Source: Burkholderiaceae bacterium
GTDB taxonomy: Bacteria > Pseudomonadota > Gammaproteobacteria > Burkholderiales > Burkholderiaceae_D
DNA: 64,000 nucleotides
Assembly: GCA_004298905.1 (NCBI GenBank)
Contig: SCTK01000016.1
Coordinates: 62,001-126,000 of the forward strand
Direction: 5' to 3'
Part shown: positions 1-64,000 of the stretch, one piece after another
Numbering within the stretch: the stretch's first letter is position 1
Layout of the letters: every line of letters begins with the position of its first letter
The notes under the pieces: generated by a model
What the model was told of the DNA's origin: nothing
What the model saw: the letters and a program-made list of their open reading frames with translations, nothing else
Database searches by the model: none
Made by a program: the position numbers and the translations under genes

Positions 1-828
1 GTCGGCTGGCTGATCGCCAGTGTCGTGCGTGGTCTGGTCAGCAATGTGCTGCAGGCCAGCGGCGCCGATCACTGGAGCGAAAAGGCGGGCATGTCCGAGC
101 GCGTGCCGATTTCGAAACTAGCCGGGATGCTGGCCTTCATTCTGATTTTTGTGCCGATTCTGATTGCCGCGCTGGATGCCCTCAAGATCGAAGCCATCTC
201 CACGCCGGCGACGCATATGCTGGATCAGATTCTGGCTGCGGTACCCAACATCGTGGCCGCTGCGCTGATCTTGCTGATCACCTGGTATGTCGCGCGCTTT
301 GCCGCCGGACTGCTGGAAAAACTGCTGGCCACCATCGGCGCCGACGCCCTGCCGGAAAAACTCGGTTGTGCGGAATGCTTCAGCGCAAGCCTGAAACCGT
401 CGCACATCGTCGGCGTGCTGGTCTTGTTTTTCGCCATGCTGTTTGCCGCCATGGAAGCAGCCAACCGGCTCGGCTTCAGCCAACTCGCCACGCTGGTCGG
501 CATGTTCACCGTGTTTGGCGGCAAGGTGCTGCTGGGGCTGGCGATTTTCATCATCGGTTACTGGCTGGCGCAGCTGGCCTACCGCGTGGTTGAAAAAGGC
601 AGCGGCAGTCAAAGTGTGCTATGGGCTCGGCTGACCCGTGCCGCCATTCTCGGCCTGGTGCTTGCCATGGGTCTGCAAGCCATGGAGGTGGCCGAAAACA
701 TCGTCAATCTGGCGTTCGCACTCACGCTGGGCGCCGTTGCCGTTGCCTTCGCACTGGCCTTTGGTCTGGGCGGCCGCGAAGCTGCCGGCAAACTGATGGA
801 GCACTGGATCGAGAAGTTGAAACGCTGA
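1..828 (+). CDS. Mechanosensitive-channel-like membrane protein (5' end missing)
   Basis: The reading frame is open from the first base, so the N-terminus lies before the window. What remains is about 275 residues with several hydrophobic helices (near residues 45-60, 80-95, 140-155, 175-190 and 240-260). The last helix ends in an AFALAFGLGGREAAG segment, which resembles the pore helix that precedes the beta domain in MscS-family proteins, but here the protein stops about 12 residues later. This fits the small proteins built of repeated conserved TM helices that are annotated as mechanosensitive ion channel family, not full MscS. A role in osmotic protection is inferred from the family only. 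It converges with rarD, with 12 bases between the two stops. Confidence 0.75.
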   Translation, partial: VGWLIASVVRGLVSNVLQASGADHWSEKAGMSERVPISKLAGMLAFILIFVPILIAALDALKIEAISTPATHMLDQILAAVPNIVAAALILLITWYVARFAAGLLEKLLATIGADALPEKLGCAECFSASLKPSHIVGVLVLFFAMLFAAMEAANRLGFSQLATLVGMFTVFGGKVLLGLAIFIIGYWLAQLAYRVVEKGSGSQSVLWARLTRAAILGLVLAMGLQAMEVAENIVNLAFALTLGAVAVAFALAFGLGGREAAGKLMEHWIEKLKR

Positions 829-840
829 AGCTGCCTGTGT

Positions 841-1734
841 CTAGCGCAGGTTTCCCCACGGCCGGGTCTCGCGCCGGTACTGCCATAGTGCCTCTGTGGC
901 ATACAGTATCAGCGCGAGCCAGATCAACACAAAACCGGCCGCGCGACCGCTGCCGAACGGTTCATCCAGCACCCACAAGCCGATCAATAACTGCATCGTC
1001 GGCACAATGTATTGCAGCACGCCGAGTGTGGTGAGTGAAATGCGTCGTGCCGCGCTGGCAAAGAACATCAGCGGCACGGCCGTCACCGGCCCGGCGGCAA
1101 TCAAGAGGAGTTGCATCGACAACGGCCCATGCAGCAGCGTGCTTTGTTGGTGTGCCATCAAGCGGCCCAGCCAGATCAGCGCCAGGGGGCAAAGCAGGAA
1201 TGTTTCCAGCGTCAGGCCCTTGAGTGCATTCAGGCTCGCAATCTTGCGCAACAATCCATAGGCACCAAACGATACCGCCAACACCAGCGCAATCCACGGC
1301 CACTCGCCACGCTGCACGATCATCCACACCACGCCGGTCGTTGCCAGAACAATCGCCAGCCATTGCACTGAGCGCATGCGCTCACGCAAAAACACAAAGC
1401 CGAGCAGCACACTCACCAGCGGATTGATGAAGTAACCAAGGCTGGCATCGACCACGCGATGCGTATGTACGGCGTAGATATAGACAAACCAGTTCAGCGC
1501 AATACACACTGCACTGCCGATGAAGGTCCACAACACCTTGGGTTGCGTCACCGCATCGCGCAGCCAACGCCACTCATTGCGACGCAACCAGATCAACGCC
1601 ACAAACACACCGGACCAGAGAATGCGATTGAGCATCACCTCGATCGGCGCCACCGCATTGAACAAATGGAAGAACAGCGGAAACAGCCCCCAGACCAGGT
1701 AGACCGCCAACGCATAGAGCAGACCCTTGTTCAT
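841..1734 (-). CDS. rarD: EamA-family transporter RarD
   Basis: This 297-residue protein has ten predicted hydrophobic segments arranged as two EamA repeats. It starts with a GLLYALAVYLVWGLFPLFF segment and carries a WFVYIYAV...VVDASLGYFINPL signature typical of RarD, a drug/metabolite-transporter superfamily member first linked to chloramphenicol sensitivity. The natural substrate is unknown. Length and start agree with the family. It sits in the inner membrane and is followed on the same strand by no obvious partner; the lipoprotein gene upstream ends 24 bases before its start codon, so the two may be cotranscribed. Confidence 0.85.
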   Translation of the reverse strand: MNKGLLYALAVYLVWGLFPLFFHLFNAVAPIEVMLNRILWSGVFVALIWLRRNEWRWLRDAVTQPKVLWTFIGSAVCIALNWFVYIYAVHTHRVVDASLGYFINPLVSVLLGFVFLRERMRSVQWLAIVLATTGVVWMIVQRGEWPWIALVLAVSFGAYGLLRKIASLNALKGLTLETFLLCPLALIWLGRLMAHQQSTLLHGPLSMQLLLIAAGPVTAVPLMFFASAARRISLTTLGVLQYIVPTMQLLIGLWVLDEPFGSGRAAGFVLIWLALILYATEALWQYRRETRPWGNLR

Positions 1735-1758
1735 CGCAGGAGGGGTGAAGGGTTGTGC

Positions 1759-2139
1759 CTAATGCCGATCACGTGCCAGACAATCGTTGCCGTCATGCTG
1801 CCAGCCGACCACCTCATCATTCTGTAGCTCGAAGGTGGTGTTGCACCAGCGCTGCACCACCTGATCCGGTGGATAAAACCATGGATACACCAAGCCACGC
1901 CGAGTATAAATCGGCGCGTCCAGCAATGGCGGCGCGGGGATGAGCACCTGCTCGGCACGATGAAAGGTGAGGAAACGGCTTTCGCCCACCGTATGCACGC
2001 GCACGGGCGTGCCCCACTCCCGCACCAGATCGATTTCGTGCGTACCACGATAACGATCCAGCTCATGTTCATAACCGCGCGTGGTCATGCAAGCCGATAG
2101 TGTGGCGATCAGACAAAGGCCAGGGACAAAACGTAACAT
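1759..2139 (-). CDS. Small putative lipoprotein
   Basis: I placed the start at the ATG whose product begins MLRFVPGLCLIATLSAC, because this gives a signal peptide with a lipobox (LSAC) and Cys at residue 17; a longer in-frame ORF begins at 2268 but lacks this logic. The mature part is about 110 residues with no transmembrane helix. It has a REWGTPVRV segment like that of small outer-membrane-assembly-type lipoproteins that use a YGxP/WGxP turn, and two Cys near the C-terminus. I do not recognise a named family. It reads toward rarD, 24 bases away. Confidence 0.6.
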   Translation of the reverse strand: MLRFVPGLCLIATLSACMTTRGYEHELDRYRGTHEIDLVREWGTPVRVHTVGESRFLTFHRAEQVLIPAPPLLDAPIYTRRGLVYPWFYPPDQVVQRWCNTTFELQNDEVVGWQHDGNDCLARDRH

Positions 2140-2480
2140 AAGAACATTCACCAGAAACAACTGTTGCACAGCGCTACAGTAATTCAGCACTTGATCAAAA
2201 GCAGTGCGCGAAAGCATTTTCCTTGAAAATCGGACGACGCGCTTTCTGCGCCTGGTCGGGGGCCACATACAGCGGCTCTGCTATAAGCCAACCTCAACTC
2301 GTCCCGGTTTGTGCCGATAACCGGACGGGACAATGAGGTGACGGATAAAACCTCGCGTACCGTTTCACCTTGTGACAAATAATAGGTCGCGATTGTTCCG
2401 CTACACATCGCACGCCTTCGCAGCCAAATGCCGGGCACAGAACTAACAATTTCTCAACCACATGCTTTTGGGAGCCGACC
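2140..2480. promoter_or_regulatory. Divergent intergenic region with imperfect dyad
   Basis: This 341-base gap separates two divergent genes and must hold promoters for both. It has an imperfect dyad at about 2300-2332, in which GTCCCGGTT is mirrored by AACCGG and GGGAC around a nine-base centre. A GGGAG ribosome-binding site lies 7-11 bases before the plus-strand start at 2481. I see no RNA gene and no convincing -35/-10 pair. Confidence 0.35.
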
Positions 2481-3383
2481 ATGCTGACTGCTGAAAATAC
2501 CGTCATCGGGCTATCGTTTTCGCTGCCCGCCAAGGGGCCGTTTTACGAAGTCGAATTGGTCGGCTTTCAGGAACGCGAACTGACGCTGATCCGTTCAGTC
2601 TTCAAACTGTCCGAAATGCGCACGCGGCATTTCCGGCTCTGGGATCCGCAATCCAGCACCAAGCCGCAGATCGTGATGGTCGATCTCGATGCCGGCCAGC
2701 ACGCCACCACTTCCGCAACCCATTTGGCGCAAGCGTTTTCCGGCCTGTTGATAGGCGTGGGCAGCCACGCCCCCAAAGCCGATTTCCCCGTCAAGAAATT
2801 CATTGAACGCCCGGTGCGCTGGGCCAGCGTGCTCGCCATTCTCGACGAACTGTTCCAGAACGATGGCATGGGCAGCAGCAGCAACAGCGACGGCTGGGCC
2901 GACAAGGTGCCGCCCGAAGTCATCTCTCACGCCGAAAACCAGGTGGAAGAATTGCAGATCGAACCGCGCTTTGACCCCGCGCAAACCATCGCCTTCCAGA
3001 CCGAGCCCGGCATCCTCGTCGTCGACCCCGACCCCCGCACCGCGCAGACCATGCGCGTCCTACTGGCCAACGACGGTTATCGTGTCGATTCCGCCACCAC
3101 GGCCCCGCAAGCCTACCAACTGCTCGCCACGCGCCGCTACAACATCGTCTTCACCGAACGCTTCATCCTCGGCGTCGATGCGCTCGAAATCGCGCACACC
3201 ATCAAGCAACGCGAAGACCGCCGCACCACCACTGTCGTCATCCTCACCACCCACGGCTCCCTCAGCGACCGTCTCAAAACTCAGGCCGCCGGCTGCAAAG
3301 CCTACTGGAAGAAACCCATCAAGGAAGAAAAATTCCACGCCCTCGTGAAAAAATTCATTCCGAATTGGGTGATGAAGGAATAG
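2481..3383 (+). CDS. Degenerate response-regulator-like protein
   Basis: The 300-residue product has a C-terminal receiver-like domain from about residue 176 (ILVVDPDPR) to 295. The usual phosphoacceptor Asp is replaced by Glu226 (in IVFTERFILGVDALE). The second acidic-pocket residue is Pro183, while the switch Thr (VVILTTHGS, near 256) and the Lys of the KKP motif (277-279) are kept. The first 125 residues look like a second, more decayed receiver, with IVMVDLDA and a KKFIERPVRWASVLAILDEL end that mirrors a receiver's last helix. No DNA-binding or enzymatic output domain is present. It is probably a phosphorylation-independent adaptor; this is inference. A good GGGAG ribosome-binding site supports the start. 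Confidence 0.7.
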   Translation: MLTAENTVIGLSFSLPAKGPFYEVELVGFQERELTLIRSVFKLSEMRTRHFRLWDPQSSTKPQIVMVDLDAGQHATTSATHLAQAFSGLLIGVGSHAPKADFPVKKFIERPVRWASVLAILDELFQNDGMGSSSNSDGWADKVPPEVISHAENQVEELQIEPRFDPAQTIAFQTEPGILVVDPDPRTAQTMRVLLANDGYRVDSATTAPQAYQLLATRRYNIVFTERFILGVDALEIAHTIKQREDRRTTTVVILTTHGSLSDRLKTQAAGCKAYWKKPIKEEKFHALVKKFIPNWVMKE

Positions 3384-3412
3384 ACGGAGTAAGCGAAGTT
3401 CACCACCCAACG

Positions 3413-3691
3413 CTATTGCGTCGGCAGAATTTCAAACCCTTGTAGCTGAACCGCGCCATCGTCCGCCTCGCTGACGAACACCTCGCGCACCGCTGCGCCC
3501 GGCGGGCCGCGACGGGCCCATGCAATGATCCGCTCCAACGCCTGCGCCTCGCCGATCACTAGTGCCTCCACTGAACCGTCGCGGCAATTGCGTACCCAGC
3601 CGGAAAGATGCAGTGACAGCGCCTCACGCTGAAAAGAGAAACGATAGCCCACGCCCTGAACTAGGCCGGTAATTTTCAGGTGCTTTGTCAT
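3413..3691 (-). CDS. acyP: Acylphosphatase
   Basis: The 92-residue product begins MTKHLKITGLVQGVGYRFSF, the acylphosphatase signature with the catalytic Arg of GVGYR and then the catalytic Asn in GWVRNCRDGSVEALV. These residues bind and orient the acyl phosphate and the attacking water. Length equals the family norm. A longer frame to 3910 exists, but it reads through the repeat block upstream, so I chose the ATG at 3691. It is cytosolic and hydrolyses acyl phosphates such as carbamoyl phosphate. It is monocistronic here, converging with the response-regulator-like gene. Confidence 0.9.
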   Translation of the reverse strand: MTKHLKITGLVQGVGYRFSFQREALSLHLSGWVRNCRDGSVEALVIGEAQALERIIAWARRGPPGAAVREVFVSEADDGAVQLQGFEILPTQ

Positions 3692-3712
3692 CGTTGTACT
3701 CCGTGGATGTAT

Positions 3713-4404
3713 GCCGGGGGTAGCCCGGCGGCTAGTCACTTTTCTTGCTTCGCCAAGAAAAGTAACCAAAAGAAGGCGAACCGCAAACGCTGCCCTTCGC
3801 TGCGCTACGGGTTCCCGCCAAAGCGGATGGAAAAGCGGGAAACGAAAGAACTCGCCCTCCTTCAGCGCTCTGCGTAGCCAATCGACTAGGCGCATAAGAA
3901 CCTGCGCCAAGTCGCTGGTTATCGGTGCTCAGACAGCTTTCGTTTCTGATCCGCTTTTCCACCCGCTTTGGCGGCAGCGTTTCAGCGTACCGAGCAGCAA
4001 ACCCATCCCCACCCTAGCCCTCCCCTTGAAGGGGAGGGGATGTCGTGCACCTGCCCATACTTCGTAGCTCACGCGACGATGTATCTCCAGAAAACTCGAT
4101 GCACTATGACGAATTTACCCTCCCCTTCAAGGGGAGGGCCAGGGTGGGGATGGGGTAGAAGTTGCCGTTGCTTTAAAACCCCGCTCAGACGCTGCCGACA
4201 AAATTCAATGCAAAACGGACAAGAAACGAAAGCTGTCTGAGCACCGAGCGTAGCGAGGGCGAGTTCTTTCGTTTCCCGTTTTGCATTGAATTTTGGCGGG
4301 TACCCGTAGCGCAGCGAAGGGCAGCGTCTTCGCGGTCGCCTTTCTTTGGTTACTTTCTTTGGCGAAGCAAAGAAAGTAACTTGCCGCCGGGGCAACCCCC
4401 CGGC
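3713..4404. repeat. Nested inverted-repeat block (intergenic)
   Basis: This non-coding stretch folds back on itself at three levels. The outer arms are 3713-3853 and 4252-4404; each holds a self-complementary core (3735-3766 and 4349-4380, of the form GTTACTTTCTT...AAGAAAGTAAC) and shared text around a GCTGCCCTTCGCTGCGCTAC segment. The middle arms, about 3922-3985 and 4184-4245, share CGGTGCTCAGACAGCTTTCG. The inner arms, 4002-4040 and 4117-4155, match with about one mismatch in 38 and each contains a CTCCCCTT-AAGGGGAG palindrome. Open frames across it are by-products. It resembles mosaics of dispersed palindromic repeats, not a transposon, because no transposase is present. Confidence 0.75.
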
Positions 4405-4464
4405 ACCTGTCCACGAAGTCCGACGTTGATTGCTGGGGTTGAATCCCAGCCTACGAGCCCATGC

Positions 4465-4929
4465 TTACGCAGAAGGTGCAATTGCACATATACCAACGAA
4501 TAGTCCGATGGCTAGCGAGATTCCAGATAACCACCCAAAAAAATGCAAGACACGATCAATAGTTGTGTGTTGGCTATCTCTTTCCAACAACACCTCCCAA
4601 TCAAGTTCGTTTTTATAAAACAATGTGACATTGTTCCTAAACTTTTTGAAATGGGTTTCGCTACCGTAATAATCAATGGTGGCATGCGCCACAATAAATC
4701 CAATACCAAAAAGAAAACACCAGATCGAGAAATGAATTTCCCTCGTATTGCCCTTAGTGGCAATGTAAGTTAACGCACCGACTAATGACCCCGCATTTAG
4801 AGCAAACAACAGATTAAGGATGCGTGTTCTCGACGATACGATCACCCCATATAGAGCATCCCATCTGGATTCAATGTGACCAATTCTTGCTTTTCGAATG
4901 CCGTCTTCTTTGATTTCATGGTATTTCAT
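4465..4929 (-). CDS. Hypothetical membrane protein, AT-rich
   Basis: I placed the start at the ATG giving MKYHEIKEDGIRKARIGH, which has a GGAG ribosome-binding site about 12 bases upstream; the longer frame would run into dnaE. The 154-residue product has three hydrophobic segments (near residues 37-57, 65-87 and 130-152) and a charged loop rich in Lys, Glu and aromatic residues between the second and third. The base composition is clearly more AT-rich than in dnaE next to it, which suggests recent acquisition. The gene sits between a repeat block and dnaE. I do not recognise a family; a small 3-TM sensor or immunity-type protein is one guess without direct support. Confidence 0.55.
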   Translation of the reverse strand: MKYHEIKEDGIRKARIGHIESRWDALYGVIVSSRTRILNLLFALNAGSLVGALTYIATKGNTREIHFSIWCFLFGIGFIVAHATIDYYGSETHFKKFRNNVTLFYKNELDWEVLLERDSQHTTIDRVLHFFGWLSGISLAIGLFVGICAIAPSA

Positions 4930-4970
4930 GCTTTTATCTTTCTCCGTTTTAAAGTGTTGAAAATGTTCAA

Positions 4971-7900
4971 TCACCCATAAACCAACTCCACATTCTCCCC
5001 CTTCAACCAAGCCCCCAAATCCGCCAACAACTGATCCTCCAACCGCACCAACCAGTCATCCCCCAGCTTCACCTCACACTGCGCGTCACCATTGTGAAAA
5101 TGAATCACCACCGGACAGGCGCCCTGCTCGGCGGGGACGCGATACGGGGCGAGTAGCGTTTTCAATTGCGCGGCGTTGGAGATGCCGTTCATGGACAGAC
5201 GCAGGGCTTTGGCGAACTGGGCGCGCACGGTGGGCAGGTCCATCAATTTGTCGGCGACGACGCGCAGGCCGCCGGTGTAGCTATCTTCACTGACCTTGCC
5301 TTGCAGGATGAGCAGGTTGTCGTCCTTCAGGAGCGGGCGGTTTTGCTCATAGAGTTCGTTGAACACGGAGACTTCAACTTGGGCGCTGCCGTCGTCGAGG
5401 ACAATGAAGATCATCTTGCCGCGCTTGGTCATCATGGTGCGCGTGGCGGCGATGATGCCGGCGAGCAGTTGCGGTTCGCGCGCGGCGCGCAGGTTGGCCA
5501 GCGGGGTCTTGGCGAAGCGGCGCACTTCCTTGGCGCAGGCATGGAACAGGTGGCCGCTGAGATAAAAGCCGAGGGCGGTTTTTTCTTCCAGCAGTTTTTG
5601 CCGCTCGCTCCACGGTGGCGCGCTCACCATTTCGTGTGCGCGGGCGGTGCCGGTTTCTTCGCCGAACAGGCTGACCTGGCTGGCCGATTGCTGCGCCTGT
5701 TCAGCCGCGCTCATGGCGTTGCCGACGGTGGCGAGCACACTGGCACGATCGGGGTTGAGTTTATCGAAGGCGCCGGCACGCACCAGCGCTTCGACGGCAC
5801 GGCGATTGACCAAGCGCTTGTCGACGCGCAGGCAGAAATCGAAAATGTCTTTAAAGGGGCCGTCGGTATCGCGTGACTGCACGATCTGTTCCACTGCGGC
5901 CGCGCCCGTGCCTTTCACGGCGCCGAGGCCGTAGCGAATCGCATTGCATCGCTGCGCGTTGTCCAGTCGCACGGGCTCGAAGCGGTAGCCGGATAGATTG
6001 ATATCCGGTGGCAAGACCTTGAGCTTGCACACCTGCGCGGCGTCTTCGACAAAGATCTTCATCTTGTCGGTGTCGTCCATGTCGGACGACAGGGTGGCGG
6101 CCATGAACTCGGCGGGGTAATGTGCTTTGAGCCAGGCGGTTTGATAAGCGATCAACGCGTAGGCGGCCGAGTGCGATTTGTTGAAACCGTATTCGGCGAA
6201 TTTCTCCATCAGGTCGAACAGTTGCGTGGCGAGATTTTTATCGACGCCGCGTTCGACCGCGCCGGTGGTGAAGATGGCGCGCTGCTGCGCCATTTCTTCC
6301 GGTTTCTTTTTACCCATCGCACGGCGCAGCATGTCGGCGCCGCCGAGCGTGTAACCGGCCAGCAGCTGCGCGACCAGCATCACCTGTTCCTGATAGACGA
6401 TCACGCCATAGGTGGATTGCAGCGTCTCTTTCAGTTTGGCGTGGAAGTACCAGGCATCCTTGCCGATACCGGTCTTGCGCTGCTCGCTTTTGCGCGCGAT
6501 GAAATCGTCCACCATGCCGGAGCCGAGCGGGCCGGGACGGTTGAGCGCCATCAACGCGATGATGTCTTCAAAGTTGTCGGGCTTGAGTTTCTTTTCCAGA
6601 TCTTTCGCGGAGCGCGATTCGGACTGGAACACGGCCGTGGTCTGGCCTTCGCCGAACAGTTGATAGACGGCGGGATCGTCGAGCGGCAGGGTTTCCAACT
6701 GGAATTCTTTTTGATCCTCGTTGTAGAGTCGGACATAACGCACGGCCCAGTCGAGAATCGTCAGGTTGCGCAGGCCGAGAAAGTCGAACTTCACCAGACC
6801 GATCGCTTCGACATCGTCCTTGTCGTATTGCGACACCACCGAGTCGGTGCCTTGCGCGCAATACAGCGGGCAGAAATCGGTCAGCTTGCCCGGCGCGATC
6901 AGCACACCGCCAGCGTGCATGCCGACGTTGCGCGTCAAGCCTTCGAGCGGGCGCGCCAGTGCGACCAGTTCACCCGCGCCCTCTTCGGTTTCCACGCGCT
7001 CGCGGAAGGCGGGTTCTTCCTTCATGGCGCGTTCCAGATCCCATGGGTCGGTGGGCGAAAACGGAATCAGTTTCGAGAGACTGTCGCAATAGTTGTAGGG
7101 CAGATCGAGCACGCGCCCGGCATCGCGGATCACAGCTTTGGCGCCCAGCGTGCCGAAGGTGGCGATCTGCGATACGGCGTCCTTGCCGTAGCGCTGCTTG
7201 ACGTAGTCGATCACCTTGTCGCGATTGTCCTGGCAGAAGTCGATGTCGAAGTCGGGCATCGACACGCGTTCGGGATTCAGAAAACGTTCGAACAGCAAGT
7301 CGTAGCGGATCGGATCGAGATCGGTAATGCCGAGCGCATAGGCCACCAGCGAACCCGCGCCGGAGCCGCGCCCCGGGCCGACCGGCACGCCGTTGTTCTT
7401 GCCCCAGTTGATGAAGTCCGCCACGATGAGGAAGTAGCCGGGGAAGCCCATCTTGATGATGGTGTCGGCTTCGATTTTCAGGCGCGCTTCGTATTCGGCG
7501 CGATGGCTGTCGCGGTCTTGCGGATGCGGGAACAATTGCAGCAGGCGTTTTTCCAGACCCACTTGCGCGAGCTGGCGCAGATAGTCGTCCAGCGTTACAC
7601 CGTCCGGCGTGGGGAATTGCGGCAGTTGCGGTTTACCCAGTTCCAGCGTCAGGTTGCAACGCTTGGCGATTTCCAGCGTGTTGGCGAGCGCGGCCGGAAT
7701 GTCGGCGAACAGCGCAGCCATTTCCTGCTGCGATTTGAAATACTGTTCTTCGGTAAAGCGCTTGTGACGACGCGGGTTGGTGAGGATTTCGCCGTCGGCA
7801 ATGCAGACGCGCGCCTCGTGCGCGCGGAAATCTTCGCGCTGGAGAAACTGCACCGGGTGAGTAGCCACCACCGGCAGCTGCAAGTCCACCGCCAGCGCCA

Positions 7901-8486
7901 GTGTTTGCTGAATCTGCGCTTCCGCACCGGCCTGACCATAACGCTGCACTTCGAGATACAGCGCCTGCGGAAATTGCGCCGCCAGCCGCTGGGCGGCAGC
8001 ACGCGCGCCATCGGGATTGCCGTTGGTCAAGTGCACACCGATTTCGCCCGCCTGTGCGCCGGACAGGGCGAGCAGGCCATCGACACCAATTTCGTCGAAC
8101 CACTCGCTGCGCAGTTCAGGGCGGCCGCGATACTGATTGGTGAGCCAGGCGCGCGTGAGCAACTGGCACAGTTGCAAATAGCCGGTGCGATTGCGCACCA
8201 GCAGCAGCATGCGATAGGGTTTGTCGCGGTCGGCGTCGTTGGTGATCCAGACATCGCACCCGGCGATAGGTTTGACGCCCTTGCCACGGGCGGCGCGGTA
8301 AAACTTGATCAAGCCGAACAGATTGTTTGCATCGGTCAGGGCCAGCGCGGGCTGGCCGTCCGCCGCCGCTGCCTTAACGGCGTCGCCGATGCGCACAATG
8401 CCGTCGTTGACGGAAAACTCGGAGTGCAGGCGCAGATGGACAAAAGCGGGGGCGGGTATCGAAGTGAGGGTCGGAGCGGCATTCAT
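4971..8486 (-). CDS. dnaE: DNA polymerase III subunit alpha
   Basis: This 1171-residue protein is the replicative polymerase subunit. An N-terminal PHP domain starts at [15 protein letters not shown] (residues 15-29). The polymerase core shows [10 protein letters not shown] (371-380) and the catalytic Asp pair in PDFDIDF (411-417). A third conserved Asp lies in the [10 protein letters not shown] segment, and a helix-hairpin-helix and OB-fold region follow toward the C-terminus. Length agrees with the DnaE1 family (E. coli 1160). It acts in the cytosol with DnaQ, the beta clamp and the clamp loader to copy both strands. The gene stands alone; an intrinsic terminator at 8556-8585 isolates it from the quorum-sensing operon upstream. 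Confidence 0.97.
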
Positions 8487-8555
8487 GGCGGTATTCTACC
8501 GCCCGCACACCGCCGATTCCGGGCCAGACCGGAGAGCCTTGCCAGCCAACAATCC

Positions 8556-8585
8556 AAAAAAAATCCCCCGATCAACCGGGGGATT
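8556..8585 (-). terminator. Intrinsic terminator after the luxR-luxI operon
   Basis: Read on the minus strand, an 8-bp stem AATCCCCC/GGGGGATT (8578-8585 with 8562-8569) with an 8-base loop is followed by a run of eight T. It ends transcripts coming from the quorum-sensing genes before dnaE. The rest of the 8487-8755 gap shows no gene; it must hold the dnaE promoter. Confidence 0.8.
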
Positions 8586-8755
8586 CGAACGCTTGGCAAG
8601 GCAAGCGGGCTGGCGGTACTACAAAACTAATATAAAAAAACAACCCCTGAGCAGGTGCCATCATGCGATCGGGCCACCGCCATGCGGCCAAACGATCAGG
8701 GCACTCTATTGCAGTCATTCTCGGTCAAGCTGGGCAATGCCGCACCTGTAAGAAA

Positions 8756-9193
8756 TCACAGGGGCGGCGAACCCTCATACATCAATCGGTTACCGCAATG
8801 GCGCCCAGTGTGCGGTATGTCTGGCTCGGCACCGAAACGGGACCAGCGCCACAGAACGACTCCATCGTCCACGGTAAACACCGGCTCAGCGGGTGCTGAA
8901 ACATCCATCAGCACATTTCTTGCGCATAAAAACGGCGGGCTGAACCACAGAATCGGCTTGCTGGCTCGTTGTGCAAGCTCGACCAGTTGTTCCATTTCCG
9001 GCGCACACCACACCGATTCCTCACGCAACAAGGTGCTGTCCATGACCAGCACATCGAAGTCCTGCAACCCCCAGGCACCATCATCCCTGAGCGCTGCGGG
9101 CGTGCACCACACCTGCTGGCAGTGCAGCCCCGACAGCATCTGCCGGGCCGGCAGATGCACGCTGAGTTGGGCGACAAGACAGAGCAGCTTCAT
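8756..9193 (-). CDS. Unknown protein translationally coupled to luxI
   Basis: The start codon overlaps the luxI stop in an ATGA arrangement (9190-9193), so I chose MKLLCLVAQLSVHLPARQM as N-terminus, giving 145 residues; the longer frame inside luxI is not needed. The protein has no signal peptide or membrane helix. Its middle, DFDVLVMDSTLLREESVW...KPILWFSP, has the alternating hydrophobic strand and acidic-turn pattern of a small Rossmann or receiver-like fold, and it is rich in Trp and Cys. I do not recognise it as RsaL or RsaM, the known regulators found beside luxI genes. Coupling implies a role tied to AHL signalling, either as a regulator or as an accessory to signal synthesis; this is inference. 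Confidence 0.65.
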   Translation of the reverse strand: MKLLCLVAQLSVHLPARQMLSGLHCQQVWCTPAALRDDGAWGLQDFDVLVMDSTLLREESVWCAPEMEQLVELAQRASKPILWFSPPFLCARNVLMDVSAPAEPVFTVDDGVVLWRWSRFGAEPDIPHTGRHCGNRLMYEGSPPL

Positions 9194-9831
9194 GCTGCCA
9201 ACCGCTCGGGTAAGGTGTATTCGGACGGCATCCCGATCAAATCGAAAGAGATCGGCTGGTCCAGGTGCAGGAGTTGATGAACATGCGCATCCACATCGAT
9301 ATAAAACGCGACGGTTTTTTCGATGCCGATCTGCACCGGCTCGCCCATGCGGATGCAACGCAAGCCGAGGTGGCGCATCATGCGTTCGACCGCCACGGTG
9401 GTCACGGTGACATAGCGTTTGATGCCATGCGCAAAGGCATGCCGGAACACACTTTGAATCATGTGCAAGGGAATCGTCGTCACATGAAAGCCGCCTTCAT
9501 CGCGTTTGGCGACGGCGAAACGGCTGAGCTCCCAGATATCAGGGTCCACCGGTGCGGGTGCTCCGTGTAAAAGCTGCGGGAACGTATCCTTGAGCATATA
9601 GGGCCCGGTCGTCGGCAACAGCCGCCAGCAACCGCAAATCTGACGCTGATCGTTACGCGCCAGCATGTACACCGGATTGCAATTGTCGAATTCGTCGCGC
9701 TCCATATCCGCCACGGTGGGGACTTCCCATTGCAACCGTTGCTTGAAAACACGGTGCCGCAGACGGAACATTTCAAATCGGTCGTGCTGTGCAAGGTTTG
9801 CTGAATTGCTGGGGGCGATCATGATTTCCAT
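9190..9831 (-). CDS. Acyl-homoserine-lactone synthase (LuxI family)
   Basis: The 213-residue product makes an N-acyl-homoserine lactone from S-adenosylmethionine and an acyl carrier (acyl-ACP in most of the family). The conserved residues are present in order: Arg25 and Phe29 (LRHRVF), Trp35 (LQWEV), Asp46 and Asp49 (ERDEFD), Arg70 in GCWRLLPTTGPYML, and Glu101 and Arg104 in WELSRFAV. The GCWRLLPTTGPYMLK text is especially close to LasI-like enzymes. An AGGAG ribosome-binding site lies 6 bases before the ATG. It follows luxR on the same strand, and a lux-box-like dyad is centred 67 bases upstream, so positive feedback by LuxR-AHL is likely. The acyl chain cannot be told from sequence. Confidence 0.95.
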   Translation of the reverse strand: MEIMIAPSNSANLAQHDRFEMFRLRHRVFKQRLQWEVPTVADMERDEFDNCNPVYMLARNDQRQICGCWRLLPTTGPYMLKDTFPQLLHGAPAPVDPDIWELSRFAVAKRDEGGFHVTTIPLHMIQSVFRHAFAHGIKRYVTVTTVAVERMMRHLGLRCIRMGEPVQIGIEKTVAFYIDVDAHVHQLLHLDQPISFDLIGMPSEYTLPERLAA

Positions 9832-9839
9832 CTCGTTCT

Positions 9840-9857
9840 CCTGTGTCGAATGACAGG
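9840..9857 (-). promoter_or_regulatory. Second lux-box-like dyad over the luxI leader
   Basis: CCTGTGTCGAATGACAGG is an imperfect dyad with perfect CCTGT/ACAGG ends. It lies just upstream of, and touches, the luxI ribosome-binding site. It could be a second LuxR site that limits expression, or in RNA a 5-bp hairpin covering part of the AGGAG. The sequence alone cannot choose between these. Confidence 0.4.
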
Positions 9858-9890
9858 AGAAATTTGGTTCAGATGGAAAGGAGAATAAAG

Positions 9891-9906
9891 CTGTAAATTC
9901 TGACAG
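9891..9906 (-). promoter_or_regulatory. lux-box-like operator upstream of luxI
   Basis: CTGTAAATTCTGACAG is an imperfect palindrome with the CTGT-N8-ACAG frame of lux boxes, placed in the short gap between luxR and luxI. Its centre is about 67 bases before the luxI start, where a LuxR-type activator would overlap the -35 region. Confidence 0.65.
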
Positions 9907-9921
9907 GCAGCGCGGAAAACC

Positions 9922-10665
9922 TTATGCCATCAAGCCGAGTGATAGTGCGCGGGCAATGGCTTGACGCGTCGTGTGCACATCCAGCTTGTTCTTGGCGTTC
10001 TCCAGGTGAAACACGACGGTGCGTTCGCTGATCGAGAGGATGCGTCCGGTTTCCCAGGCGGTTTTCCCCAGCATGGCCCACTTCAGACACTCCAGCTCGC
10101 GCGGTGTCAGATGCGGCGCGGCAATCACCACTTCTTCCTTTTCCAGCACCAGACGCAACGCTGCTTCGTGCAGATAACTGGAAAAAAGTTGTGCCACCGG
10201 CATGGTGCTGACGATATGTTCCTGAAGTTTCTCGGCCGGTGCACTACTGGAAAGACTGAGCATCGCCACCTGGATATTGGCGCCGTGCAAGGGCAGCGAC
10301 AGTCCGGCTTTCAAACCAAAATCGTGCGCCTCCTCAAACAAAGGCCCGGTCTCGCGCGGCATCAAATCCACGCTCCAGTGTAATGGCACATAGCTGCGAA
10401 TGGAATGCAGCAGGGTGGGATCGACCATTTCGTAGTGTTGCTGGATGTAATGCTCGCGCCATTCCTTGGGATAGCCACTCAAGACAAACTCCCGCGGGCT
10501 GGTGCCACTGGTGCGCACGCCATACAGAAAATGCTCATAGCCCAACAGCGCAGTAATGTGGCGGCAATACTTGTACAGCTCATCCACGCTTTGGCATTCG
10601 AGCAATACCTGAATTTCCCTCACCAGAGCGGGGTCGGAAAGATAGTTATGCTGACGCGCCGCCAT
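9922..10665 (-). CDS. LuxR-family AHL-responsive transcription regulator
   Basis: The 247-residue protein has an N-terminal autoinducer-binding domain with the ligand-contact residues kept: Trp69 and Tyr73 (EWREHY), Asp82 (VDP), Trp97 (LHWS) and Gly121 (KAGLSLPLHG). A C-terminal LuxR helix-turn-helix follows (LTPRELECLKW...SERTVVFHLENAKNKL, residues 176-225). It should bind an AHL and regulate luxI and other genes. It lies directly upstream of luxI in the same direction, with 90 bases between containing the lux-box dyads. The 235-base gap upstream (10666-10900) is shared with divergent trhO. Confidence 0.93.
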   Translation of the reverse strand: MAARQHNYLSDPALVREIQVLLECQSVDELYKYCRHITALLGYEHFLYGVRTSGTSPREFVLSGYPKEWREHYIQQHYEMVDPTLLHSIRSYVPLHWSVDLMPRETGPLFEEAHDFGLKAGLSLPLHGANIQVAMLSLSSSAPAEKLQEHIVSTMPVAQLFSSYLHEAALRLVLEKEEVVIAAPHLTPRELECLKWAMLGKTAWETGRILSISERTVVFHLENAKNKLDVHTTRQAIARALSLGLMA

Positions 10666-10887
10666 CAGCGACCGCCCGACCAGAGTCCAGGCAGATCCAA
10701 TCCGCTTCCATCATGATTTTTATATTCGTGGCACATATTCAAAAAGGAATTTTTGATCAACTGGCCGGATTTTGATTCTAAGACCGTTTGCAGTTGACTT
10801 GCGGTTTAACTGGTATAAACCATAGTAGGCGATTTAGGGTTGGATTGAGTGACGGATTGCTGCCGATGGAGGGGGCAGCCGCTTCGC

Positions 10888-10893
10888 TATAAT
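10888..10893 (+). promoter_or_regulatory. TATAAT box 7 bases before the trhO start
   Basis: A consensus -10 hexamer lies so close to the trhO ATG (10901) that transcription would begin at or next to the start codon, giving a leaderless mRNA. No good -35 sits 16-18 bases upstream (GATGGA). The same TATAATTCG text with a GC-rich follow-up also precedes yajQ (29151) and aroA (35338). The rest of the 10666-10900 gap shows a TTGACT...TATAAA pair near 10795-10820 with a short 14-base spacer, and no gene. Confidence 0.45.
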
Positions 10894-10900
10894 TCGCCCC

Positions 10901-11746
10901 ATGCCGATTCTGAATATTTCCGCCTACAAATTCGTCCCTCTGCCTGACCACGCCGAACTGCGCCCGCACTTTCAGGAGCGTGCAAGCGCCCTCGGCCTGA
11001 AGGGCACGATCCTGCTCAGCCCGGAGGGGATCAATCTGTTCGTCGCCGGAGTGGAAGACGCCGTGCGCGCGTTCCTGGCCTGGCTCAACAGCGAGCCACG
11101 CTTTGCCGACATCACCGGCAAGGAAAGCTGGTCAGACGTGCAACCCTTCAACCGCATGCTGGTGAAACTGAAGCGCGAAATCATCACCATGAAGATGCCG
11201 ATGATCAAGCCCGCCACCGGACGCGCGCCGGCCTTGCCCGCAGCGACGCTGAAGCGCTGGCTCGATCAGGGTCACGACGACGCCGGGCGGCCGGTGGTCA
11301 TGCTCGATACGCGCAACAAGTTTGAAGTCGATGTCGGCACTTTTGAAAACGCCATCGAATATGGCATCAAGTCATTCTCCGAATTCCCGGCACAACTGGA
11401 ACAACATCTGGAAGATTTTGCCGGCAAGACCATTGTCAGTTTTTGCACCGGTGGTATCCGCTGCGAAAAAGCAGCGATTCACATGCACAACATTGGCCTG
11501 AAACACAGCTACCAACTCGAAGGCGGCATCCTGAAATACTTTGAGGAAGTCGGCGGCGCGCACTGGCAGGGCGATTGTTTTGTGTTCGACAAACGCGTCG
11601 CTGTCACGCCCGCTCTGGAAGAGGCGGAATTTGCGCAGTGCTTCGCGTGCCGCGCCGTGGTATCGAAAGAAGAACGGCGTTCACCGCATTACGTGGAAGG
11701 CAAATCGTGCCCGCATTGCCATCCTGCACGCAGAGCTGCAGCATAA
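10901..11746 (+). CDS. trhO: tRNA uridine(34) hydroxylase / rhodanese-fold protein
   Basis: The 281-residue protein belongs to UPF0176/TrhO. An N-terminal acylphosphatase-like domain (residues 1-100) precedes a rhodanese domain (about 115-215) with the active-site Cys in [15 protein letters not shown]-terminal segment holds paired Cys ([15 protein letters not shown] and KSCPHCHP), as in the family. In E. coli and B. subtilis TrhO makes 5-hydroxyuridine at the wobble position of tRNAs in an oxygen-dependent way. The start matches the usual family N-terminus. It lies next to the divergent luxR gene, with no functional link evident. Confidence 0.9.
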
Positions 11747-11758
11747 GACAGTGGCCCT

Positions 11759-12475
11759 TTACCAGACTGCCGGCAGATCGAACAGCAGCAGCTCCGCCTG
11801 TGCCCCCTGAGCGATCGAAAGCGCATCACCGCCGCTGATTTTCAGCGCATCACCTGCCACCAGGCGCTGGCCGTTGACCGTCGCCTTGCCACGCACCAGA
11901 TGCAGATAAACCAGACGTCCATCGTGCAAAGGGTAGGCAATATTTTCACTGCTATCGAGTAATGCCGCATAGACACGCGCATCCTGATGAATCAGGATCG
12001 AGCCATCGGTCCCCTCCGGGCTGGCAATCAAGCGCAAGTGCCCGCGCTTTTCTTCCGCCGAAAAATTCTTTTCTTCATAACTGGCCGGCACGCCCACCAC
12101 ATTCGGCTGGATCCATATCTGCAGCAGATGGCAGTGCTCCTTGCTGGAATGGTTGAATTCGGAATGCTGTACCCCCATCCCTGCACTCATGCGCTGCACA
12201 TCGCCAGTATGAAGGGTACTGCCATTGCCCATGCTGTCCTTGTGCGTCAGCTCCCCTGCCAGCAGGTAGGTGATAATTTCCATGTCGCGATGACCATGAA
12301 CGTCAAAGCCCGATCCGGGCGCGATGATATCTTCGTTGATCACGCGCAGGGGCCCGAAACCCATGTGATCCGGGTCGTAATAATCAGCGAAGGAAAAACT
12401 GTGGAAGGATTGCAACCAGCCGCGGTCGACGTGTCCCCGGTCGGAAGCAGGACGTAGTTCTGCCTTGATACCCAT
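11759..12475 (-). CDS. Pirin family protein (bicupin)
   Basis: I chose the ATG giving MGIKAELRPASDRGHVDRGW, since the longer frame runs back into the gluQRS region. The 238-residue product shows the pirin N-terminal cupin with metal ligands in FDVHGHRDMEIITYLLAGELTHKDSMGN and the second cupin with the GMGVQHSEFN motif. Family members bind Fe and some act as quercetinases; the exact substrate is unknown. It is cytosolic. It diverges from gluQRS and converges with trhO, 12 bases between stops. Confidence 0.88.
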   Translation of the reverse strand: MGIKAELRPASDRGHVDRGWLQSFHSFSFADYYDPDHMGFGPLRVINEDIIAPGSGFDVHGHRDMEIITYLLAGELTHKDSMGNGSTLHTGDVQRMSAGMGVQHSEFNHSSKEHCHLLQIWIQPNVVGVPASYEEKNFSAEEKRGHLRLIASPEGTDGSILIHQDARVYAALLDSSENIAYPLHDGRLVYLHLVRGKATVNGQRLVAGDALKISGGDALSIAQGAQAELLLFDLPAVW

Positions 12476-12606
12476 GATGTGCGATCCCGTTTTGTTTGTT
12501 TGTATGACCAACAGTATATGCCTGGCGCACCAGGCCAGGCAAAGCCGAAGTGTCGTGCGCGCTACAATGCGCGAAAAACATTTATCCGCTGCCGCAGGGA
12601 GATGTT

Positions 12607-13578
12607 GTGCTGAAGGATCTGCCCACCCAACCCGATACGTCCGCCCTGCCCGCCGAGGTTGAAGTGCTACCTCGCGGTCTGGAACAGAAGCGCTCATCCA
12701 CCGGCTATGTCGGCCGCTTCGCCCCTTCGCCCACCGGGCCGCTCCATTTCGGCTCACTGGTGACAGCGCTGGGCAGTTATCTGGATGCGCGCTTGCACCA
12801 GGGTCAATGGCTGTTGCGCATCGAAGATATCGATACCCCGCGCTGCCAACCCGAGGCGACGGAAAATATTCTCAACGCCCTGCTCGCACTGGGGATGCAG
12901 TGGGATGGCCCCATCGTCTATCAATCCTTGCGCACAAGCGCCTATCAAATGGCGTTCGATGTCTTGCTGGCCGAAGATCGTGTCTATGGCTGCTGTTGTA
13001 CGCGCAAGGAAATCGCCGATTCGCTGCTGCCGCAACAACACGCGGACACCCCGGTCTATCCTGGCACCTGCCGACAAGGTCTGCCACCGGGCAAGGAAGC
13101 GCGCGCCTGGCGCATGCGCACGAATGACACACCCATCCACTGGTGTGATTTTGCCTATGGCAAACAACAGGAAACCCTGGCGCAGACGGTGGGCGATTTT
13201 GTGCTCAAGCGCGCCGATGGTCTGTGGGCATATCAATTGGCCGTGGTGGTGGACGATGCGGAAACGGGCATTACGCACATCGTGCGTGGGGCCGACTTGA
13301 TGACTTCTACCGCGCGTCAAGTGTATCTGCAGCACAGCCTGCAATATCCCACGCCGCAGTATTGGCACTTGCCGCTGGTGCTGGCCGAGGATGGAGAAAA
13401 GTTGAGCAAACAAAATGGCGCGCAAGCGCTGGACATGCGCCACCCCATCAAGCTGCTGAATCGTGCACTGGAACACTTCGGCCTCGCGCCGGTTCGCGCG
13501 CGCAAACTGGAAAATTTCTGGCCGCGCGCGCTGGAGCAATGGGCCATGTATCGGTCAGCAGTGGGTGGATGGCTGTAG
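12607..13578 (+). CDS. gluQ: Glutamyl-Q tRNA(Asp) synthetase
   Basis: The product has the class I synthetase HIGH-like motif in [13 protein letters not shown], the RIEDIDTPR motif, a zinc site (CCCTRKE ... CR), and KLSKQNG as the KMSKS motif. It lacks the anticodon-binding domain, as expected for GluQRS, which attaches glutamate to queuosine in tRNA-Asp. I chose the GTG at 12607 because a GGGAG-like ribosome-binding site lies about 7 bases before it; this gives 323 residues. An in-frame GTG at 12550 is possible but lacks such a site. Confidence 0.9.
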
Positions 13579-13595
13579 CCTCTACTACCACCTGA

Positions 13596-15509
13596 CTATT
13601 GGCTCTTCCCAACCTCATCGCGCAATCCCTGCACGGAACGTGGATACGGTTTCAACTTGCGCAAGGGTTCGGGTAATTGTCCGATGGCATCGGCAGCCGC
13701 CTGACGCGATTCATACGTGCCATACAAAACGCCAAGTCGCATCTGCCCTTTCAACGGCGCGAGATAAAGATAAATCTGCTCGCGATCCAGGGTGCCGCGC
13801 ACCTTGGCGTGCGGCGAGGTATAGCGCGCGAGAAAACGATTGAGGCCATCGTGATTGTCTGCCGACAAGACGAATAACTGAATGCTGCCCTGCACGGCGG
13901 TCGCCGTTTCCAGCCAGTGCTTGCCCGCCAGCAAGCGCGCATCGATGTGCTTGTTGCCGGTCAATTGTGGCGCCGGCAATTGCGCCGGAGCCGTTGTTTC
14001 CACCGGGGCAGCGGAAGGTGGCGCTGGCGCCGCCCGCTCGGCAGCCGGACCCGCTGCAGGTGCAGGTAAGCGTTCTGCTGCTTGCACACTCTTCACTGCA
14101 GCCTCGGGAATGACAGTAGCTTGCACCTCAGCCGTCTGCGCCACGGCCACTGGCGCATGCTCGGGTTCGGCCGCGATGACCCCGCTATTCTGCGATGGCG
14201 GCGGCGATGGTGGCGTCACAGCCGCAGCCGTAACCGGTTCACGTTGGCTGCCAAACAACCAATCCGCCACCGGCAACAGCCAGGCGGCCAGCAATAGGGC
14301 CGCGCCAATGGATACAACATAGGGCCAGCGCGGCCGCTTGGGTTGCAAAGCCGCCAGGCTCAAGAAATCCAGGCGACCGGAATCTTCCAGCGGGTCGCTC
14401 AATACGGATGGGATATCGTCCTCTGCCTTAGCTTCCAGCGGCGTGTCTGCATATTTATCAACATAGGTATCGGCGTAGGTGTCGACATAAGCAAAATGCG
14501 CCGTGTGCGTAGGCTCTTGCTCTGCAATTTTCACCGCTTGCGTTTCCACAACAGCAGTTTGAGCAAGTGATTCGTCTGCCGGGCTTGCTGCGATGACAAG
14601 CGGCGCCACCTCCGGCACTACTTCCGGCATCACCCGTTCCGGCGTTACTTCGACGCGCTGGGGATTCTGTGCGACCGATGACTTTGCCTCACCCAGCACA
14701 TGTTCGACCTGCACCTGACGGGCGCCCGCTTGCGTGGCGGCGTGCAGTGCCTTTTCAGCAAACAGGTTGATGCGGCGCGGCACGCCGAGCGAAATATCGG
14801 CAATGGCGATCACGGCAGGCGGTGTAAAAATTTCCTGCGCAGCAGCCAGGAACATATCCTGTGCCGGTGCGGCGGCAATCGTCAGACGATGCGCGATATA
14901 GCGCGCCACATCTTCCACCGTCAACGGTTCCAGATTGAATTTGTACACCACGGCGCGACGTACCTCGCTCAACGTAGGCAAACCCAGAATATCGTCCAGC
15001 TCCGGCTGGCCGAACATGACCCAGCGGAACAGCCAGTCCCCTTCGACATGGGACAAGCGATGCAACAGGGCAAATGTTTCGGCCGGCATCGCCTGCGCTT
15101 CATCGACCAGGATCACCACGTCGCGCCCTTGTGCGCGCAAGGCAACGGCGGCCTGGCGCAAGACGTGCAGTGCGGCGGCTTCATCCTCTTCCGGCAACAC
15201 CACGTTCAGATTGCGCGCCAGTACCTGCAGTGTTTCCTGCGGCAGCAATGAAGTGTCGCCGAGATAGATGGGCAGTACGCGTTCGTGAGGCACACGTTCG
15301 AGCATCATGCGGCAGGTCAGGGTTTTGCCGCTGCCCGCAACACCAGTCACTTGAATCACACCGCGATAATTATTCAGCGCTTCGACCAGCGCCTGCAAAA
15401 TTGCCATGCGCTTGCCGCCGGAAAAAAAGAACCGGGTTTCGGGCGCAATCTGAAAGGGCGGCTGCGTCAGGCCGAAATGCCTGAGGACGGATAACACTGC
15501 GGCAGACAT
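13596..15509 (-). CDS. ExeA-type AAA ATPase with TM helix and SPOR-like C-terminus
   Basis: The 637-residue protein has an N-terminal ATPase domain (1-270) with Walker A GVAGSGKT (56-63) and Walker B VVILVDEAQA (131-140), like ExeA/GspA/MshM proteins that help build secretin or pilus machines. A low-complexity linker follows with a short tandem pattern YVDTYADTYVDKYADT (341-356). Then comes one membrane helix (about 395-418), a Pro/Ala-rich periplasmic linker, and a C-terminal module of about 95 residues that resembles a SPOR/peptidoglycan-binding fold (LGVLYGTYESRQAAADAIGQLP). Thus a cytosolic ATPase is tied to the cell wall in one chain. No secretion genes flank it, so its client is unknown. 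Confidence 0.75.
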   Translation of the reverse strand: MSAAVLSVLRHFGLTQPPFQIAPETRFFFSGGKRMAILQALVEALNNYRGVIQVTGVAGSGKTLTCRMMLERVPHERVLPIYLGDTSLLPQETLQVLARNLNVVLPEEDEAAALHVLRQAAVALRAQGRDVVILVDEAQAMPAETFALLHRLSHVEGDWLFRWVMFGQPELDDILGLPTLSEVRRAVVYKFNLEPLTVEDVARYIAHRLTIAAAPAQDMFLAAAQEIFTPPAVIAIADISLGVPRRINLFAEKALHAATQAGARQVQVEHVLGEAKSSVAQNPQRVEVTPERVMPEVVPEVAPLVIAASPADESLAQTAVVETQAVKIAEQEPTHTAHFAYVDTYADTYVDKYADTPLEAKAEDDIPSVLSDPLEDSGRLDFLSLAALQPKRPRWPYVVSIGAALLLAAWLLPVADWLFGSQREPVTAAAVTPPSPPPSQNSGVIAAEPEHAPVAVAQTAEVQATVIPEAAVKSVQAAERLPAPAAGPAAERAAPAPPSAAPVETTAPAQLPAPQLTGNKHIDARLLAGKHWLETATAVQGSIQLFVLSADNHDGLNRFLARYTSPHAKVRGTLDREQIYLYLAPLKGQMRLGVLYGTYESRQAAADAIGQLPEPLRKLKPYPRSVQGLRDEVGKSQ

Positions 15510-15600
15510 GGGGCGTCAATGGCGCGCGGCGGGCGCTGTATTTGTAATAGCGCCAAGTGTAACTCCAAACCGGTGGCCGCTGACCACCCGGAACGGGTCT

Positions 15601-17013
15601 CTAGGTTTTTTTCTTGCTGCCAAAGAGAGCCGCCACCTTGCGCGGAGCGGTGCGGCTCGTCGCGGCCGTTTTTGCTGGATCGGCGGCCGGCGGCAATCCG
15701 TTGGCAGTCGTATCGGCTGACTGCGCTTCGTAGGGCTTCATGTACCAGGCGTCGGCAGCCGGGGGTTTTGCGCGGGGGCTATAAGGCTCGGACGGGCGGC
15801 TGGAGCGCGTTGGCTTGGCATGTTCGCGCGCGACGCGCGGGCGGTGATGCTGCAACACTTCCGGCGGCAGGGTGTCGCGTTGCAAGGTGCGCTTGATCAG
15901 TTTTTCAATCGCTTGCAAATATTTTTCATCTTCCGGCGCGTAGAGCGAGATCGCCTTGCCTTCGCTGCCAGCGCGGCCGGTGCGGCCGATGCGGTGCACA
16001 TAATCTTCCGGGCTGAACGGTAGATCGTAGTTGATCACGCAGGGCAGATCGACAATGTCGATGCCGCGCGCGGCAACATCGGTCGCCACCAGCGCAACCA
16101 GTTCGCCCGCCTTGAAAGCCTCGAGCGCCTTGATCCGTTCGATCTGCGATTTGTCACCGTGGATGGCGCCGGCATTGATGCCGTCGCGTTCCAGTTCGCG
16201 CGCGAGGCGTGCTGCGCCCAGCTTGCTGTTGGAAAACACGATCACCTGTTTCAGGCCGAGTTCGCGGATCAGGTAAGACACGGCCGCGCGCTTCTGTTCC
16301 GCCGAATGCAGTTGATAAACACTTTGTGTGACGGTGTCGGCGGTTTGATTGCGCCGCGCCACTTCGATGCTGATCGGATTGTTCAGCAAACCAGCAGCGA
16401 GTTTGCGAATTTCATTCGAGAACGTGGCCGAGAACAACAGGCTCTGACGCTGCTTGGGCAACAGGTCGATGATGCGCAGGATGTCAGGCATGAAACCCAT
16501 GTCGAGCATGCGATCGGCTTCATCCAGCACCAGAATCTGCACCTGGCTCAGGTTGACGTTTTTCTGCTGCACGTGATCGAGCAGACGGCCCGGCGTGGCA
16601 ATCAGGATTTCCACCCCATGACGCAATTGTTCTTTTTGCGGCTTGATATCGACGCCGCCAAACACCACGGCACTGCGCAATGCCGTCGCGCTGCCATATT
16701 TGCGCACACTCTCGGACACTTGATCGGTCAACTCACGCGTCGGCGTGATGATCAGCGCCCGCACTGGATGTCGTGCGGGCGAAGGGCTGCTGCTGGCAAA
16801 CGGCAGCAGGCGTTGCAAGATGGGCAGAGTGAATGCCGCGGTTTTGCCGGTGCCGGTCTGGGCGGCGCCCATGACATCGTGGCCCTGGAGCACCACCGGA
16901 ATCGCCTGCGCCTGAATCGGGGTCGGCTGAGTGTAGCCGCTGGCCGCCAGCGCCCGCATGATTTCCGGGTGGAATCCAAAATCGCTGAACTTCGGTGGTA
17001 TGGTCTCTGACAT
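15601..17013 (-). CDS. rhlE: DEAD-box RNA helicase RhlE
   Basis: The 470-residue protein carries the complete DEAD-box motif set: Q motif (GYTQPTPIQ), AQTGTGKT, PTREL, DEAD (VLDEADRMLDMGF), SAT (FSATF), and HRIGRTGRAG. The DRMLDMGF text and a basic low-complexity tail of about 85 residues fit RhlE, which remodels RNA in ribosome assembly and decay. The C-terminal tail ends in a KVAALFGSKKKT-like basic patch. It lies just downstream of the tRNA gene on the same strand but probably has its own promoter. The 91 bases between it and the ATPase gene show nothing notable. Confidence 0.92.
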   Translation of the reverse strand: MSETIPPKFSDFGFHPEIMRALAASGYTQPTPIQAQAIPVVLQGHDVMGAAQTGTGKTAAFTLPILQRLLPFASSSPSPARHPVRALIITPTRELTDQVSESVRKYGSATALRSAVVFGGVDIKPQKEQLRHGVEILIATPGRLLDHVQQKNVNLSQVQILVLDEADRMLDMGFMPDILRIIDLLPKQRQSLLFSATFSNEIRKLAAGLLNNPISIEVARRNQTADTVTQSVYQLHSAEQKRAAVSYLIRELGLKQVIVFSNSKLGAARLARELERDGINAGAIHGDKSQIERIKALEAFKAGELVALVATDVAARGIDIVDLPCVINYDLPFSPEDYVHRIGRTGRAGSEGKAISLYAPEDEKYLQAIEKLIKRTLQRDTLPPEVLQHHRPRVAREHAKPTRSSRPSEPYSPRAKPPAADAWYMKPYEAQSADTTANGLPPAADPAKTAATSRTAPRKVAALFGSKKKT

Positions 17014-17021
17014 TATTTAAT

Positions 17022-17098
17022 TGGTGGGCCTGCACGGACTTGAACCGTGGACCAAAGGATTATGAGTCCTCTGCTCTAACCAACTGAGCTACAGGCCC
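17022..17098 (-). tRNA. tRNA with CAU anticodon, probably tRNA-Ile2 (lysidine type)
   Basis: A complete cloverleaf of 77 bases with encoded CCA is visible: acceptor GGGCCTG/CAGGCCC, D arm GCTC-AGTTGGTTA-GAGC, anticodon arm GAGGA-CTCATAA-TCCTT, variable TGGTC and T arm CACGG-TTCAAGT-CCGTG. The anticodon is CAU. C4-G69 and C5-G68 pairs are present; these mark tRNAs that TilS modifies to lysidine to read AUA, while elongator tRNA-Met usually has other pairs there. It lacks initiator features. I therefore favour tRNA-Ile(CAU) over tRNA-Met, with moderate certainty. It follows rpoD on the same strand; a palindrome CTTCCCC-TTGCA-GGGGA(G)G at about 17134-17153 lies between them. Confidence 0.93.
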
Positions 17099-17159
17099 GA
17101 TCTTGTGAAGCGGGCTGCGCCCGCCATACTCACCTTCCCCTTGCAGGGGAGGAGACTTT

Positions 17160-19601
<2,442 letters not shown>

Positions 19602-19753
19602 GGTCGGAACTCCCGTCACGAGCTGTCAGGCGAAAAACATCAGGCCAAAATACACAATGATCGCGCGCCGGGTACGGCCCCGTCGCAATCAATGAGCAAG
19701 CGCGAAACCGGGCATTCTAGCATAAATCCCTGATTTTCATAGAGATTCGGCGA

Positions 19754-21556
19754 TCAACTTTGGCGCTGCTGCAACTGGCGCAACTGTTGATCCAGGCTGC
19801 GATAACGCGCCACATCGCCCGCGTCCAGGGCTGCGCGCATGTCCTGTTCGAGCTTCTGACGCCGGAAGCCATGAAATGCCGCTTGCAATTCAGCTTCGGC
19901 ATCCAGCTCCATCAACCAGTCTTCCGCCAGTGCCTCTTGCAACAGCAGGTTGAGCGGATGCCCTTCGGGCAGAACGCGCGCTGCTTCGACCAAGGCTGGG
20001 AAGCTGGCGGGCGCGGTGTCTTCAGTCGCCCACTGGGTCAACAGATCAAAGGCCGCCAACTGCGTCGGCTCGGGCAGAAAATCGGCCACCACTTGCGGAT
20101 CGCGCAGCCAGGTCAGATATTGCGGATGCGTCACCAGCAGCAGCAAAACGCGCCGCCGCGCCGAGGGTTGCGGGCGATTCTTGTTCAGCCGCTGCGCCGC
20201 TTGCGGACGTTGCTGCTGGCGCGCACTCTGCGCTGCCTGCGCGGCGGGTGTGGCCGCACTACGCAGTTCATACAACTGCGCCACTTCGTCGGCACTGCTG
20301 CCGGCGCGTTGCGCCAGTTCGCGCACGATTTGCAGGCGCAAGGCTCCCGCCGGCAACGCTTGCACAAAGGGTTTGGCTTCATGCAGCAAACGCGCGCGCT
20401 CTTCGGCCAGCGTCAGATCCTTGCCCTCGCACAAGCCCTGCAACAAATACTGCGATAGCGGCAGCGCCTCTTGCAGCGCGGTCGCAAACGCGGGCGCGCC
20501 GAGAGTGCGCACATAGCTGTCGGGATCGTGTTCGCTGGGCAAAAACAGAAAGCGCAGTGTCTTGTTGTCCGCCGCCAGCGGCAAGCTGGCTTCCAGCGCG
20601 CGCCAGGCGGCCTTGCGTCCGGCATTGTCGCCATCGAAGCTGAACACGATGGCATCGGTATGACGCAACAGTTTTTGCACATGCTGCGCGGTCACTGCCG
20701 TGCCCAAGGTCGCGACCGCATGAGTAAAACCCAGTTGGGCCAGCGCCACCACATCCATATACCCTTCGACTACGATCGCCGCACCCGCTTCGCGAATCGC
20801 CTGACGCGCCTCGAACAAACCATACAACTCGCTGCCTTTATGAAACACCGGCGTTTCCGGCGAGTTGAGATATTTGGGCTCGCCCTGATCAATCACGCGG
20901 CCACCAAAACCGATCACCTGCCCACGCAAATTGCGAATGGGAAACATGATGCGATCGCGGAAGCGGTCATAGCGGCGACCTGCTTTTCCATCTTTCTCGC
21001 TATCGATCACCAGACCCGCTTCCAGCAGCGTGGGGTCCTGGTAATTTTCGAATACTTCGGCCAGCGTTTGCCAGCCATCCGGCGCATAACCCATGGCGTA
21101 GCGCGCTGCGATTTCACCGGTCAGGCCACGCCCCTTGAGATATTCGATCGCGCGCGTCGCCCCGCGCAACGCATGCCGGTAATGGTCCCTGGCCCGCGCC
21201 AGTGCATCCAGCAAAGTCAAGCTGTGCGCTTGCTGTTGTTGCCGCTGTTGCGGCGGCAACCGGTCTTCCTCCGGCACCGGCACGCCGATCGATTGGGCCA
21301 ATTCCTTGATGGCCTCGACATAATCCATGCCCTGATATTCCATCAAGAAGCCGATGGCACTGCCATGGGCGCCGCAGCCAAAGCAGTGGTAAAACTGCTT
21401 GGCGGGGCTGACGGTAAATGACGGGGTTTTTTCGTTATGAAACGGGCACAGGCCGGAAAAGTTGGCGCCGGCCTTTTTCAGTTGCACCGCACGGCCGACC
21501 ACCTCCACCACGTCGACGCGGTTGAGCAAGTCCTGAATGAACGATTGCGGGATCAT
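19754..21556 (-). CDS. dnaG: DNA primase
   Basis: The 600-residue product starts MIPQSFIQDLLNRVDVVEVV, the standard DnaG N-terminus; upstream in-frame codons to 21739 overlap yqeY and are ignored. A CHC2 zinc finger (LCPFHNEKTPSF ... YHCFGCGAHG, residues 38-66), the RNA polymerase core and a Toprim domain (AIVVEGYMDVVALAQLG with the EGYMD motif and FSFDGDNAGRKAA) follow. The C-terminal domain binds the DnaB helicase. It makes RNA primers at the replication fork. It lies between yqeY and rpoD in the macromolecular-synthesis cluster. Confidence 0.96.
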   Translation of the reverse strand: MIPQSFIQDLLNRVDVVEVVGRAVQLKKAGANFSGLCPFHNEKTPSFTVSPAKQFYHCFGCGAHGSAIGFLMEYQGMDYVEAIKELAQSIGVPVPEEDRLPPQQRQQQQAHSLTLLDALARARDHYRHALRGATRAIEYLKGRGLTGEIAARYAMGYAPDGWQTLAEVFENYQDPTLLEAGLVIDSEKDGKAGRRYDRFRDRIMFPIRNLRGQVIGFGGRVIDQGEPKYLNSPETPVFHKGSELYGLFEARQAIREAGAAIVVEGYMDVVALAQLGFTHAVATLGTAVTAQHVQKLLRHTDAIVFSFDGDNAGRKAAWRALEASLPLAADNKTLRFLFLPSEHDPDSYVRTLGAPAFATALQEALPLSQYLLQGLCEGKDLTLAEERARLLHEAKPFVQALPAGALRLQIVRELAQRAGSSADEVAQLYELRSAATPAAQAAQSARQQQRPQAAQRLNKNRPQPSARRRVLLLLVTHPQYLTWLRDPQVVADFLPEPTQLAAFDLLTQWATEDTAPASFPALVEAARVLPEGHPLNLLLQEALAEDWLMELDAEAELQAAFHGFRRQKLEQDMRAALDAGDVARYRSLDQQLRQLQQRQS

Positions 21557-21575
21557 GGGGCGGTCGGCAGCCGGC

Positions 21576-22022
21576 CTACCCTGCCAGTTTTTCCTTGAGC
21601 AACTTCGACACCATGCCCATGTCGGCGCGACCAGCGAGCTTGGGTTTGAGCACGGCCATGACCTTGCCCATTTCCTGAGGCCCGGCGGCGCCGGTCTGCG
21701 CAATCGCGCTGGCGACCTCGGCGGCGATCTCATCGACACTCAATTGCTGCGGCATATACGCCGACAGAATGCCGAGCTCGTATTGTTCCTTGGCCACCAG
21801 ATCGGTGCGCCCGGCTTGCTCGAATTGGCTGATGGAATCCTTGCGCTGCTTGATCTGTTTCTCAATGATGGTCAGCACGGCGGCATCGTCGAGCACGATG
21901 CGTTCGTCAACTTCCTTTTGCTTCAGGGCAGCCAGCAGCATGCGTATCGCGCCCAGCCGATCGGCTTCCTTGGCGCGCATTGCCGCTTTCATGTCTTCGT
22001 TGATCTGTTCCTTGAGCGTCAT
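21576..22022 (-). CDS. yqeY: GatB/YqeY domain protein
   Basis: The 148-residue product begins MTLKEQINEDMKAAMRAKEADRLGAIRMLLAALKQKEVDER, the all-helical start of YqeY, and ends with the tail domain shared with GatB (EMGKVMAVLKPKLAGRADMGMVSKLLKEKL). YqeY proteins may act in tRNA-dependent amidation, but the role is not settled. It is regularly found between rpsU and dnaG, as here, 19 bases before the dnaG start, which implies cotranscription with dnaG. An intrinsic terminator separates it from rpsU. Confidence 0.9.
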   Translation of the reverse strand: MTLKEQINEDMKAAMRAKEADRLGAIRMLLAALKQKEVDERIVLDDAAVLTIIEKQIKQRKDSISQFEQAGRTDLVAKEQYELGILSAYMPQQLSVDEIAAEVASAIAQTGAAGPQEMGKVMAVLKPKLAGRADMGMVSKLLKEKLAG

Positions 22023-22042
22023 GCCATCCCCCGATGATTGAT

Positions 22043-22081
22043 GAAAAACAAAAACCCGCAGCGGCGCGGCCACTGCGGGTT
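22043..22081 (-). terminator. Intrinsic terminator after rpsU
   Basis: On the minus strand a 9-bp perfect stem AACCCGCAG/CTGCGGGTT with an 11-base loop is followed by TTTTGTTTTTC. It lies between rpsU and yqeY and probably acts as an attenuator that lets rpsU be made in excess of dnaG and rpoD, as in the E. coli operon. Confidence 0.85.
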
Positions 22082-22142
22082 GTCATTGTATAGCGTGTAT
22101 CACGCACGGGCCGGGCCATACAGGCCGCTGGCCACGCTGCGA

Positions 22143-22355
22143 TCAGTACAGTTTCTTGGGCAGCATCTGGCTGCGCAGGCGTTTGTAATGACGCTTCACG
22201 GCGGCGGCCAGCTTGCGCTTACGCTCGGTCGTGGGTTTTTCATAAAACTCGCGTGCGCGCAGATCGGTCAACAGACCGGTTTTTTCAATGGTGCGCTTGA
22301 AGCGACGCATCGCAACTTCAAACGGCTCGTTTTCTTTCAATCGAATGGTAGGCAT
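22143..22355 (-). CDS. rpsU: 30S ribosomal protein S21
   Basis: The 70-residue protein [20 protein letters not shown]... is unmistakable S21, with the basic helical body ([17 protein letters not shown]) that helps the small subunit engage mRNA. Length is normal. It is the first gene of the cluster with dnaG and rpoD and has a clear promoter 80-110 bases upstream and a terminator just downstream. Confidence 0.97.
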
Positions 22356-22441
22356 GGGCTCTCTAAGTTCCGCTTCTGGTGTTCAGGATCCGAATGCCCA
22401 ACACAGTCCGCGCGGGGGCTTCGGTATTCGCAAAGCCGGGG

Positions 22442-22470
22442 ATTATAACCGTTTACGGCGGCAAAACCAA
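22442..22470 (-). promoter_or_regulatory. Sigma-70 promoter of rpsU
   Basis: Read on the minus strand, TTGGTT (22465-22470) and TATAAT (22442-22447) are spaced by exactly 17 bases. Transcription would start near 22435, giving an rpsU leader of about 80 bases. The remaining part of the 22356-22701 gap shows no gene; the plus-strand AAA ATPase promoter is not obvious in it. Confidence 0.8.
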
Positions 22471-22701
22471 CCATGCCTGGAAAATCGCCGGGGGTGTTGC
22501 ACCCAGCCACCGCTCCGCGCCACAAAGGCCACACAAGTAGCTGATTTTTATATGTAATTATTCTCTCTCCAGCCCATGGCAGCCGAATTTGTTGCGGCGC
22601 ACGCAGGTAAATTTTTCATTTTCCGCCGCGACCGCCGTTGTTAGAGTCAAGGGTGCCTTATTTACGCCGCAGTGACGACACCCTGCCTGCAGGAGATTGT
22701 C

Positions 22702-23694
22702 ATGCCGCACACCCATGCTCTTACCACGACGCCCCCGATCGCGATTCCGATCGCCGGTTTCAAATCCGTGTATGACACCGCAAAGGTGGAACACGCGCTC
22801 CAGGAATTATCCGCCTCGGCGCATGAAGGTCTGCGCGGCACTTACGAAAAAATGTTGAAGAATGGTGGCGCGCGCTTGTGCGTGAAACCCTCGCACATGC
22901 CGGACATGCAGGCGCTGTATCGCGAGCTGCCGAATTTCTCTGAGGTGCTCGACGACATCCGCAAGCAATTGGCGCTATGCATGGAAACTTCCGACCCGCT
23001 GGAACTGGCACCGATGTTATTGCTGGGTGAGCCGGGCATCGGCAAAACCCATTTCGCCAAACGGCTGTCGCAAATTCTGGGCACAGCATATGGTTTTGTC
23101 AGCATGAGTTCGCTGACGGCGGGGTGGGTCTTGTCCGGCTCTTCGTCGCAGTGGAAAAACTCCAAAACCGGCAAGGTATTCGACACGCTGGTGCACGGCA
23201 GTTACGCCAACCCGGTCATGGTCGTGGATGAAATCGACAAGGCCGCGGTCGATGGTCAATACGATCCCCTGGGCGCGCTCTACAGCCTGCTGGAACCGGA
23301 TACGGCGGAAGAATTCATCGATGAGTTCGCAGAAATTCCGATCAACGCGCGCGATATTGTCTGGATCGCCACCGCCAACCAAGGCCAGACCATTCCAGAA
23401 CCGATTCTGAACCGGATGAATGTGTATCAGATCGATGCGCCGAATCTGGCCGCAGCGCGCAACATCGCCCTGTCCATCTATCAAGACATTCGTGGCGCGC
23501 ATGTGTGGGGTGAACGCTTCCCCATCCAACCTGCGGACGCCACACTCGATGTGCTGGCGCGCTGCCGCCCGCGTGAAATGCGCCGGTTGATCTTGCATGG
23601 CTTCGGCAATGCGCGCCTGCACAACCGCGACCGGATTCTGCCCGAGGATATCGAAATGGAACGCAGCATGAAGCGTGCGCGCATCGGATTCTGA
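22702..23694 (+). CDS. AAA family ATPase (Lon-type module)
   Basis: I chose the ATG at 22702, where a CAGGAG ribosome-binding site sits 7 bases upstream, giving 330 residues. Walker A is LLGEPGIGKTHFAKRL (about 115-130), Walker B is VMVVDEIDKAA, and sensor-1 is the IVWIATANQ segment, all in the arrangement of Lon and McrB-like AAA+ ATPases. There is no protease domain, no membrane helix and no signal peptide. The N-terminal 100 residues are helical and may bind a partner. Its function is unknown; standalone ATPases of this type often remodel proteins. It converges with the DUF1631 gene, 15 bases apart. Confidence 0.8.
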   Translation: MPHTHALTTTPPIAIPIAGFKSVYDTAKVEHALQELSASAHEGLRGTYEKMLKNGGARLCVKPSHMPDMQALYRELPNFSEVLDDIRKQLALCMETSDPLELAPMLLLGEPGIGKTHFAKRLSQILGTAYGFVSMSSLTAGWVLSGSSSQWKNSKTGKVFDTLVHGSYANPVMVVDEIDKAAVDGQYDPLGALYSLLEPDTAEEFIDEFAEIPINARDIVWIATANQGQTIPEPILNRMNVYQIDAPNLAAARNIALSIYQDIRGAHVWGERFPIQPADATLDVLARCRPREMRRLILHGFGNARLHNRDRILPEDIEMERSMKRARIGF

Positions 23695-23709
23695 AACGAA
23701 TGCGAGCGT

Positions 23710-26202
23710 CTATTCGCTTTTAAGGAAATTCAAGGAGCCATCATCAATGGCTTCAGCGTTGAGCATCAAGGCATCAACGGCGCGGTCGAACACTGGCGCG
23801 TATTCAACCATGCGGATAGTGCCCGCGCGCAGTTCATCCAGCAGCGAAGAAGGCGAGAACACCACGGGCGCGGCATCGTTTTCCTGCGTAAACAAGTAGA
23901 GCGATTTGTGCGCACTGATCCAGGTCAGGCGCGCGCGCGCATACTCGCGTCCGACCAGACGTTCGATACACACCCCTAGGCGTAATTGTTCGAGAATCTG
24001 GCGATCGTTCTCGAACACCGTCTGGCTGCCGAACGGGCTATCGAGACTGACACTGACTTCGCGTCCGCCCAGCACTTCTTCCAGCACAACGCGCGGCACC
24101 ACCCATTCTTCTGTGGGCAGGATACGTGCCTGCTCGCGCGATAATTCGAGGCGCGAAAAATGCTGGTGCAGTTCCGTGAGCGAAGGCAGGCCACCAAAAA
24201 AACGGTCTTTCTTCAGCAAGCTAGTATGCACCTCCACCAGTTGATCGAATGCCGCTTGCCGTTCGTTGTCCGGCAACTGGATCATGTGCAGACCCGTCTT
24301 CACGTTTTTCACCAGCCCCGGCAACATCTGCAGCAATATTTTTTTCTCTTCCTCATCGGCTTTTTCCTGCGCGCTCCAGACCAGCCCGGCCAGCGTGCCG
24401 CGCATCTGCGTAGTCAACGGTCCCGGCGCCTCTGTTTCGCTTTCCGAGCTTTCGAGCCAGTAGGTGCGCACCAGCACACGGGCCCAGATCATCAACACAA
24501 AATCAACGACGCGGCTATCCACACGCAGCGGCACCATTAGATCACGCAACAGGATAGTGGTCTTGACCAGCAAGACACTGATTTTCTCGGCATCCTCGAT
24601 GGCCTGCGCGTTGGTGACATCGGTATGCCGCAGACTGTCTGCCAGATAGCGTTCGATCTCCTCCAGTGCAGTAGCAAAGACTGAAGCATCGTCTTCAAAC
24701 TGCTCCAGCACGGTCACTGTGAGACGCTTGATTTCTGCGATCAAGCCCTGCCCTTGCGGCGTCGCGGGATCGATCCCGACACTGGCCGAACCCAGGCGGT
24801 TGAGCAGGCGACGCGCCGGATGCGTTTCATCCTGCAGCAGCGATTTGTCGAGTACCGCGGCCTTGAGGAAGGGCACTTGCAAACGTCCGATCTGCAAGCG
24901 CACTTCAGCGGGAATCTGCGGGTCTTCAAGGATGAACTCGAACAACACCGCCACGACGTCAATCGTCAGCAGTTCCTGTTCCGTCGCGATCTTGGGATCG
25001 ATTTCTTCGCGCAGCTTCAGCAAGCGATTCTGCTCTGCTGCCGCAACCGCAACATCGTCGCCCACTTCCTGGGCCTGATAGCGATTGAGCGCCGCCAGCA
25101 ATTCGGAGGAAGCCGGGATCAGGGGCAGCACCGGCATGCCAGCCGCTGCGCCCGCAACAACAGCGCCTTCGCCTTCTTCCTCGCCCATCATTTGCAGCGT
25201 GGTCGGCGCACGATGGAACAGATTCCAAATCAAGTCCTGCAAGGCATCAGGACGCTGCGCCAGACTTTCGCTCAACTCCCCACTGTCTGCCCCCGGCGGC
25301 AAGGACTGCCCGGCCACCTGTGCCGCACCACCGGATTTATCCAGCAAGCGACGCAAGTTGGGCAAAATGCGTGTCGGCGGGTTGACGTTGGAAACCGTCG
25401 CTCCAGAAATGGTGGGATGGCCCGAGACACGATACTGACTGACGGCGGAAATAGTGAGTCCGTCCTGACCTGGGGCCTGTGTGACCGGTCCACCCTGCGT
25501 GTTCTGCCCGGATGAAGATGCCCGACCACGCTGCGTCGTTACATTTGGACGCGCTACCAAACGAGCGCGCACACCCCGCGCTTCAAAGGCAGTACGAATT
25601 TCTGTGTAGTAAGCCGGCAGACCACGCACCATGGCTTCGGACATATGCTTGAGCAAAACCTTGGCAACCTCAGCTTCAGCCACCATTTGGTGAACGACCT
25701 CATGCAGACTGATCGCCAGGAGATAGGGACGAAAAGGATTTTCGCGTTCAATGACATTAGCCTGGCCATGCAGTTGCGCCACCATGATATTCACCAGGCC
25801 CAGGCTTTCCTCGTCCGCATCTCGGAATTGTTTGGTCAGACGATCCAGATCCAGATCGCGCATCACGGCCTCATCGCCCACCAGAGACAACTCTCCCATC
25901 TTGAGCTTGCTTTGACCACGCACATCGAAGTAAATCGTCTGCATCGCCCGTTCCAGCTTGGCCTGGTAATGCGTGAAGAAATTCTTCTGGAATTTCTGCG
26001 ACTGCCGCCGCAAAAATTGCTGAGCCGCCACGAAATTGCCTTCTTCGCGGACGTTCAGTTTGGTGGTGGCGCGACGGCCACCGCCGGTGAGGGTTGCATC
26101 AATTGCCAAGCTGGCGCCGTCAAGCAGCTGCTTGACCAGCGTGGGAAAGCAAAAAAGCGCGCGCTCTTTTGCCAGACTGATGATGCGCTTGGCTGCCGAC
26201 AT
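23710..26202 (-). CDS. DUF1631 family protein
   Basis: The 830-residue product begins MSAAKRIISLAKERALFCFPTLVKQLLDGAS. Features that fit DUF1631 are the N-terminal helical region with KFQKNFFTHYQAKLERAM and the LSLVGDEAVMRDLDLDRL segment. The C-terminal domain of about 130 residues contains LVGREYARARLTWISAHKSLYLFTQ. That last part resembles a PilZ-like beta barrel, so nucleotide signalling is possible but unproven. No signal peptide or membrane helix is present. The family is common in beta- and gammaproteobacteria and has no assigned function. Confidence 0.8.
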   Translation of the reverse strand: MSAAKRIISLAKERALFCFPTLVKQLLDGASLAIDATLTGGGRRATTKLNVREEGNFVAAQQFLRRQSQKFQKNFFTHYQAKLERAMQTIYFDVRGQSKLKMGELSLVGDEAVMRDLDLDRLTKQFRDADEESLGLVNIMVAQLHGQANVIERENPFRPYLLAISLHEVVHQMVAEAEVAKVLLKHMSEAMVRGLPAYYTEIRTAFEARGVRARLVARPNVTTQRGRASSSGQNTQGGPVTQAPGQDGLTISAVSQYRVSGHPTISGATVSNVNPPTRILPNLRRLLDKSGGAAQVAGQSLPPGADSGELSESLAQRPDALQDLIWNLFHRAPTTLQMMGEEEGEGAVVAGAAAGMPVLPLIPASSELLAALNRYQAQEVGDDVAVAAAEQNRLLKLREEIDPKIATEQELLTIDVVAVLFEFILEDPQIPAEVRLQIGRLQVPFLKAAVLDKSLLQDETHPARRLLNRLGSASVGIDPATPQGQGLIAEIKRLTVTVLEQFEDDASVFATALEEIERYLADSLRHTDVTNAQAIEDAEKISVLLVKTTILLRDLMVPLRVDSRVVDFVLMIWARVLVRTYWLESSESETEAPGPLTTQMRGTLAGLVWSAQEKADEEEKKILLQMLPGLVKNVKTGLHMIQLPDNERQAAFDQLVEVHTSLLKKDRFFGGLPSLTELHQHFSRLELSREQARILPTEEWVVPRVVLEEVLGGREVSVSLDSPFGSQTVFENDRQILEQLRLGVCIERLVGREYARARLTWISAHKSLYLFTQENDAAPVVFSPSSLLDELRAGTIRMVEYAPVFDRAVDALMLNAEAIDDGSLNFLKSE

Positions 26203-26304
26203 ATGATTTTCTATAGGATTCGGGCAACCCACCTCCGGGCCGCAGCAGCGATCATAACGCAGCCTGCCGCGATTGGCATAGAGGGATCAGCAGAGGACTT
26301 CTGA

Positions 26305-27090
26305 TTAGCGCACGTCGACGCGCGGGGCGTCGTCTTGTTCCAGTAGTGCGGCACCACAATCAACGACGGTACCAATAACGATGATGGCCGGGCTGCCCAG
26401 ACCTTTGCGCGCGATGGTGCTGGGTAAATCGGCCACGGTGCTGCGCACCCCACGTTGCGACGCCGTGCCAGCGGCTTGAATGATCGCGACCGGCATATCG
26501 CTGCGCATGCCAGCAGCTTGCAGCGCCTGAGCAATCTCGTTACTGCGGCGCATACCCATATAGATCACCAGCGTCATACGGCTGGCAACCAGTGCAGGCC
26601 AGTCCGGCTGCGTTGCATCATCCTTGCCATGACCAGTGACGAAAATCACGCCCTGGCTATGGTCGCGATGCGTTAGTGGAATGCCATACAAGGTCGTGGC
26701 CGCCATGCCGCTGGTAATGCCGTTGACCACTTCCACCGAGATGCCTTGCGCAAGCAGGTGTTCACGCTCTTCGCCGCCGCGCCCGAAGACAAATGGATCG
26801 CCACCCTTCAGACGCACAACCGTCTTGCCCAGGCGGGCTTCTTCCGCCATCAGGCGTTCGATAAAGGCTTGCGGCGTCGATTTGCAGCCGCCGCGCTTGC
26901 CCACGGGTATCACGCGCGCAGTCGGATTGATGTGATCGAGAATATCCGGGTGTACCAGATCGTCGACCAGCACCACGTCGGCACGGCGCAGGATCTTGAC
27001 GGCTTTGATCGTCAATAGATCGGGGTCGCCCGGACCGGCACCGATCAGAATGACTTTACCCATAGGGGCAGGAGCGTTTGTGTGCGACAT
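26305..27090 (-). CDS. cobA: Uroporphyrinogen-III C-methyltransferase
   Basis: The 261-residue enzyme transfers two methyl groups from S-adenosylmethionine to uroporphyrinogen III, giving precorrin-2 for siroheme and cobalamin. The motifs are VILIGAGPGDPDLLTIKA near the N-terminus (SAM site), VVRLKGGDPFVFGRGGEE (about 95-112) and GITSGMAATTLYGIPLTHRD. No CysG-type ferrochelatase domain is fused. It lies 17 bases after ybiB on the same strand, a pairing seen in other proteobacteria. Confidence 0.95.
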   Translation of the reverse strand: MSHTNAPAPMGKVILIGAGPGDPDLLTIKAVKILRRADVVLVDDLVHPDILDHINPTARVIPVGKRGGCKSTPQAFIERLMAEEARLGKTVVRLKGGDPFVFGRGGEEREHLLAQGISVEVVNGITSGMAATTLYGIPLTHRDHSQGVIFVTGHGKDDATQPDWPALVASRMTLVIYMGMRRSNEIAQALQAAGMRSDMPVAIIQAAGTASQRGVRSTVADLPSTIARKGLGSPAIIVIGTVVDCGAALLEQDDAPRVDVR

Positions 27091-27107
27091 GGCTCAGGAC
27101 TTTGGCA

Positions 27108-28070
27108 TTAAATGGGAGGCTGTACGTATTTTAGTGCACGCAAGGTCTGTTCCACCTGTTGGGTGATAACGGCAGGCACGGGCTGCTGGCCGTCCAGAGC
27201 TTGTGCGATCCACTGCGCGGTTGGCTCGGCATCGCGACTGGCGGGCAAGGGCGGGACTTCAACCAAAGGTGCCATATCGACCGGTTGCACGACCTCAAGC
27301 TGGCCGCCGTGAAACCATTCAATCTGGGGCTGTCGGCGTGGGTTAGCCACCACTTCGCCCTCAGTACCACGCAGTAACAAGGCATGGGCGCCGGAGTTGC
27401 GCAGGACCTCGGTCTGCAGTTGGTGATATTCGGGGTGGGTATAACTGACTATGCGCAAAGCGGGTCGGGTAAAAGGTTGCACCATTTTAATCAGCGTATG
27501 GGTGGCATTGCGCACACCAAGAATGGTGCGCAAATGGATCAATTCGGCCAGCCGTGGGGCCAGGACGCGGGTCGGAACAAACACCGGCTGCTGCTGCGCC
27601 CACGCCGTCTGCATCTGTGCCTGAGCTTCTGCACCAGAGTCTGCGTCTGCCACCGGCCAGCCCAATTGTTCCCAGATTTCAAAGCTGCTCACCCGCCCGG
27701 AAAAATGTTCGATCCCGTGCACCAGTACCGGCACACCCGCTCGCGCCAGCAAAGCCGCCAGCAAAGGCAGCAGATTAGGCGCATGACGCGCGCCGTTGTA
27801 ACTGGGCAGCACCACAGGCGCCCAAGCGCTGTCGACGTGTAACGGCAATAACCAGGTTTGGGCTGCATCCATATACGCCGTCATTTCTTCAACACTTTCG
27901 CCCTTGACGCGGAAGGCCAGCATCACTGCGCCAAGCTCCAAGTCGCTGACTTGCCCGCGCAGAATCGCGTCGAACAAGGCAAACGCCTGCGCGTGCGAGA
28001 GGCTACGGGCACCGGCCTTGCCGCGGCCGATTTCCTTGATATAGGGTGCACAGGAAAAAGTGGAGGTCAT
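27108..28070 (-). CDS. ybiB: YbiB-type DNA-binding protein (TrpD-like fold)
   Basis: The 320-residue product matches YbiB through the start YIKEIGRGKAGARSLSHAQAFALF, the PSYNGARHAPNLLPLLAALLARAGVPVLVHG segment and the LRGTEGEVVANPRRQPQI segment. YbiB has the anthranilate-phosphoribosyltransferase fold but lacks that activity; the E. coli protein binds nucleic acids and is linked to DNA stress. It is cytosolic and probably cotranscribed with cobA. Confidence 0.9.
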   Translation of the reverse strand: MTSTFSCAPYIKEIGRGKAGARSLSHAQAFALFDAILRGQVSDLELGAVMLAFRVKGESVEEMTAYMDAAQTWLLPLHVDSAWAPVVLPSYNGARHAPNLLPLLAALLARAGVPVLVHGIEHFSGRVSSFEIWEQLGWPVADADSGAEAQAQMQTAWAQQQPVFVPTRVLAPRLAELIHLRTILGVRNATHTLIKMVQPFTRPALRIVSYTHPEYHQLQTEVLRNSGAHALLLRGTEGEVVANPRRQPQIEWFHGGQLEVVQPVDMAPLVEVPPLPASRDAEPTAQWIAQALDGQQPVPAVITQQVEQTLRALKYVQPPI

Positions 28071-28131
28071 ACGGGGAAATGCGATGAAGTGGGCGTCAGC
28101 AGCCGATTGTACTTCCTATCGGTTGGCTGGC

Positions 28132-29145
28132 TCATAGAATATGCGGTTCCGGCTCCAGCATCACCCCGAATCGGGCTTGCACATCGCGCTGGATTGCCTG
28201 CGCCAATTGCAAGATGTCCGCGCCCGTCGCCTGACCGGGATTGACCAGAACCAGCGCCTGTTGATCATGCACCCGGGCACGACCCAATGATTTTCCCTTC
28301 CAGCCGCATTGATCGATCAACCAGGCCGCCGCCAGTTTGTAGGCACCATCGGCTTGCGGGTAACTCACCAATTGCGGAAACCGCGCCAGCAAAGCCTGTT
28401 GCTGGACAGCGCTCACGATAGGATTCTTGAAGAAACTGCCAACATTGCCGAGCCGCGCCGGGTCTGGCAGTTTGCGCTGGCGCACCGCAACCACGGCGTC
28501 AAAAATCTGCGCTGCCGTGGGCGTGCCGATTCCCTGCGCTGCCAATGATTCAGCCAGATCACGGTAGGTCACGACTGGCTGCCAAGCTTTGGGCAAGGCC
28601 AGCGTGACGTTGAGAATGATGTAGCGCTGTGGTTGCCGCTTGAAAATCGAATCGCGATACCCAAAACCACATACGCTTTTATCCAGCCGCACGACCTGTC
28701 GCGTTTGGGTGTCGAACGCCTCCAGGTACACAAGACGCTCGGCCAGCTCCAGTCCATAGGCGCCAATGTTTTGAATCGGCGCGGCGCCCACGGTGCCGGG
28801 AATCAAGGCCAGATTCTCCAGCCCGGGCCAACCCTGTTCCAGCGTCCATTGGACCAACTCGTGCCAGTTTTCTCCCGCTTGGGCGGTAATGTAGTAATGG
28901 CTTTCAGTCTCGTCGACGAGCGAGCGCCCACGCAACGCCATATGCAAAACCAGTCCGGGATAATCGCGCGTCAGTACCAGATTGCTGCCGCCGCCAAGCA
29001 CCAGCCACGGCAGGCCCTCGCGCTCGGCACGCGCCAAGCCAGCCTTGAGGGTATCGACGGAATCGACTGCCAGATACCAGGCGGCATGCGCAGGCACGCC
29101 CAGTGTGTTCAAGGATTGCAGGGAATGATGCGCCAGCGGCTGCAT
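28132..29145 (-). CDS. murB: UDP-N-acetylenolpyruvoylglucosamine reductase
   Basis: The enzyme reduces UDP-GlcNAc-enolpyruvate to UDP-MurNAc with NADPH and FAD in peptidoglycan precursor synthesis. Type I MurB features are visible: [51 protein letters not shown], the catalytic Ser in [11 protein letters not shown] and the final Glu in [10 protein letters not shown] chose the ATG at 29145 ([10 protein letters not shown]..., 337 residues), because the upstream ATG at 29163 overlaps the TATAAT box of divergent yajQ and adds residues not expected in the family. Confidence 0.93.
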
Positions 29146-29184
29146 ATTTATATAATTCGGCATCCAAAATTTCAGGAGCGCATC

Positions 29185-29670
29185 ATGCCCTCATTCGATA
29201 CCGTTTGCAAAGCCAATCCCGTGGAATTGAAGAACGTCGTGGAGCAAGTCAACAAGGAGGTTTCCACCCGTTTCGACTTCAAGGGTTCGGACGCGCGCGT
29301 CGAGCAAAAAGAGTTTCAACTCACCGTGTATGCAGACGACGATTTCAAGCTCGGTCAGGTACGCGAAATCGTCACCAACAAATGCGCCAAGCGCAATCTG
29401 GATGTCCGTTTTCTCAAATTCGAGAATCCGGAAAAAATTGGTGGCGACAAGCTGAAGCAGTTAGTGACTGTGAAAAACGGCATCGACAGCGATCTGGCCA
29501 AGAAAATCGTCAAGATCGTCAAGGAAAGCAAGATGAAAGTGCAGGCCAGCATCCAGGGCGATGTGGTGCGCATCAATGGCAACAAGCGTGATGACCTGCA
29601 GGCAGCGATCGCCCTGCTACGCAAGGAAGTTAATGAAGCCCCGCTGGAGTTTGAAAATTTCCGCGACTAG
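29185..29670 (+). CDS. yajQ: YajQ family cyclic-di-GMP-binding protein
   Basis: The 161-residue product starts [37 protein letters not shown], typical of YajQ/UPF0234, with a CAGGAG ribosome-binding site 8 bases before. It has the two ferredoxin-like repeats of the family. In Xanthomonas and Pseudomonas the homologue binds cyclic di-GMP and acts as a transcription co-regulator. A TATAAT box at 29151-29156 gives a leader of about 20-25 bases. It ends before a strong bidirectional terminator. Confidence 0.93.
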
Positions 29671-29704
29671 CTTCACTGCATCCGCACATACTGACAACGC
29701 ATAC

Positions 29705-29732
29705 AAAAATACCCGCATACGCGGGTATTTTT
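29705..29732. terminator. Bidirectional terminator between yajQ and the PEP-CTERM gene
   Basis: AAAAATACCCGC-ATAC-GCGGGTATTTTT is a perfect 12-bp inverted repeat with a 4-base loop, flanked by A and T runs on either side. It can end transcripts from both converging genes. Confidence 0.92.
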
Positions 29733-29763
29733 AATGAGGCCAAAGTGCGGCAGCTGAAGCCGC

Positions 29764-30579
29764 TTAGAACAGTTTGCGCGTTCTCCGCAAGCCGAGCATG
29801 CCAAGCAATGCCACACCGAACAATGCCACGGTGCCTGGCACTGGAAGCGGCAGACAAGCTGTCACACTCTTGAACTTGAAGTAATCGTTGCTCTCGCCGA
29901 GTTGCCCGGAAACCAGCAGATAACGGGAATTGCTCAGGGGGTTGATGGCGGTGTTGGTATCCACAGCGACGCCTTCGTGATTGGTGCCTGCCGAGAAACC
30001 CAGCGAAGTCAGCGTCTTGACGCAACCGCTGACACAGGCACCGGTCAAGTCCAAGCCCGCAGCAGCGGACGCGGAACCCGTCCATAGCTCGACATCCGAA
30101 TCGGTGTCGCTCCAGCCAATCTGGAAAGCCTGCGCACTGACGACGCTGTCAAACTCCAGCAGCAGGAAATCGTGTTTCCCATTGGAATCGATAGCGTGAT
30201 CCGGGGAAGTCAATTCGTTGCAACCCGACGAGCCGTCGTAACAGTTTGAAACACCAATGCCGCCGCCATAGGTGCCGATATAGGCCTTCGTGAAGGCTGC
30301 TGCGCCATTACTGTCGGTGGAAGCATAGGCGCGCATCGACAGAGTATGCCCGCCAGCAACGACACTTGCTGAGTCATACACTGTGCCCGAATGGCCGTTT
30401 GCATCAGTGCCACTATACGCAACACCGGTTTTGACTCCGCTAGTCAAATTCCAGGTAGTGCAGGCGGGGTTGCCGCCACCGCCGCCCGAGCAATCCGGTG
30501 GCGTAGAGGTCGCACTGGCGCTGCCTGAGGCCAGAACAGTAATCATCCCGAAAATCAGTTTAGCGAATGTGTTTTTCAT
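29764..30579 (-). CDS. PEP-CTERM sorting-domain protein
   Basis: I chose the ATG giving MKNTFAKLIFGMITVLASGSASA, a signal peptide with an AGAGGAAA ribosome-binding site before it (271 residues). The mature part is rich in Gly, Ser, Asp and paired Cys, and looks like an extracellular beta protein. The C-terminus LPVPGTVALFGVALLGMLGL followed by RRTRK is a PEP-CTERM signal, with VPG in place of PEP, then a membrane helix and a basic tail. Exosortase should cleave such proteins during export to the surface or into exopolysaccharide. A sigma-54-type promoter and an IHF site lie upstream. The prsT gene upstream on the same strand supports the assignment. Confidence 0.85.
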   Translation of the reverse strand: MKNTFAKLIFGMITVLASGSASATSTPPDCSGGGGGNPACTTWNLTSGVKTGVAYSGTDANGHSGTVYDSASVVAGGHTLSMRAYASTDSNGAAAFTKAYIGTYGGGIGVSNCYDGSSGCNELTSPDHAIDSNGKHDFLLLEFDSVVSAQAFQIGWSDTDSDVELWTGSASAAAGLDLTGACVSGCVKTLTSLGFSAGTNHEGVAVDTNTAINPLSNSRYLLVSGQLGESNDYFKFKSVTACLPLPVPGTVALFGVALLGMLGLRRTRKLF

Positions 30580-30652
30580 TATTTTCCTCTGAATACCGTT
30601 TTCCCTGCGACCACGTATCGATCCGCCTGAGGGCGTCATTACCGCACTACAA

Positions 30653-30668
30653 AGCAAGAGACATACCC
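30653..30668 (-). promoter_or_regulatory. Candidate sigma-54 (-24/-12) promoter of the PEP-CTERM gene
   Basis: On the minus strand GGGTATGTCTCTTGCT keeps the essential GG (-24) and GC (-12) with the right 10-base spacing and the TTGCT half. Transcription would start near 30642, about 63 bases before the ATG. Two -24-region bases differ from consensus. Confidence 0.5.
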
Positions 30669-30695
30669 ACTTTTTTTGGCGCCAAAAAACAATGG

Positions 30696-30708
30696 TAAGC
30701 GTTTGATT
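30696..30708 (-). promoter_or_regulatory. Perfect-consensus IHF site
   Basis: AATCAAACGCTTA matches the IHF consensus WATCAANNNNTTR at every position. It lies about 28-40 bases upstream of the -24 element, where IHF would bend DNA to bring an enhancer-bound activator to a sigma-54 polymerase. Further up, AT-rich sequence with dyads such as AAACCGGTTT (30782-30791) may hold the activator sites. No gene is seen in 30580-30819. Confidence 0.5.
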
Positions 30709-30819
30709 TAAATCATCTATTAATTTCGGGCGGAAGTTTAACAAATTTCACAAAGCCAATGTGTAAAAAGTATCGACAACCAAACCGGTTTAAATTAGCC
30801 CCAAACGAACTCAGCCATT

Positions 30820-33618
30820 TCAACGGCCCAGGGTATTCAACAGCCCACGCGCTTCCTCTTCTTCGGCAAAATGCTTGTTTTGTGCCAACAAATCACTCAA
30901 AGCCATGCGCGCCGCGAGGCGATCCCCGCTCTTGAGCAAAGCCATGGCGTAGTGATAAGCGATGTCGAGGTCATCCGGCGCTTTCACGCGCGCCTGGTCG
31001 AGCCAGTTCAGGCCGGTACGAACCTGTTCCGTTGATGCGGCCTGACTGACCTGGATCCAGCCCAGCGTGTCCATGATGGCTGGGTTGTCTGGCGCGAGCT
31101 GCTGGGCCTGTTGCGCCAGCGTGATGGCCCGTGCCGGATCGAAACTGGTGGTGGCCATCGCCAGATTGTTGAGCAGGGACGCATCCTTGGGGCGTTCGGC
31201 CAGCAGGGCTGCATAGAGTTGCGCGGCAATCCGGTCCCGCTTTTGCTGCGCCGCAGAAGCCGCCAGGTAGTTCATGGTGGCGAGATCCTTGGGCTGTTGC
31301 TTGAGCCAATCCAAACCCAAGACAAACGCTTCGTCGATCTGACCATCGCCGATCAAGGCACTATGCAGTTTGCGCAGCATGATCGGATTAGGCGCCGTCT
31401 GTTGCAGTTTGCGATAGCGTTCAATGGCGAGTTTGGTTTGGCCAGCGGCGTACGCCATATCGCCTTCAACCTCGGCCACCTGCAACGGCGAGGCTTTATG
31501 TTCTTTAAGCTGAGTCAATTGATTCTGCGCCTCAGCCATCTGCCCCGTGCTGGCATAGAGCAGAATCAGTTCAATGCGCGCATCGCTTGCCTGCGGGTTG
31601 ATCAGCAGGGCCTTGCTCAAACTTTGCACCGCCGACGCGTTTTTGCCATCGGCCAGCTGCGCCCGCGCAAAGAGCAGTAGTGCTTCAACACTATTGGGAC
31701 GTTGGCTGACCAGCTGGGCAAACGCCGTCAACGCCGCCGTGCGATTGCCATTGGCCACTTGCGCCCGCCCCATCAGTTCGGCCACGTCAGCATCGTTGGG
31801 GGCGATTTGCTGAGCGCGTTCGACCGCCTGCAAGGCCCGCGCCGTATTGCCCATCTGCAAATACTGGCGCGCCAGTAGCACCGCTGGCTTGAGGATCTGC
31901 GGATGCGTCTGTTGCGCCTTCTCTAGCCAAGCCACGATTTTCTCGCCCGGTTCGCCTGCGCGAACAGCGATTTCAGCGCGGCCCAACAAGGCGTCCAATT
32001 GATCCGGTTGTTTGGCCAGCCGATCTTCAAAACGCTTGAGCGCGGCGTCACGCTTGCCTTCATCCAGATCCATTTGCGACAGATTGAGCAAAGCCGGATA
32101 GTAGTCAGGCTCCTGATGCAAGGCTTCTTCAAAAGCAGCACGGGCTTCTGTACGCTTGTTCAAACGGACCAGCGCCGTGCCCTGTACATTGTGCGCCACG
32201 GCGTGCGTGGGATAGTCATGCACCAATTGCGTTGCCAGACTTCCTGCTTTCTCAGCCGCGCCCGGCTGTGCCGACATCAAGGCTTGAACCACTTCAAACA
32301 TGCGGCGGGAAAATTTCAGCGCTGGGTCGGCATCGCTATTGTTACTCACCGTAGGCAGATCCCCGCGATCCCATTGATTCAACAGCCGTGACATGGCCAG
32401 CGTGCGGCGCGTACTGTCGCGTTTCGGATCCAGTCTGGCAGCGTACTCGAGATAGGCATTGGCGAGTTTCAGATCATTGCTTTGCAGTAGCGCAGTGCCG
32501 GCCAGCTCAAACAACTGCGGCGAACGTTGGTACATGTACAGCAGCGGGCGCAAGGTTTCAAATGCCTGCTGTGGCTGGCGCTCCTGCAGCAGCGCTTGAG
32601 CCAACAGATAACGTGCGGGCACATCGTTGGGTGCCAGTTGCGTGGCGAGCGACAACGCCTTGATCGCCTCATCCGGACGTTTGTCGGCCAGCTCGATGCG
32701 CCCAGCCAGAACATGCGCCTGGGCAAAGCCCGGCATCTCGCGCACTGCGCCCTGCAACTGTTCCCGCGCCTTCTTCAAATCGCCTTGATGGTACAAAATC
32801 AGCGCGCCCAGGTAATCGACCAAGCCGTTGCGCGCATCGATTTTCGCCAGCGCATCCACTGCTTTGTGCGCCTCGTCAAAACGCTTTGCTTCGCTGAGCA
32901 TAGTGACCAAACGAGAATAGCTGACAATGCTTTTCGGTTTCACCGCCAGCAAGGCCTGAAACGCAGCAATCGCCTCATCACGCTGATTCAGCAAGGCATG
33001 CAGATCGGCCTTGGTGGACAAGGCTTCCGGCAATTGCGGTTGCTCCTTCAGCACCGCATTGACTTGCTCGAGTGCTTGCGCCTCCTGCCCGCGCACAAAC
33101 GCCACCCGCGCCTGTCCCAGTCGCGCCGGTGCCAGTTTGGGATCCGCCGTCAGCGCACTCGCGAACAAGGCTTGCGCCTCATCGACCTGCCCTTTCGACA
33201 GAAACGCCATGCCGCGATAGGTCTGCGCCAGCGGGTCCAATGTGTGCGCTACGGCTTGTGCCTGCGTCTGCTCGATCAATGGGTCGAACGCGCGCTGCTC
33301 CAGCAGTGCGCGCAGCAACAGCGGATTGGCCTCCTTGAGAGGCGCACCCATCTCGATGGCGCGCCGGAATTCCTTTTCTGCGTAAACTGGCTCATCCAGT
33401 TCCAGGTATTCCTTGCCCAGCAACACGCGCAAGTGGACATTGTAGGGATCCTGCTGCAACACCGATTTGTAGTGAATCACCGCAGTGATGTGGTCGTCGG
33501 CCGCACTGGCCTGCGCAGCCATCTCGAGCAGCTGCGCGGTCGTTGGCTTGTCTTTGCAGGCCGATAGCGAAAGCGTGCCCGCGCAACACAACAGCAAGGC
33601 AAGAAAACGTAACAGCAT
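30820..33618 (-). CDS. prsT: PEP-CTERM system TPR-repeat lipoprotein PrsT
   Basis: The 932-residue protein has a lipoprotein signal (MLLRFLALLLCCAGTLSLSAC, Cys at residue 21) and then roughly twenty TPR-type helical repeats to the end. Length, lipobox and repeat architecture match PrsT, which is found with exosortase and exopolysaccharide genes. It is periplasmic, probably anchored to the outer membrane, and is thought to help export or assemble the polysaccharide or the sorted proteins. No exosortase, PrsK/PrsR or glycosyltransferase genes lie in the window, so the rest of the system must be elsewhere. Confidence 0.88.
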   Translation of the reverse strand: MLLRFLALLLCCAGTLSLSACKDKPTTAQLLEMAAQASAADDHITAVIHYKSVLQQDPYNVHLRVLLGKEYLELDEPVYAEKEFRRAIEMGAPLKEANPLLLRALLEQRAFDPLIEQTQAQAVAHTLDPLAQTYRGMAFLSKGQVDEAQALFASALTADPKLAPARLGQARVAFVRGQEAQALEQVNAVLKEQPQLPEALSTKADLHALLNQRDEAIAAFQALLAVKPKSIVSYSRLVTMLSEAKRFDEAHKAVDALAKIDARNGLVDYLGALILYHQGDLKKAREQLQGAVREMPGFAQAHVLAGRIELADKRPDEAIKALSLATQLAPNDVPARYLLAQALLQERQPQQAFETLRPLLYMYQRSPQLFELAGTALLQSNDLKLANAYLEYAARLDPKRDSTRRTLAMSRLLNQWDRGDLPTVSNNSDADPALKFSRRMFEVVQALMSAQPGAAEKAGSLATQLVHDYPTHAVAHNVQGTALVRLNKRTEARAAFEEALHQEPDYYPALLNLSQMDLDEGKRDAALKRFEDRLAKQPDQLDALLGRAEIAVRAGEPGEKIVAWLEKAQQTHPQILKPAVLLARQYLQMGNTARALQAVERAQQIAPNDADVAELMGRAQVANGNRTAALTAFAQLVSQRPNSVEALLLFARAQLADGKNASAVQSLSKALLINPQASDARIELILLYASTGQMAEAQNQLTQLKEHKASPLQVAEVEGDMAYAAGQTKLAIERYRKLQQTAPNPIMLRKLHSALIGDGQIDEAFVLGLDWLKQQPKDLATMNYLAASAAQQKRDRIAAQLYAALLAERPKDASLLNNLAMATTSFDPARAITLAQQAQQLAPDNPAIMDTLGWIQVSQAASTEQVRTGLNWLDQARVKAPDDLDIAYHYAMALLKSGDRLAARMALSDLLAQNKHFAEEEEARGLLNTLGR

Positions 33619-33717
33619 CCCTGAAATCCCCGAGACTGAAAACCGCGTTGTAATTTTGGAAAGATGAATTATGCGCGCTTGCCACGCAGACGCCTGGTGC
33701 TTCAGGGTCTGGATTTT

Positions 33718-34494
33718 TTACAAGATCCGCAGCACGCCTTTCATCCAGCGGTCATAGAGCTGCCCGGCCACACGACTGAGCGCTGCACAGCGTGCCTCGA
33801 GGTCGCGCAGGATCTCCGTCCCCGCCTGCGTCGCCCCCGGCCCGTGCTGCTTCAGTTCGGCTGCAATTTCGGCAGCACCCTCGTGCACCCAGCTACGCAC
33901 CAGCACCGGCTCCATTTCGACATGGCACTGCATGCCCAGATGCGCATAAGGTTTGCCCTGTCCATCCCGGCGCTGAATCACGTAACCCTGATTGACACAG
34001 TAGGCGCTGGAAAAAATCGGTGTCGCATCTGGCGGCAAGGCAAACGTATCGCCATGCCATTGAAACGTGGTGAATTGTGTGATTACCCGCCCCTCCCCAC
34101 CCAACCCATCGCGCACCCAATCATGAGCCACAGCATTATCAGCGCGCTGCACAGACCCCCAGCCGATTTCCTTCACGGCATTGCGCGTCACGGCGGCGCC
34201 GAAAGCGCGGGCCAGCAACTGTCCGCCCAGGCAATGCCCAATCAAAGGCACACCCTGAGCATCGGCAGCACGCGCCAATTCCAATACTTTGGGAATCCAC
34301 GGCAAATCGTCGTTAACACTCATTTCGCCACCGAGCAAACAAATGCCCGCATAAGCCTCCGGATCGGCCGGCACCGGCATGCCCTGATCGATGCGATGTA
34401 GCGTGAAATTTATGCCACGCGCCTGCAACCACGTGGCAAAATAACCTGACGCAACGCGAGGGGAGAATTGAAAAATGGCTATCGGTTTCATCAA
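33718..34494 (-). CDS. Class I glutamine amidotransferase (GMP-synthase-like)
   Basis: The 258-residue protein carries the triad of class I amidotransferases: the nucleophile Cys in LIGHCLGGQLLARAFG, and the His/Glu pair in MQCHVEME. A QWHGDTFALPPDAT segment matches the GMP-synthase-like subgroup (YfeJ type). It probably hydrolyses glutamine or a gamma-glutamyl compound; no synthetase domain is attached. The start codon region overlaps by 20 bases with the divergently read protease gene. Confidence 0.85.
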   Translation of the reverse strand: MMKPIAIFQFSPRVASGYFATWLQARGINFTLHRIDQGMPVPADPEAYAGICLLGGEMSVNDDLPWIPKVLELARAADAQGVPLIGHCLGGQLLARAFGAAVTRNAVKEIGWGSVQRADNAVAHDWVRDGLGGEGRVITQFTTFQWHGDTFALPPDATPIFSSAYCVNQGYVIQRRDGQGKPYAHLGMQCHVEMEPVLVRSWVHEGAAEIAAELKQHGPGATQAGTEILRDLEARCAALSRVAGQLYDRWMKGVLRIL

Positions 34495-35203
34495 ACGGTC
34501 CTGGCAGGTTCTGTGGCTTCGTCTGCTGCGGCCAAATCATTATAGGATTGCCGCCGGTCTCTTTATTCTTGGCACTGCGCTCGGCACCACGCTAAGCAGC
34601 GCACAAGCTCAAGAGATCAATGTCGGCGTCGCTGGCCTGTTCCCCCCTAACAAGGTTCTGCTGAGCATGGACGGCCAGACCAAGGTGGTTGCAGTCGGTA
34701 GCAGCCTCAACGGTGTCAAGGTAATTTCCGTCGAAGAATCGGGCGCCACGCTGGAAATCAATGGCCGCAAAGAGTTCGTATCCATGGGCAGTCACTATGC
34801 CGCCATCGCCGGCCGCGGCAGTGACAGCGCCAATGCCAAGTCGATCACGCTGTCCGCTGACGCGCGTGGCCACTTTTTTGCCACCGGCACCATCAATGGC
34901 GGCTATATGCAGTTTCTGGTCGATACCGGCGCCAGCAGCATCGCCCTCGGAATAGAGGACGCCAGGCGGCTGGGCATCAAGCTCGATCCCTCGAGAGTAG
35001 GTTATTCCAATACTGCCAATGGTGTGACAGCGGTCTATAAGGTCACCCTGACCGAAGTCAACGTGGAAGGTATCGTGCTGTATGGGATTGAAGCCGTGGT
35101 GCTGGAAAACATGCACGGCATGGCCCTGCTGGGGATGAGCTTTCTCAACCGCATGGACATGAAGCGCGATGGTCAGACCATGACGCTGACCAAGCGGTAC
35201 TAA
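34475..35203 (+). CDS. Retropepsin-like aspartic protease (TIGR02281 type)
   Basis: The 242-residue product has one N-terminal hydrophobic segment (about residues 25-46, ending in SSAQAQ), so it is likely exported or anchored in the inner membrane. The C-terminal 125 residues hold the single-DTG motif of retropepsin-like enzymes (MQFLVDTGASSIALG), the NGVTAVYKVTLTEVNVEGI strand region and the ALLGMSFLNRMDM end. As in retropepsins, a dimer would be needed for activity. The substrate is unknown. Confidence 0.8.
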   Translation: MAIGFIKRSWQVLWLRLLRPNHYRIAAGLFILGTALGTTLSSAQAQEINVGVAGLFPPNKVLLSMDGQTKVVAVGSSLNGVKVISVEESGATLEINGRKEFVSMGSHYAAIAGRGSDSANAKSITLSADARGHFFATGTINGGYMQFLVDTGASSIALGIEDARRLGIKLDPSRVGYSNTANGVTAVYKVTLTEVNVEGIVLYGIEAVVLENMHGMALLGMSFLNRMDMKRDGQTMTLTKRY

Positions 35204-35240
35204 CCAGCGACTTGACCAGCGGCTTGGCATTCGTTTTTTG

Positions 35241-35315
35241 AATGCGTAGCCGATTGGCCATGCAACGCATTGGCACAGGTTTTATCGTGCCTAGTCGAAT
35301 GGCTATGCAGCGCAT
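35241..35315 (+). repeat. Two imperfect direct repeats upstream of aroA
   Basis: The text TAGCCGATTGGCCATGCA at about 35247 returns as TAGTCGAATGGCTATGCA at about 35291, both followed by (A/G)CGCATT. The first copy is framed by AATGCGT and ACGCATT, an inverted pair. They sit in the 192-base gap before aroA. Confidence 0.6.
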
Positions 35316-35343
35316 TAAGGGCCATAGCCGAGGCGGCTATAAT
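35315..35343 (+). promoter_or_regulatory. Probable sigma-70 promoter of aroA
   Basis: TATAAT (35338-35343) has a weak -35, TTAAGG (35315-35320), at exactly 17 bases. Transcription would start near 35350, about 46 bases before the aroA ATG. Confidence 0.55.
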
Positions 35344-35395
35344 TCGGCCTTTGCATTTTCAGTCGGGGCTGCAAGCCCTGAGCGTTCGCCTCTCT

Positions 35396-36721
35396 ATGTC
35401 CACCCCATCTCAACGGCCCGCCCACCTCGATTTGCCGCGCCGTGCTCACGTGCAAGGCAGCATCACGCTGCCCGGCAGCAAGAGCATTTCCAACCGCACG
35501 TTGCTGCTGGCCGCACTGTGCCAGGGGTCGACCGTGGTGCGCGATCTGCTCGATGCCGACGATACGCGGGTCATGCTCGCGGCGCTGGAACAACTGGGGA
35601 TCAAGCTGCAACGGAGTGGTAACGATTGCACGATCGAAGGGTGCGGTGGCGTCTTCCCGGTAGCGAATGCGGATTTGTTTCTCGGCAACGCTGGTACGGC
35701 ATTCCGTCCACTAACGGCCGCGCTCACGGTTGCCGCCGCGCACAACAACGGCCACTACACCCTGCGTGGCGTGCCCCGCATGCACGAGCGACCGATCGGT
35801 GATCTGGTCGATGGCTTGCGGCAGCTCGGCGCACAAATCAAATACAAGGAAAACGAGGGTTTCCCCCCGCTGGAAATTATCGGCCAGGCATTGCATGCGC
35901 CGGACAAAATCCAGGTGTATGGCGGCACTTCCAGCCAGTTTGTCACCGCCCTGCTGCTGGTTGCGCCTTTGCTGGCGAAAGTGAAACCGCTGCAACTTGA
36001 AGTGGTGGGTGAGTTGATCAGCCAGCCCTATCTTGAAATCACCGTGAACTTGATGGCGCGCTTTGGCGTGCAGGTCAAGACAGAGGATTGGCGCCGGTAC
36101 CATATTGCCGCCGGGCAGACTTACCAATCGCCCAAAGAGATTCGCGTCGAAGGCGACGCTTCCTCCGCGTCCTATTTCCTTGCCGCAGGGGCAATCACCG
36201 GCGGCCCGGTACGGGTCATCGGCGCGGGCAAAACCAGTATTCAAGGCGATGTGCAATTTGCCGCTGCGCTGGAACAGATGGGCGCAACCATCACCTGGGG
36301 CGATGACTGGATCGAAGCCAGTGCCAGTGGGCCGCTCAAAGCCATCGACCTCGATTGCAACCACATTCCCGATGCCGCCATGACGCTGGCGATCTGCGCC
36401 CTGCACACCGCCGGCACCACCACCCTGCGCAACATCGCCTCCTGGCGCGTCAAGGAAACCGACCGCCTGGCGGCGATGGCCAAGGAATTGCGCAAGCTCG
36501 GCGCGCAAGTGGAAGAAGGTGCCGATTACATTCGCATTACCCCACCAGAACAATTGCAGCCTGCCGAAATCGAAACCTACGACGATCACCGCATGGCGAT
36601 GTGTTTTTCGCTCGCCACGCTGGATGGCAAGCTGCGCGCCGGCACACCGCTGCGTATCCTTGACCCCATGTGCGTTGCCAAGACCTTTCCCGATTATTTC
36701 GAAGTGTTTGCCGCTTTATGA
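35396..36721 (+). CDS. aroA: 3-phosphoshikimate 1-carboxyvinyltransferase (EPSP synthase)
   Basis: The 441-residue enzyme joins phosphoenolpyruvate to shikimate-3-phosphate, the sixth step of the chorismate pathway. Signatures are [17 protein letters not shown] (the PEP and phosphate contact), [13 protein letters not shown] and [11 protein letters not shown] near the C-terminus. I chose [14 protein letters not shown] as the start; an upstream in-frame codon at 35270 would include the promoter and repeats. It overlaps cmk by ATGA (36718-36721), so the two are translationally coupled. Confidence 0.97.
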
Positions 36722-37392
36722 CTTCCATCCCCGTCATCACGATTGACGGTCCGACTGCGTCCGGCAAGGGCACGCTGGCACAACAAGTTGCAACGGCACT
36801 GGGTTTCCATCTGCTCGACAGCGGCGCCCTCTATCGTTTGGTTGCTCTGCAAGCCTTGCGGCTGGGCATCCCGGTCGACAACATTGGCTACCTCACCACG
36901 CTGGCGGAAAAGCTGCCGGTGAAGTTCGATACGCAAGGAATCTGGCTTGATGGCGAAAACGTCAGCGATCTGTTGCGCACGGAAGAAGTCGGCAATCTGG
37001 CCTCCAGCCTGGCGGTGCACGCGCCGGTGCGCAGCGCGCTGGTGGCCCTGCAGCACAGCTTCCGCCAAGCGCCTGGACTGGTAGCCGATGGCCGCGACAT
37101 GGGCACGGTGATCTTTCCCGATGCCTGCCTGAAGGTGTTTCTCACTGCGAGCACAGAAAAACGTGCCGAAAGGCGCTATAAGCAGTTGATCGAAAAAGGC
37201 TTTTCTGCTAACCTTGCAGCCCTTTTGCAGGATTTGAAGGAACGCGATGCGCGTGACACACAGCGCACCAGCGCCCCTCTGAAACCTGCCGACGATGCCC
37301 TGTTGCTGGACAACTCCGATCTGACGATTTCCGCGTCAGTCGATCAAGTGCTCCATTGGTATCAGGAAAGTCGTCAAAAACGGTGCGTCTGA
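36718..37392 (+). CDS. cmk: Cytidylate kinase
   Basis: The 224-residue kinase phosphorylates CMP and dCMP with ATP. Its P-loop is [16 protein letters not shown] at residues 7-22, followed by [12 protein letters not shown] and the [13 protein letters not shown] segment. The start overlaps the aroA stop in ATGA form. Together with aroA upstream and rpsA downstream it forms the conserved aroA-cmk-rpsA-ihfB order. Confidence 0.97.
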
Positions 37393-37490
37393 TTCCGCAA
37401 TGGAATCTGGCGTGTTGATTAACCTAACCAAGTCCTTGCCGGTGGCCGCAGGCCAAATCTTCCGCATCGACTGAAAGTGAACTGTACAAA

Positions 37491-39200
37491 ATGTCTTCCT
37501 TTATCTCCCTGAATTCCGGCGCACCTGCCGATAGTTTTGCCGCGCTGTTTGAAGAAAGCCTGGCCCGCAAGGAAATGCGCATCGGCGAAGTGATTACCGC
37601 CGAAGTGTTGCGCGTCGACCAGAATTTTGTGGTGGTGAACGCCGGCCTCAAATCCGAGAGCTACGTTCCCATCGAAGAGTTTCACAACGATCAAGGCCAG
37701 GTTGAAGTCAAGGAAGGCGACTTCGTTTCCGTGGCGATCGAATCCCTCGAAGACGGCTATGGCGAAACCCGCCTGTCGCGCGACAAGGCCAAGCGTCTCG
37801 CCTCCTGGCTGAGCCTGGAAAAAGCGCTGGATGACGGCGAGCTGGTCACCGGCACCATCACCGGCAAGGTGAAGGGTGGCCTGACCGTGATGGCCAACGG
37901 CATTCGCGCCTTCCTGCCGGGTTCGCTGGTCGATACCCGTCCGATCAAGGACACCACGCCGTTCGAAGGCAAGACCATGGAGTTCAAGGTCATCAAGCTG
38001 GATCGCAAGCGCAACAACGTGGTGCTGTCGCGCCGCGCTGTGATCGAAGCCTCGATGGGCGAAGACCGCGCCAAGCTGCTGGAAAACCTGAAAGAAGGTT
38101 CGGTGGTCAAGGGCGTGGTGAAAAACATTACCGACTACGGTGCGTTCGTCGATCTGGGCGGCATCGATGGTCTGCTGCATATCACCGATCTGGCCTGGCG
38201 CCGTGTCCGCCACCCGTCCGAAGTGTTGACGGTGGGTCAGGAACTGGAAGCCAAAGTCCTGAAATACGATCAGGAAAAAAATCGCGTTTCGCTCGGCATC
38301 AAGCAACTGGGCGACGATCCCTGGAGCGGTCTGTCGCGTCGTTATCCGCAAAACACCCGTCTGTTCGGCAAGGTCACCAACCTCACCGACTACGGCGCGT
38401 TTGTGGAAATCGAACAGGGCATCGAAGGTCTGGTGCACGTGTCCGAAATGGACTGGACCAACAAGAACGTTGCTCCGAGCAAGATCGTTCAACTGGGTGA
38501 CGAAGTCGAAGTCATGGTGCTGGAGATCGACGAAGAGCGCCGCCGTATCAGCCTCGGCATGAAACAGTGCAAATCCAATCCGTGGGATGACTTTGCGCTG
38601 AGCCACAAGAAAAACGACAAGGTCAAGGGCGCGATCAAATCGATCACCGACTTCGGTATTTTCATCGGCCTGAACGGTGGTATCGATGGCCTGGTGCACC
38701 TGTCCGACATCTCCTGGCACAAAACCGGTGAAGAAGCCGTGCGCGATTACAAGAAGGGTGATGAAGTCGAAGCCATGGTGTTGGCGATCGACGTCGAGAA
38801 AGAGCGTATCTCGCTCGGTATCAAGCAACTCGAAGGCGATCCTTTCAACAACTTCGCGGCCATGAACGACAAGGGCGCCATCGTTAACGGCACGGTGAAA
38901 TCGGTGGACGCCAAAGGCGCCACGATCACCTTGGGCGATGACGTTGAAGGCTATCTGCGCGCTTCCGAACTGGCGTCCGAGCGTGTCGAAGATGCGCGCA
39001 ATCTGCTCAAGGAAGGCGACAAGGTCGAAGCGATGATCATCAACATCGACCGCAAGAGCCGCAGCATCAATCTGTCGATCAAGGCCAAGGACAGCGCTGA
39101 AACGTCCGCCGCGATGCAGAAGGTGCAATCCGACAGCAGCGCTTCCAGCGGCACCACCAACCTCGGTGCGCTGCTGAAAGCCAAGCTCGACAACAAGTAA
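37491..39200 (+). CDS. rpsA: 30S ribosomal protein S1
   Basis: The 569-residue protein contains six S1 RNA-binding domains, recognisable from repeated [30 protein letters not shown] units and linker [11 protein letters not shown] segments. It binds mRNA and brings it to the ribosome. Length is near the E. coli value of 557. It lies 98 bases after cmk and 18 bases before ihfB; the gap before it has no clear strong promoter or Shine-Dalgarno, which is common for rpsA since S1 initiation uses structured leaders. Confidence 0.97.
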
Positions 39201-39218
39201 GCAAAGCTGAAGAAACCG

Positions 39219-39515
39219 GTGACCAAGTCGGAACTGATCGCTCGTCTGGCCGAACGCTACCCGCAACTGGGCGCGAAGGACGCGGACTACGCCGTCAAAA
39301 CCATCCTCGATGCGATGACGCAAACCCTTGAAGAAGGGCATCGCATCGAGATCCGTGGTTTTGGCAGCTTTGCGATCAACCGGCGCCCGCCGCGCGTGGG
39401 GCGCAACCCCAAGTCCGGCGAAAAGGTCATGGTGCCCGAGAAGCGGGTGCCGCATTTCAAGGCCGGCAAGGAATTGCGCGAACAAGTCGATTTGAAACAG
39501 CGCAATGAAGCCTGA
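39219..39515 (+). CDS. ihfB: Integration host factor subunit beta
   Basis: The 98-residue protein begins at a GTG ([17 protein letters not shown]) and shows the HU/IHF signature [24 protein letters not shown] ending in [12 protein letters not shown]. As part of the IHF heterodimer it bends DNA at specific sites. This window also contains a perfect IHF consensus at 30696-30708. The Shine-Dalgarno is weak, so translation may couple to rpsA. A terminator follows. Confidence 0.95.
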
Positions 39516-39530
39516 GATTCACAGACATTC

Positions 39531-39556
39531 ACGGCGCTGACTCAGCGCCGTTTTTT
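39531..39556 (+). terminator. Intrinsic terminator after ihfB
   Basis: ACGGCGCTGA-CTCAGCGCCGT is an inverted pair with a tight loop, followed by six T. It separates rpsA-ihfB from the lapA-lapB genes. Confidence 0.9.
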
Positions 39557-39579
39557 ATCTGACTGGGGACACACGCACA

Positions 39580-39909
39580 ATGCTGAAACTATTGCTCAGG
39601 CTGCTGCAACTGGTTCTGTTTGTGCTGCTGCTCGCCTTCGCCCTGAAAAACACCAGTGACGTCTCGCTGAAATTTTTCCAGAACTGGGAATGGCAAGCAC
39701 CTCTGATTCTGGTCTTGCTCCTCACCCTGGTGCTGGGTGCGCTGTTGGGCGTGCTGGCTTGCACGCCGCTGTTGATTTCGCAGCGCCGCGCGCTCAACCT
39801 GTTCCGGCAGCGCCATGCCGCCACCAGCGCAAGTCTCCGCGGGCCCAGGATCGCATCGGATACCGAGCTGCCCAATGAGGCGCCGCCCGCCGATCATGTC
39901 CGTTTTTAG
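39580..39909 (+). CDS. lapA: LapA family inner-membrane protein
   Basis: The 109-residue protein has two membrane helices (about residues 5-22 and 43-68) joined by a short loop with NTSDVSLKFFQNWEWQAPL, the DUF1049/LapA signature. With LapB it acts at the inner membrane in controlling LPS synthesis through FtsH and LpxC in E. coli. The C-terminal tail is cytosolic. It lies just before lapB, as usual. Confidence 0.88.
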   Translation: MLKLLLRLLQLVLFVLLLAFALKNTSDVSLKFFQNWEWQAPLILVLLLTLVLGALLGVLACTPLLISQRRALNLFRQRHAATSASLRGPRIASDTELPNEAPPADHVRF

Positions 39910-39921
39910 GCCGAATTGAAC

Positions 39922-41091
39922 ATGATGGAATTTGAATACTGGTGGCTGATCACCATCCCGCTGATTTTTGGTATGGGCTGGCTGGCGGCGCGGCTGGATT
40001 TGAGGCAGTTGCTGCATGAATCACGCGAACTGCCGCGTTCCTACTTCAAGGGCCTGAATTTCCTCGTCAACGAACAGTCCGATCAAGCGATCGACGCCTT
40101 CATCGAAGTGGTGCGGCTCGATCCGGAAACCATTGAACTGCATTTCGCACTCGGCAATCTGTTCCGCAAGCGCGGCGAAACTGATCGCGCGATTCGCATG
40201 CATCTGAACCTCTATCAGCGCAGCGATCTGGAACCCGCACAGCGTGAACATGCCCTGTATGAGCTGGGCCAGGATTACATGAAAGCCGGCCTGCTCGATC
40301 GCGCCGAGCAATCCTTTAGCGCATTGAACGACAGCCGCCACGCTCGCGACGCGCAACTGGCCTTGCTGGAAATCTATCAGCGCGAACACGACTGGAACAA
40401 GGCCATTGCCGCCGCACAACAATTGCAACACACGCATGGGATCAATCAGGCCGGCTTGCTGGCGCACTTCTATTGCGAACAGGCGCAGGAAGCGCTGCAA
40501 CGTCAGCAATGGGAAAACGCCGAGGCGTTGCTGACACAGGCCTTGAGTGTCTGCCCCCACCACGTGCGGGCCTCGATGCTGCAAGGCGAGTTGAAACAGC
40601 AACAGGGCCAGACCCGCGCCGCCGCCGAGATCTGGTCCACGCTGGCGCACCAGCATCCCGAGTTTCTCCCGCTCATTGCGCGCCGCTACTACGCCGCGAT
40701 GCAGGCGCAAGGACGCGCCGCCGAAGCGGAAACACGCTTGCGTGCCTATCTGGAAAAACGGCCGTCGCACGATATTCTGTTGACCCTGTTCGATACCGCT
40801 CAGGAGGCGCACGGCGCAGCCGCCGCGCTGACCCTGCTGCAACAGGAATTGCGCCGCGCACCCACCCTGCAAGCATTCAACCGCTTGCTCGGCATGCAAC
40901 TGGAAAATGCGACGGGCGACGAACGCGCCATGCTGGAATCGATCAAGCATCTGATTCACCGCCATGCGCGACAGATGGAGCGCTACACCTGCCAGGCCTG
41001 CGGCTTCAAGGCGCGCGAATTTTACTGGCAGTGCCCGGGCTGCGCACACTGGGATAGTTATGCGCCGCAGCGGCAGGAAGAAACGGAATAA
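39922..41091 (+). CDS. lapB: Lipopolysaccharide assembly protein LapB
   Basis: The 389-residue protein has one N-terminal membrane helix (EYWWLITIPLIFGMGWLAARLD), a conserved ELPRSYFKGLNFLVNEQ segment, about nine TPR units, and a C-terminal rubredoxin-like zinc or iron site: CQAC ... CPGC. In E. coli LapB (YciM) directs LpxC to FtsH to balance LPS and phospholipid. I chose the ATG at 39922; the TTG at 39916 is possible. It is coupled to lapA, 12 bases apart. Confidence 0.95.
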   Translation: MMEFEYWWLITIPLIFGMGWLAARLDLRQLLHESRELPRSYFKGLNFLVNEQSDQAIDAFIEVVRLDPETIELHFALGNLFRKRGETDRAIRMHLNLYQRSDLEPAQREHALYELGQDYMKAGLLDRAEQSFSALNDSRHARDAQLALLEIYQREHDWNKAIAAAQQLQHTHGINQAGLLAHFYCEQAQEALQRQQWENAEALLTQALSVCPHHVRASMLQGELKQQQGQTRAAAEIWSTLAHQHPEFLPLIARRYYAAMQAQGRAAEAETRLRAYLEKRPSHDILLTLFDTAQEAHGAAAALTLLQQELRRAPTLQAFNRLLGMQLENATGDERAMLESIKHLIHRHARQMERYTCQACGFKAREFYWQCPGCAHWDSYAPQRQEETE

Positions 41092-41121
41092 CGCAGCAGA
41101 ATTTTGTATAAGGGAAGTGGA

Positions 41122-42480
41122 ATGAACATCACAATTATCGGTAGTGGTTATGTGGGATTGGTCACGGGAGCCTGTCTGGCCGATGTCGGCAACAACGTGT
41201 TGTGTCTGGATGTGGATCAACGCAAGATCGACATTCTCAACAGCGGCGGCATTCCGATTTACGAACCCGGCCTGAAAGAAGTTGTTACGCGCAACCGCGC
41301 CGAGGGACGCCTGCGCTTCACCACCGATGTCGCAGCCAGCGTCGCGCACGGACAAATTCAATTCATCGCCGTCGGCACACCGCCGGACGAAGACGGCTCG
41401 GCCGATTTGCAATATGTGCTCGCCGCCGCACGCAATATCGCCACCCACATGCAATCGTCCAAGATCGTGATCGACAAATCGACGGTGCCGGTCGGCACCG
41501 CGGACAAGGTGCACGCAGAAATCGCCAAGACCCTGAAGCAACGTGATGCCAACATTCCATTCAGCGTGCTGTCCAACCCGGAATTTCTGAAGGAAGGCGC
41601 GGCAGTCGAGGATTTCATGCGTCCCGATCGCATCGTCATCGGCCTGCCCGCCAGCCCGCAACAGGAAGAAGTCAAGGAAGCCATGCGCGCCCTGTACGCG
41701 CCATTTCAGCGCAATCACGAACGCATGTTGTTCATGGATGTGCGCTCGGCCGAGTTGACCAAATACGCCGCCAACGCGATGCTGGCCACGCGCATTTCTT
41801 TCATGAACGAACTGGCCAATCTGGCCGAGATTCTCGGCGCCGATATTGAAATGGTGCGTCAGGGCATCGGCTCCGATCCGCGCATCGGCTACCACTTCCT
41901 CTATCCCGGCGTCGGTTATGGCGGCTCGTGTTTCCCCAAGGATGTGCAAGCGTTGATTCGCACCGCCGCCGAGAACAACTATCCGCTGCATGTGATGCAG
42001 GCCGTGGAAGTCGCCAACAATCTGCAAAAACTGCGCATCGCCCACAAAGTAACCAAGCGTTTTGGCGATGACCTGACCGGCAAGCATTTCGCCATCTGGG
42101 GCCTGGCTTTCAAACCGAATACCGATGACATGCGCGAAGCGTCAAGCCGCTACATCATTCGCGACCTGCTGCAAAAAGGCGCCACGCTGGCGCTGCACGA
42201 CCCGGTGGCGATGGAAGAAGCGCAGCGCTGCCTCGCCCTGGATCTGGAAGACATGCCGGGTTGGGAAGAACGCGTGCAGTTCTGCGACGACGCGCACACG
42301 GCCCTGCACGCTGCCGACGCCCTGCTCATCCTCACCGAATGGAAAGCCTTCCGCAGCCCCGATATGGATGCCCTCAAGACCGCGTTGCGTCAGCCGATCA
42401 TTTTCGACGGCCGCAACCTGTATGATCCCGCGTGGATGCGCAAGCTGGGCTTTGAGTACGAAGGCATTGGGCGTAAGTGA
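41122..42480 (+). CDS. ugd: UDP-glucose 6-dehydrogenase
   Basis: The 452-residue enzyme oxidises UDP-glucose to UDP-glucuronate with NAD. Motifs are the Rossmann start [41 protein letters not shown] and the catalytic Cys in [16 protein letters not shown]. The product feeds polysaccharide or modified lipid A synthesis. A GGGAAG ribosome-binding site precedes the ATG. A terminator-like hairpin follows. Confidence 0.96.
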
Positions 42481-42514
42481 AAAGTGAAGCGTGACTTGGT
42501 GCTACGCACCTCAG

Positions 42515-42545
42515 GTGAAACGTGGGGTACTGCGTTTCATTTTTC
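42515..42545 (+). terminator. Probable terminator after ugd
   Basis: A 7-bp stem TGAAACG/CGTTTCA (42516-42522 with 42533-42539) with a 10-base loop is followed by five T. The 42481-42598 gap also repeats GTGAAA/TTTCAC words, giving alternative pairings. Confidence 0.5.
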
Positions 42546-42598
42546 ACCTTTCACATTTCACCCAAGCACTCTCTCGGTATTAAATTGGTAGAACGACA

Positions 42599-43543
42599 AT
42601 GCAGCAATACACACCCGAACAACTCAAACAAGCCCGCGTACTCGTCATCGGCGATCTGATGCTGGATCGCTACTGGTTCGGCGATGCGCATCGCATCTCG
42701 CCGGAAGCGCCGGTGCCGGTGGTGCGCATCGAGCGCACTGAAGATCGGCTCGGCGGCGCGGCCAACGTGGCGCGCAATGCGCAGACGCTGGGCGCGGCGA
42801 CGGCCATCATGGGCGTGGTCGGCCAGGATGAGGCGGGCGATCGCGTGGAATCGCTGCTGCAAGAAGAAAACATCAAAACCCATGTGCAGCGCGATGCCAG
42901 CCTGCCCACCACCATCAAGCTGCGCGTCATCGGCCGTCAGCAGCAATTGATTCGCGTCGATTTTGAAAGCACACCCAGCCACGACGTGCTGCTGGGCAAA
43001 CTCGAATTGTTCAAATCCATCCTGCCGGACTTTGATGTCATCGTCCTGTCCGATTACGGCAAGGGCGGGTTGACGCACATCCGCGAAATGATTGCCGCCG
43101 CACGCGCGGCAGGCAAGAAAGTTCTGGTCGATCCCAAGGGCCGCGACTACGCGCGCTACACCGGCGCCAGCCTGCTCACGCCCAACCGCGCCGAGCTGCG
43201 CGACGTGATCGGCGCCTGGCAAGACGAAGCGGAGCTGGAACAGAAAGCGCAAGCGCTGCGCAAGCAACTGGATCTCGAAGGCTTGCTGCTGACGCGTTCG
43301 GAAGAAGGCATGAGCCTGTTTCAGGAGGCGCCGACCTTGCATGTATCGGCGCAGGCACGCGAAGTCTATGATGTCTCCGGTGCGGGCGACACCGTGATCG
43401 CCACGCTGGCGGTGATGCTCGGCATTCACGCGCCCTTGCACGATGCGGTGCAGATGGCCAACCGTGCCGGCGGCATCGTGGTCGGCAAACTCGGCACCGC
43501 CGTGGTCACGCCCGCCGAACTTTTTCAGGAAGCGCAGTCATGA
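42599..43543 (+). CDS. rfaE1: D-glycero-beta-D-manno-heptose-7-phosphate kinase (RfaE1)
   Basis: The 314-residue kinase phosphorylates heptose-7-phosphate at O1 in ADP-heptose synthesis for LPS core. It has the PfkB signatures [38 protein letters not shown] and [16 protein letters not shown], with the catalytic Asp in the GAGDT motif. The adenylyltransferase half (RfaE2) that is fused in E. coli HldE is absent, so it must be a separate gene elsewhere. It overlaps rfaD by ATGA. Confidence 0.95.
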
Positions 43544-44523
43544 GCATCGTCGTCACCGGCGCGGCCGGTTTCATCGGTAGCAATCTGGTCAAGGCCTTGA
43601 ACGAGCGCGGCGAGACCGACATCATCGCCGTCGATAACCTCGCGCAGGCCGACAAGTTCCGCAACCTCGTCGATTGCGAACTGGTCGATTATCTCGATCA
43701 GGATGAATTTCTGGAACGTGTGCAAAACGGCAGCCTCGGACAAGTCCGCGCGATTCTGCATCAGGGCGCGTGCTCGGACACGATGGAAACCGACGGCCGC
43801 TACATGATGGAAAACAATTTCCGTTATTCACAGCATCTGCTCAGTTATTGTCTGCGCCACCAGGTGCCATATCTGTACGCTTCCTCAGCGGCTACCTATG
43901 GCGGCAGCGACACCTTTGTCGAACAACGTCAATACGAAAAACCGCTCAACGTCTACGGCTATTCGAAATTCCTGTTCGATCAAGTCGTGCGCAAGGTGCT
44001 GCCCACGGCACATACACCGATCACCGGCTTCCGCTATTTCAACGTTTATGGCCCGCGCGAAAATCACAAGGGCCGCATGGCTTCGGTCGCGTTTCACAAC
44101 TTCAATCAGTTCCGCGTCGAAGGCAAGGTGAAATTGTTCGAAGGCTGGGACGGCTACCAGGCTGGTTGCCAGCAGCGCGATTTCGTTTCGGTCGAAGATG
44201 TCGTCAAGGTCAATCTGCATTTCCTCGATCATCCGCACTCGGGCATTTTCAACCTCGGCACCGGCCGCGCGCAAACTTTCAACGATGTCGCCATGACGGT
44301 CGTCAACACCCTGCGCCAGCAACAGGGCCAACCCGCGCTGCCCCTGGAAGCCCTGGTGCAGCAAGGCCTGCTGGAATACATCCCCTTCCCCGACGCGCTC
44401 AAGGGCAAATACCAAAGCTTCACGCAAGCCAATATTGAACGTCTACGCAGCGCGGGCTACAGCGCCCCCTTCCTCACCGTGGAAGAAGGTGTGCAACGTT
44501 ACGTGCAGTGGCTACAAAAATAA
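43540..44523 (+). CDS. rfaD: ADP-L-glycero-D-manno-heptose-6-epimerase
   Basis: The 327-residue epimerase has the NADP Rossmann motif [16 protein letters not shown] at its start, the [10 protein letters not shown] strand and the catalytic Tyr/Lys of YGYSKFLFD. It converts ADP-D,D-heptose to ADP-L,D-heptose for the LPS inner core. A segment [20 protein letters not shown] is typical. It is translationally coupled to rfaE1 through ATGA. Confidence 0.97.
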
Positions 44524-44591
44524 GCGTCAACCGAATCCCCGAGTTTTGCGTTGTAGCGTAGGTTGTTCCCACCACCATAAGAGGAGGAAGT

Positions 44592-44999
44592 ATGTTGAAC
44601 AAACTATTACTCGGACTCGCCGGAGTGTTGTTCGCTGCATTTGCCTGGGCCGTGGACGTCAACACGGCCAGCCAGGCCGAACTGGAATCGATCAAAGGCA
44701 TTGGCCCGAAAACCGCCGCAGCCATCATCGCCGAACGCAAAAAAGGCGGCTCTTTCAAAAACACGCAAGATCTGGCGGATCGCGTCAAAGGCGTGGGCAA
44801 TACCAATGTGGAAAAATTCAAGGCTGCCGGTTTGACAGTCGCTGGTGAAAAATCCAGCGCCGCCCCGGCAGAAAAAGTGACCACCAAGAAAGAGGCTAAA
44901 CCTGCGGACAAAGCGCCAGTAGCTGCGAAGGATGAGAAAAAAACCAGCGAGAAGGACAGTAAAAAGAAAACCAAAAAGGACGCTGACAAGAGCAAATAA
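44592..44999 (+). CDS. ComEA-type helix-hairpin-helix DNA-binding protein
   Basis: The 135-residue product has a signal peptide (MLNKLLLGLAGVLFAAFAWA) and one HhH unit pair (VNTASQAELESIKGIGPKTAAAIIAERKKGGSFKNTQDL...VKGVGNTNVEKFKAAG). The last 45 residues are a Lys/Ala/Glu-rich tail. ComEA proteins hold double-stranded DNA in the periplasm during natural uptake; without other com genes here, competence is only a possibility. It has a GGAGGAAG ribosome-binding site and is followed by a strong terminator. Confidence 0.88.
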   Translation: MLNKLLLGLAGVLFAAFAWAVDVNTASQAELESIKGIGPKTAAAIIAERKKGGSFKNTQDLADRVKGVGNTNVEKFKAAGLTVAGEKSSAAPAEKVTTKKEAKPADKAPVAAKDEKKTSEKDSKKKTKKDADKSK

Positions 45000-45010
45000 A
45001 AATACTCTGT

Positions 45011-45052
45011 CCGCACCCCAGGCCCCGCAAATGCGGGGCCTGTTTGTTTGTG
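45011..45052 (+). terminator. Strong intrinsic terminator after the comEA-type gene
   Basis: CAGGCCCCGC-AAAT-GCGGGGCCTG (45019-45042) is a perfect 10-bp stem with a 4-base loop, followed by TTTGTTTG. Confidence 0.88.
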
Positions 45053-45092
45053 CGGTATGATTCCAGCGTGCATTTCAAACGACCGACCCATC

Positions 45093-45995
<903 letters not shown>

Positions 45996-46036
45996 GGCAG
46001 GGCCAACATGTATATTCACAAACCCTAGGAGACATC

Positions 46037-47176
46037 GTGATCGAGCAAAAAATTAATGAATTCTTTGGTGATACTGAGTCTACTGGCTTTGGAACAGGTT
46101 GGTGGAGTGGGATATCGTCGGCATTTTTTGGAGCTCTTTCATTCGGAGCAGTTTTGTGTCTGCATTTTCCTCAACTGCTAAGCTCTCCTGAACTGCGTTC
46201 CCATTATCCAATGGGCACCATTCGCGTTCTAATCCAATGCCTCATATTGGCGGCAATTTTATTCGGAATTATCTCCTCGATTCTGCGCAAGAAAAAGATT
46301 TTGGGGTTGACTGGAATGTCGCTTGCCCTGGCGGCAGCGGCTTTGGGCGGATCAAGTGTACCGATTAACGAAACTTTGCACGACGGGCCCGCAATCGGCC
46401 TAGACTGGTTTTTGCTTGATTTGTTTTTGATGTCACTCATTTATGTGCCCATCGAGAGACTCTGGCCTCAGTATCCAAAACAAGGAACCTTCAGGGAACA
46501 ATGGACTTTGGATATCGTTTATTTTCTGTCCACCCATCTTCCCATACAAATTTTATCGCTTCTCGTCTTATTGCCCGCAACCCAGGCTACTAAATATTTG
46601 GCCGTTCCAAGCATTCAGCAGTTCATCGGTCAGATGCCTTGGTTGTTACAGTTTTTTTTAGCCGTTGTGGTTGCAGACTTTGCTGAATGGTCCATTCATT
46701 GGGCTCTGCATAAAGTACCTTTTCTATGGCGGTTTCATTCTATCCACCACTCCTCCAAGGCGCTCGATTGGATTGCGGGCTCACGTTCCCATTTTTTCGA
46801 TGACACCCTGGTACGTGGGTTTATCCTTGTTCCCATGATGCTGGGATTCTCTCAAAATATCATCGTGGCGTATTTGATTTTTGTTACCCTTCACGCTACC
46901 TGGACCCATTGCAATTTTCGTCCCAATGCCAAATGGCTCGAAAAGTTTTTGGTTATGCCCAGATACCATCATTGGCATCACACCTCTCAAAAAGAGGCCA
47001 TCGATAAGAACTTTGCCATTCATTTTCCCTGGATAGATAAAATTTTCGGAACTTATTATTTTCCTGATGAATGGCCGAAAGTTTACGGCCTGGATGGCGA
47101 AGAAATTCCGAATGGCTTTATCAGGCAAACCTACGAGCCATTTATAAAAAAGAACAAACATGCTCTAAAAATTTAA
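46037..47176 (+). CDS. Fatty-acid-hydroxylase-superfamily membrane protein
   Basis: The start is a GTG with an AGGAG site 6 bases before, giving 379 residues. The protein has about seven hydrophobic segments and the diiron His boxes of the fatty acid hydroxylase/sterol desaturase superfamily: HWALH (221-225), HSIHH (234-238), a His pair in HATWTH (286-291) and HHWHH (311-315). Superfamily members hydroxylate or desaturate lipids; one, alkylglycerol monooxygenase, cleaves ether lipids. The gene is AT-rich compared with cysM, a sign of transfer. It overlaps the next gene tail to tail by 12 bases. With the reductase and AGPS-like gene beyond, a role in modifying ether-linked or other membrane lipids is inferred. 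Confidence 0.8.
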   Translation: MIEQKINEFFGDTESTGFGTGWWSGISSAFFGALSFGAVLCLHFPQLLSSPELRSHYPMGTIRVLIQCLILAAILFGIISSILRKKKILGLTGMSLALAAAALGGSSVPINETLHDGPAIGLDWFLLDLFLMSLIYVPIERLWPQYPKQGTFREQWTLDIVYFLSTHLPIQILSLLVLLPATQATKYLAVPSIQQFIGQMPWLLQFFLAVVVADFAEWSIHWALHKVPFLWRFHSIHHSSKALDWIAGSRSHFFDDTLVRGFILVPMMLGFSQNIIVAYLIFVTLHATWTHCNFRPNAKWLEKFLVMPRYHHWHHTSQKEAIDKNFAIHFPWIDKIFGTYYFPDEWPKVYGLDGEEIPNGFIRQTYEPFIKKNKHALKI

Positions 47177-48022
47177 TGCCTCCAAAGGAACATCCTTCGG
47201 GATGTCTGCACCCTTTGCCGTTGCTTTGACCAAGCCAAGATATTTCATGAATTTGACAGTGATAAATCCAAAGTCATATTCAGCCACATCGTGGCTTAGC
47301 CGCAAAAGGCCTGGATGGTGGTGATGGTTATTCTGTAAGCAAGCGCTAAAGGTCGCCGTAACTGGTAGCCACTCACCAATGTTCATGGCATTGTCGTGCT
47401 CGTCGTTATAGCGTCGATACCCATATTTTCTGGTGTGGGTCCAATAATTCTGAATCATATTTACCCACAAGGCAAAAATTCGCATCCCAACCCACATCAC
47501 TAACGCAAACTTCAAATCTCCCACCAACCACCATAAGAGAGAGAAACTGAAAATTTGTGAGAATGTCGCGAAAAAATTGTTCGCAACGAGCCTGAATGGC
47601 CACGACTTAAAAATCTTGTCGTTAGCCAGATTCTCATTGCATGAATAAGGAATTACGCAGAGATACAATGTTCGCCAGAAACCATCGCTTGCAAGTTTAT
47701 TGGGGTCTCCAGGATGGTCCGAATATTTATGATGCAATCGATGGCGATTCACCCAGGCGACCGGATCAACATAGAGCCCGAAGAAGTTATTCACAAGAAT
47801 GACGAGTTTTATGAACCATTCTTTGTAGTCGAGTGAACGATGTGCAATTCCCAAATGAAGAACATCGGCCAAATACAGTCCAGCTAGAAACCAGAAAAAG
47901 AAAAAGTAAACTCCGCCTATTAGTAGACCAATCCAGGGGCCCAAATGAGCTGGTGCGAAAATCATGCACGCCAACAGATCGAAAATAATAATCGAATAGC
48001 CAATGACATTGTATATTTTCAT
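47165..48022 (-). CDS. Membrane fatty acid desaturase
   Basis: I chose the ATG at 48022, which has a GAGGAAA site at proper distance; an in-frame ATG at 48040 is less likely. The 285-residue protein has four or more hydrophobic segments and three His boxes: HLGIAH (56-61), HRLHH (94-98, in HRLHHKYSDHPGDPNK) and HHHH (233-236, preceded by QNN). The arrangement and the HxxHH...SDxxGDP text match the delta-9 acyl-lipid/acyl-CoA desaturase group. It would insert a cis double bond in an acyl or alkyl chain at the inner membrane. Base composition is AT-rich like its convergent neighbour. Upstream 48023-48202 is a divergent promoter region with no gene seen. Confidence 0.85.
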   Translation of the reverse strand: MKIYNVIGYSIIIFDLLACMIFAPAHLGPWIGLLIGGVYFFFFWFLAGLYLADVLHLGIAHRSLDYKEWFIKLVILVNNFFGLYVDPVAWVNRHRLHHKYSDHPGDPNKLASDGFWRTLYLCVIPYSCNENLANDKIFKSWPFRLVANNFFATFSQIFSFSLLWWLVGDLKFALVMWVGMRIFALWVNMIQNYWTHTRKYGYRRYNDEHDNAMNIGEWLPVTATFSACLQNNHHHHPGLLRLSHDVAEYDFGFITVKFMKYLGLVKATAKGADIPKDVPLEALNF

Positions 48023-48202
48023 GATGAATTTCCTCGCCATTTCTTAAACCGAGATTAGAACTGCTTTCACAGCATATGTAAATGCGGAATTAAGCAACAG
48101 CCGCATAAAGCCTTGCGAGAAGTAATGGCTTAATGCTACTTTCTCTCCATCGATTTCGACGAAGCGGATTATTGACGTGCTCAACCAAAGTTCTTTTCAT
48201 CT

Positions 48203-49438
48203 ATGAAGCTTGAGACATTTCCCAAGACCGTCTTTCTGACCGGCGCCACAGGCGTCCTGGGCGGCAGCATTTTGAAAGACCTTCTTCAATCGACTTCATC
48301 TCGTATCTATTGCCTGGCACGTGGCAAAGATCTGGTGCATTGTCAGGAACGTGTTCGTTCGTTTCTCCGTGTTTATGACGCTAATGGGGCACTGGAGTCG
48401 GCGTTCCTCTCTCGCGTGATTGTGCTGTGGGGAGACGTGACTCAGGATCGGCTCGGGCTATCGAAGGCGACTTATGCCGAACTTCAAAGCCACACGGATA
48501 TCACGATCCACGCGGCAGCCAACACGAGCCTGCTTCTCAAATACAAGCGACTCGAACCAATCAACGTTCAGGGCACCGGTCGCGTGATTGAGTTCTGTCT
48601 CGGCACTGTTGAGAAAAGCCTTTCTTATGTCTCCACTTACACGGTGATGGGAGACAAGACTTTCGATAACAGCGTCCGCTTCCAGGAGACAGACTATGAC
48701 CTGGGGCAGGGATTCAAGTACATGAACTATCAGCGCTCGAAGTTCCGTGCCGAAGCCATGGTAAGGGCGGCTCAGGGGCGTGGTCTGAAGTGGCGCATCT
48801 TCCGTCCGGGACAGATTTATGGCGATTCGACCACCGGCGCATATCCGCATTCCGAGACCCAAGTCACGGGACTGTTCTACGATCTCTTCAAAACCGCGAT
48901 GGACACACGGGTAATGCCCGAATCTTACATACACTACGACGTCGTACCTGTGGATTACGTGAGCCGTGGAATCGTCGCTCTTTCTGCGGGTGTTGAGAAT
49001 TTCTTCGACGTCTATCACCTGACCAACCCTGACGCGAAAACGTTTTCTCAGGTCATGGGGCTTCTGCGGGAAATTGGCTACCATATTGATCTGCTTCCCG
49101 AAGAGATCTACAAACAGAGGCTTCGACGCGGTGAGATCACGAAGAACGGCGAACCCTACACGAGCACGATTCTGAAGGCTTTCAATCTCTGGTATTTTAT
49201 CTCTGAGATCAGCTTCTACGTCAGCGCGATGACGGACTGCGAGTACACGCGCTCGAAGCTTGAGACGCTGGGAGTGACCTGCGCGCCAATCAATCGCAAG
49301 CTCATAGAAACCTATGTGCATGCTGGAATCCGGGGAGGTTACTTTCCGAGTCCCTCGCATAGTGATAACCATAATGCGACGCGAGCACCAGTCGACTTCT
49401 CGGCTAATCTTTTCAGCGCAGAAGGATGCCCCACATGA
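48203..49438 (+). CDS. Fatty-acyl (thioester) reductase, extended SDR
   Basis: The 411-residue protein has a Rossmann NAD(P) motif VFLTGATGVLGGSIL (10-24), the GDVTQDRLGLS segment, NVQGTGRVIEFC and a catalytic Tyr/Lys pair in YQRSK (Tyr176, Lys180). This is the male-sterility/thioester-reductase group that reduces acyl-CoA or acyl-ACP to aldehyde or fatty alcohol. No carrier or adenylation domain is attached. The Shine-Dalgarno is weak. Its stop overlaps the AGPS-like start (ATGA), so the two are coupled, and a fatty alcohol is exactly the second substrate of AGPS. Confidence 0.82.
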   Translation: MKLETFPKTVFLTGATGVLGGSILKDLLQSTSSRIYCLARGKDLVHCQERVRSFLRVYDANGALESAFLSRVIVLWGDVTQDRLGLSKATYAELQSHTDITIHAAANTSLLLKYKRLEPINVQGTGRVIEFCLGTVEKSLSYVSTYTVMGDKTFDNSVRFQETDYDLGQGFKYMNYQRSKFRAEAMVRAAQGRGLKWRIFRPGQIYGDSTTGAYPHSETQVTGLFYDLFKTAMDTRVMPESYIHYDVVPVDYVSRGIVALSAGVENFFDVYHLTNPDAKTFSQVMGLLREIGYHIDLLPEEIYKQRLRRGEITKNGEPYTSTILKAFNLWYFISEISFYVSAMTDCEYTRSKLETLGVTCAPINRKLIETYVHAGIRGGYFPSPSHSDNHNATRAPVDFSANLFSAEGCPT

Positions 49439-51117
49439 TGAAGTGGTGGGGTTGGGGCGATCCGAAGTTGAATTTCCCGATGGCTGACAAGCCGAATCTG
49501 TGGCCTTGGGTGGCAAAGAAACTTGGCATTGTGAGTGCCGTGCCTACGGCCATGCCGGTTGATCTTTCATCGATTCAGATGACTCCGACGCAGGCGAGTA
49601 CGGAGTTGCTCGCCGAACTACGTCAGATCCTGAAGCCCGACCAGATCACGCTCGACCCGTTCGAGCGGCTTCTTCACAGTTATGGCAAGAGTTTCCCTGA
49701 TCTCTTCTGCGTTCGAAACGGCGTAGTGAGACGAGCACCCGACGCTGTTCTCCTTCCAGACTCGCACGAACAAGTAGAGGCGCTCGTCAAGCTCGCGCAT
49801 CAGCGCAACTTCTGTCTGATCCCTTTTGGCGGCGGAACGAACATCGTGGGCGGAATCAATCCCGAAGCCGACGAAGTGCGTCCGATGATGACGCTCAGTC
49901 TGCGCAACATGAACCGTCTGATTTCGATCGACCCAGAATCTCGTACCGCGACAATTCAGGCTGGCGCACTCGGCCCCAAGCTGGAGGCAGATCTGGCGGA
50001 ACAAGGTCATTCGCTCGGACATTACCCTGACTCTTTCGAATATTCGACCTTGGGAGGATGGTTAGCCACCCGCTCAGCCGGCATGCAGTCAGACGCCTAC
50101 GGCAAGATCGAGGACATGGTCGTTTCGATCAAGATGATCACTCCCTCGGGTACGATCATCACGAAAGCTGTTCCGTCGTCCTCCGCTGGCCCCGATCTCA
50201 ATCGCATCATGGTCGGTTCCGAGGGCATCTTGGGCGTGATCACCGAAGCGACGATGCGTGTTCACAAAACACCCGCCATCAAGGATTACCGGGGTTATCT
50301 ATTCAAGAGTTTCGAAGACGGCGTGCATGGGATCCAGGAGTGTCTGGACCGCGGTTTCGCCCCGAGCATGATTCGGCTCCAGGACAGCGGTGAGAGCGAG
50401 CTCGCTTTCAACATGAAAGCCCCCAAGCATGGGCTTGAGGGCTGGATTCAGAATCGGGTGAAAGGCTGGCTTAGATTCCGCGGCTATACCGAGCCATGCA
50501 TTCTGATTGTAGGCTTCGAGGGCGCGGGGAAATCGATCGCGGCCACCCGCCGCTCCGCACTCGCGATACTGAAGAGCCATGGCGGTTTCCCTCTCGGCAA
50601 GAGTGTCGGCAATACGTGGTCGAAGGACAAGTTCAACATCCCCTATCTCCGCGACTACATCATGGACTACGGCTGCATGGCCGATGTAGCTGAGACTTCG
50701 ATCCTATGGTCGAAGGTGCTGCCGCTTTATACCGGCACAGTCGAAGCCGTGAAGGCACGCTTCCGGCAGGAAGATGGCACGGGTTACATAGGCTGCCATA
50801 TCTCCCATACTTACAAGACTGGCGCTTGCCTTTACTTCACGTTCGCAGCGCGGCAACCGAAGGGTAAAGAGCTCGAGCATTACTACGAATACAAGCGTCT
50901 CGTCACCGATACGATCATGAGCCTGGGCGGTACTCTCAGCCACCATCATGCCGTTGGAATCGAGCATCGCCCTTGGATGAATCAGGAAGTATCACCTGCG
51001 GGACTGCAGGCTCTTCACGCACTCAAGACTTCACTAGATCCGAAACAGGTATTGAATCCAGGCAAGCTCTTGCCAGAACTCGACGCGACCAGGGTCAGCG
51101 AGCAAGCAGAAAATTAA
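49435..51117 (+). CDS. Alkylglycerone-phosphate-synthase-like FAD enzyme
   Basis: I chose the ATG at 49435, which overlaps the reductase stop and has an AGAAGG site before it (560 residues). Features shared with alkyl-DHAP synthase are WGWGDP near the N-terminus (5-10), FAD-binding FGGGTN (131-136), a PDSFEYSTLGGWLATRSAGM segment (198-217), the HHHAVG active-site motif (503-508) and a DPKQVLNPGKLL end. AGPS swaps the acyl group of acyl-DHAP for a fatty alcohol, making an ether bond. Other FAD-linked oxidases of the VAO family (glycolate or lactate oxidases) are less likely because they lack WGWGDP and HHHxVG. No DHAP acyltransferase is present in the window. Composition is moderate, unlike the AT-rich genes before it. 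Confidence 0.8.
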   Translation: MMKWWGWGDPKLNFPMADKPNLWPWVAKKLGIVSAVPTAMPVDLSSIQMTPTQASTELLAELRQILKPDQITLDPFERLLHSYGKSFPDLFCVRNGVVRRAPDAVLLPDSHEQVEALVKLAHQRNFCLIPFGGGTNIVGGINPEADEVRPMMTLSLRNMNRLISIDPESRTATIQAGALGPKLEADLAEQGHSLGHYPDSFEYSTLGGWLATRSAGMQSDAYGKIEDMVVSIKMITPSGTIITKAVPSSSAGPDLNRIMVGSEGILGVITEATMRVHKTPAIKDYRGYLFKSFEDGVHGIQECLDRGFAPSMIRLQDSGESELAFNMKAPKHGLEGWIQNRVKGWLRFRGYTEPCILIVGFEGAGKSIAATRRSALAILKSHGGFPLGKSVGNTWSKDKFNIPYLRDYIMDYGCMADVAETSILWSKVLPLYTGTVEAVKARFRQEDGTGYIGCHISHTYKTGACLYFTFAARQPKGKELEHYYEYKRLVTDTIMSLGGTLSHHHAVGIEHRPWMNQEVSPAGLQALHALKTSLDPKQVLNPGKLLPELDATRVSEQAEN

Positions 51118-51186
51118 ACCCAACTTTTCGCCGTTCGCACCTAGATGGCTTTGGACAAAATGTCCGTTGATTCCAGCTGAAAACCC

Positions 51187-51798
51187 ATGATTACAGTCAT
51201 TGCTATAGTTTCTTATCTTATCGGTTCAGTGTGCTTCGCGGTAATCATGAGCCGCGTATTCCGGCTACCCGATCCACGTGTCTATGGCTCAGGCAATCCC
51301 GGCGCAATCAACGTGCTCCGGTCTGGCAACAAAGTTGCGGCCATGCTAACGTTGCTGGGCGACGCACTCAAGAGTTGGCTGGCCGTGTGGCTGGCACAAC
51401 GATTTGCGCCTGCTGGCGACGCCCAACTGGCGATGGCCATTGCGGGCACCTTTTCTGTGATCGGTCACATGTATCCGCTGTTTCATCATTTTCAGGGTGG
51501 CAAGGGTGTGGCAACGGCACTGGGCGCGCTATTTGGCTTTAGTGTTTACCTCGGACTAGGCGCGATTTCGATGTGGATCATTATCGCGGTATTTTTTCGC
51601 ATGTCGTCGTTTGCGTCGATTGTATCGGCGCTGTTTGCGCCGTTTGTGACGTGGATGCTATTCGGCGTTACGCATCCGTTCTTTGCTAGCGTGGCGCTGT
51701 CGGCCGTACTACTGATTTATCGCCACCGCCAGAACATCAAAAATATTCTGGCGGGTACGGAAAGCAGGCTCGGACAAATAGTTAAGCCTTACGTTTGA
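51187..51798 (+). CDS. plsY: Glycerol-3-phosphate acyltransferase PlsY
   Basis: The 203-residue membrane enzyme transfers an acyl group from acyl phosphate to glycerol-3-phosphate. All signature loops are present: GSGNPGAINVLR, GHMYPLFHHFQGGKGVAT and YRHRQNIKNILAGTE. Five hydrophobic helices are visible. It follows the AGPS-like gene by 69 bases in the same direction, which may be chance at an island edge or a functional link, since both enzymes load glycerol backbones. Confidence 0.95.
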   Translation: MITVIAIVSYLIGSVCFAVIMSRVFRLPDPRVYGSGNPGAINVLRSGNKVAAMLTLLGDALKSWLAVWLAQRFAPAGDAQLAMAIAGTFSVIGHMYPLFHHFQGGKGVATALGALFGFSVYLGLGAISMWIIIAVFFRMSSFASIVSALFAPFVTWMLFGVTHPFFASVALSAVLLIYRHRQNIKNILAGTESRLGQIVKPYV

Positions 51799-52041
51799 GC
51801 CGTCGATTCCAGTTATCGGCAGATAATCGTACGTGATGATATGCGCACAAGTCTGACGACCCGTGTCAACGTACGCCCCTTGAGGAGCGTGGCGGTCAAG
51901 TGTGCCAACTTGTTCAATCCCTGTTTCAAGATGCGCCTAGCCGTTGTCGCAACTGCTGGATTTCGGGGGCAGGCCCCCTATTTTCTGTGCCGTCGAGCTT
52001 CGCAAATACACCTCGGAGAAAAATGGAATCTGACCCCGCGC
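51799..52041. other. Intergenic region with weak hairpin
   Basis: The 243 bases between plsY and the convergent PilZ gene hold no gene I can support. A short GGGGG-CAGG-CCCCC hairpin (51965-51978) followed by TATTTTCTG may be a weak terminator. A GGAAT...ATTCC pair near 52024-52049 surrounds a CTGACCCC word. Open frames across it overlap the opposite-strand PilZ gene and look spurious. Confidence 0.4.
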
Positions 52042-52407
52042 TCAAATTCCGGGGCTCAGTTGCTTGTTTACCCAGGTCTTGATCAGGGTTCGGTATTCGT
52101 CCTGGATATCGACAAAATTCACGCCGACCTTGTAATCGCCGTGGCTCAGGATGGTGTGCGTGACGCGGGCGCTGCATACGCATTGATGACGCTTGCCGGA
52201 ACTGTCCGGGGCGGGAATTTCAATGCCGAGTGTCAAGGTGGTATTGACGGGAAAATTCTGCTGGCATAGAAAAGCCAACCCGCCTTCTGAAATATCGATG
52301 ACCTTGGTGAGCAGGTAGTTGCCCGGCCCGAGGATCACTCCGCCACGCCAAACGACCGCGACCCGAATGGTTTTACGCGCATCACTGCCAGAACCGGTTG
52401 AACTCAT
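52042..52407 (-). CDS. PilZ domain protein
   Basis: The 121-residue protein is a single PilZ domain with both cyclic-di-GMP contact motifs: RKTIR (residues 11-15, RxxxR) and DISEGGLAF (D/NxSxxG). It should bind c-di-GMP and act on a partner in motility, adhesion or polysaccharide output. It lacks any other domain. It is convergent with plsY and lies 69 bases after mltB on the same strand. Confidence 0.88.
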   Translation of the reverse strand: MSSTGSGSDARKTIRVAVVWRGGVILGPGNYLLTKVIDISEGGLAFLCQQNFPVNTTLTLGIEIPAPDSSGKRHQCVCSARVTHTILSHGDYKVGVNFVDIQDEYRTLIKTWVNKQLSPGI

Positions 52408-52476
52408 TTTCTGTATTCATTGTGATAGACCGCCATCAGTGTATCCGACCCGGAACGAAATCCGGCGGCCCCTGCG

Positions 52477-53556
52477 TCAGTTTTTTTTCCTGTCTGAATC
52501 GTAAGCGGTGCGGATCGCCTGCGCCAGCTCGATCACGGCCATGGCGTAAAAGCTGCTGCGGTTGTAGCGGGTGATCGTATAAAAATTTTGCGTGCCGAGC
52601 ACATACTCGGACGCGGCCTCGCCATTGGGCAAATCGATCAAGGCCAGACGCAACTCCGAAGCCAGCGGAGCAGCGGGGCGCACGCCAAATGCGGCCAGCT
52701 GCTGCGGCGTGAACTGCGGCACGATGCCCGCGGCGAGCAAGGGTTGCAAGCGCGCCGGATCGAGCTGGGCCGCGTAATGCGTGGCCAGATCACGCACCCA
52801 GCCATGCGCTTGCAGAAAATGAGCGACGCTGCCGATTGCATCGGCCTGATTCTGGCGCAGATCGATTTTTCCATCGCCATCAAAATCCACGGCATAGAGG
52901 CGCCAGCTGGTGGGCATGAATTGCGGCATGCCAATGGCCCCCGCATAAGAGCCGCGAATCGCAAACACATCCAGCCCATAATCGCGCGCAAACAGCAGGT
53001 AGTCTTCCAATTGACCACGAAAAAACGGTGCGCGATCACCGGCATCCGCCGGATAATCGAACGACAAGGTGGTCAGCGCATCGATCACGCGATAGTTGCC
53101 GGGATTACGGCCGTAGCGGGTTTCGATGCCGACAATCGCCACAATGATTTCCGGCGGCACACCGTATTGCTCGGTCGCGTGTTGCAACGCACCGGCATTG
53201 TCGCGCCAGAAGACCAGCCCTTGTCGAATCCGCTGCGGCTCGACGAAGCGGGTGCGGTAATCTTGCCAACGCTGCGGCTGGGTCGATCCCGACGGCGTCA
53301 TCAGTCGGGCAATCGACGCGTTGTAGCGCGCACGCGCAAACATGTGTTCCAGCTCGGCCGCGACAAAACCATGCTGCCGCACCATCGTATCAATGAAGGC
53401 GCGCACTTCCGGGCGCTGCGGATAATTGCTCAGCACACCAACGGTTTCGTCGATGTGTGGTTTGGGGTGTTGATGTTTCTTACTGGGAACGGCTGTTGCC
53501 GGGATGGCCAGCAAGCAGGCCAGAACCATCAGAAGCGCGCGAGTGCGGCGATGCAT
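52477..53556 (-). CDS. mltB: Lytic murein transglycosylase B
   Basis: The 359-residue protein has a signal peptide (MHRRTRALLMVLACLLAIPATA) and the MltB fold with the catalytic Glu in AIVGIETRYGRNPGNYRVIDAL, then FAIRGSYAGAIGMPQFMPTSW and VDFDGDGKIDL. It cleaves glycan strands of peptidoglycan. There is no clear lipobox, so it may be a soluble periplasmic form. Its start overlaps the transglutaminase gene end by 28 bases, so the two are cotranscribed. Confidence 0.93.
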   Translation of the reverse strand: MHRRTRALLMVLACLLAIPATAVPSKKHQHPKPHIDETVGVLSNYPQRPEVRAFIDTMVRQHGFVAAELEHMFARARYNASIARLMTPSGSTQPQRWQDYRTRFVEPQRIRQGLVFWRDNAGALQHATEQYGVPPEIIVAIVGIETRYGRNPGNYRVIDALTTLSFDYPADAGDRAPFFRGQLEDYLLFARDYGLDVFAIRGSYAGAIGMPQFMPTSWRLYAVDFDGDGKIDLRQNQADAIGSVAHFLQAHGWVRDLATHYAAQLDPARLQPLLAAGIVPQFTPQQLAAFGVRPAAPLASELRLALIDLPNGEAASEYVLGTQNFYTITRYNRSSFYAMAVIELAQAIRTAYDSDRKKN

Positions 53557-55571
53557 GTCTTGAGTTGTCTTAATTTTCGTTGATATTCACTGCGCGCCAG
53601 CGCTTGATAACGCAAGCTGGCATACAACAACGCCCCCTGCTCGATCAAGCGCGCTTGCGCGGGCTGCACTTCCTGCGTGCGCAGCAATTGCCGCACGGCG
53701 CGCTGCGCAAAATCCTGCGGGCCTTCGTGCGGCAAGCGTTCTGCGCCACGCCGCGCTAGCCACGTGCAATAGCGCGAGTATAGACGAGCCAGTGGATCGG
53801 TCGTGCGCGTGCGCCACCACAACCACGCGGACACGCTGCCCAGCACGACGCCGGTCATGCCCAGCAGCAATGCGCCGAGTTGCCGCCAATCGGGATCGGA
53901 CAGGCCGAGCCGTTGCAGCAGATCGCGTTGCCGCTCGCCGTTGAACGATAGCACCCACTGGTTCCAGCTGTGATTCACCGCTTCCCAATTGAAACGCAAG
54001 CGCCGCAGCCAGTCGATATCGCTGCGCACAAGAAACGGCAAGGCGGCATTGTCGAGCACACTGCCCGCAACGCCACGTTCGATGCGATTGGGCGCCACCA
54101 GCGCGGTGGGATCGACGCGCACCCAGCCACGTTGCGCCAGCCACACCTCAGCCCAGGCATGGGCATCGGACTGGCGTACCGACAGACTGCCATCGACCGA
54201 GTTGATTTCGCCGCCCTGATAACCCGTCACCACCCGCGCCGGAATTTCCAGCGCGCGCATCAGCACCACAAAGCTGCTGGCATAGTGTTCGCAAAATCCG
54301 GTTTGCGTGTCGAACAGAAATTCATCGACGCTATGCAGCCCCAGGGCCGGTGGCGTCAGCGAATAGCGGAAGGGCTGGCTGGTGTAGAAGCGCAGTGCGC
54401 GTTGCAAGAGTTGCGCTGCATCGCTCTCTTCGGCGCGCCATTGCGTCGCCAGCTTCAGCGTACGTGGGTTCATGCCATAAGGAAGATCAATGAGCGCAGC
54501 GCGCTGCGCAGCGTCCAGTTCTTCACCGTAGGAGAAATTCAATTGTGATCGTGCGCGATAACGCACGCGCTCGCTCAAGGGCCGCTGCGCCGTCATTTGC
54601 AGGTCCATTCCCATACGGACTTCGTTGCCTGCTTGTGAAAGTACCGGCACCTGCACCGGCGCTTCGAGCGCAAAAATCCACGGTTTCTGACTGGCTTCCA
54701 GCGTCACGGTGTAATCGATGGCGGCGGCATCGGCGGGAATGCGCAGCGTCAGGCTTTTCTGCATCCTCGCTGCGACATCGCTCCGCCGCCAGGTGCGGCC
54801 ATCGAAAGTTTCCAGCACCGGCCCGCGCCAATACAATTTGGCGCTGGGCGGCACGGCTTGATCGAAAGCAACACTGAAAGCCAATTCACCCGACAGCGCC
54901 AGTTCGGAGACCGAACCCGGTGCCATCGTGTCGGACAAACCCGTTTTGGCGCCCGCCGCATCCTTGGGCAAGGCCCACAACGGCCCGGCAATACGCGGGA
55001 ACAGGACGAACAACACCAGCATCAAGGGCACAGCCTGCGCCAGCAGGCTCGCCGCCATTTTCAGTTTGGCGGCGAACGGCGGTTCGCTGTCCATGAATTG
55101 CACATTGATTTGCGCCAGCACAATCGCCAGCAGCGCGAACACCATCAACAGCGCCACCGGGATCGATTGCGAATACAGAAAATTCGTGAGCATGAGAAAG
55201 AAGCCGATGAACAGCACGACGAACACATCGCGCCGCGCGCGCATTTCCAGCAGCTTGAGGGCAAGCAGTACCACCAGCGCGGCAACGCCCGCATCGCGCC
55301 CGAACAGGGTACGAAACTGCGCGAGCAAGGCGAGCGTCAGCGTGAACGCCAGCAGCCACAGCAACCAGCGTCCGGGCAAAGGCTGACCCTGCACCGTGAG
55401 CCAGGCACGATAGCTCATCAGGAGCAACGTGGTGACCGTGACCCAGAATGGCAAATGCTGGGCATGCGCAATCCAGCACAAGAACAGCGCTGTCAGCAGA
55501 AACAGCGTGTCGCGTTGTTCACGCTCCCATTGCGCGCCGAGACGGCCGAAGAGAATACCGAGCGCACGCAT
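53529..55571 (-). CDS. TgpA-type transglutaminase-like membrane protein (DUF3488)
   Basis: The 680-residue protein has about six N-terminal helices, a periplasmic transglutaminase domain, and one more helix with a DUF4129-like tail. The catalytic triad is visible: Cys in TGFCEHYASSFV, His in SDAHAWAEVW and Asp in WVRVDPTALV. TgpA of Pseudomonas aeruginosa is a homologue and is essential there; its substrate is not settled. It is third in the moxR-DUF58-tgpA-mltB row and probably works at the cell wall with mltB. Confidence 0.9.
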   Translation of the reverse strand: MRALGILFGRLGAQWEREQRDTLFLLTALFLCWIAHAQHLPFWVTVTTLLLMSYRAWLTVQGQPLPGRWLLWLLAFTLTLALLAQFRTLFGRDAGVAALVVLLALKLLEMRARRDVFVVLFIGFFLMLTNFLYSQSIPVALLMVFALLAIVLAQINVQFMDSEPPFAAKLKMAASLLAQAVPLMLVLFVLFPRIAGPLWALPKDAAGAKTGLSDTMAPGSVSELALSGELAFSVAFDQAVPPSAKLYWRGPVLETFDGRTWRRSDVAARMQKSLTLRIPADAAAIDYTVTLEASQKPWIFALEAPVQVPVLSQAGNEVRMGMDLQMTAQRPLSERVRYRARSQLNFSYGEELDAAQRAALIDLPYGMNPRTLKLATQWRAEESDAAQLLQRALRFYTSQPFRYSLTPPALGLHSVDEFLFDTQTGFCEHYASSFVVLMRALEIPARVVTGYQGGEINSVDGSLSVRQSDAHAWAEVWLAQRGWVRVDPTALVAPNRIERGVAGSVLDNAALPFLVRSDIDWLRRLRFNWEAVNHSWNQWVLSFNGERQRDLLQRLGLSDPDWRQLGALLLGMTGVVLGSVSAWLWWRTRTTDPLARLYSRYCTWLARRGAERLPHEGPQDFAQRAVRQLLRTQEVQPAQARLIEQGALLYASLRYQALARSEYQRKLRQLKTCIAALARF

Positions 55572-55574
55572 TCC

Positions 55575-56564
55575 TTATCCCTCGAACAATGCCAGCGCCC
55601 GCAAGCACTGTGCGCGATGCGCATCGCCGTGCGCTGGCGCAATGTGTTGCGTCGGCAAACTCAAGCCATACAACACATGCTGCTGCTCGGCTTCCAGTAT
55701 CCAGCGTGTCAAGCGCGATAGCCGTGCTTCGCGTCCGAGTGCAGCGGGCAATTGCGTCCAATCGAGCCAGAGCAAGGCCGGGCCGCTGCTGTCGAAGGAT
55801 TTGCTCAGCAAGGTGTCGTCGGCCTGCCGCGCAATTGCCTTCCACGCCAACTGACGCAGCGCATCGCCCGGCACAAACGGACGCACGCCGGAAAAATCCT
55901 CGTGACCCGCGACCGTGATGCCGCCCTCCCCCGGCGCCGCCTGCGGCACTGGCAGCGGTGGCGCATCCTGCTCCGGCGCGGGATACACCAGACAACGCAA
56001 CGAGGGATACCAATAGGCCCAGGCACGCCACAGGCCCAGTGGGAAAATGGTGGCGAGGGTGGTGCGCGGTAAAGTCTGCCAGCCACGCCGCGTGGTAGCG
56101 CAACTCAATTCCAGCGCCACACGATTGCCGCCGGAAATATCGGCCACCACGGCTTCTACACTCTCATCGCCTTGCAACGTCACAGCGTAGCGGTCATAAC
56201 GCTGCGCATTTTCCAGATCGATTTGAAAACGCGCCCACTCGCCAGCAAACACGGGTTCCACCCGGCCGGGCACGATACGCAAATGTGCGAGATTGCGGAA
56301 GGTGTGCAGGATGCCAACGATGGCGACTGCGCCGAGCAAAAACGTCAGCGCGAAACCGAGACTGAGTTGGTAGTTGATACTGCCCAGCAGCAACACCAGC
56401 AGGGTCAGCGCAAACATCAGGCCGGTGCGCGTGGGCAGGATGAATACGCGCCGCTGCACCAGTTCCACCACACCCGCTTCCGCCACGCGCGGACGGAAAA
56501 TCATGCGCGCGATGGATTGTCCGAGAGCGCTGTGTTGCAGGCGATGCGTGAATGCATCCAACAT
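55575..56564 (-). CDS. DUF58 domain protein
   Basis: The 329-residue protein has two N-terminal membrane helices (about residues 40-80) and a C-terminal DUF58 region with EDFSGVRPFVPGDALRQLAWKAIARQ, related to von Willebrand A folds. Such proteins are partners of MoxR ATPases. It lies between moxR (7 bases away) and the transglutaminase gene (3 bases away), consistent with one operon. Confidence 0.88.
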   Translation of the reverse strand: MLDAFTHRLQHSALGQSIARMIFRPRVAEAGVVELVQRRVFILPTRTGLMFALTLLVLLLGSINYQLSLGFALTFLLGAVAIVGILHTFRNLAHLRIVPGRVEPVFAGEWARFQIDLENAQRYDRYAVTLQGDESVEAVVADISGGNRVALELSCATTRRGWQTLPRTTLATIFPLGLWRAWAYWYPSLRCLVYPAPEQDAPPLPVPQAAPGEGGITVAGHEDFSGVRPFVPGDALRQLAWKAIARQADDTLLSKSFDSSGPALLWLDWTQLPAALGREARLSRLTRWILEAEQQHVLYGLSLPTQHIAPAHGDAHRAQCLRALALFEG

Positions 56565-56571
56565 GATGTGA

Positions 56572-57498
56572 TCAGGGAATGCGCACGGCGCGAATCAACT
56601 CGGCAGCCAGTTCGTGGCGCTGCAGTCGGCCGGTGCCTGCACTGCTCGCTGCCGCGCGCAAACGATGGCCTGCAACGGCGGGCAGCACGGCTTGAATATC
56701 TTCCGGCAAGACATGACTGCGCCCATCCAGCCAGGCCCAGGCACGCGCAGCGTGCAGCAAGCCCAGTGCGCCGCGCGGACTCAAGCCTTCGGCAAATAAA
56801 TTGCTGGCGCGCGAATGGGCAATCAGCGCTTGCACATAATCGAGCAATGCAGGGGCGCAGTGCACCTGATTCACGCCCTGTTGCGCCTGTTGCAATTGCG
56901 CGGCCGTTATTTGCACGCGCAACTGGCGCAGCATGACGCGCCGATCTTCGCCTTCGAGCAACGCACGCTCGGCCTTGGCATCTGGGTAGCCGAGCGAAAT
57001 GCACATCAAGAAACGGTCGAGCTGCGATTCCGGTAATGGAAAAGTGCCGCTGTGATCGGCAGGGTTTTGTGTGGCGATGACAAAAAACGGTTCCGGCAAG
57101 GCGCGCGTCTGGCCGTCGCCCGACACTTGATGTTCTTCCATCGCTTCGAGCAGCGCACTCTGTGTTTTCGGCGTGGCGCGATTGATTTCATCGGCCAGCA
57201 GCACCTGCGAAAAAATCGGTCCGGGATGAAACACGAAGGCATTGGCGCTGCGGTCGTACACCGACACGCCGAGCAAATCCGCTGGCAGCAAATCGTTGGT
57301 GAATTGCACCCGCTTGAACTGCAGCCCCAGCGCCAGCGACAGCGCATGCGCCAGCGTGGTCTTGCCCACCCCCGGCAAATCCTCGATCAGCAAATGCCCG
57401 CCCGCCAGCAAACAGGTGAGCGCCTGCCGGATCTGCAAAGGCTTGCCGACGATGACTTGATTGATTTGCGCCGCAGCGGCCTGAATTTTATCGAGCAT
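56572..57498 (-). CDS. MoxR family AAA+ ATPase
   Basis: The 308-residue ATPase has Walker A in LIEDLPGVGKTTLAHAL, the conserved LLGVSVYD segment, Walker B in VLLADEINRATPKTQSALLEAMEEHQV and sensor-1 FVIATQNPADHSGTFPLPESQLDRF. MoxR proteins act as chaperones that insert cofactors or mature partners, here probably the DUF58 and transglutaminase products. It starts the operon; the 57499-57608 gap before it must hold its promoter. Confidence 0.93.
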   Translation of the reverse strand: MLDKIQAAAAQINQVIVGKPLQIRQALTCLLAGGHLLIEDLPGVGKTTLAHALSLALGLQFKRVQFTNDLLPADLLGVSVYDRSANAFVFHPGPIFSQVLLADEINRATPKTQSALLEAMEEHQVSGDGQTRALPEPFFVIATQNPADHSGTFPLPESQLDRFLMCISLGYPDAKAERALLEGEDRRVMLRQLRVQITAAQLQQAQQGVNQVHCAPALLDYVQALIAHSRASNLFAEGLSPRGALGLLHAARAWAWLDGRSHVLPEDIQAVLPAVAGHRLRAAASSAGTGRLQRHELAAELIRAVRIP

Positions 57499-57608
57499 GG
57501 GAAAAGGTTAACGGCACTGAACAGTGGAGATTCAGCTTAACATTTTCACCACCGGCTCAGTACTGTGTCATACACTGCGCGAATTGTGGAGCGCGATGAA
57601 GGCCAGCC

Positions 57609-57821
57609 TTGAATACATTGAATACGTCGACACTCTTCTGGGGTTTGCTTTTCGGCTCGATCGGGCTGGGCTTTTTCATCTACGGCAAGAAACAGAAGGT
57701 GCTCGTTCCCTTCCTGTGCGGACTGGCGCTGATGGTGTTCCCGTATTTCATTTCAAACACGCTGCCACTGGTCACGATTGGCGTTGCGCTGATCGCGTTA
57801 CCCTATTTTTTCAGACGCTGA
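57609..57821 (+). CDS. Small two-to-three-helix membrane protein
   Basis: The 70-residue product (core TLFWGLLFGSIGLGFFIYGKKQK, then VPFLCGLALMVFPYF and VTIGVALIALPYFF) looks like a small inner-membrane protein found in many proteobacteria and often labelled an amino acid transport protein without evidence. The only start codons in frame are TTG (57609 or 57618); an AAGG lies about 6 bases before the first. An ATG at 57596 is in another frame. Confidence 0.65.
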   Translation: MNTLNTSTLFWGLLFGSIGLGFFIYGKKQKVLVPFLCGLALMVFPYFISNTLPLVTIGVALIALPYFFRR

Positions 57822-57880
57822 GCGCGCTCGAGACATTCCACTAGACCATTACGTTCTCGTGGGTCACCTGAATCAGCAGT

Positions 57881-60226
57881 TCAGCGCAGCCGCAACGCAT
57901 TGGTCACCACCGATACGGAGCTGAAGCTCATCGCCAATGCAGCGATCATCGGAGATAGCAGCAGGCCGGTGAAGGGGTAGAGGACGCCGGCGGCGAGCGG
58001 GATGCCGAGCGCGTTGTAGACCAGCGCGAAGGCGAGGTTCTGGCGCATGTTGCGCACGGTGCGTTGCGACAGTGCGCGCGCCTGCAGGATGCCGCGCAGG
58101 TCGCCCTTGACCAGCGTGACGTGGCCGCTGTTCATCGCCACGTCGGTGCCGGTGCCCATCGCAATACCGATGTCGGCGCGCGCCAGCGCGGGGGCGTCGT
58201 TGATGCCGTCGCCCGCCATCGCGACTTTGTGGCCCTGCTGTTGCAGGCGCGCGACCAGGTCCACCTTGTCTTTGGGTTTAACTTCGCCGATCACTTCGTC
58301 GATGCCCAGCGTGGCGCCAACCGCGCGCGCGGTGGTCCAGCCGTCGCCGGTGGCCATGACGAGGCGGATGCCCGCCGCGTGCAATCCCGCCACCGCTTCG
58401 GGCGTGGTGGCCTTGATCGGATCGGCGACGGCCAGCAGTCCCGCCAGCTTCCCATCAATCGCAAGCAACATCACGCTGGCGCCTTGCTGGCGCAGAGTTT
58501 CGACATCGGGCGTGAGCGCTTGCCAGTCGATCTTTTCTTCGTCCATCAAGGCGCTGCTGCCCAGCGCAATGCGGTGGCCGTCGACGCTGCCGCGCACGCC
58601 GATGCCGCTGGCCGATTCGAATGCGCTGGCCGCACTGAGCGGCAAATTGCGGCAGCGCGCTTCGGCGACGATGGCGTGCGCGAGCGGATGTTCCGATCCC
58701 TGTTCGAGGCTGGCGGCCAGCGCGAGAATCTGCGCTTCGTCAAAACCGGGGGCGGCGATGGCGCGGTTGAACGCGGGCTTGCCCTCGGTCAGCGTGCCGG
58801 TCTTATCGATCACCAGCGTGTCGATGGTGCGCAAGGTCTCGATCGCGGCGGCATCGCGAAACAACACGCCGCGCGTGGCCGCTTGACCCGTGGCGACCAT
58901 CACCGACATCGGCGTCGCCAATCCCAGTGCGCAGGGGCAGGCGATGATGAGCACCGCCAGCGCGTTGATCAAGGCATAGACCCAGCGCGGTTCGGGGCCG
59001 AACATGCCCCATGCGAAAAAGGTGGCGATGGCGATCGCGATCACGGCGATCACAAACCAGCCTGCCACGGCGTCGGCCATGCGCTGCATTGGCGCGCGCG
59101 AGCGCTGCGCCTGCGCGACCATCTGCACGATCTGCGCCAGCATGGTTTCGGCGCCGATGCGTTCGGCGCGCATTTGCAGGCTGCCGCTGGTGTTGAGGGT
59201 GGCGCCGATCACCTTGTCGCCGGGGCGCTTGGTCACGGGCAGCGGTTCGCCGGTCAACATCGATTCGTCCACCGCGCTGCTGCCGTCGATCACCACGCCA
59301 TCGACCGGCACCTTCTCGCCGGGGCGAATGCGCAGCACATTGCCGATGTGTACATGCGTGAGCGGAATATCTTCCTCGCTGCCGTCGGCGTTGATGCGGC
59401 GCGCAGTTTTGGGCGCCAGCCCCAGCAGCGATTTGATCGCCGCCGAAGTTTTCGACCGCGCGCGCAACTCCAGCAACTGGCCCAGCAATGTCAGCGACAC
59501 GATGGTCGCCGCCGCTTCGAAATACACGCCGACCCGGCCGTGCTCAATAAAGGACGCCGGGAACCACTGCGGCGCGAGCGTGGCCACCACGCTGTAGACA
59601 AACGCCACCGCCACGCCCAGCCCAATCAGCGTCCACATATTGGGGCTGCGTTGCGCCACCGATTGCGCGCCGCGCACGAAGAACGGCCAGCCCGCCCACA
59701 ACACCACCGGCGCCGCCAGCAGCATTTCGATCCACGAGAGTGACGCTGGCGCGATACCGGACAGCCGGTGCCCGGCCATCGCCAGCGTCATCACAATCAC
59801 CGTCAGCGGCAGCGTCCACCAAAAGCGGCGGCGAAAATCGATCAGCTCCGGGTTCTCTTCTTCTTCCAGCGCCGGCAGCATCGGCTCCAGCGCCATGCCG
59901 CATTTGGGGCAAGTGCCGGGGCCGGTCTGCTGCACTTCGGGATGCATCGGACAGGTGTACAGCGCGTCTTTCAATTGCGCCTGCGGCGCCTCGACGGCAG
60001 GATGCAGATAACGCTGCGGATCGGCGCGGAATTTCGTGACGCAGCCCAGACTGCAAAAATAAAATGTCTGCCCGTCATGCACCACCGATTTTTCCGGATT
60101 CGCCGCCACCTTCATGCCACACACCGGATCGACCTGCTGCGGGCTGGCAACAGCCGCCGTGCCGTGACTGTGGCCGCAACAGGAAGCGGAATGAGTATGA
60201 GAATGCGCAGGCGTGACGTCGGTCAT
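57881..60226 (-). CDS. copA: Copper/silver P1B-type ATPase with YHS and metal-binding N-terminal modules
   Basis: The 781-residue pump exports Cu(I) or Ag(I) to the periplasm. The N-terminus is His-rich (residues 8-21), then a YHS domain (DPVCGMKV, 33-40, with FYFCSLGC), then a short metal-binding module ([26 protein letters not shown], about 90-115) in place of the usual HMA domains. Eight helices follow, with the CPC motif in [13 protein letters not shown], the phosphorylation site DKTGT and the hinge [16 protein letters not shown]. The C-terminus ends with the [15 protein letters not shown] signature. It is the last gene of the copper block here. Confidence 0.95.
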
Positions 60227-60229
60227 GGG

Positions 60230-60502
60230 CTAGTTCCGGAAAATGTTGGAAACCGTATTGTGCAACCAGGCAAAGAAAGTGCCCACCGCAAATCCCCACA
60301 CAGCAAAGACGACGAGGGCCTGGAAGAACGCGCCCCAGCTGTACGGCGCGTCCGTCTGCAATTTGCCGAAGTCCAGACCGTGGAACAGGGCATTAGTAAA
60401 TTGCATGAACTGCGCGTGCCAGAGCACGGCGATCAAGGTGCAGAGCGAATAAAAAACGATCAGAGTCAATGCCAGCGTAATACCGGTGTGTAATGGTTTC
60501 AT
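60230..60502 (-). CDS. DUF5676 family membrane protein
   Basis: The 90-residue protein has two membrane helices (residues 7-29 and 61-83) around a short periplasmic part with HGLDFGKLQTDAPYSW. This matches DUF5676, small proteins that sit next to copper and silver ATPases. The start overlaps the stop of a methyltransferase remnant in ATGA form (60499-60502). It ends 3 bases before the copA ATG, so coupling to copA is likely. Confidence 0.82.
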   Translation of the reverse strand: MKPLHTGITLALTLIVFYSLCTLIAVLWHAQFMQFTNALFHGLDFGKLQTDAPYSWGAFFQALVVFAVWGFAVGTFFAWLHNTVSNIFRN

Positions 60503-60636
60503 TTCAATGCTCCTTGTTTGCGCAACGAGGGAATAAAACCCGGCACGCGTGCGCGGTAGCGCCGGTAATCGTCGCCGAAGGCCTGATAACGTTGAAACAA
60601 GTCAGCGAACTGCGTCGCACGAATGACTTGTTGCAC
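60499..60636 (-). pseudogene. Remnant of an isoprenylcysteine-methyltransferase-like gene
   Basis: About 45 codons remain without a proper start, ending LFQRYQAFGDDYRRYRARVPGFIP plus 12 more residues before TGA. The Y..Y...VP.FIP pattern is the C-terminus of integral-membrane isoprenylcysteine carboxyl methyltransferase-like proteins. The frame begins directly after the stop of the Met-rich gene upstream, as if the rest had been deleted. A GTG just after that stop could start a 45-residue peptide, which seems unlikely to fold. Confidence 0.6.
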
Positions 60637-60642
60637 CAGTCT

Positions 60643-61091
60643 TTATTGGCCCGCCGGCGCCTGCATTTCCATCTGGTCCATCATCATTTGCATCATCATC
60701 TGCATCATTTCCATTTGCTTTTGCATCATCTGCGGTGGCGGGGTCTGCGTCTGACTATGGCTACCCATACCCCCCATCCCCACCATGCCCTGCATCATCG
60801 ACATGCCGTCCTGCATGGCTTGCTTGTGCTCGGCCATCAGCGCGTTGCGTTCTTCCGGTGTGCTGGCCTGCATCATCTTTCATGCATGGCGCGCATCGTT
60901 TTCATTTGCGCCTCCATCTCCGCCATGCAGGGGGCCGCGGCGGGCGGCGTTTTTTTCATCGCTTTCGGCGCGGCCTTGGGTGTGGCAGCGGCGTCTGGAT
61001 GATGCGCGTCGGCAGCCATACCGGACGGCGTGAAGACGGCCAGCGTCAAAGACAGCGCAGCGGCCAGTGCAAGGAACAAAGATGTTTTCAT
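60643..61091 (-). pseudogene. Met-rich exported protein split by a frameshift
   Basis: Two ORFs meet in an ATGA overlap at 60873-60876. The first, 72 residues (60873-61091), has a signal peptide (MKTSLFLALAAALSLTLAVF...AADA), a Cys and a Met-rich end EMEAQMKTMRAMHER. The second, 77 residues (60643-60876), goes on MMQASTPEERNALMAEHKQAMQDGMSMMQGM and has 21 Met. Joined, they read as one helical Met-rich protein. A single A missing from a GAAAG run at about 60877-60880 would explain the split. Either the gene is broken, or the second part is made by re-initiation. Met-rich exported proteins bind Cu(I), which fits the locus. Confidence 0.75.
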
Positions 61092-61095
61092 GGGA

Positions 61096-61158
61096 TTCTC
61101 CGGTGAGGTGGAATGGAGGCGCAGAATGCTGCGTTCATTCTAGGCGTCCACCGGAGAA
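61096..61158 (-). promoter_or_regulatory. Long hairpin over the ribosome-binding site of the Met-rich gene
   Basis: TTCTCCGGTG (61149-61158 read on minus) pairs perfectly with CACCGGAGAA (61096-61105), and a second inner stem pairs AGAATG with CATTCT around a 7-base loop with further partial pairing. The 3' arm contains the GGAG that would serve the ATG at 61091. The fold would hide this site. There is no T run, so it is a leader structure more than a terminator. Confidence 0.55.
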
Positions 61159-61185
61159 ACCGATTGATCTGTATCAACCTATCGA

Positions 61186-61239
61186 TTACTTGTCGTGATG
61201 ATCGTGCGCGAAGCAAACGATTTGAATCAATGATTTCAT
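61186..61239 (-). CDS. Possible 17-residue His-rich peptide
   Basis: Twelve bases after the cusA stop, a short ORF encodes MKSLIQIVCFAHDHHDK with an AAGGA site 8 bases before the ATG. The C-terminus HDHHDK and a Cys could bind metal. Its distance from cusA and clear ribosome-binding site argue for translation; its tiny size means chance is possible. Confidence 0.4.
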   Translation of the reverse strand: MKSLIQIVCFAHDHHDK

Positions 61240-61251
61240 TTTGCTGTCCTT

Positions 61252-64000
61252 TTAATGATGCGATGACAAGTGGCGGCGTCGGATCAACAGATACGCCGCC
61301 GGGATCACGAACAGCGACAGTAGCGGCGCAGTGATCATGCCGCCGACCATCGGCGCGGCGATGCGTTGCATGACTTCCGAACCGGTGCCGGCGCCGAGCA
61401 TGATCGGAATCAGACCGGCGACGATCACTGCCACGGTCATGGCCTTGGGCCGCACGCGCAGCACAGCGCCTTCGCGAATCGCGTCGAGCAGATCGGCTTC
61501 CTGTGTTCGTCCCTGGTCTTCTTTATCGTTCCACGCATTTTTCAGATACAGCAGCATGATGACGCCAAACTCGGCGGCGACACCGGCCAGCGCGATGAAG
61601 CCGACGCCGCTGGCGACCGACAGGTTGTGCCCCAGCAGCCAGAGCAACCACACCCCACCGGCGAGCGCGAACGGCAGCGTGGCCATGATCAGCAGCGCTT
61701 CGTCGAAGCGGGCGAAGGTCAGGTACAACAGCACGAAGATGATCAGCAGCGTGAAGGGGATGACGATCTTAAGCTTCGCGCTGGCGCGTTCGAGAAATTC
61801 GAACTGACCCGACCAGGACACCGAATAACCGGCGGGAACCTTGACCTCTTTCGCCACGGCTTGCTGCATTTCATGCACGGCGGATTTCAAATCGCGGCCA
61901 CGGATATCGACATAGACCCAGCCCGACAGGCGCGCGTTTTCGCTTTTCAACATCGGCGGCCCATCGGTGATCTTGATCTCGGCAATGTCGCTCAAACGCA
62001 ATTGCGCGCCACGCTCGGTGAGCACCGGCAGATCACGCAGTTTTTCCAGCGAATCGCGCACTTCGCGCGGATAGCGCACATTGATCGGAAAACGTTGCAG
62101 ACCTTCGACCGTTTCGCCGATGTTGTCGCCGCCGATGGCGGCGGAAATCACGCTTTGCACATCGGCGATGTTGAGGCCGTAACGCGCAGCGGCATCGCGG
62201 TCGATTTTCATGTCGATGTAGCGCCCGCCGGTCAGCCGTTCGGCCAGTGCCGAAGTGACGCCGGGCACCTGCTTCACCACGCGCTCGATCTCGGCAGTGA
62301 TGCGGTCGATCTGCGCCAGATCGGCGCCCGCAACTTTCACCCCGACCGGGCTCTTGATGCCTGTGGCGAGCATGTCGATACGGTTGCGGATCGGCGGCAC
62401 CCAGATGTTCGACAGGCCGGGCACCCTGACGATGTGATCCAGTTCTTCGATCAACTTGTCCGGCGTCATACCGGCGCGCCATTGTGCGCGCGGCTTGAAC
62501 TGGATCGTGGTCTCGAACATTTCCAGCGGTGCGGGATCGGTGGCGCTTTCGGCGCGGCCGGCCTTGCCGAACACGCTCTCGACTTCCGGCACCGTCTTGA
62601 TCAGGCGGTCGGTCTGCTGCAACAATTGCGCGACCTTGCCGGCGGAAATGCCGGGCAGCGCCGAGGGCATGTATAACACATCGCCTTCGTCCAGCGGCGG
62701 CATGAATTCGCCGCCGAGGCGGCTGAGCGGCCACAGGCTGAGCAGCGCGATCAGACCCGCAATCGCCAGTGTGGCCTTGGGAGAGCGCAACACCATTTCC
62801 AGCAGCGGACGATATGCCGCGATCAAAGCGCGCGTGATCGGATTTTTATATTCGTCGGGGATATGCCCGCGAATCAGATAACCCATCAACACGGGAATCA
62901 ATGTCACCGACAGCCCGGCGGCAGCGGCCATCGCGTAGGTCTTGGTGAAGGCGAGCGGTGCGAACAACCGGCCTTCCTGCGCTTCCAGCGTGAAGACCGG
63001 GATGAACGAGAGCGTGATGATCAGCAGCGAAAAGAACAGCGCCGGGCCGACTTCGGCGGCGGCATCGCCGATCACCTGCCAGCGCGCCTCGCCGCTTAAC
63101 TCATGCGCGGGATGTTCGCGATGCCAGAGTTCCAGTTTCTTGTGCGCGTTCTCGATCATCACCACCGCCGCATCGACCATCGCGCCAATCGCAATCGCAA
63201 TGCCACCCAATGACATGATGTTGGCGTTGACGCCTTGATGGTGCATGACGATGAAGGCAGCGAGGATGCCCAGCGGCAACGCGACAATCGCCACAAACGC
63301 CGAGCGCAGATGAAACAGAAAAATCGCGCACACCAGCGCGACAACGATGAACTCCTCGATCAGCTTGTGCTGCAAATTGTCGACGGCGCGCTTGATCAGA
63401 CTGGAACGGTCGTAGGTGGTGATGAGTTCCACGCCCGCGGGCAGGCTGGATTTCAGCGTCGCCAATTTAGCTTTCACGGCGTCAATCGTTTCCAGCGCAT
63501 TCTTGCCCGAGCGCATGACGATCACGCCACCCGCCACTTCGCCTTCACCATTCAGATCGGCAATCCCGCGCCGCATTTCCGGACCGATCTGAATGCGCGC
63601 GACATCACCCAACTTCACCGGTACACCCGCTTCGCTGGCACGCAAGGGAATCTTGCGGAAATCGTCGAGCGATTGCAGATAGCCGGAAGCGCGCACCATG
63701 TATTCGGCTTCGCCCAATTCCAGCACCGAACCGCCGCTTTCCTGATTGGCTCGCTGCACCGCCTCGATCACGCGGCCATGCGGAATGTTATAGGCGCGCA
63801 GGCGATCGGGGTCGAGCACGATCTGGTACTGGCGCACCATGCCGCCGATGCTGGCAACCTCCGACACATTCGGTACAGTCTTCAATTCGTATTTCAAAAA
63901 CCAGTCCTGCAGCGCACGCAGTTGCGACAGATCCATGCGGCCGGTGCGGTCGATCAGCGCATATTCATAGACCCAGCCAACGCCCGTCGCATCCGGCCCC
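61252..64000 (-). CDS. cusA: CusA/CzcA-family heavy-metal efflux RND pump (N-terminus outside window)
   Basis: The frame stays open to the last base, so about 120-130 N-terminal residues are missing. The visible 915 residues begin [24 protein letters not shown], text typical of CusA. They contain helices with [26 protein letters not shown], the [19 protein letters not shown] segment, and a final set of six helices with [21 protein letters not shown]. CusA takes Cu(I) or Ag(I) and works with CusB and CusC across both membranes. CusB and CusC should lie beyond the window end. It leads the copper block on the minus strand. Confidence 0.94.

Follow-up and report, generated by a model that had tools for sequence, protein, structure and literature searches.

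A five-gene module in a 64-kb stretch of Burkholderiaceae DNA (hereafter the window) probably makes 1-O-alkyl (ether) glycerophospholipids by an aerobic route that depends on alkylglycerone-phosphate synthase (AGPS). Sequence comparisons indicate that the module was acquired horizontally and that its core consists of a thioester reductase, AGPS, and PlsY2, from which a hydroxylase/desaturase pair is separable.

RESULTS

The module is shared with a second genome

The five genes (Table 1) occupy positions 46037–51798, where the preliminary description had placed them, and all have Pfam matches. The ATGA at 49435–49438, in which the reductase stop overlaps the AGPS start, is present in the sequence, as are the WGWGDP, FGGGTN, and HHHAVG motifs of the flavoprotein, whose HHH motif spans residues 503–505. 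The GC content was 0.43–0.56 in the five module genes compared to 0.57–0.63 in five flanking genes. In a blastn comparison (E 1e-5), the window and contig L005 of genome G062, the one other carrier found, shared a single block of 5823 columns with 87.7% DNA identity; the rest of the window gave no further alignment with the 21.7 kb of L005. The block supports horizontal movement of the island. Because it spans exactly 46013–51831, cysM lies outside the module, in agreement with its proposed role as a flanking core gene. The same role for plsY did not hold: the genome contains two plsY copies, and since one is located elsewhere and the copy at 51187 travels with the module, the latter is not the core copy. 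The dN/dS values of the module genes ranged from 0.08 to 0.25.

No obvious insertion repeats were seen by eye at either end of the shared block, and a promoter scan of positions 45800–52100 returned five promoter-like sites versus a shuffled mean of 5.7. Terminator-like sites in this region numbered 11 (shuffled mean 6.8); neither set of sites was drawn on as evidence. A search of plasmids yielded no close relatives, as every one of 74 records showed <60% identity (best among the matches listed, 38.3%).

Table 1. Genes and extent of the module in the window
Feature	Position	Strand	Evidence
Fatty-acid-hydroxylase-superfamily membrane protein, 379 aa	46037..47176	+	PF04116 (FA_hydroxylase) 1.2e-27; GTG start preceded by AGGAG
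Membrane fatty-acid desaturase, 291 aa, convergent with hydroxylase	47165..48040	-	PF00487 (FA_desaturase) 4.8e-9
Stand-alone thioester reductase, predicted fatty-alcohol maker	48203..49438	+	NAD_binding_4 2.1e-53; TIGR01746; TGATGVLG and YQRSK motifs
AGPS (alkylglycerone-phosphate synthase) homologue, 560 aa	49435..51117	+	FAD_binding_4 7.1e-37; FAD-oxidase_C 2.3e-39
PlsY2, second, diverged acyl-phosphate glycerol-3-phosphate acyltransferase; candidate DHAP acyltransferase	51187..51798	+	G3P_acyltransf 1.9e-47; TIGR00023
Mobile module	46013..51831	.	Block shared with L005, Oxalobacteraceae MAG contig JANXTY010000012.1

The preliminary description had treated four lipid genes as one set. The coupling of reductase and AGPS at the gene level was supported, whereas the hydroxylase and desaturase, a pair low in GC, also occur without AGPS: in a third genome (G035), the hydroxylase gene adjoins the same desaturase gene. 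The hydroxylase is 94–95% identical to its copy in the other carrier and 85% to that in G035. It contains the histidine motifs HWALH, HSIHH, and HHWHH, the first of which, examined for an active site of the alkylglycerol monooxygenase (AGMO) type, has HK in 3/3 module-type sequences and HE in 11/11 more distant ones. The desaturase boxes HLGIAH, HRLHH, and NNHHH are conserved in 3/3 sequences. The hydroxylase fell short of the model for the ornithine-lipid hydroxylase OlsE (NF052566, 93.2 versus a cut-off of 475 bits), and its structure model (pLDDT 60.7) was too poor for a structure search. We consider it a possible lipid tailoring enzyme.

The flavoprotein is a predicted AGPS

The best matches of the flavoprotein to solved structures were Dictyostelium AGPS (2uuu, 4e-137) and 4bby (1.1e-90), followed at 3.4e-33 by the next family. 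The structure prediction and active-site comparison suggested in the preliminary description gave mammalian AGPS as the best fold match (Z 41.1, rmsd 2.2, 517 residues, model residues 2–545) and revealed the equivalents of T309, R419, R515, Y578, and H615–617 (guinea-pig numbering), positions that we take to be important for AGPS. All seven are kept in the window protein and in 12/12 close-clade sequences of the alignment; four GlcD-like sequences lack R419, Y578, H615, and H616. The AGPS structure entries matched include ones named as R419H and Y578F mutants. Among the 50 structure matches listed, the first 47 model residues align to AGPS entries only, and non-AGPS matches start at residue 48 or later.

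Clustering with 2-hydroxy-acid oxidases had been named beforehand as the outcome that would speak against AGPS. In the tree, the flavoprotein is set apart from them: it falls into a 14-sequence group with eukaryotic AGPS (support 95/90), and the GlcD-like proteins form a branch apart (100/100). The exact place of the eukaryotic AGPS sequences is unsure, because there are only two and they are divergent. Pfam and NCBIfam returned generic FAD domains only, with GlcD below its cut-off. On the evidence of structure matches, active-site residues, tree, and modelled fold, the flavoprotein is a true AGPS homologue and no glycolate-oxidase relative, as the preliminary description had supposed; on this evidence, the reading as a glycolate or lactate oxidase was rejected.

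AGPS-like genes occur widely in Oxalobacteraceae (102/294 genomes), and their products are 33–38% identical to the window AGPS. They belong to the same flavoprotein superfamily but differ in three respects. His616 is replaced by Gln in all 11 other-clade sequences examined, which came from Oxalobacteraceae and other families of its class; the Gln616 clade is separate from that of the window AGPS (100/100); and related Oxalobacteraceae proteins are encoded beside an FGGY kinase, a GlpD-like oxidase, and an AraC regulator. Because surveys count AGPS homologues by similarity, the residue test matters.

AGPS is accompanied by reductase genes at 7 of 11 related loci

The proposed gene-neighbourhood survey for the reductase/AGPS pair was performed on 11 close-clade AGPS loci (L005–L015) by six-frame profile search with Pfam checks. 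With profiles built partly from the same loci that were counted, a PF07993 reductase was found near AGPS in seven loci (L005, L006, L007, L009, L012, L013, L014), a PF01553 acyltransferase likewise in seven (L006, L007, L009, L012, L013, L014, L015), and an SDR in eight (L006–L010, L012, L013, L015). At least one partner gene was present at 10/11 loci, the exception being L011 on a 5.6-kb contig. The flanks of L008, L010, L011, and L015 contained no reductase; the L015 contig ends ~4 kb past AGPS. Searched in the same way, six loci from other AGPS-like clades (L050–L055) had neither a reductase nor an acyltransferase of this kind, and three of them gave SDR matches, all weaker. The Elusimicrobia locus (L007) encodes, beside AGPS, a single 999-aa protein that unites reductase, acyltransferase, and SDR; in Opitutaceae (L013), a polyketide synthase with a terminal reductase of the synthetase type is followed by acyltransferase, SDR, and AGPS. 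PF10520 (CarF/PEDS1 family) was detected in 2/6 genomes searched, those of the Silvanigrellales Fluviispira and Spirobacillus (7.7e-59 and 2.6e-61). Fluviispira multicolorata combines PF10520 with AGPS, reductase, acyltransferase, and SDR genes and is thus a predicted plasmalogen producer.

The reductase is of the MxaA type

The reductase scored 230.6 bits with the thioester reductase model TIGR01746 (curated cut-off 213.35). Its closest structure match was MxaA (4u7w, 2e-40), compared to only 6e-5 for a fatty acyl-CoA reductase structure. Eukaryotic-type FAR1 consists of NAD_binding_4 followed by the PF03015 Sterile domain, for which Pfam (E 0.001) gave no match in the window protein. MxaA catalyses a four-electron reduction to the alcohol. 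By its domain and structure matches, the protein is a thioester reductase of the MxaA type, the terminal kind of polyketide and peptide synthetases. The earlier assignment as a thioester reductase stands; the protein is not of the FAR1 type.

PlsY2 is a diverged second PlsY

Among 39 other relatives, 38 have one plsY copy and one has none. PlsY2 scored above the TIGR00023 cut-off (168.5 versus 137.2 bits), and the PlsY2 proteins of both carriers form their own clade (100/100). Aligned by eye to 5xj5, PlsY2 retains all six residues of the glycerol-phosphate pocket (S35, R45, K104, S142, H177, and N180), a likeness to housekeeping PlsY. It differs from the latter as a second copy linked to AGPS and in the position of Thr41, which binds acyl-phosphate according to the residue roles given in PMC5700162: both module proteins have Ile, compared to Thr in 16/17 and Ala in 1/17 other PlsY proteins. 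The T41A variant of Aquifex PlsY keeps 4.75% activity (PMC5700162). PlsY2 may therefore be weak, because the acyl-phosphate-binding threonine is missing.

Pfam found no PF01553 acyltransferase among the five module genes, and neither did the profile search in window positions 40001–58000 or L005; elsewhere in this genome there are seven PF01553 frames. By its place in the module, PlsY2 is a candidate DHAP acyltransferase that would fill the acyltransferase slot.

DISCUSSION

In the route that we propose, the reductase, judging from its family, would convert an acyl thioester to a fatty alcohol, and PlsY2, most likely, would acylate dihydroxyacetone phosphate (DHAP) with acyl-phosphate. AGPS would then exchange the acyl group of acyl-DHAP for the fatty alcohol to give alkyl-DHAP, a prediction strongly supported by homology and by the conserved active site. 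A keto-reductase from outside the module and, subsequently, housekeeping acyltransferases would lead to the alkyl-acyl phospholipid, while hydroxylase and desaturase may tailor the chains. The preliminary description had named a DHAP acyltransferase as the missing piece; PlsY2 is now a candidate for it, and an alkyl-DHAP reductase is missing as well. The profile search found no SDR like those of other AGPS loci in positions 40001–58000 or L005, and the Fluviispira SDR gave only generic SDR matches in this genome (21–29% identity). Its 34% match in G062, tried as a dedicated alkyl-DHAP reductase, was rejected as closest to the YdfG model. The alkyl-DHAP reductase is thus unaccounted for, because no locus-type SDR is nearby and the genomic SDRs are generic. 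PF10520 had no matches in either carrier genome (G000, G062); since no CarF/PEDS1 homologue was found, we predict no vinyl-ether step, and plasmalogen synthesis has no support.

The module resembles the Myxococcus xanthus MXAN_1676–1674 operon, which encodes AGPS, a FAR1–GNPAT-like fusion, and an epimerase/dehydratase-family protein, in combining AGPS, reductase, and acyltransferase in one operon. It differs in that its thioester reductase stands alone, a PlsY paralogue takes the place of the GNPAT-like domain, and no SDR is nearby. With the FAR1–GNPAT–AGPS pathway of animals and Dictyostelium it shares AGPS homology, the active-site residues, and the requirement of AGPS for a fatty alcohol (PMC9131029), whereas its reductase lacks PF03015, the module a PF01553 gene, and the genome PF10520. 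The same source ties a reductase domain to ether-lipid formation in the myxobacterial ElbD (PMC9131029), which carries ACS, ACP, and acyltransferase domains in one polypeptide; the window module has none of them in fused form. The earlier remark that aerobic ether lipids are rarely described in betaproteobacteria was overstated, as PMC11868695 mentions AGPS homologues from many bacterial phyla, including Proteobacteria. Literature searches of titles and abstract openings, with thin coverage of subscription journals, gave among the matches listed no paper on AGPS with a PlsY paralogue and none on AGPS in Oxalobacteraceae; none was found on Fluviispira and plasmalogen.

For the acyl-DHAP step, we tentatively consider that PlsY2 could be a new enzyme derived from the bacterial PlsY family, an acyl-phosphate:dihydroxyacetone-phosphate acyltransferase taking the place of the PF01553 enzyme found with AGPS at 7/11 related loci. 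The capacity for alkyl-ether lipids would then be passed on horizontally as three genes in one compact operon (thioester reductase, AGPS, PlsY2); we hold this combined reading to be rather doubtful. It is quite conceivable, if short of an even chance, that AGPS works as proposed but acyl-DHAP comes from another enzyme, PlsY2 serving to boost phosphatidic acid synthesis or being a decaying passenger. The loss of Thr41 and a dN/dS of 0.25, the highest of the five genes, would fit such a role, and the PlsB-like protein L099 (G000:C18), a further acyltransferase candidate encoded elsewhere in this genome, matches two PlsB models (1.6e-38 and 1.9e-38), though at ~133 bits far under the cut-offs of 610 and 618.5. 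However, none of the PF01553 frames in G062 (273, 641, 261, 720, and 282 aa, annotation being available for the 282-aa frame only) has the length of L099. Moreover, PlsY2 lies in one block with AGPS in both carriers, and its dN/dS is well below 1.

That the module product is an alkyl-ether secondary metabolite or signal instead of a membrane phospholipid seems unlikely. The synthetase-type reductase and the Opitutaceae polyketide synthase locus point in this direction, but the longest ORF in 43000–56000 comprises 680 aa, so no synthase-sized frame is nearby, and a phospholipid acyltransferase belongs to the module. We judge it very improbable that the flavoprotein acts as a FAD_binding_4-superfamily oxidase of hydroxy acids or polyols, with the reductase making an aldehyde or wax precursor and no ether lipid being formed. 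The generic FAD domains and the kinase-linked relatives in the family would suit such an enzyme, yet those relatives carry Gln616 in a clade of their own, the GlcD-like proteins lack four of the active-site residues on a separate branch, and, among the structure matches listed, the N-terminal residues align to AGPS alone.

Aerobic ether-lipid synthesis in bacteria is understood only in part, mainly from myxobacteria. With its clear AGPS, this compact and transferable betaproteobacterial operon would offer a simple system for testing it and puts forward PlsY2 as a specific candidate enzyme for making acyl-DHAP; the residue test sets likely true AGPS apart from the more frequent homologues in which Gln replaces His616.

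A probably transferred five-gene block with a second plsY

Five genes occupy the region 46013-51831, hereafter the module, and the stop codon of the reductase gene shares ATGA with the start of the AGPS-like (alkylglycerone-phosphate synthase-like) gene, as the preliminary description had noted.

Genes of the module and their positions in the window
Gene	Position	Strand
Fatty-acid-hydroxylase-superfamily protein	46037-47176	+
Desaturase	47165-48040	-
Thioester reductase	48203-49438	+
AGPS-like flavoprotein	49435-51117	+
plsY (PlsY2)	51187-51798	+

Comparison of the window with L005 (JANXTY010000012.1), a locus assigned by its contig coordinates to the other module carrier, G062, revealed a single DNA match, 46013-51831 (5823 columns, 87.7%), starting past cysM and ending 33 bases beyond the plsY stop codon. 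The module proteins of both genomes are 85-94% identical, compared with 41 to 82% for 13 other reciprocal-best pairs from the fetched loci (64% for the housekeeping PlsY pair), a set that omits two antisense frames inside the module (60% and 83%) and may include paralogues. Thus, the block, including plsY, was most likely transferred as one unit. The GC content of the module genes is 0.43-0.56, versus 0.57-0.63 in five flanking genes, and their dN/dS values are 0.08-0.25. The window genome (2.48 Mb, 26 contigs) has no congener among the genomes compared; its family name, Oxalobacteraceae, is taken from the 92% relative L005, whose genome belongs to the same family.

The plsY gene had been regarded as a core gene bordering the lipid genes, a view that did not hold, as it is a second copy with its own clade inside the shared block. 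Among 40 genomes searched, the window genome contains two plsY genes, 38 others contain one each, and one, 80% complete, has none. G062 likewise carries two, one of them inside the module, and both module copies form a separate clade (100/100, branch 0.8).

We treat the module as two sub-modules, with reductase, AGPS and plsY2 as the core (GC 0.53-0.56 vs 0.43-0.44 for hydroxylase and desaturase). A third family genome, G035, encodes the hydroxylase (85%) and desaturase (79%), again convergent, on a 7-kb contig (L170, G035:C78) from which reductase and AGPS are absent; the best AGPS-like match in this genome (93% complete) is 1.7e-24. Relatives of the hydroxylase (31-39%) are present in further genomes of the family.

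The flavoprotein is a predicted AGPS

The closest solved relatives of the flavoprotein are AGPS from Dictyostelium (4e-137) and guinea pig (1.1e-90), followed by the next family at 3.4e-33. Its AlphaFold model, built from 25 sequences (pLDDT 83.6), aligned to mammalian AGPS from residue 2 onwards (517 residues, Z 41.1); among the matches listed, those to non-AGPS structures begin at residue 48 or beyond. Equivalents of T309, R419, R515, Y578 and H615-617 (guinea-pig numbering) were present in the flavoprotein and all 11 close relatives (12/12 rows). In a tree of 38 rows, excluding the fragment L020, these proteins and two eukaryotic AGPS formed one group (95/90), apart from four GlcD-like rows on their own branch (100/100). 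Guinea-pig AGPS has a long branch, which leaves the precise position of the eukaryotic rows uncertain. Solved relatives, predicted structure, active-site residues and tree together identify the flavoprotein as a predicted AGPS, which substantiates the earlier assignment.

AGPS-like matches at 1e-50 were found in 102 of 294 family genomes, but identities above 38% were confined to the window genome and G062 (92%). Of 398 genomes sampled from the phylum, 19 had such a match, all at most 37% except the window's own. His616 is replaced by Gln in all 11 examined rows of the main other clade (seven from the window's family, four from other families of the class), and we do not think that these proteins are AGPS. 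Four of them (L050-L053) adjoin one kind of kinase/oxidase/regulator cluster; all three neighbours (FGGY kinase, GlpD-like oxidase, AraC regulator) were verified by Pfam at L050 and L051, as was the kinase at L053. This looks like a catabolic cluster. On a Halobacteriaceae contig (L019), an AGPS-like gene that retains HHH is likewise flanked by genes for an FGGY kinase and DAO-family oxidase.

Gene neighbourhoods of close AGPS relatives

Six-frame profile searches for reductase, acyltransferase and short-chain dehydrogenase (SDR) covered the 11 close-clade loci (L005-L015), window positions 40001-58000 and six loci of other clades (L050-L055), and finds were checked by Pfam. Some of the searched loci supplied sequences for the profiles and are therefore bound to match; L008, L009 and L010 supplied none. 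Close-clade loci contained a nearby PF07993 reductase in 7/11 cases, a PF01553 acyltransferase in 7/11 and an SDR in 8/11, and all three in five (L006, L007, L009, L012, L013). The proposed reductase/AGPS pairing recurs in seven loci (about 5 kb apart in L006), whereas no reductase was seen in the fetched sequence of four (L008, L010, L011, L015); L011, on a 5.6-kb contig, gave none of the three. Neither reductase nor such an acyltransferase was detected in the six other-clade loci; SDR matches were present in three of them but were weaker (1e-17 to 1e-32).

In Elusimicrobia (L007:6941-11702), fatty-acyl reductase, PF01553 acyltransferase and SDR are fused in a 999-aa protein beside AGPS. Alsobacter soli (L009:8714-14200) has a NAD_binding_4 reductase immediately before AGPS, followed on the opposite strand by an SDR and a pair of PF01553 acyltransferases, and is a second proteobacterial cluster of this kind. 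In Opitutaceae, a polyketide synthase with terminal thioester reductase precedes PF01553 acyltransferase, SDR and AGPS (L013:1-10425), and L014 holds a reductase end, PF01553 acyltransferase and AGPS; these clusters, with L012, suggest ether lipids with polyketide-derived alkyl chains. PF10520 (CarF/PEDS1 family) occurred in two of six genomes searched, those of Fluviispira and Spirobacillus (G318, G323; loci L006, L015, L153, L154), where AGPS, SDR and acyltransferase are grouped, the PF10520 homologue lies elsewhere and PF02660 PlsY was not found. Both are predicted plasmalogen makers.

The module reductase scored above the TIGR01746 cut-off and is nearest to MxaA (2e-40), with a fatty acyl-CoA reductase structure at 6e-5; 5 of 195 family genomes, including both carriers, had a match at 1e-30. 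In G001, a 37% identical thioester reductase (L172:8339-10546) lies directly 3' of an SDR gene, away from the AGPS-like gene.

PlsY2 as candidate acyltransferase

Window positions 40001-58000 and L005 contain the reductase but, in the six-frame search, no PF01553 acyltransferase and no SDR. PlsY2 thus occupies the place of the PF01553 acyltransferase of other loci, and no gene of the module accounts for the SDR step. PlsY2 aligned with Aquifex PlsY (5xj5) at 3.5e-28, with His92 and all six residues of the glycerol-phosphate pocket retained. Thr41 is replaced by Ile in both module copies; 17 other aligned PlsY have Thr (16) or Ala (1, the sole PlsY found in the Elusimicrobia L007 genome). According to the accessible text of PMC5700162, Thr41 contacts the acyl-phosphate carbonyl, and T41A activity is 4.75%. 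E. coli and B. subtilis PlsY accept both glycerol phosphate stereoforms with no major preference (PMC13400652, accessible text; the main text does not mention DHAP), so C2 is not read strictly, which makes DHAP acylation a plausible candidate activity of PlsY2. Low activity is an equally plausible reading of Ile41. The window genome has seven PF01553 genes, one PlsB-like (L099:1072-2493, G000:C18; 473 aa), which matched PlsB models at ~1e-38, far below their cut-offs.

Relation to known systems

The accessible text of PMC9131029 describes a Myxococcus xanthus operon in which AGPS is accompanied by a gene of the epimerase/dehydratase family and a FAR1-GNPAT-like fusion; disruption of this AGPS affected ether lipids only slightly. 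In the Black Sea, AGPS homologues are reported for many phyla, and for elbD the same source cautions that a homologue does not necessarily imply ether lipids (PMC11868695, accessible text). New here are the combination of three genes that includes a PlsY paralogue, the apparent transfer of the module as a block, and a residue-based separation from the commoner AGPS-like clade.
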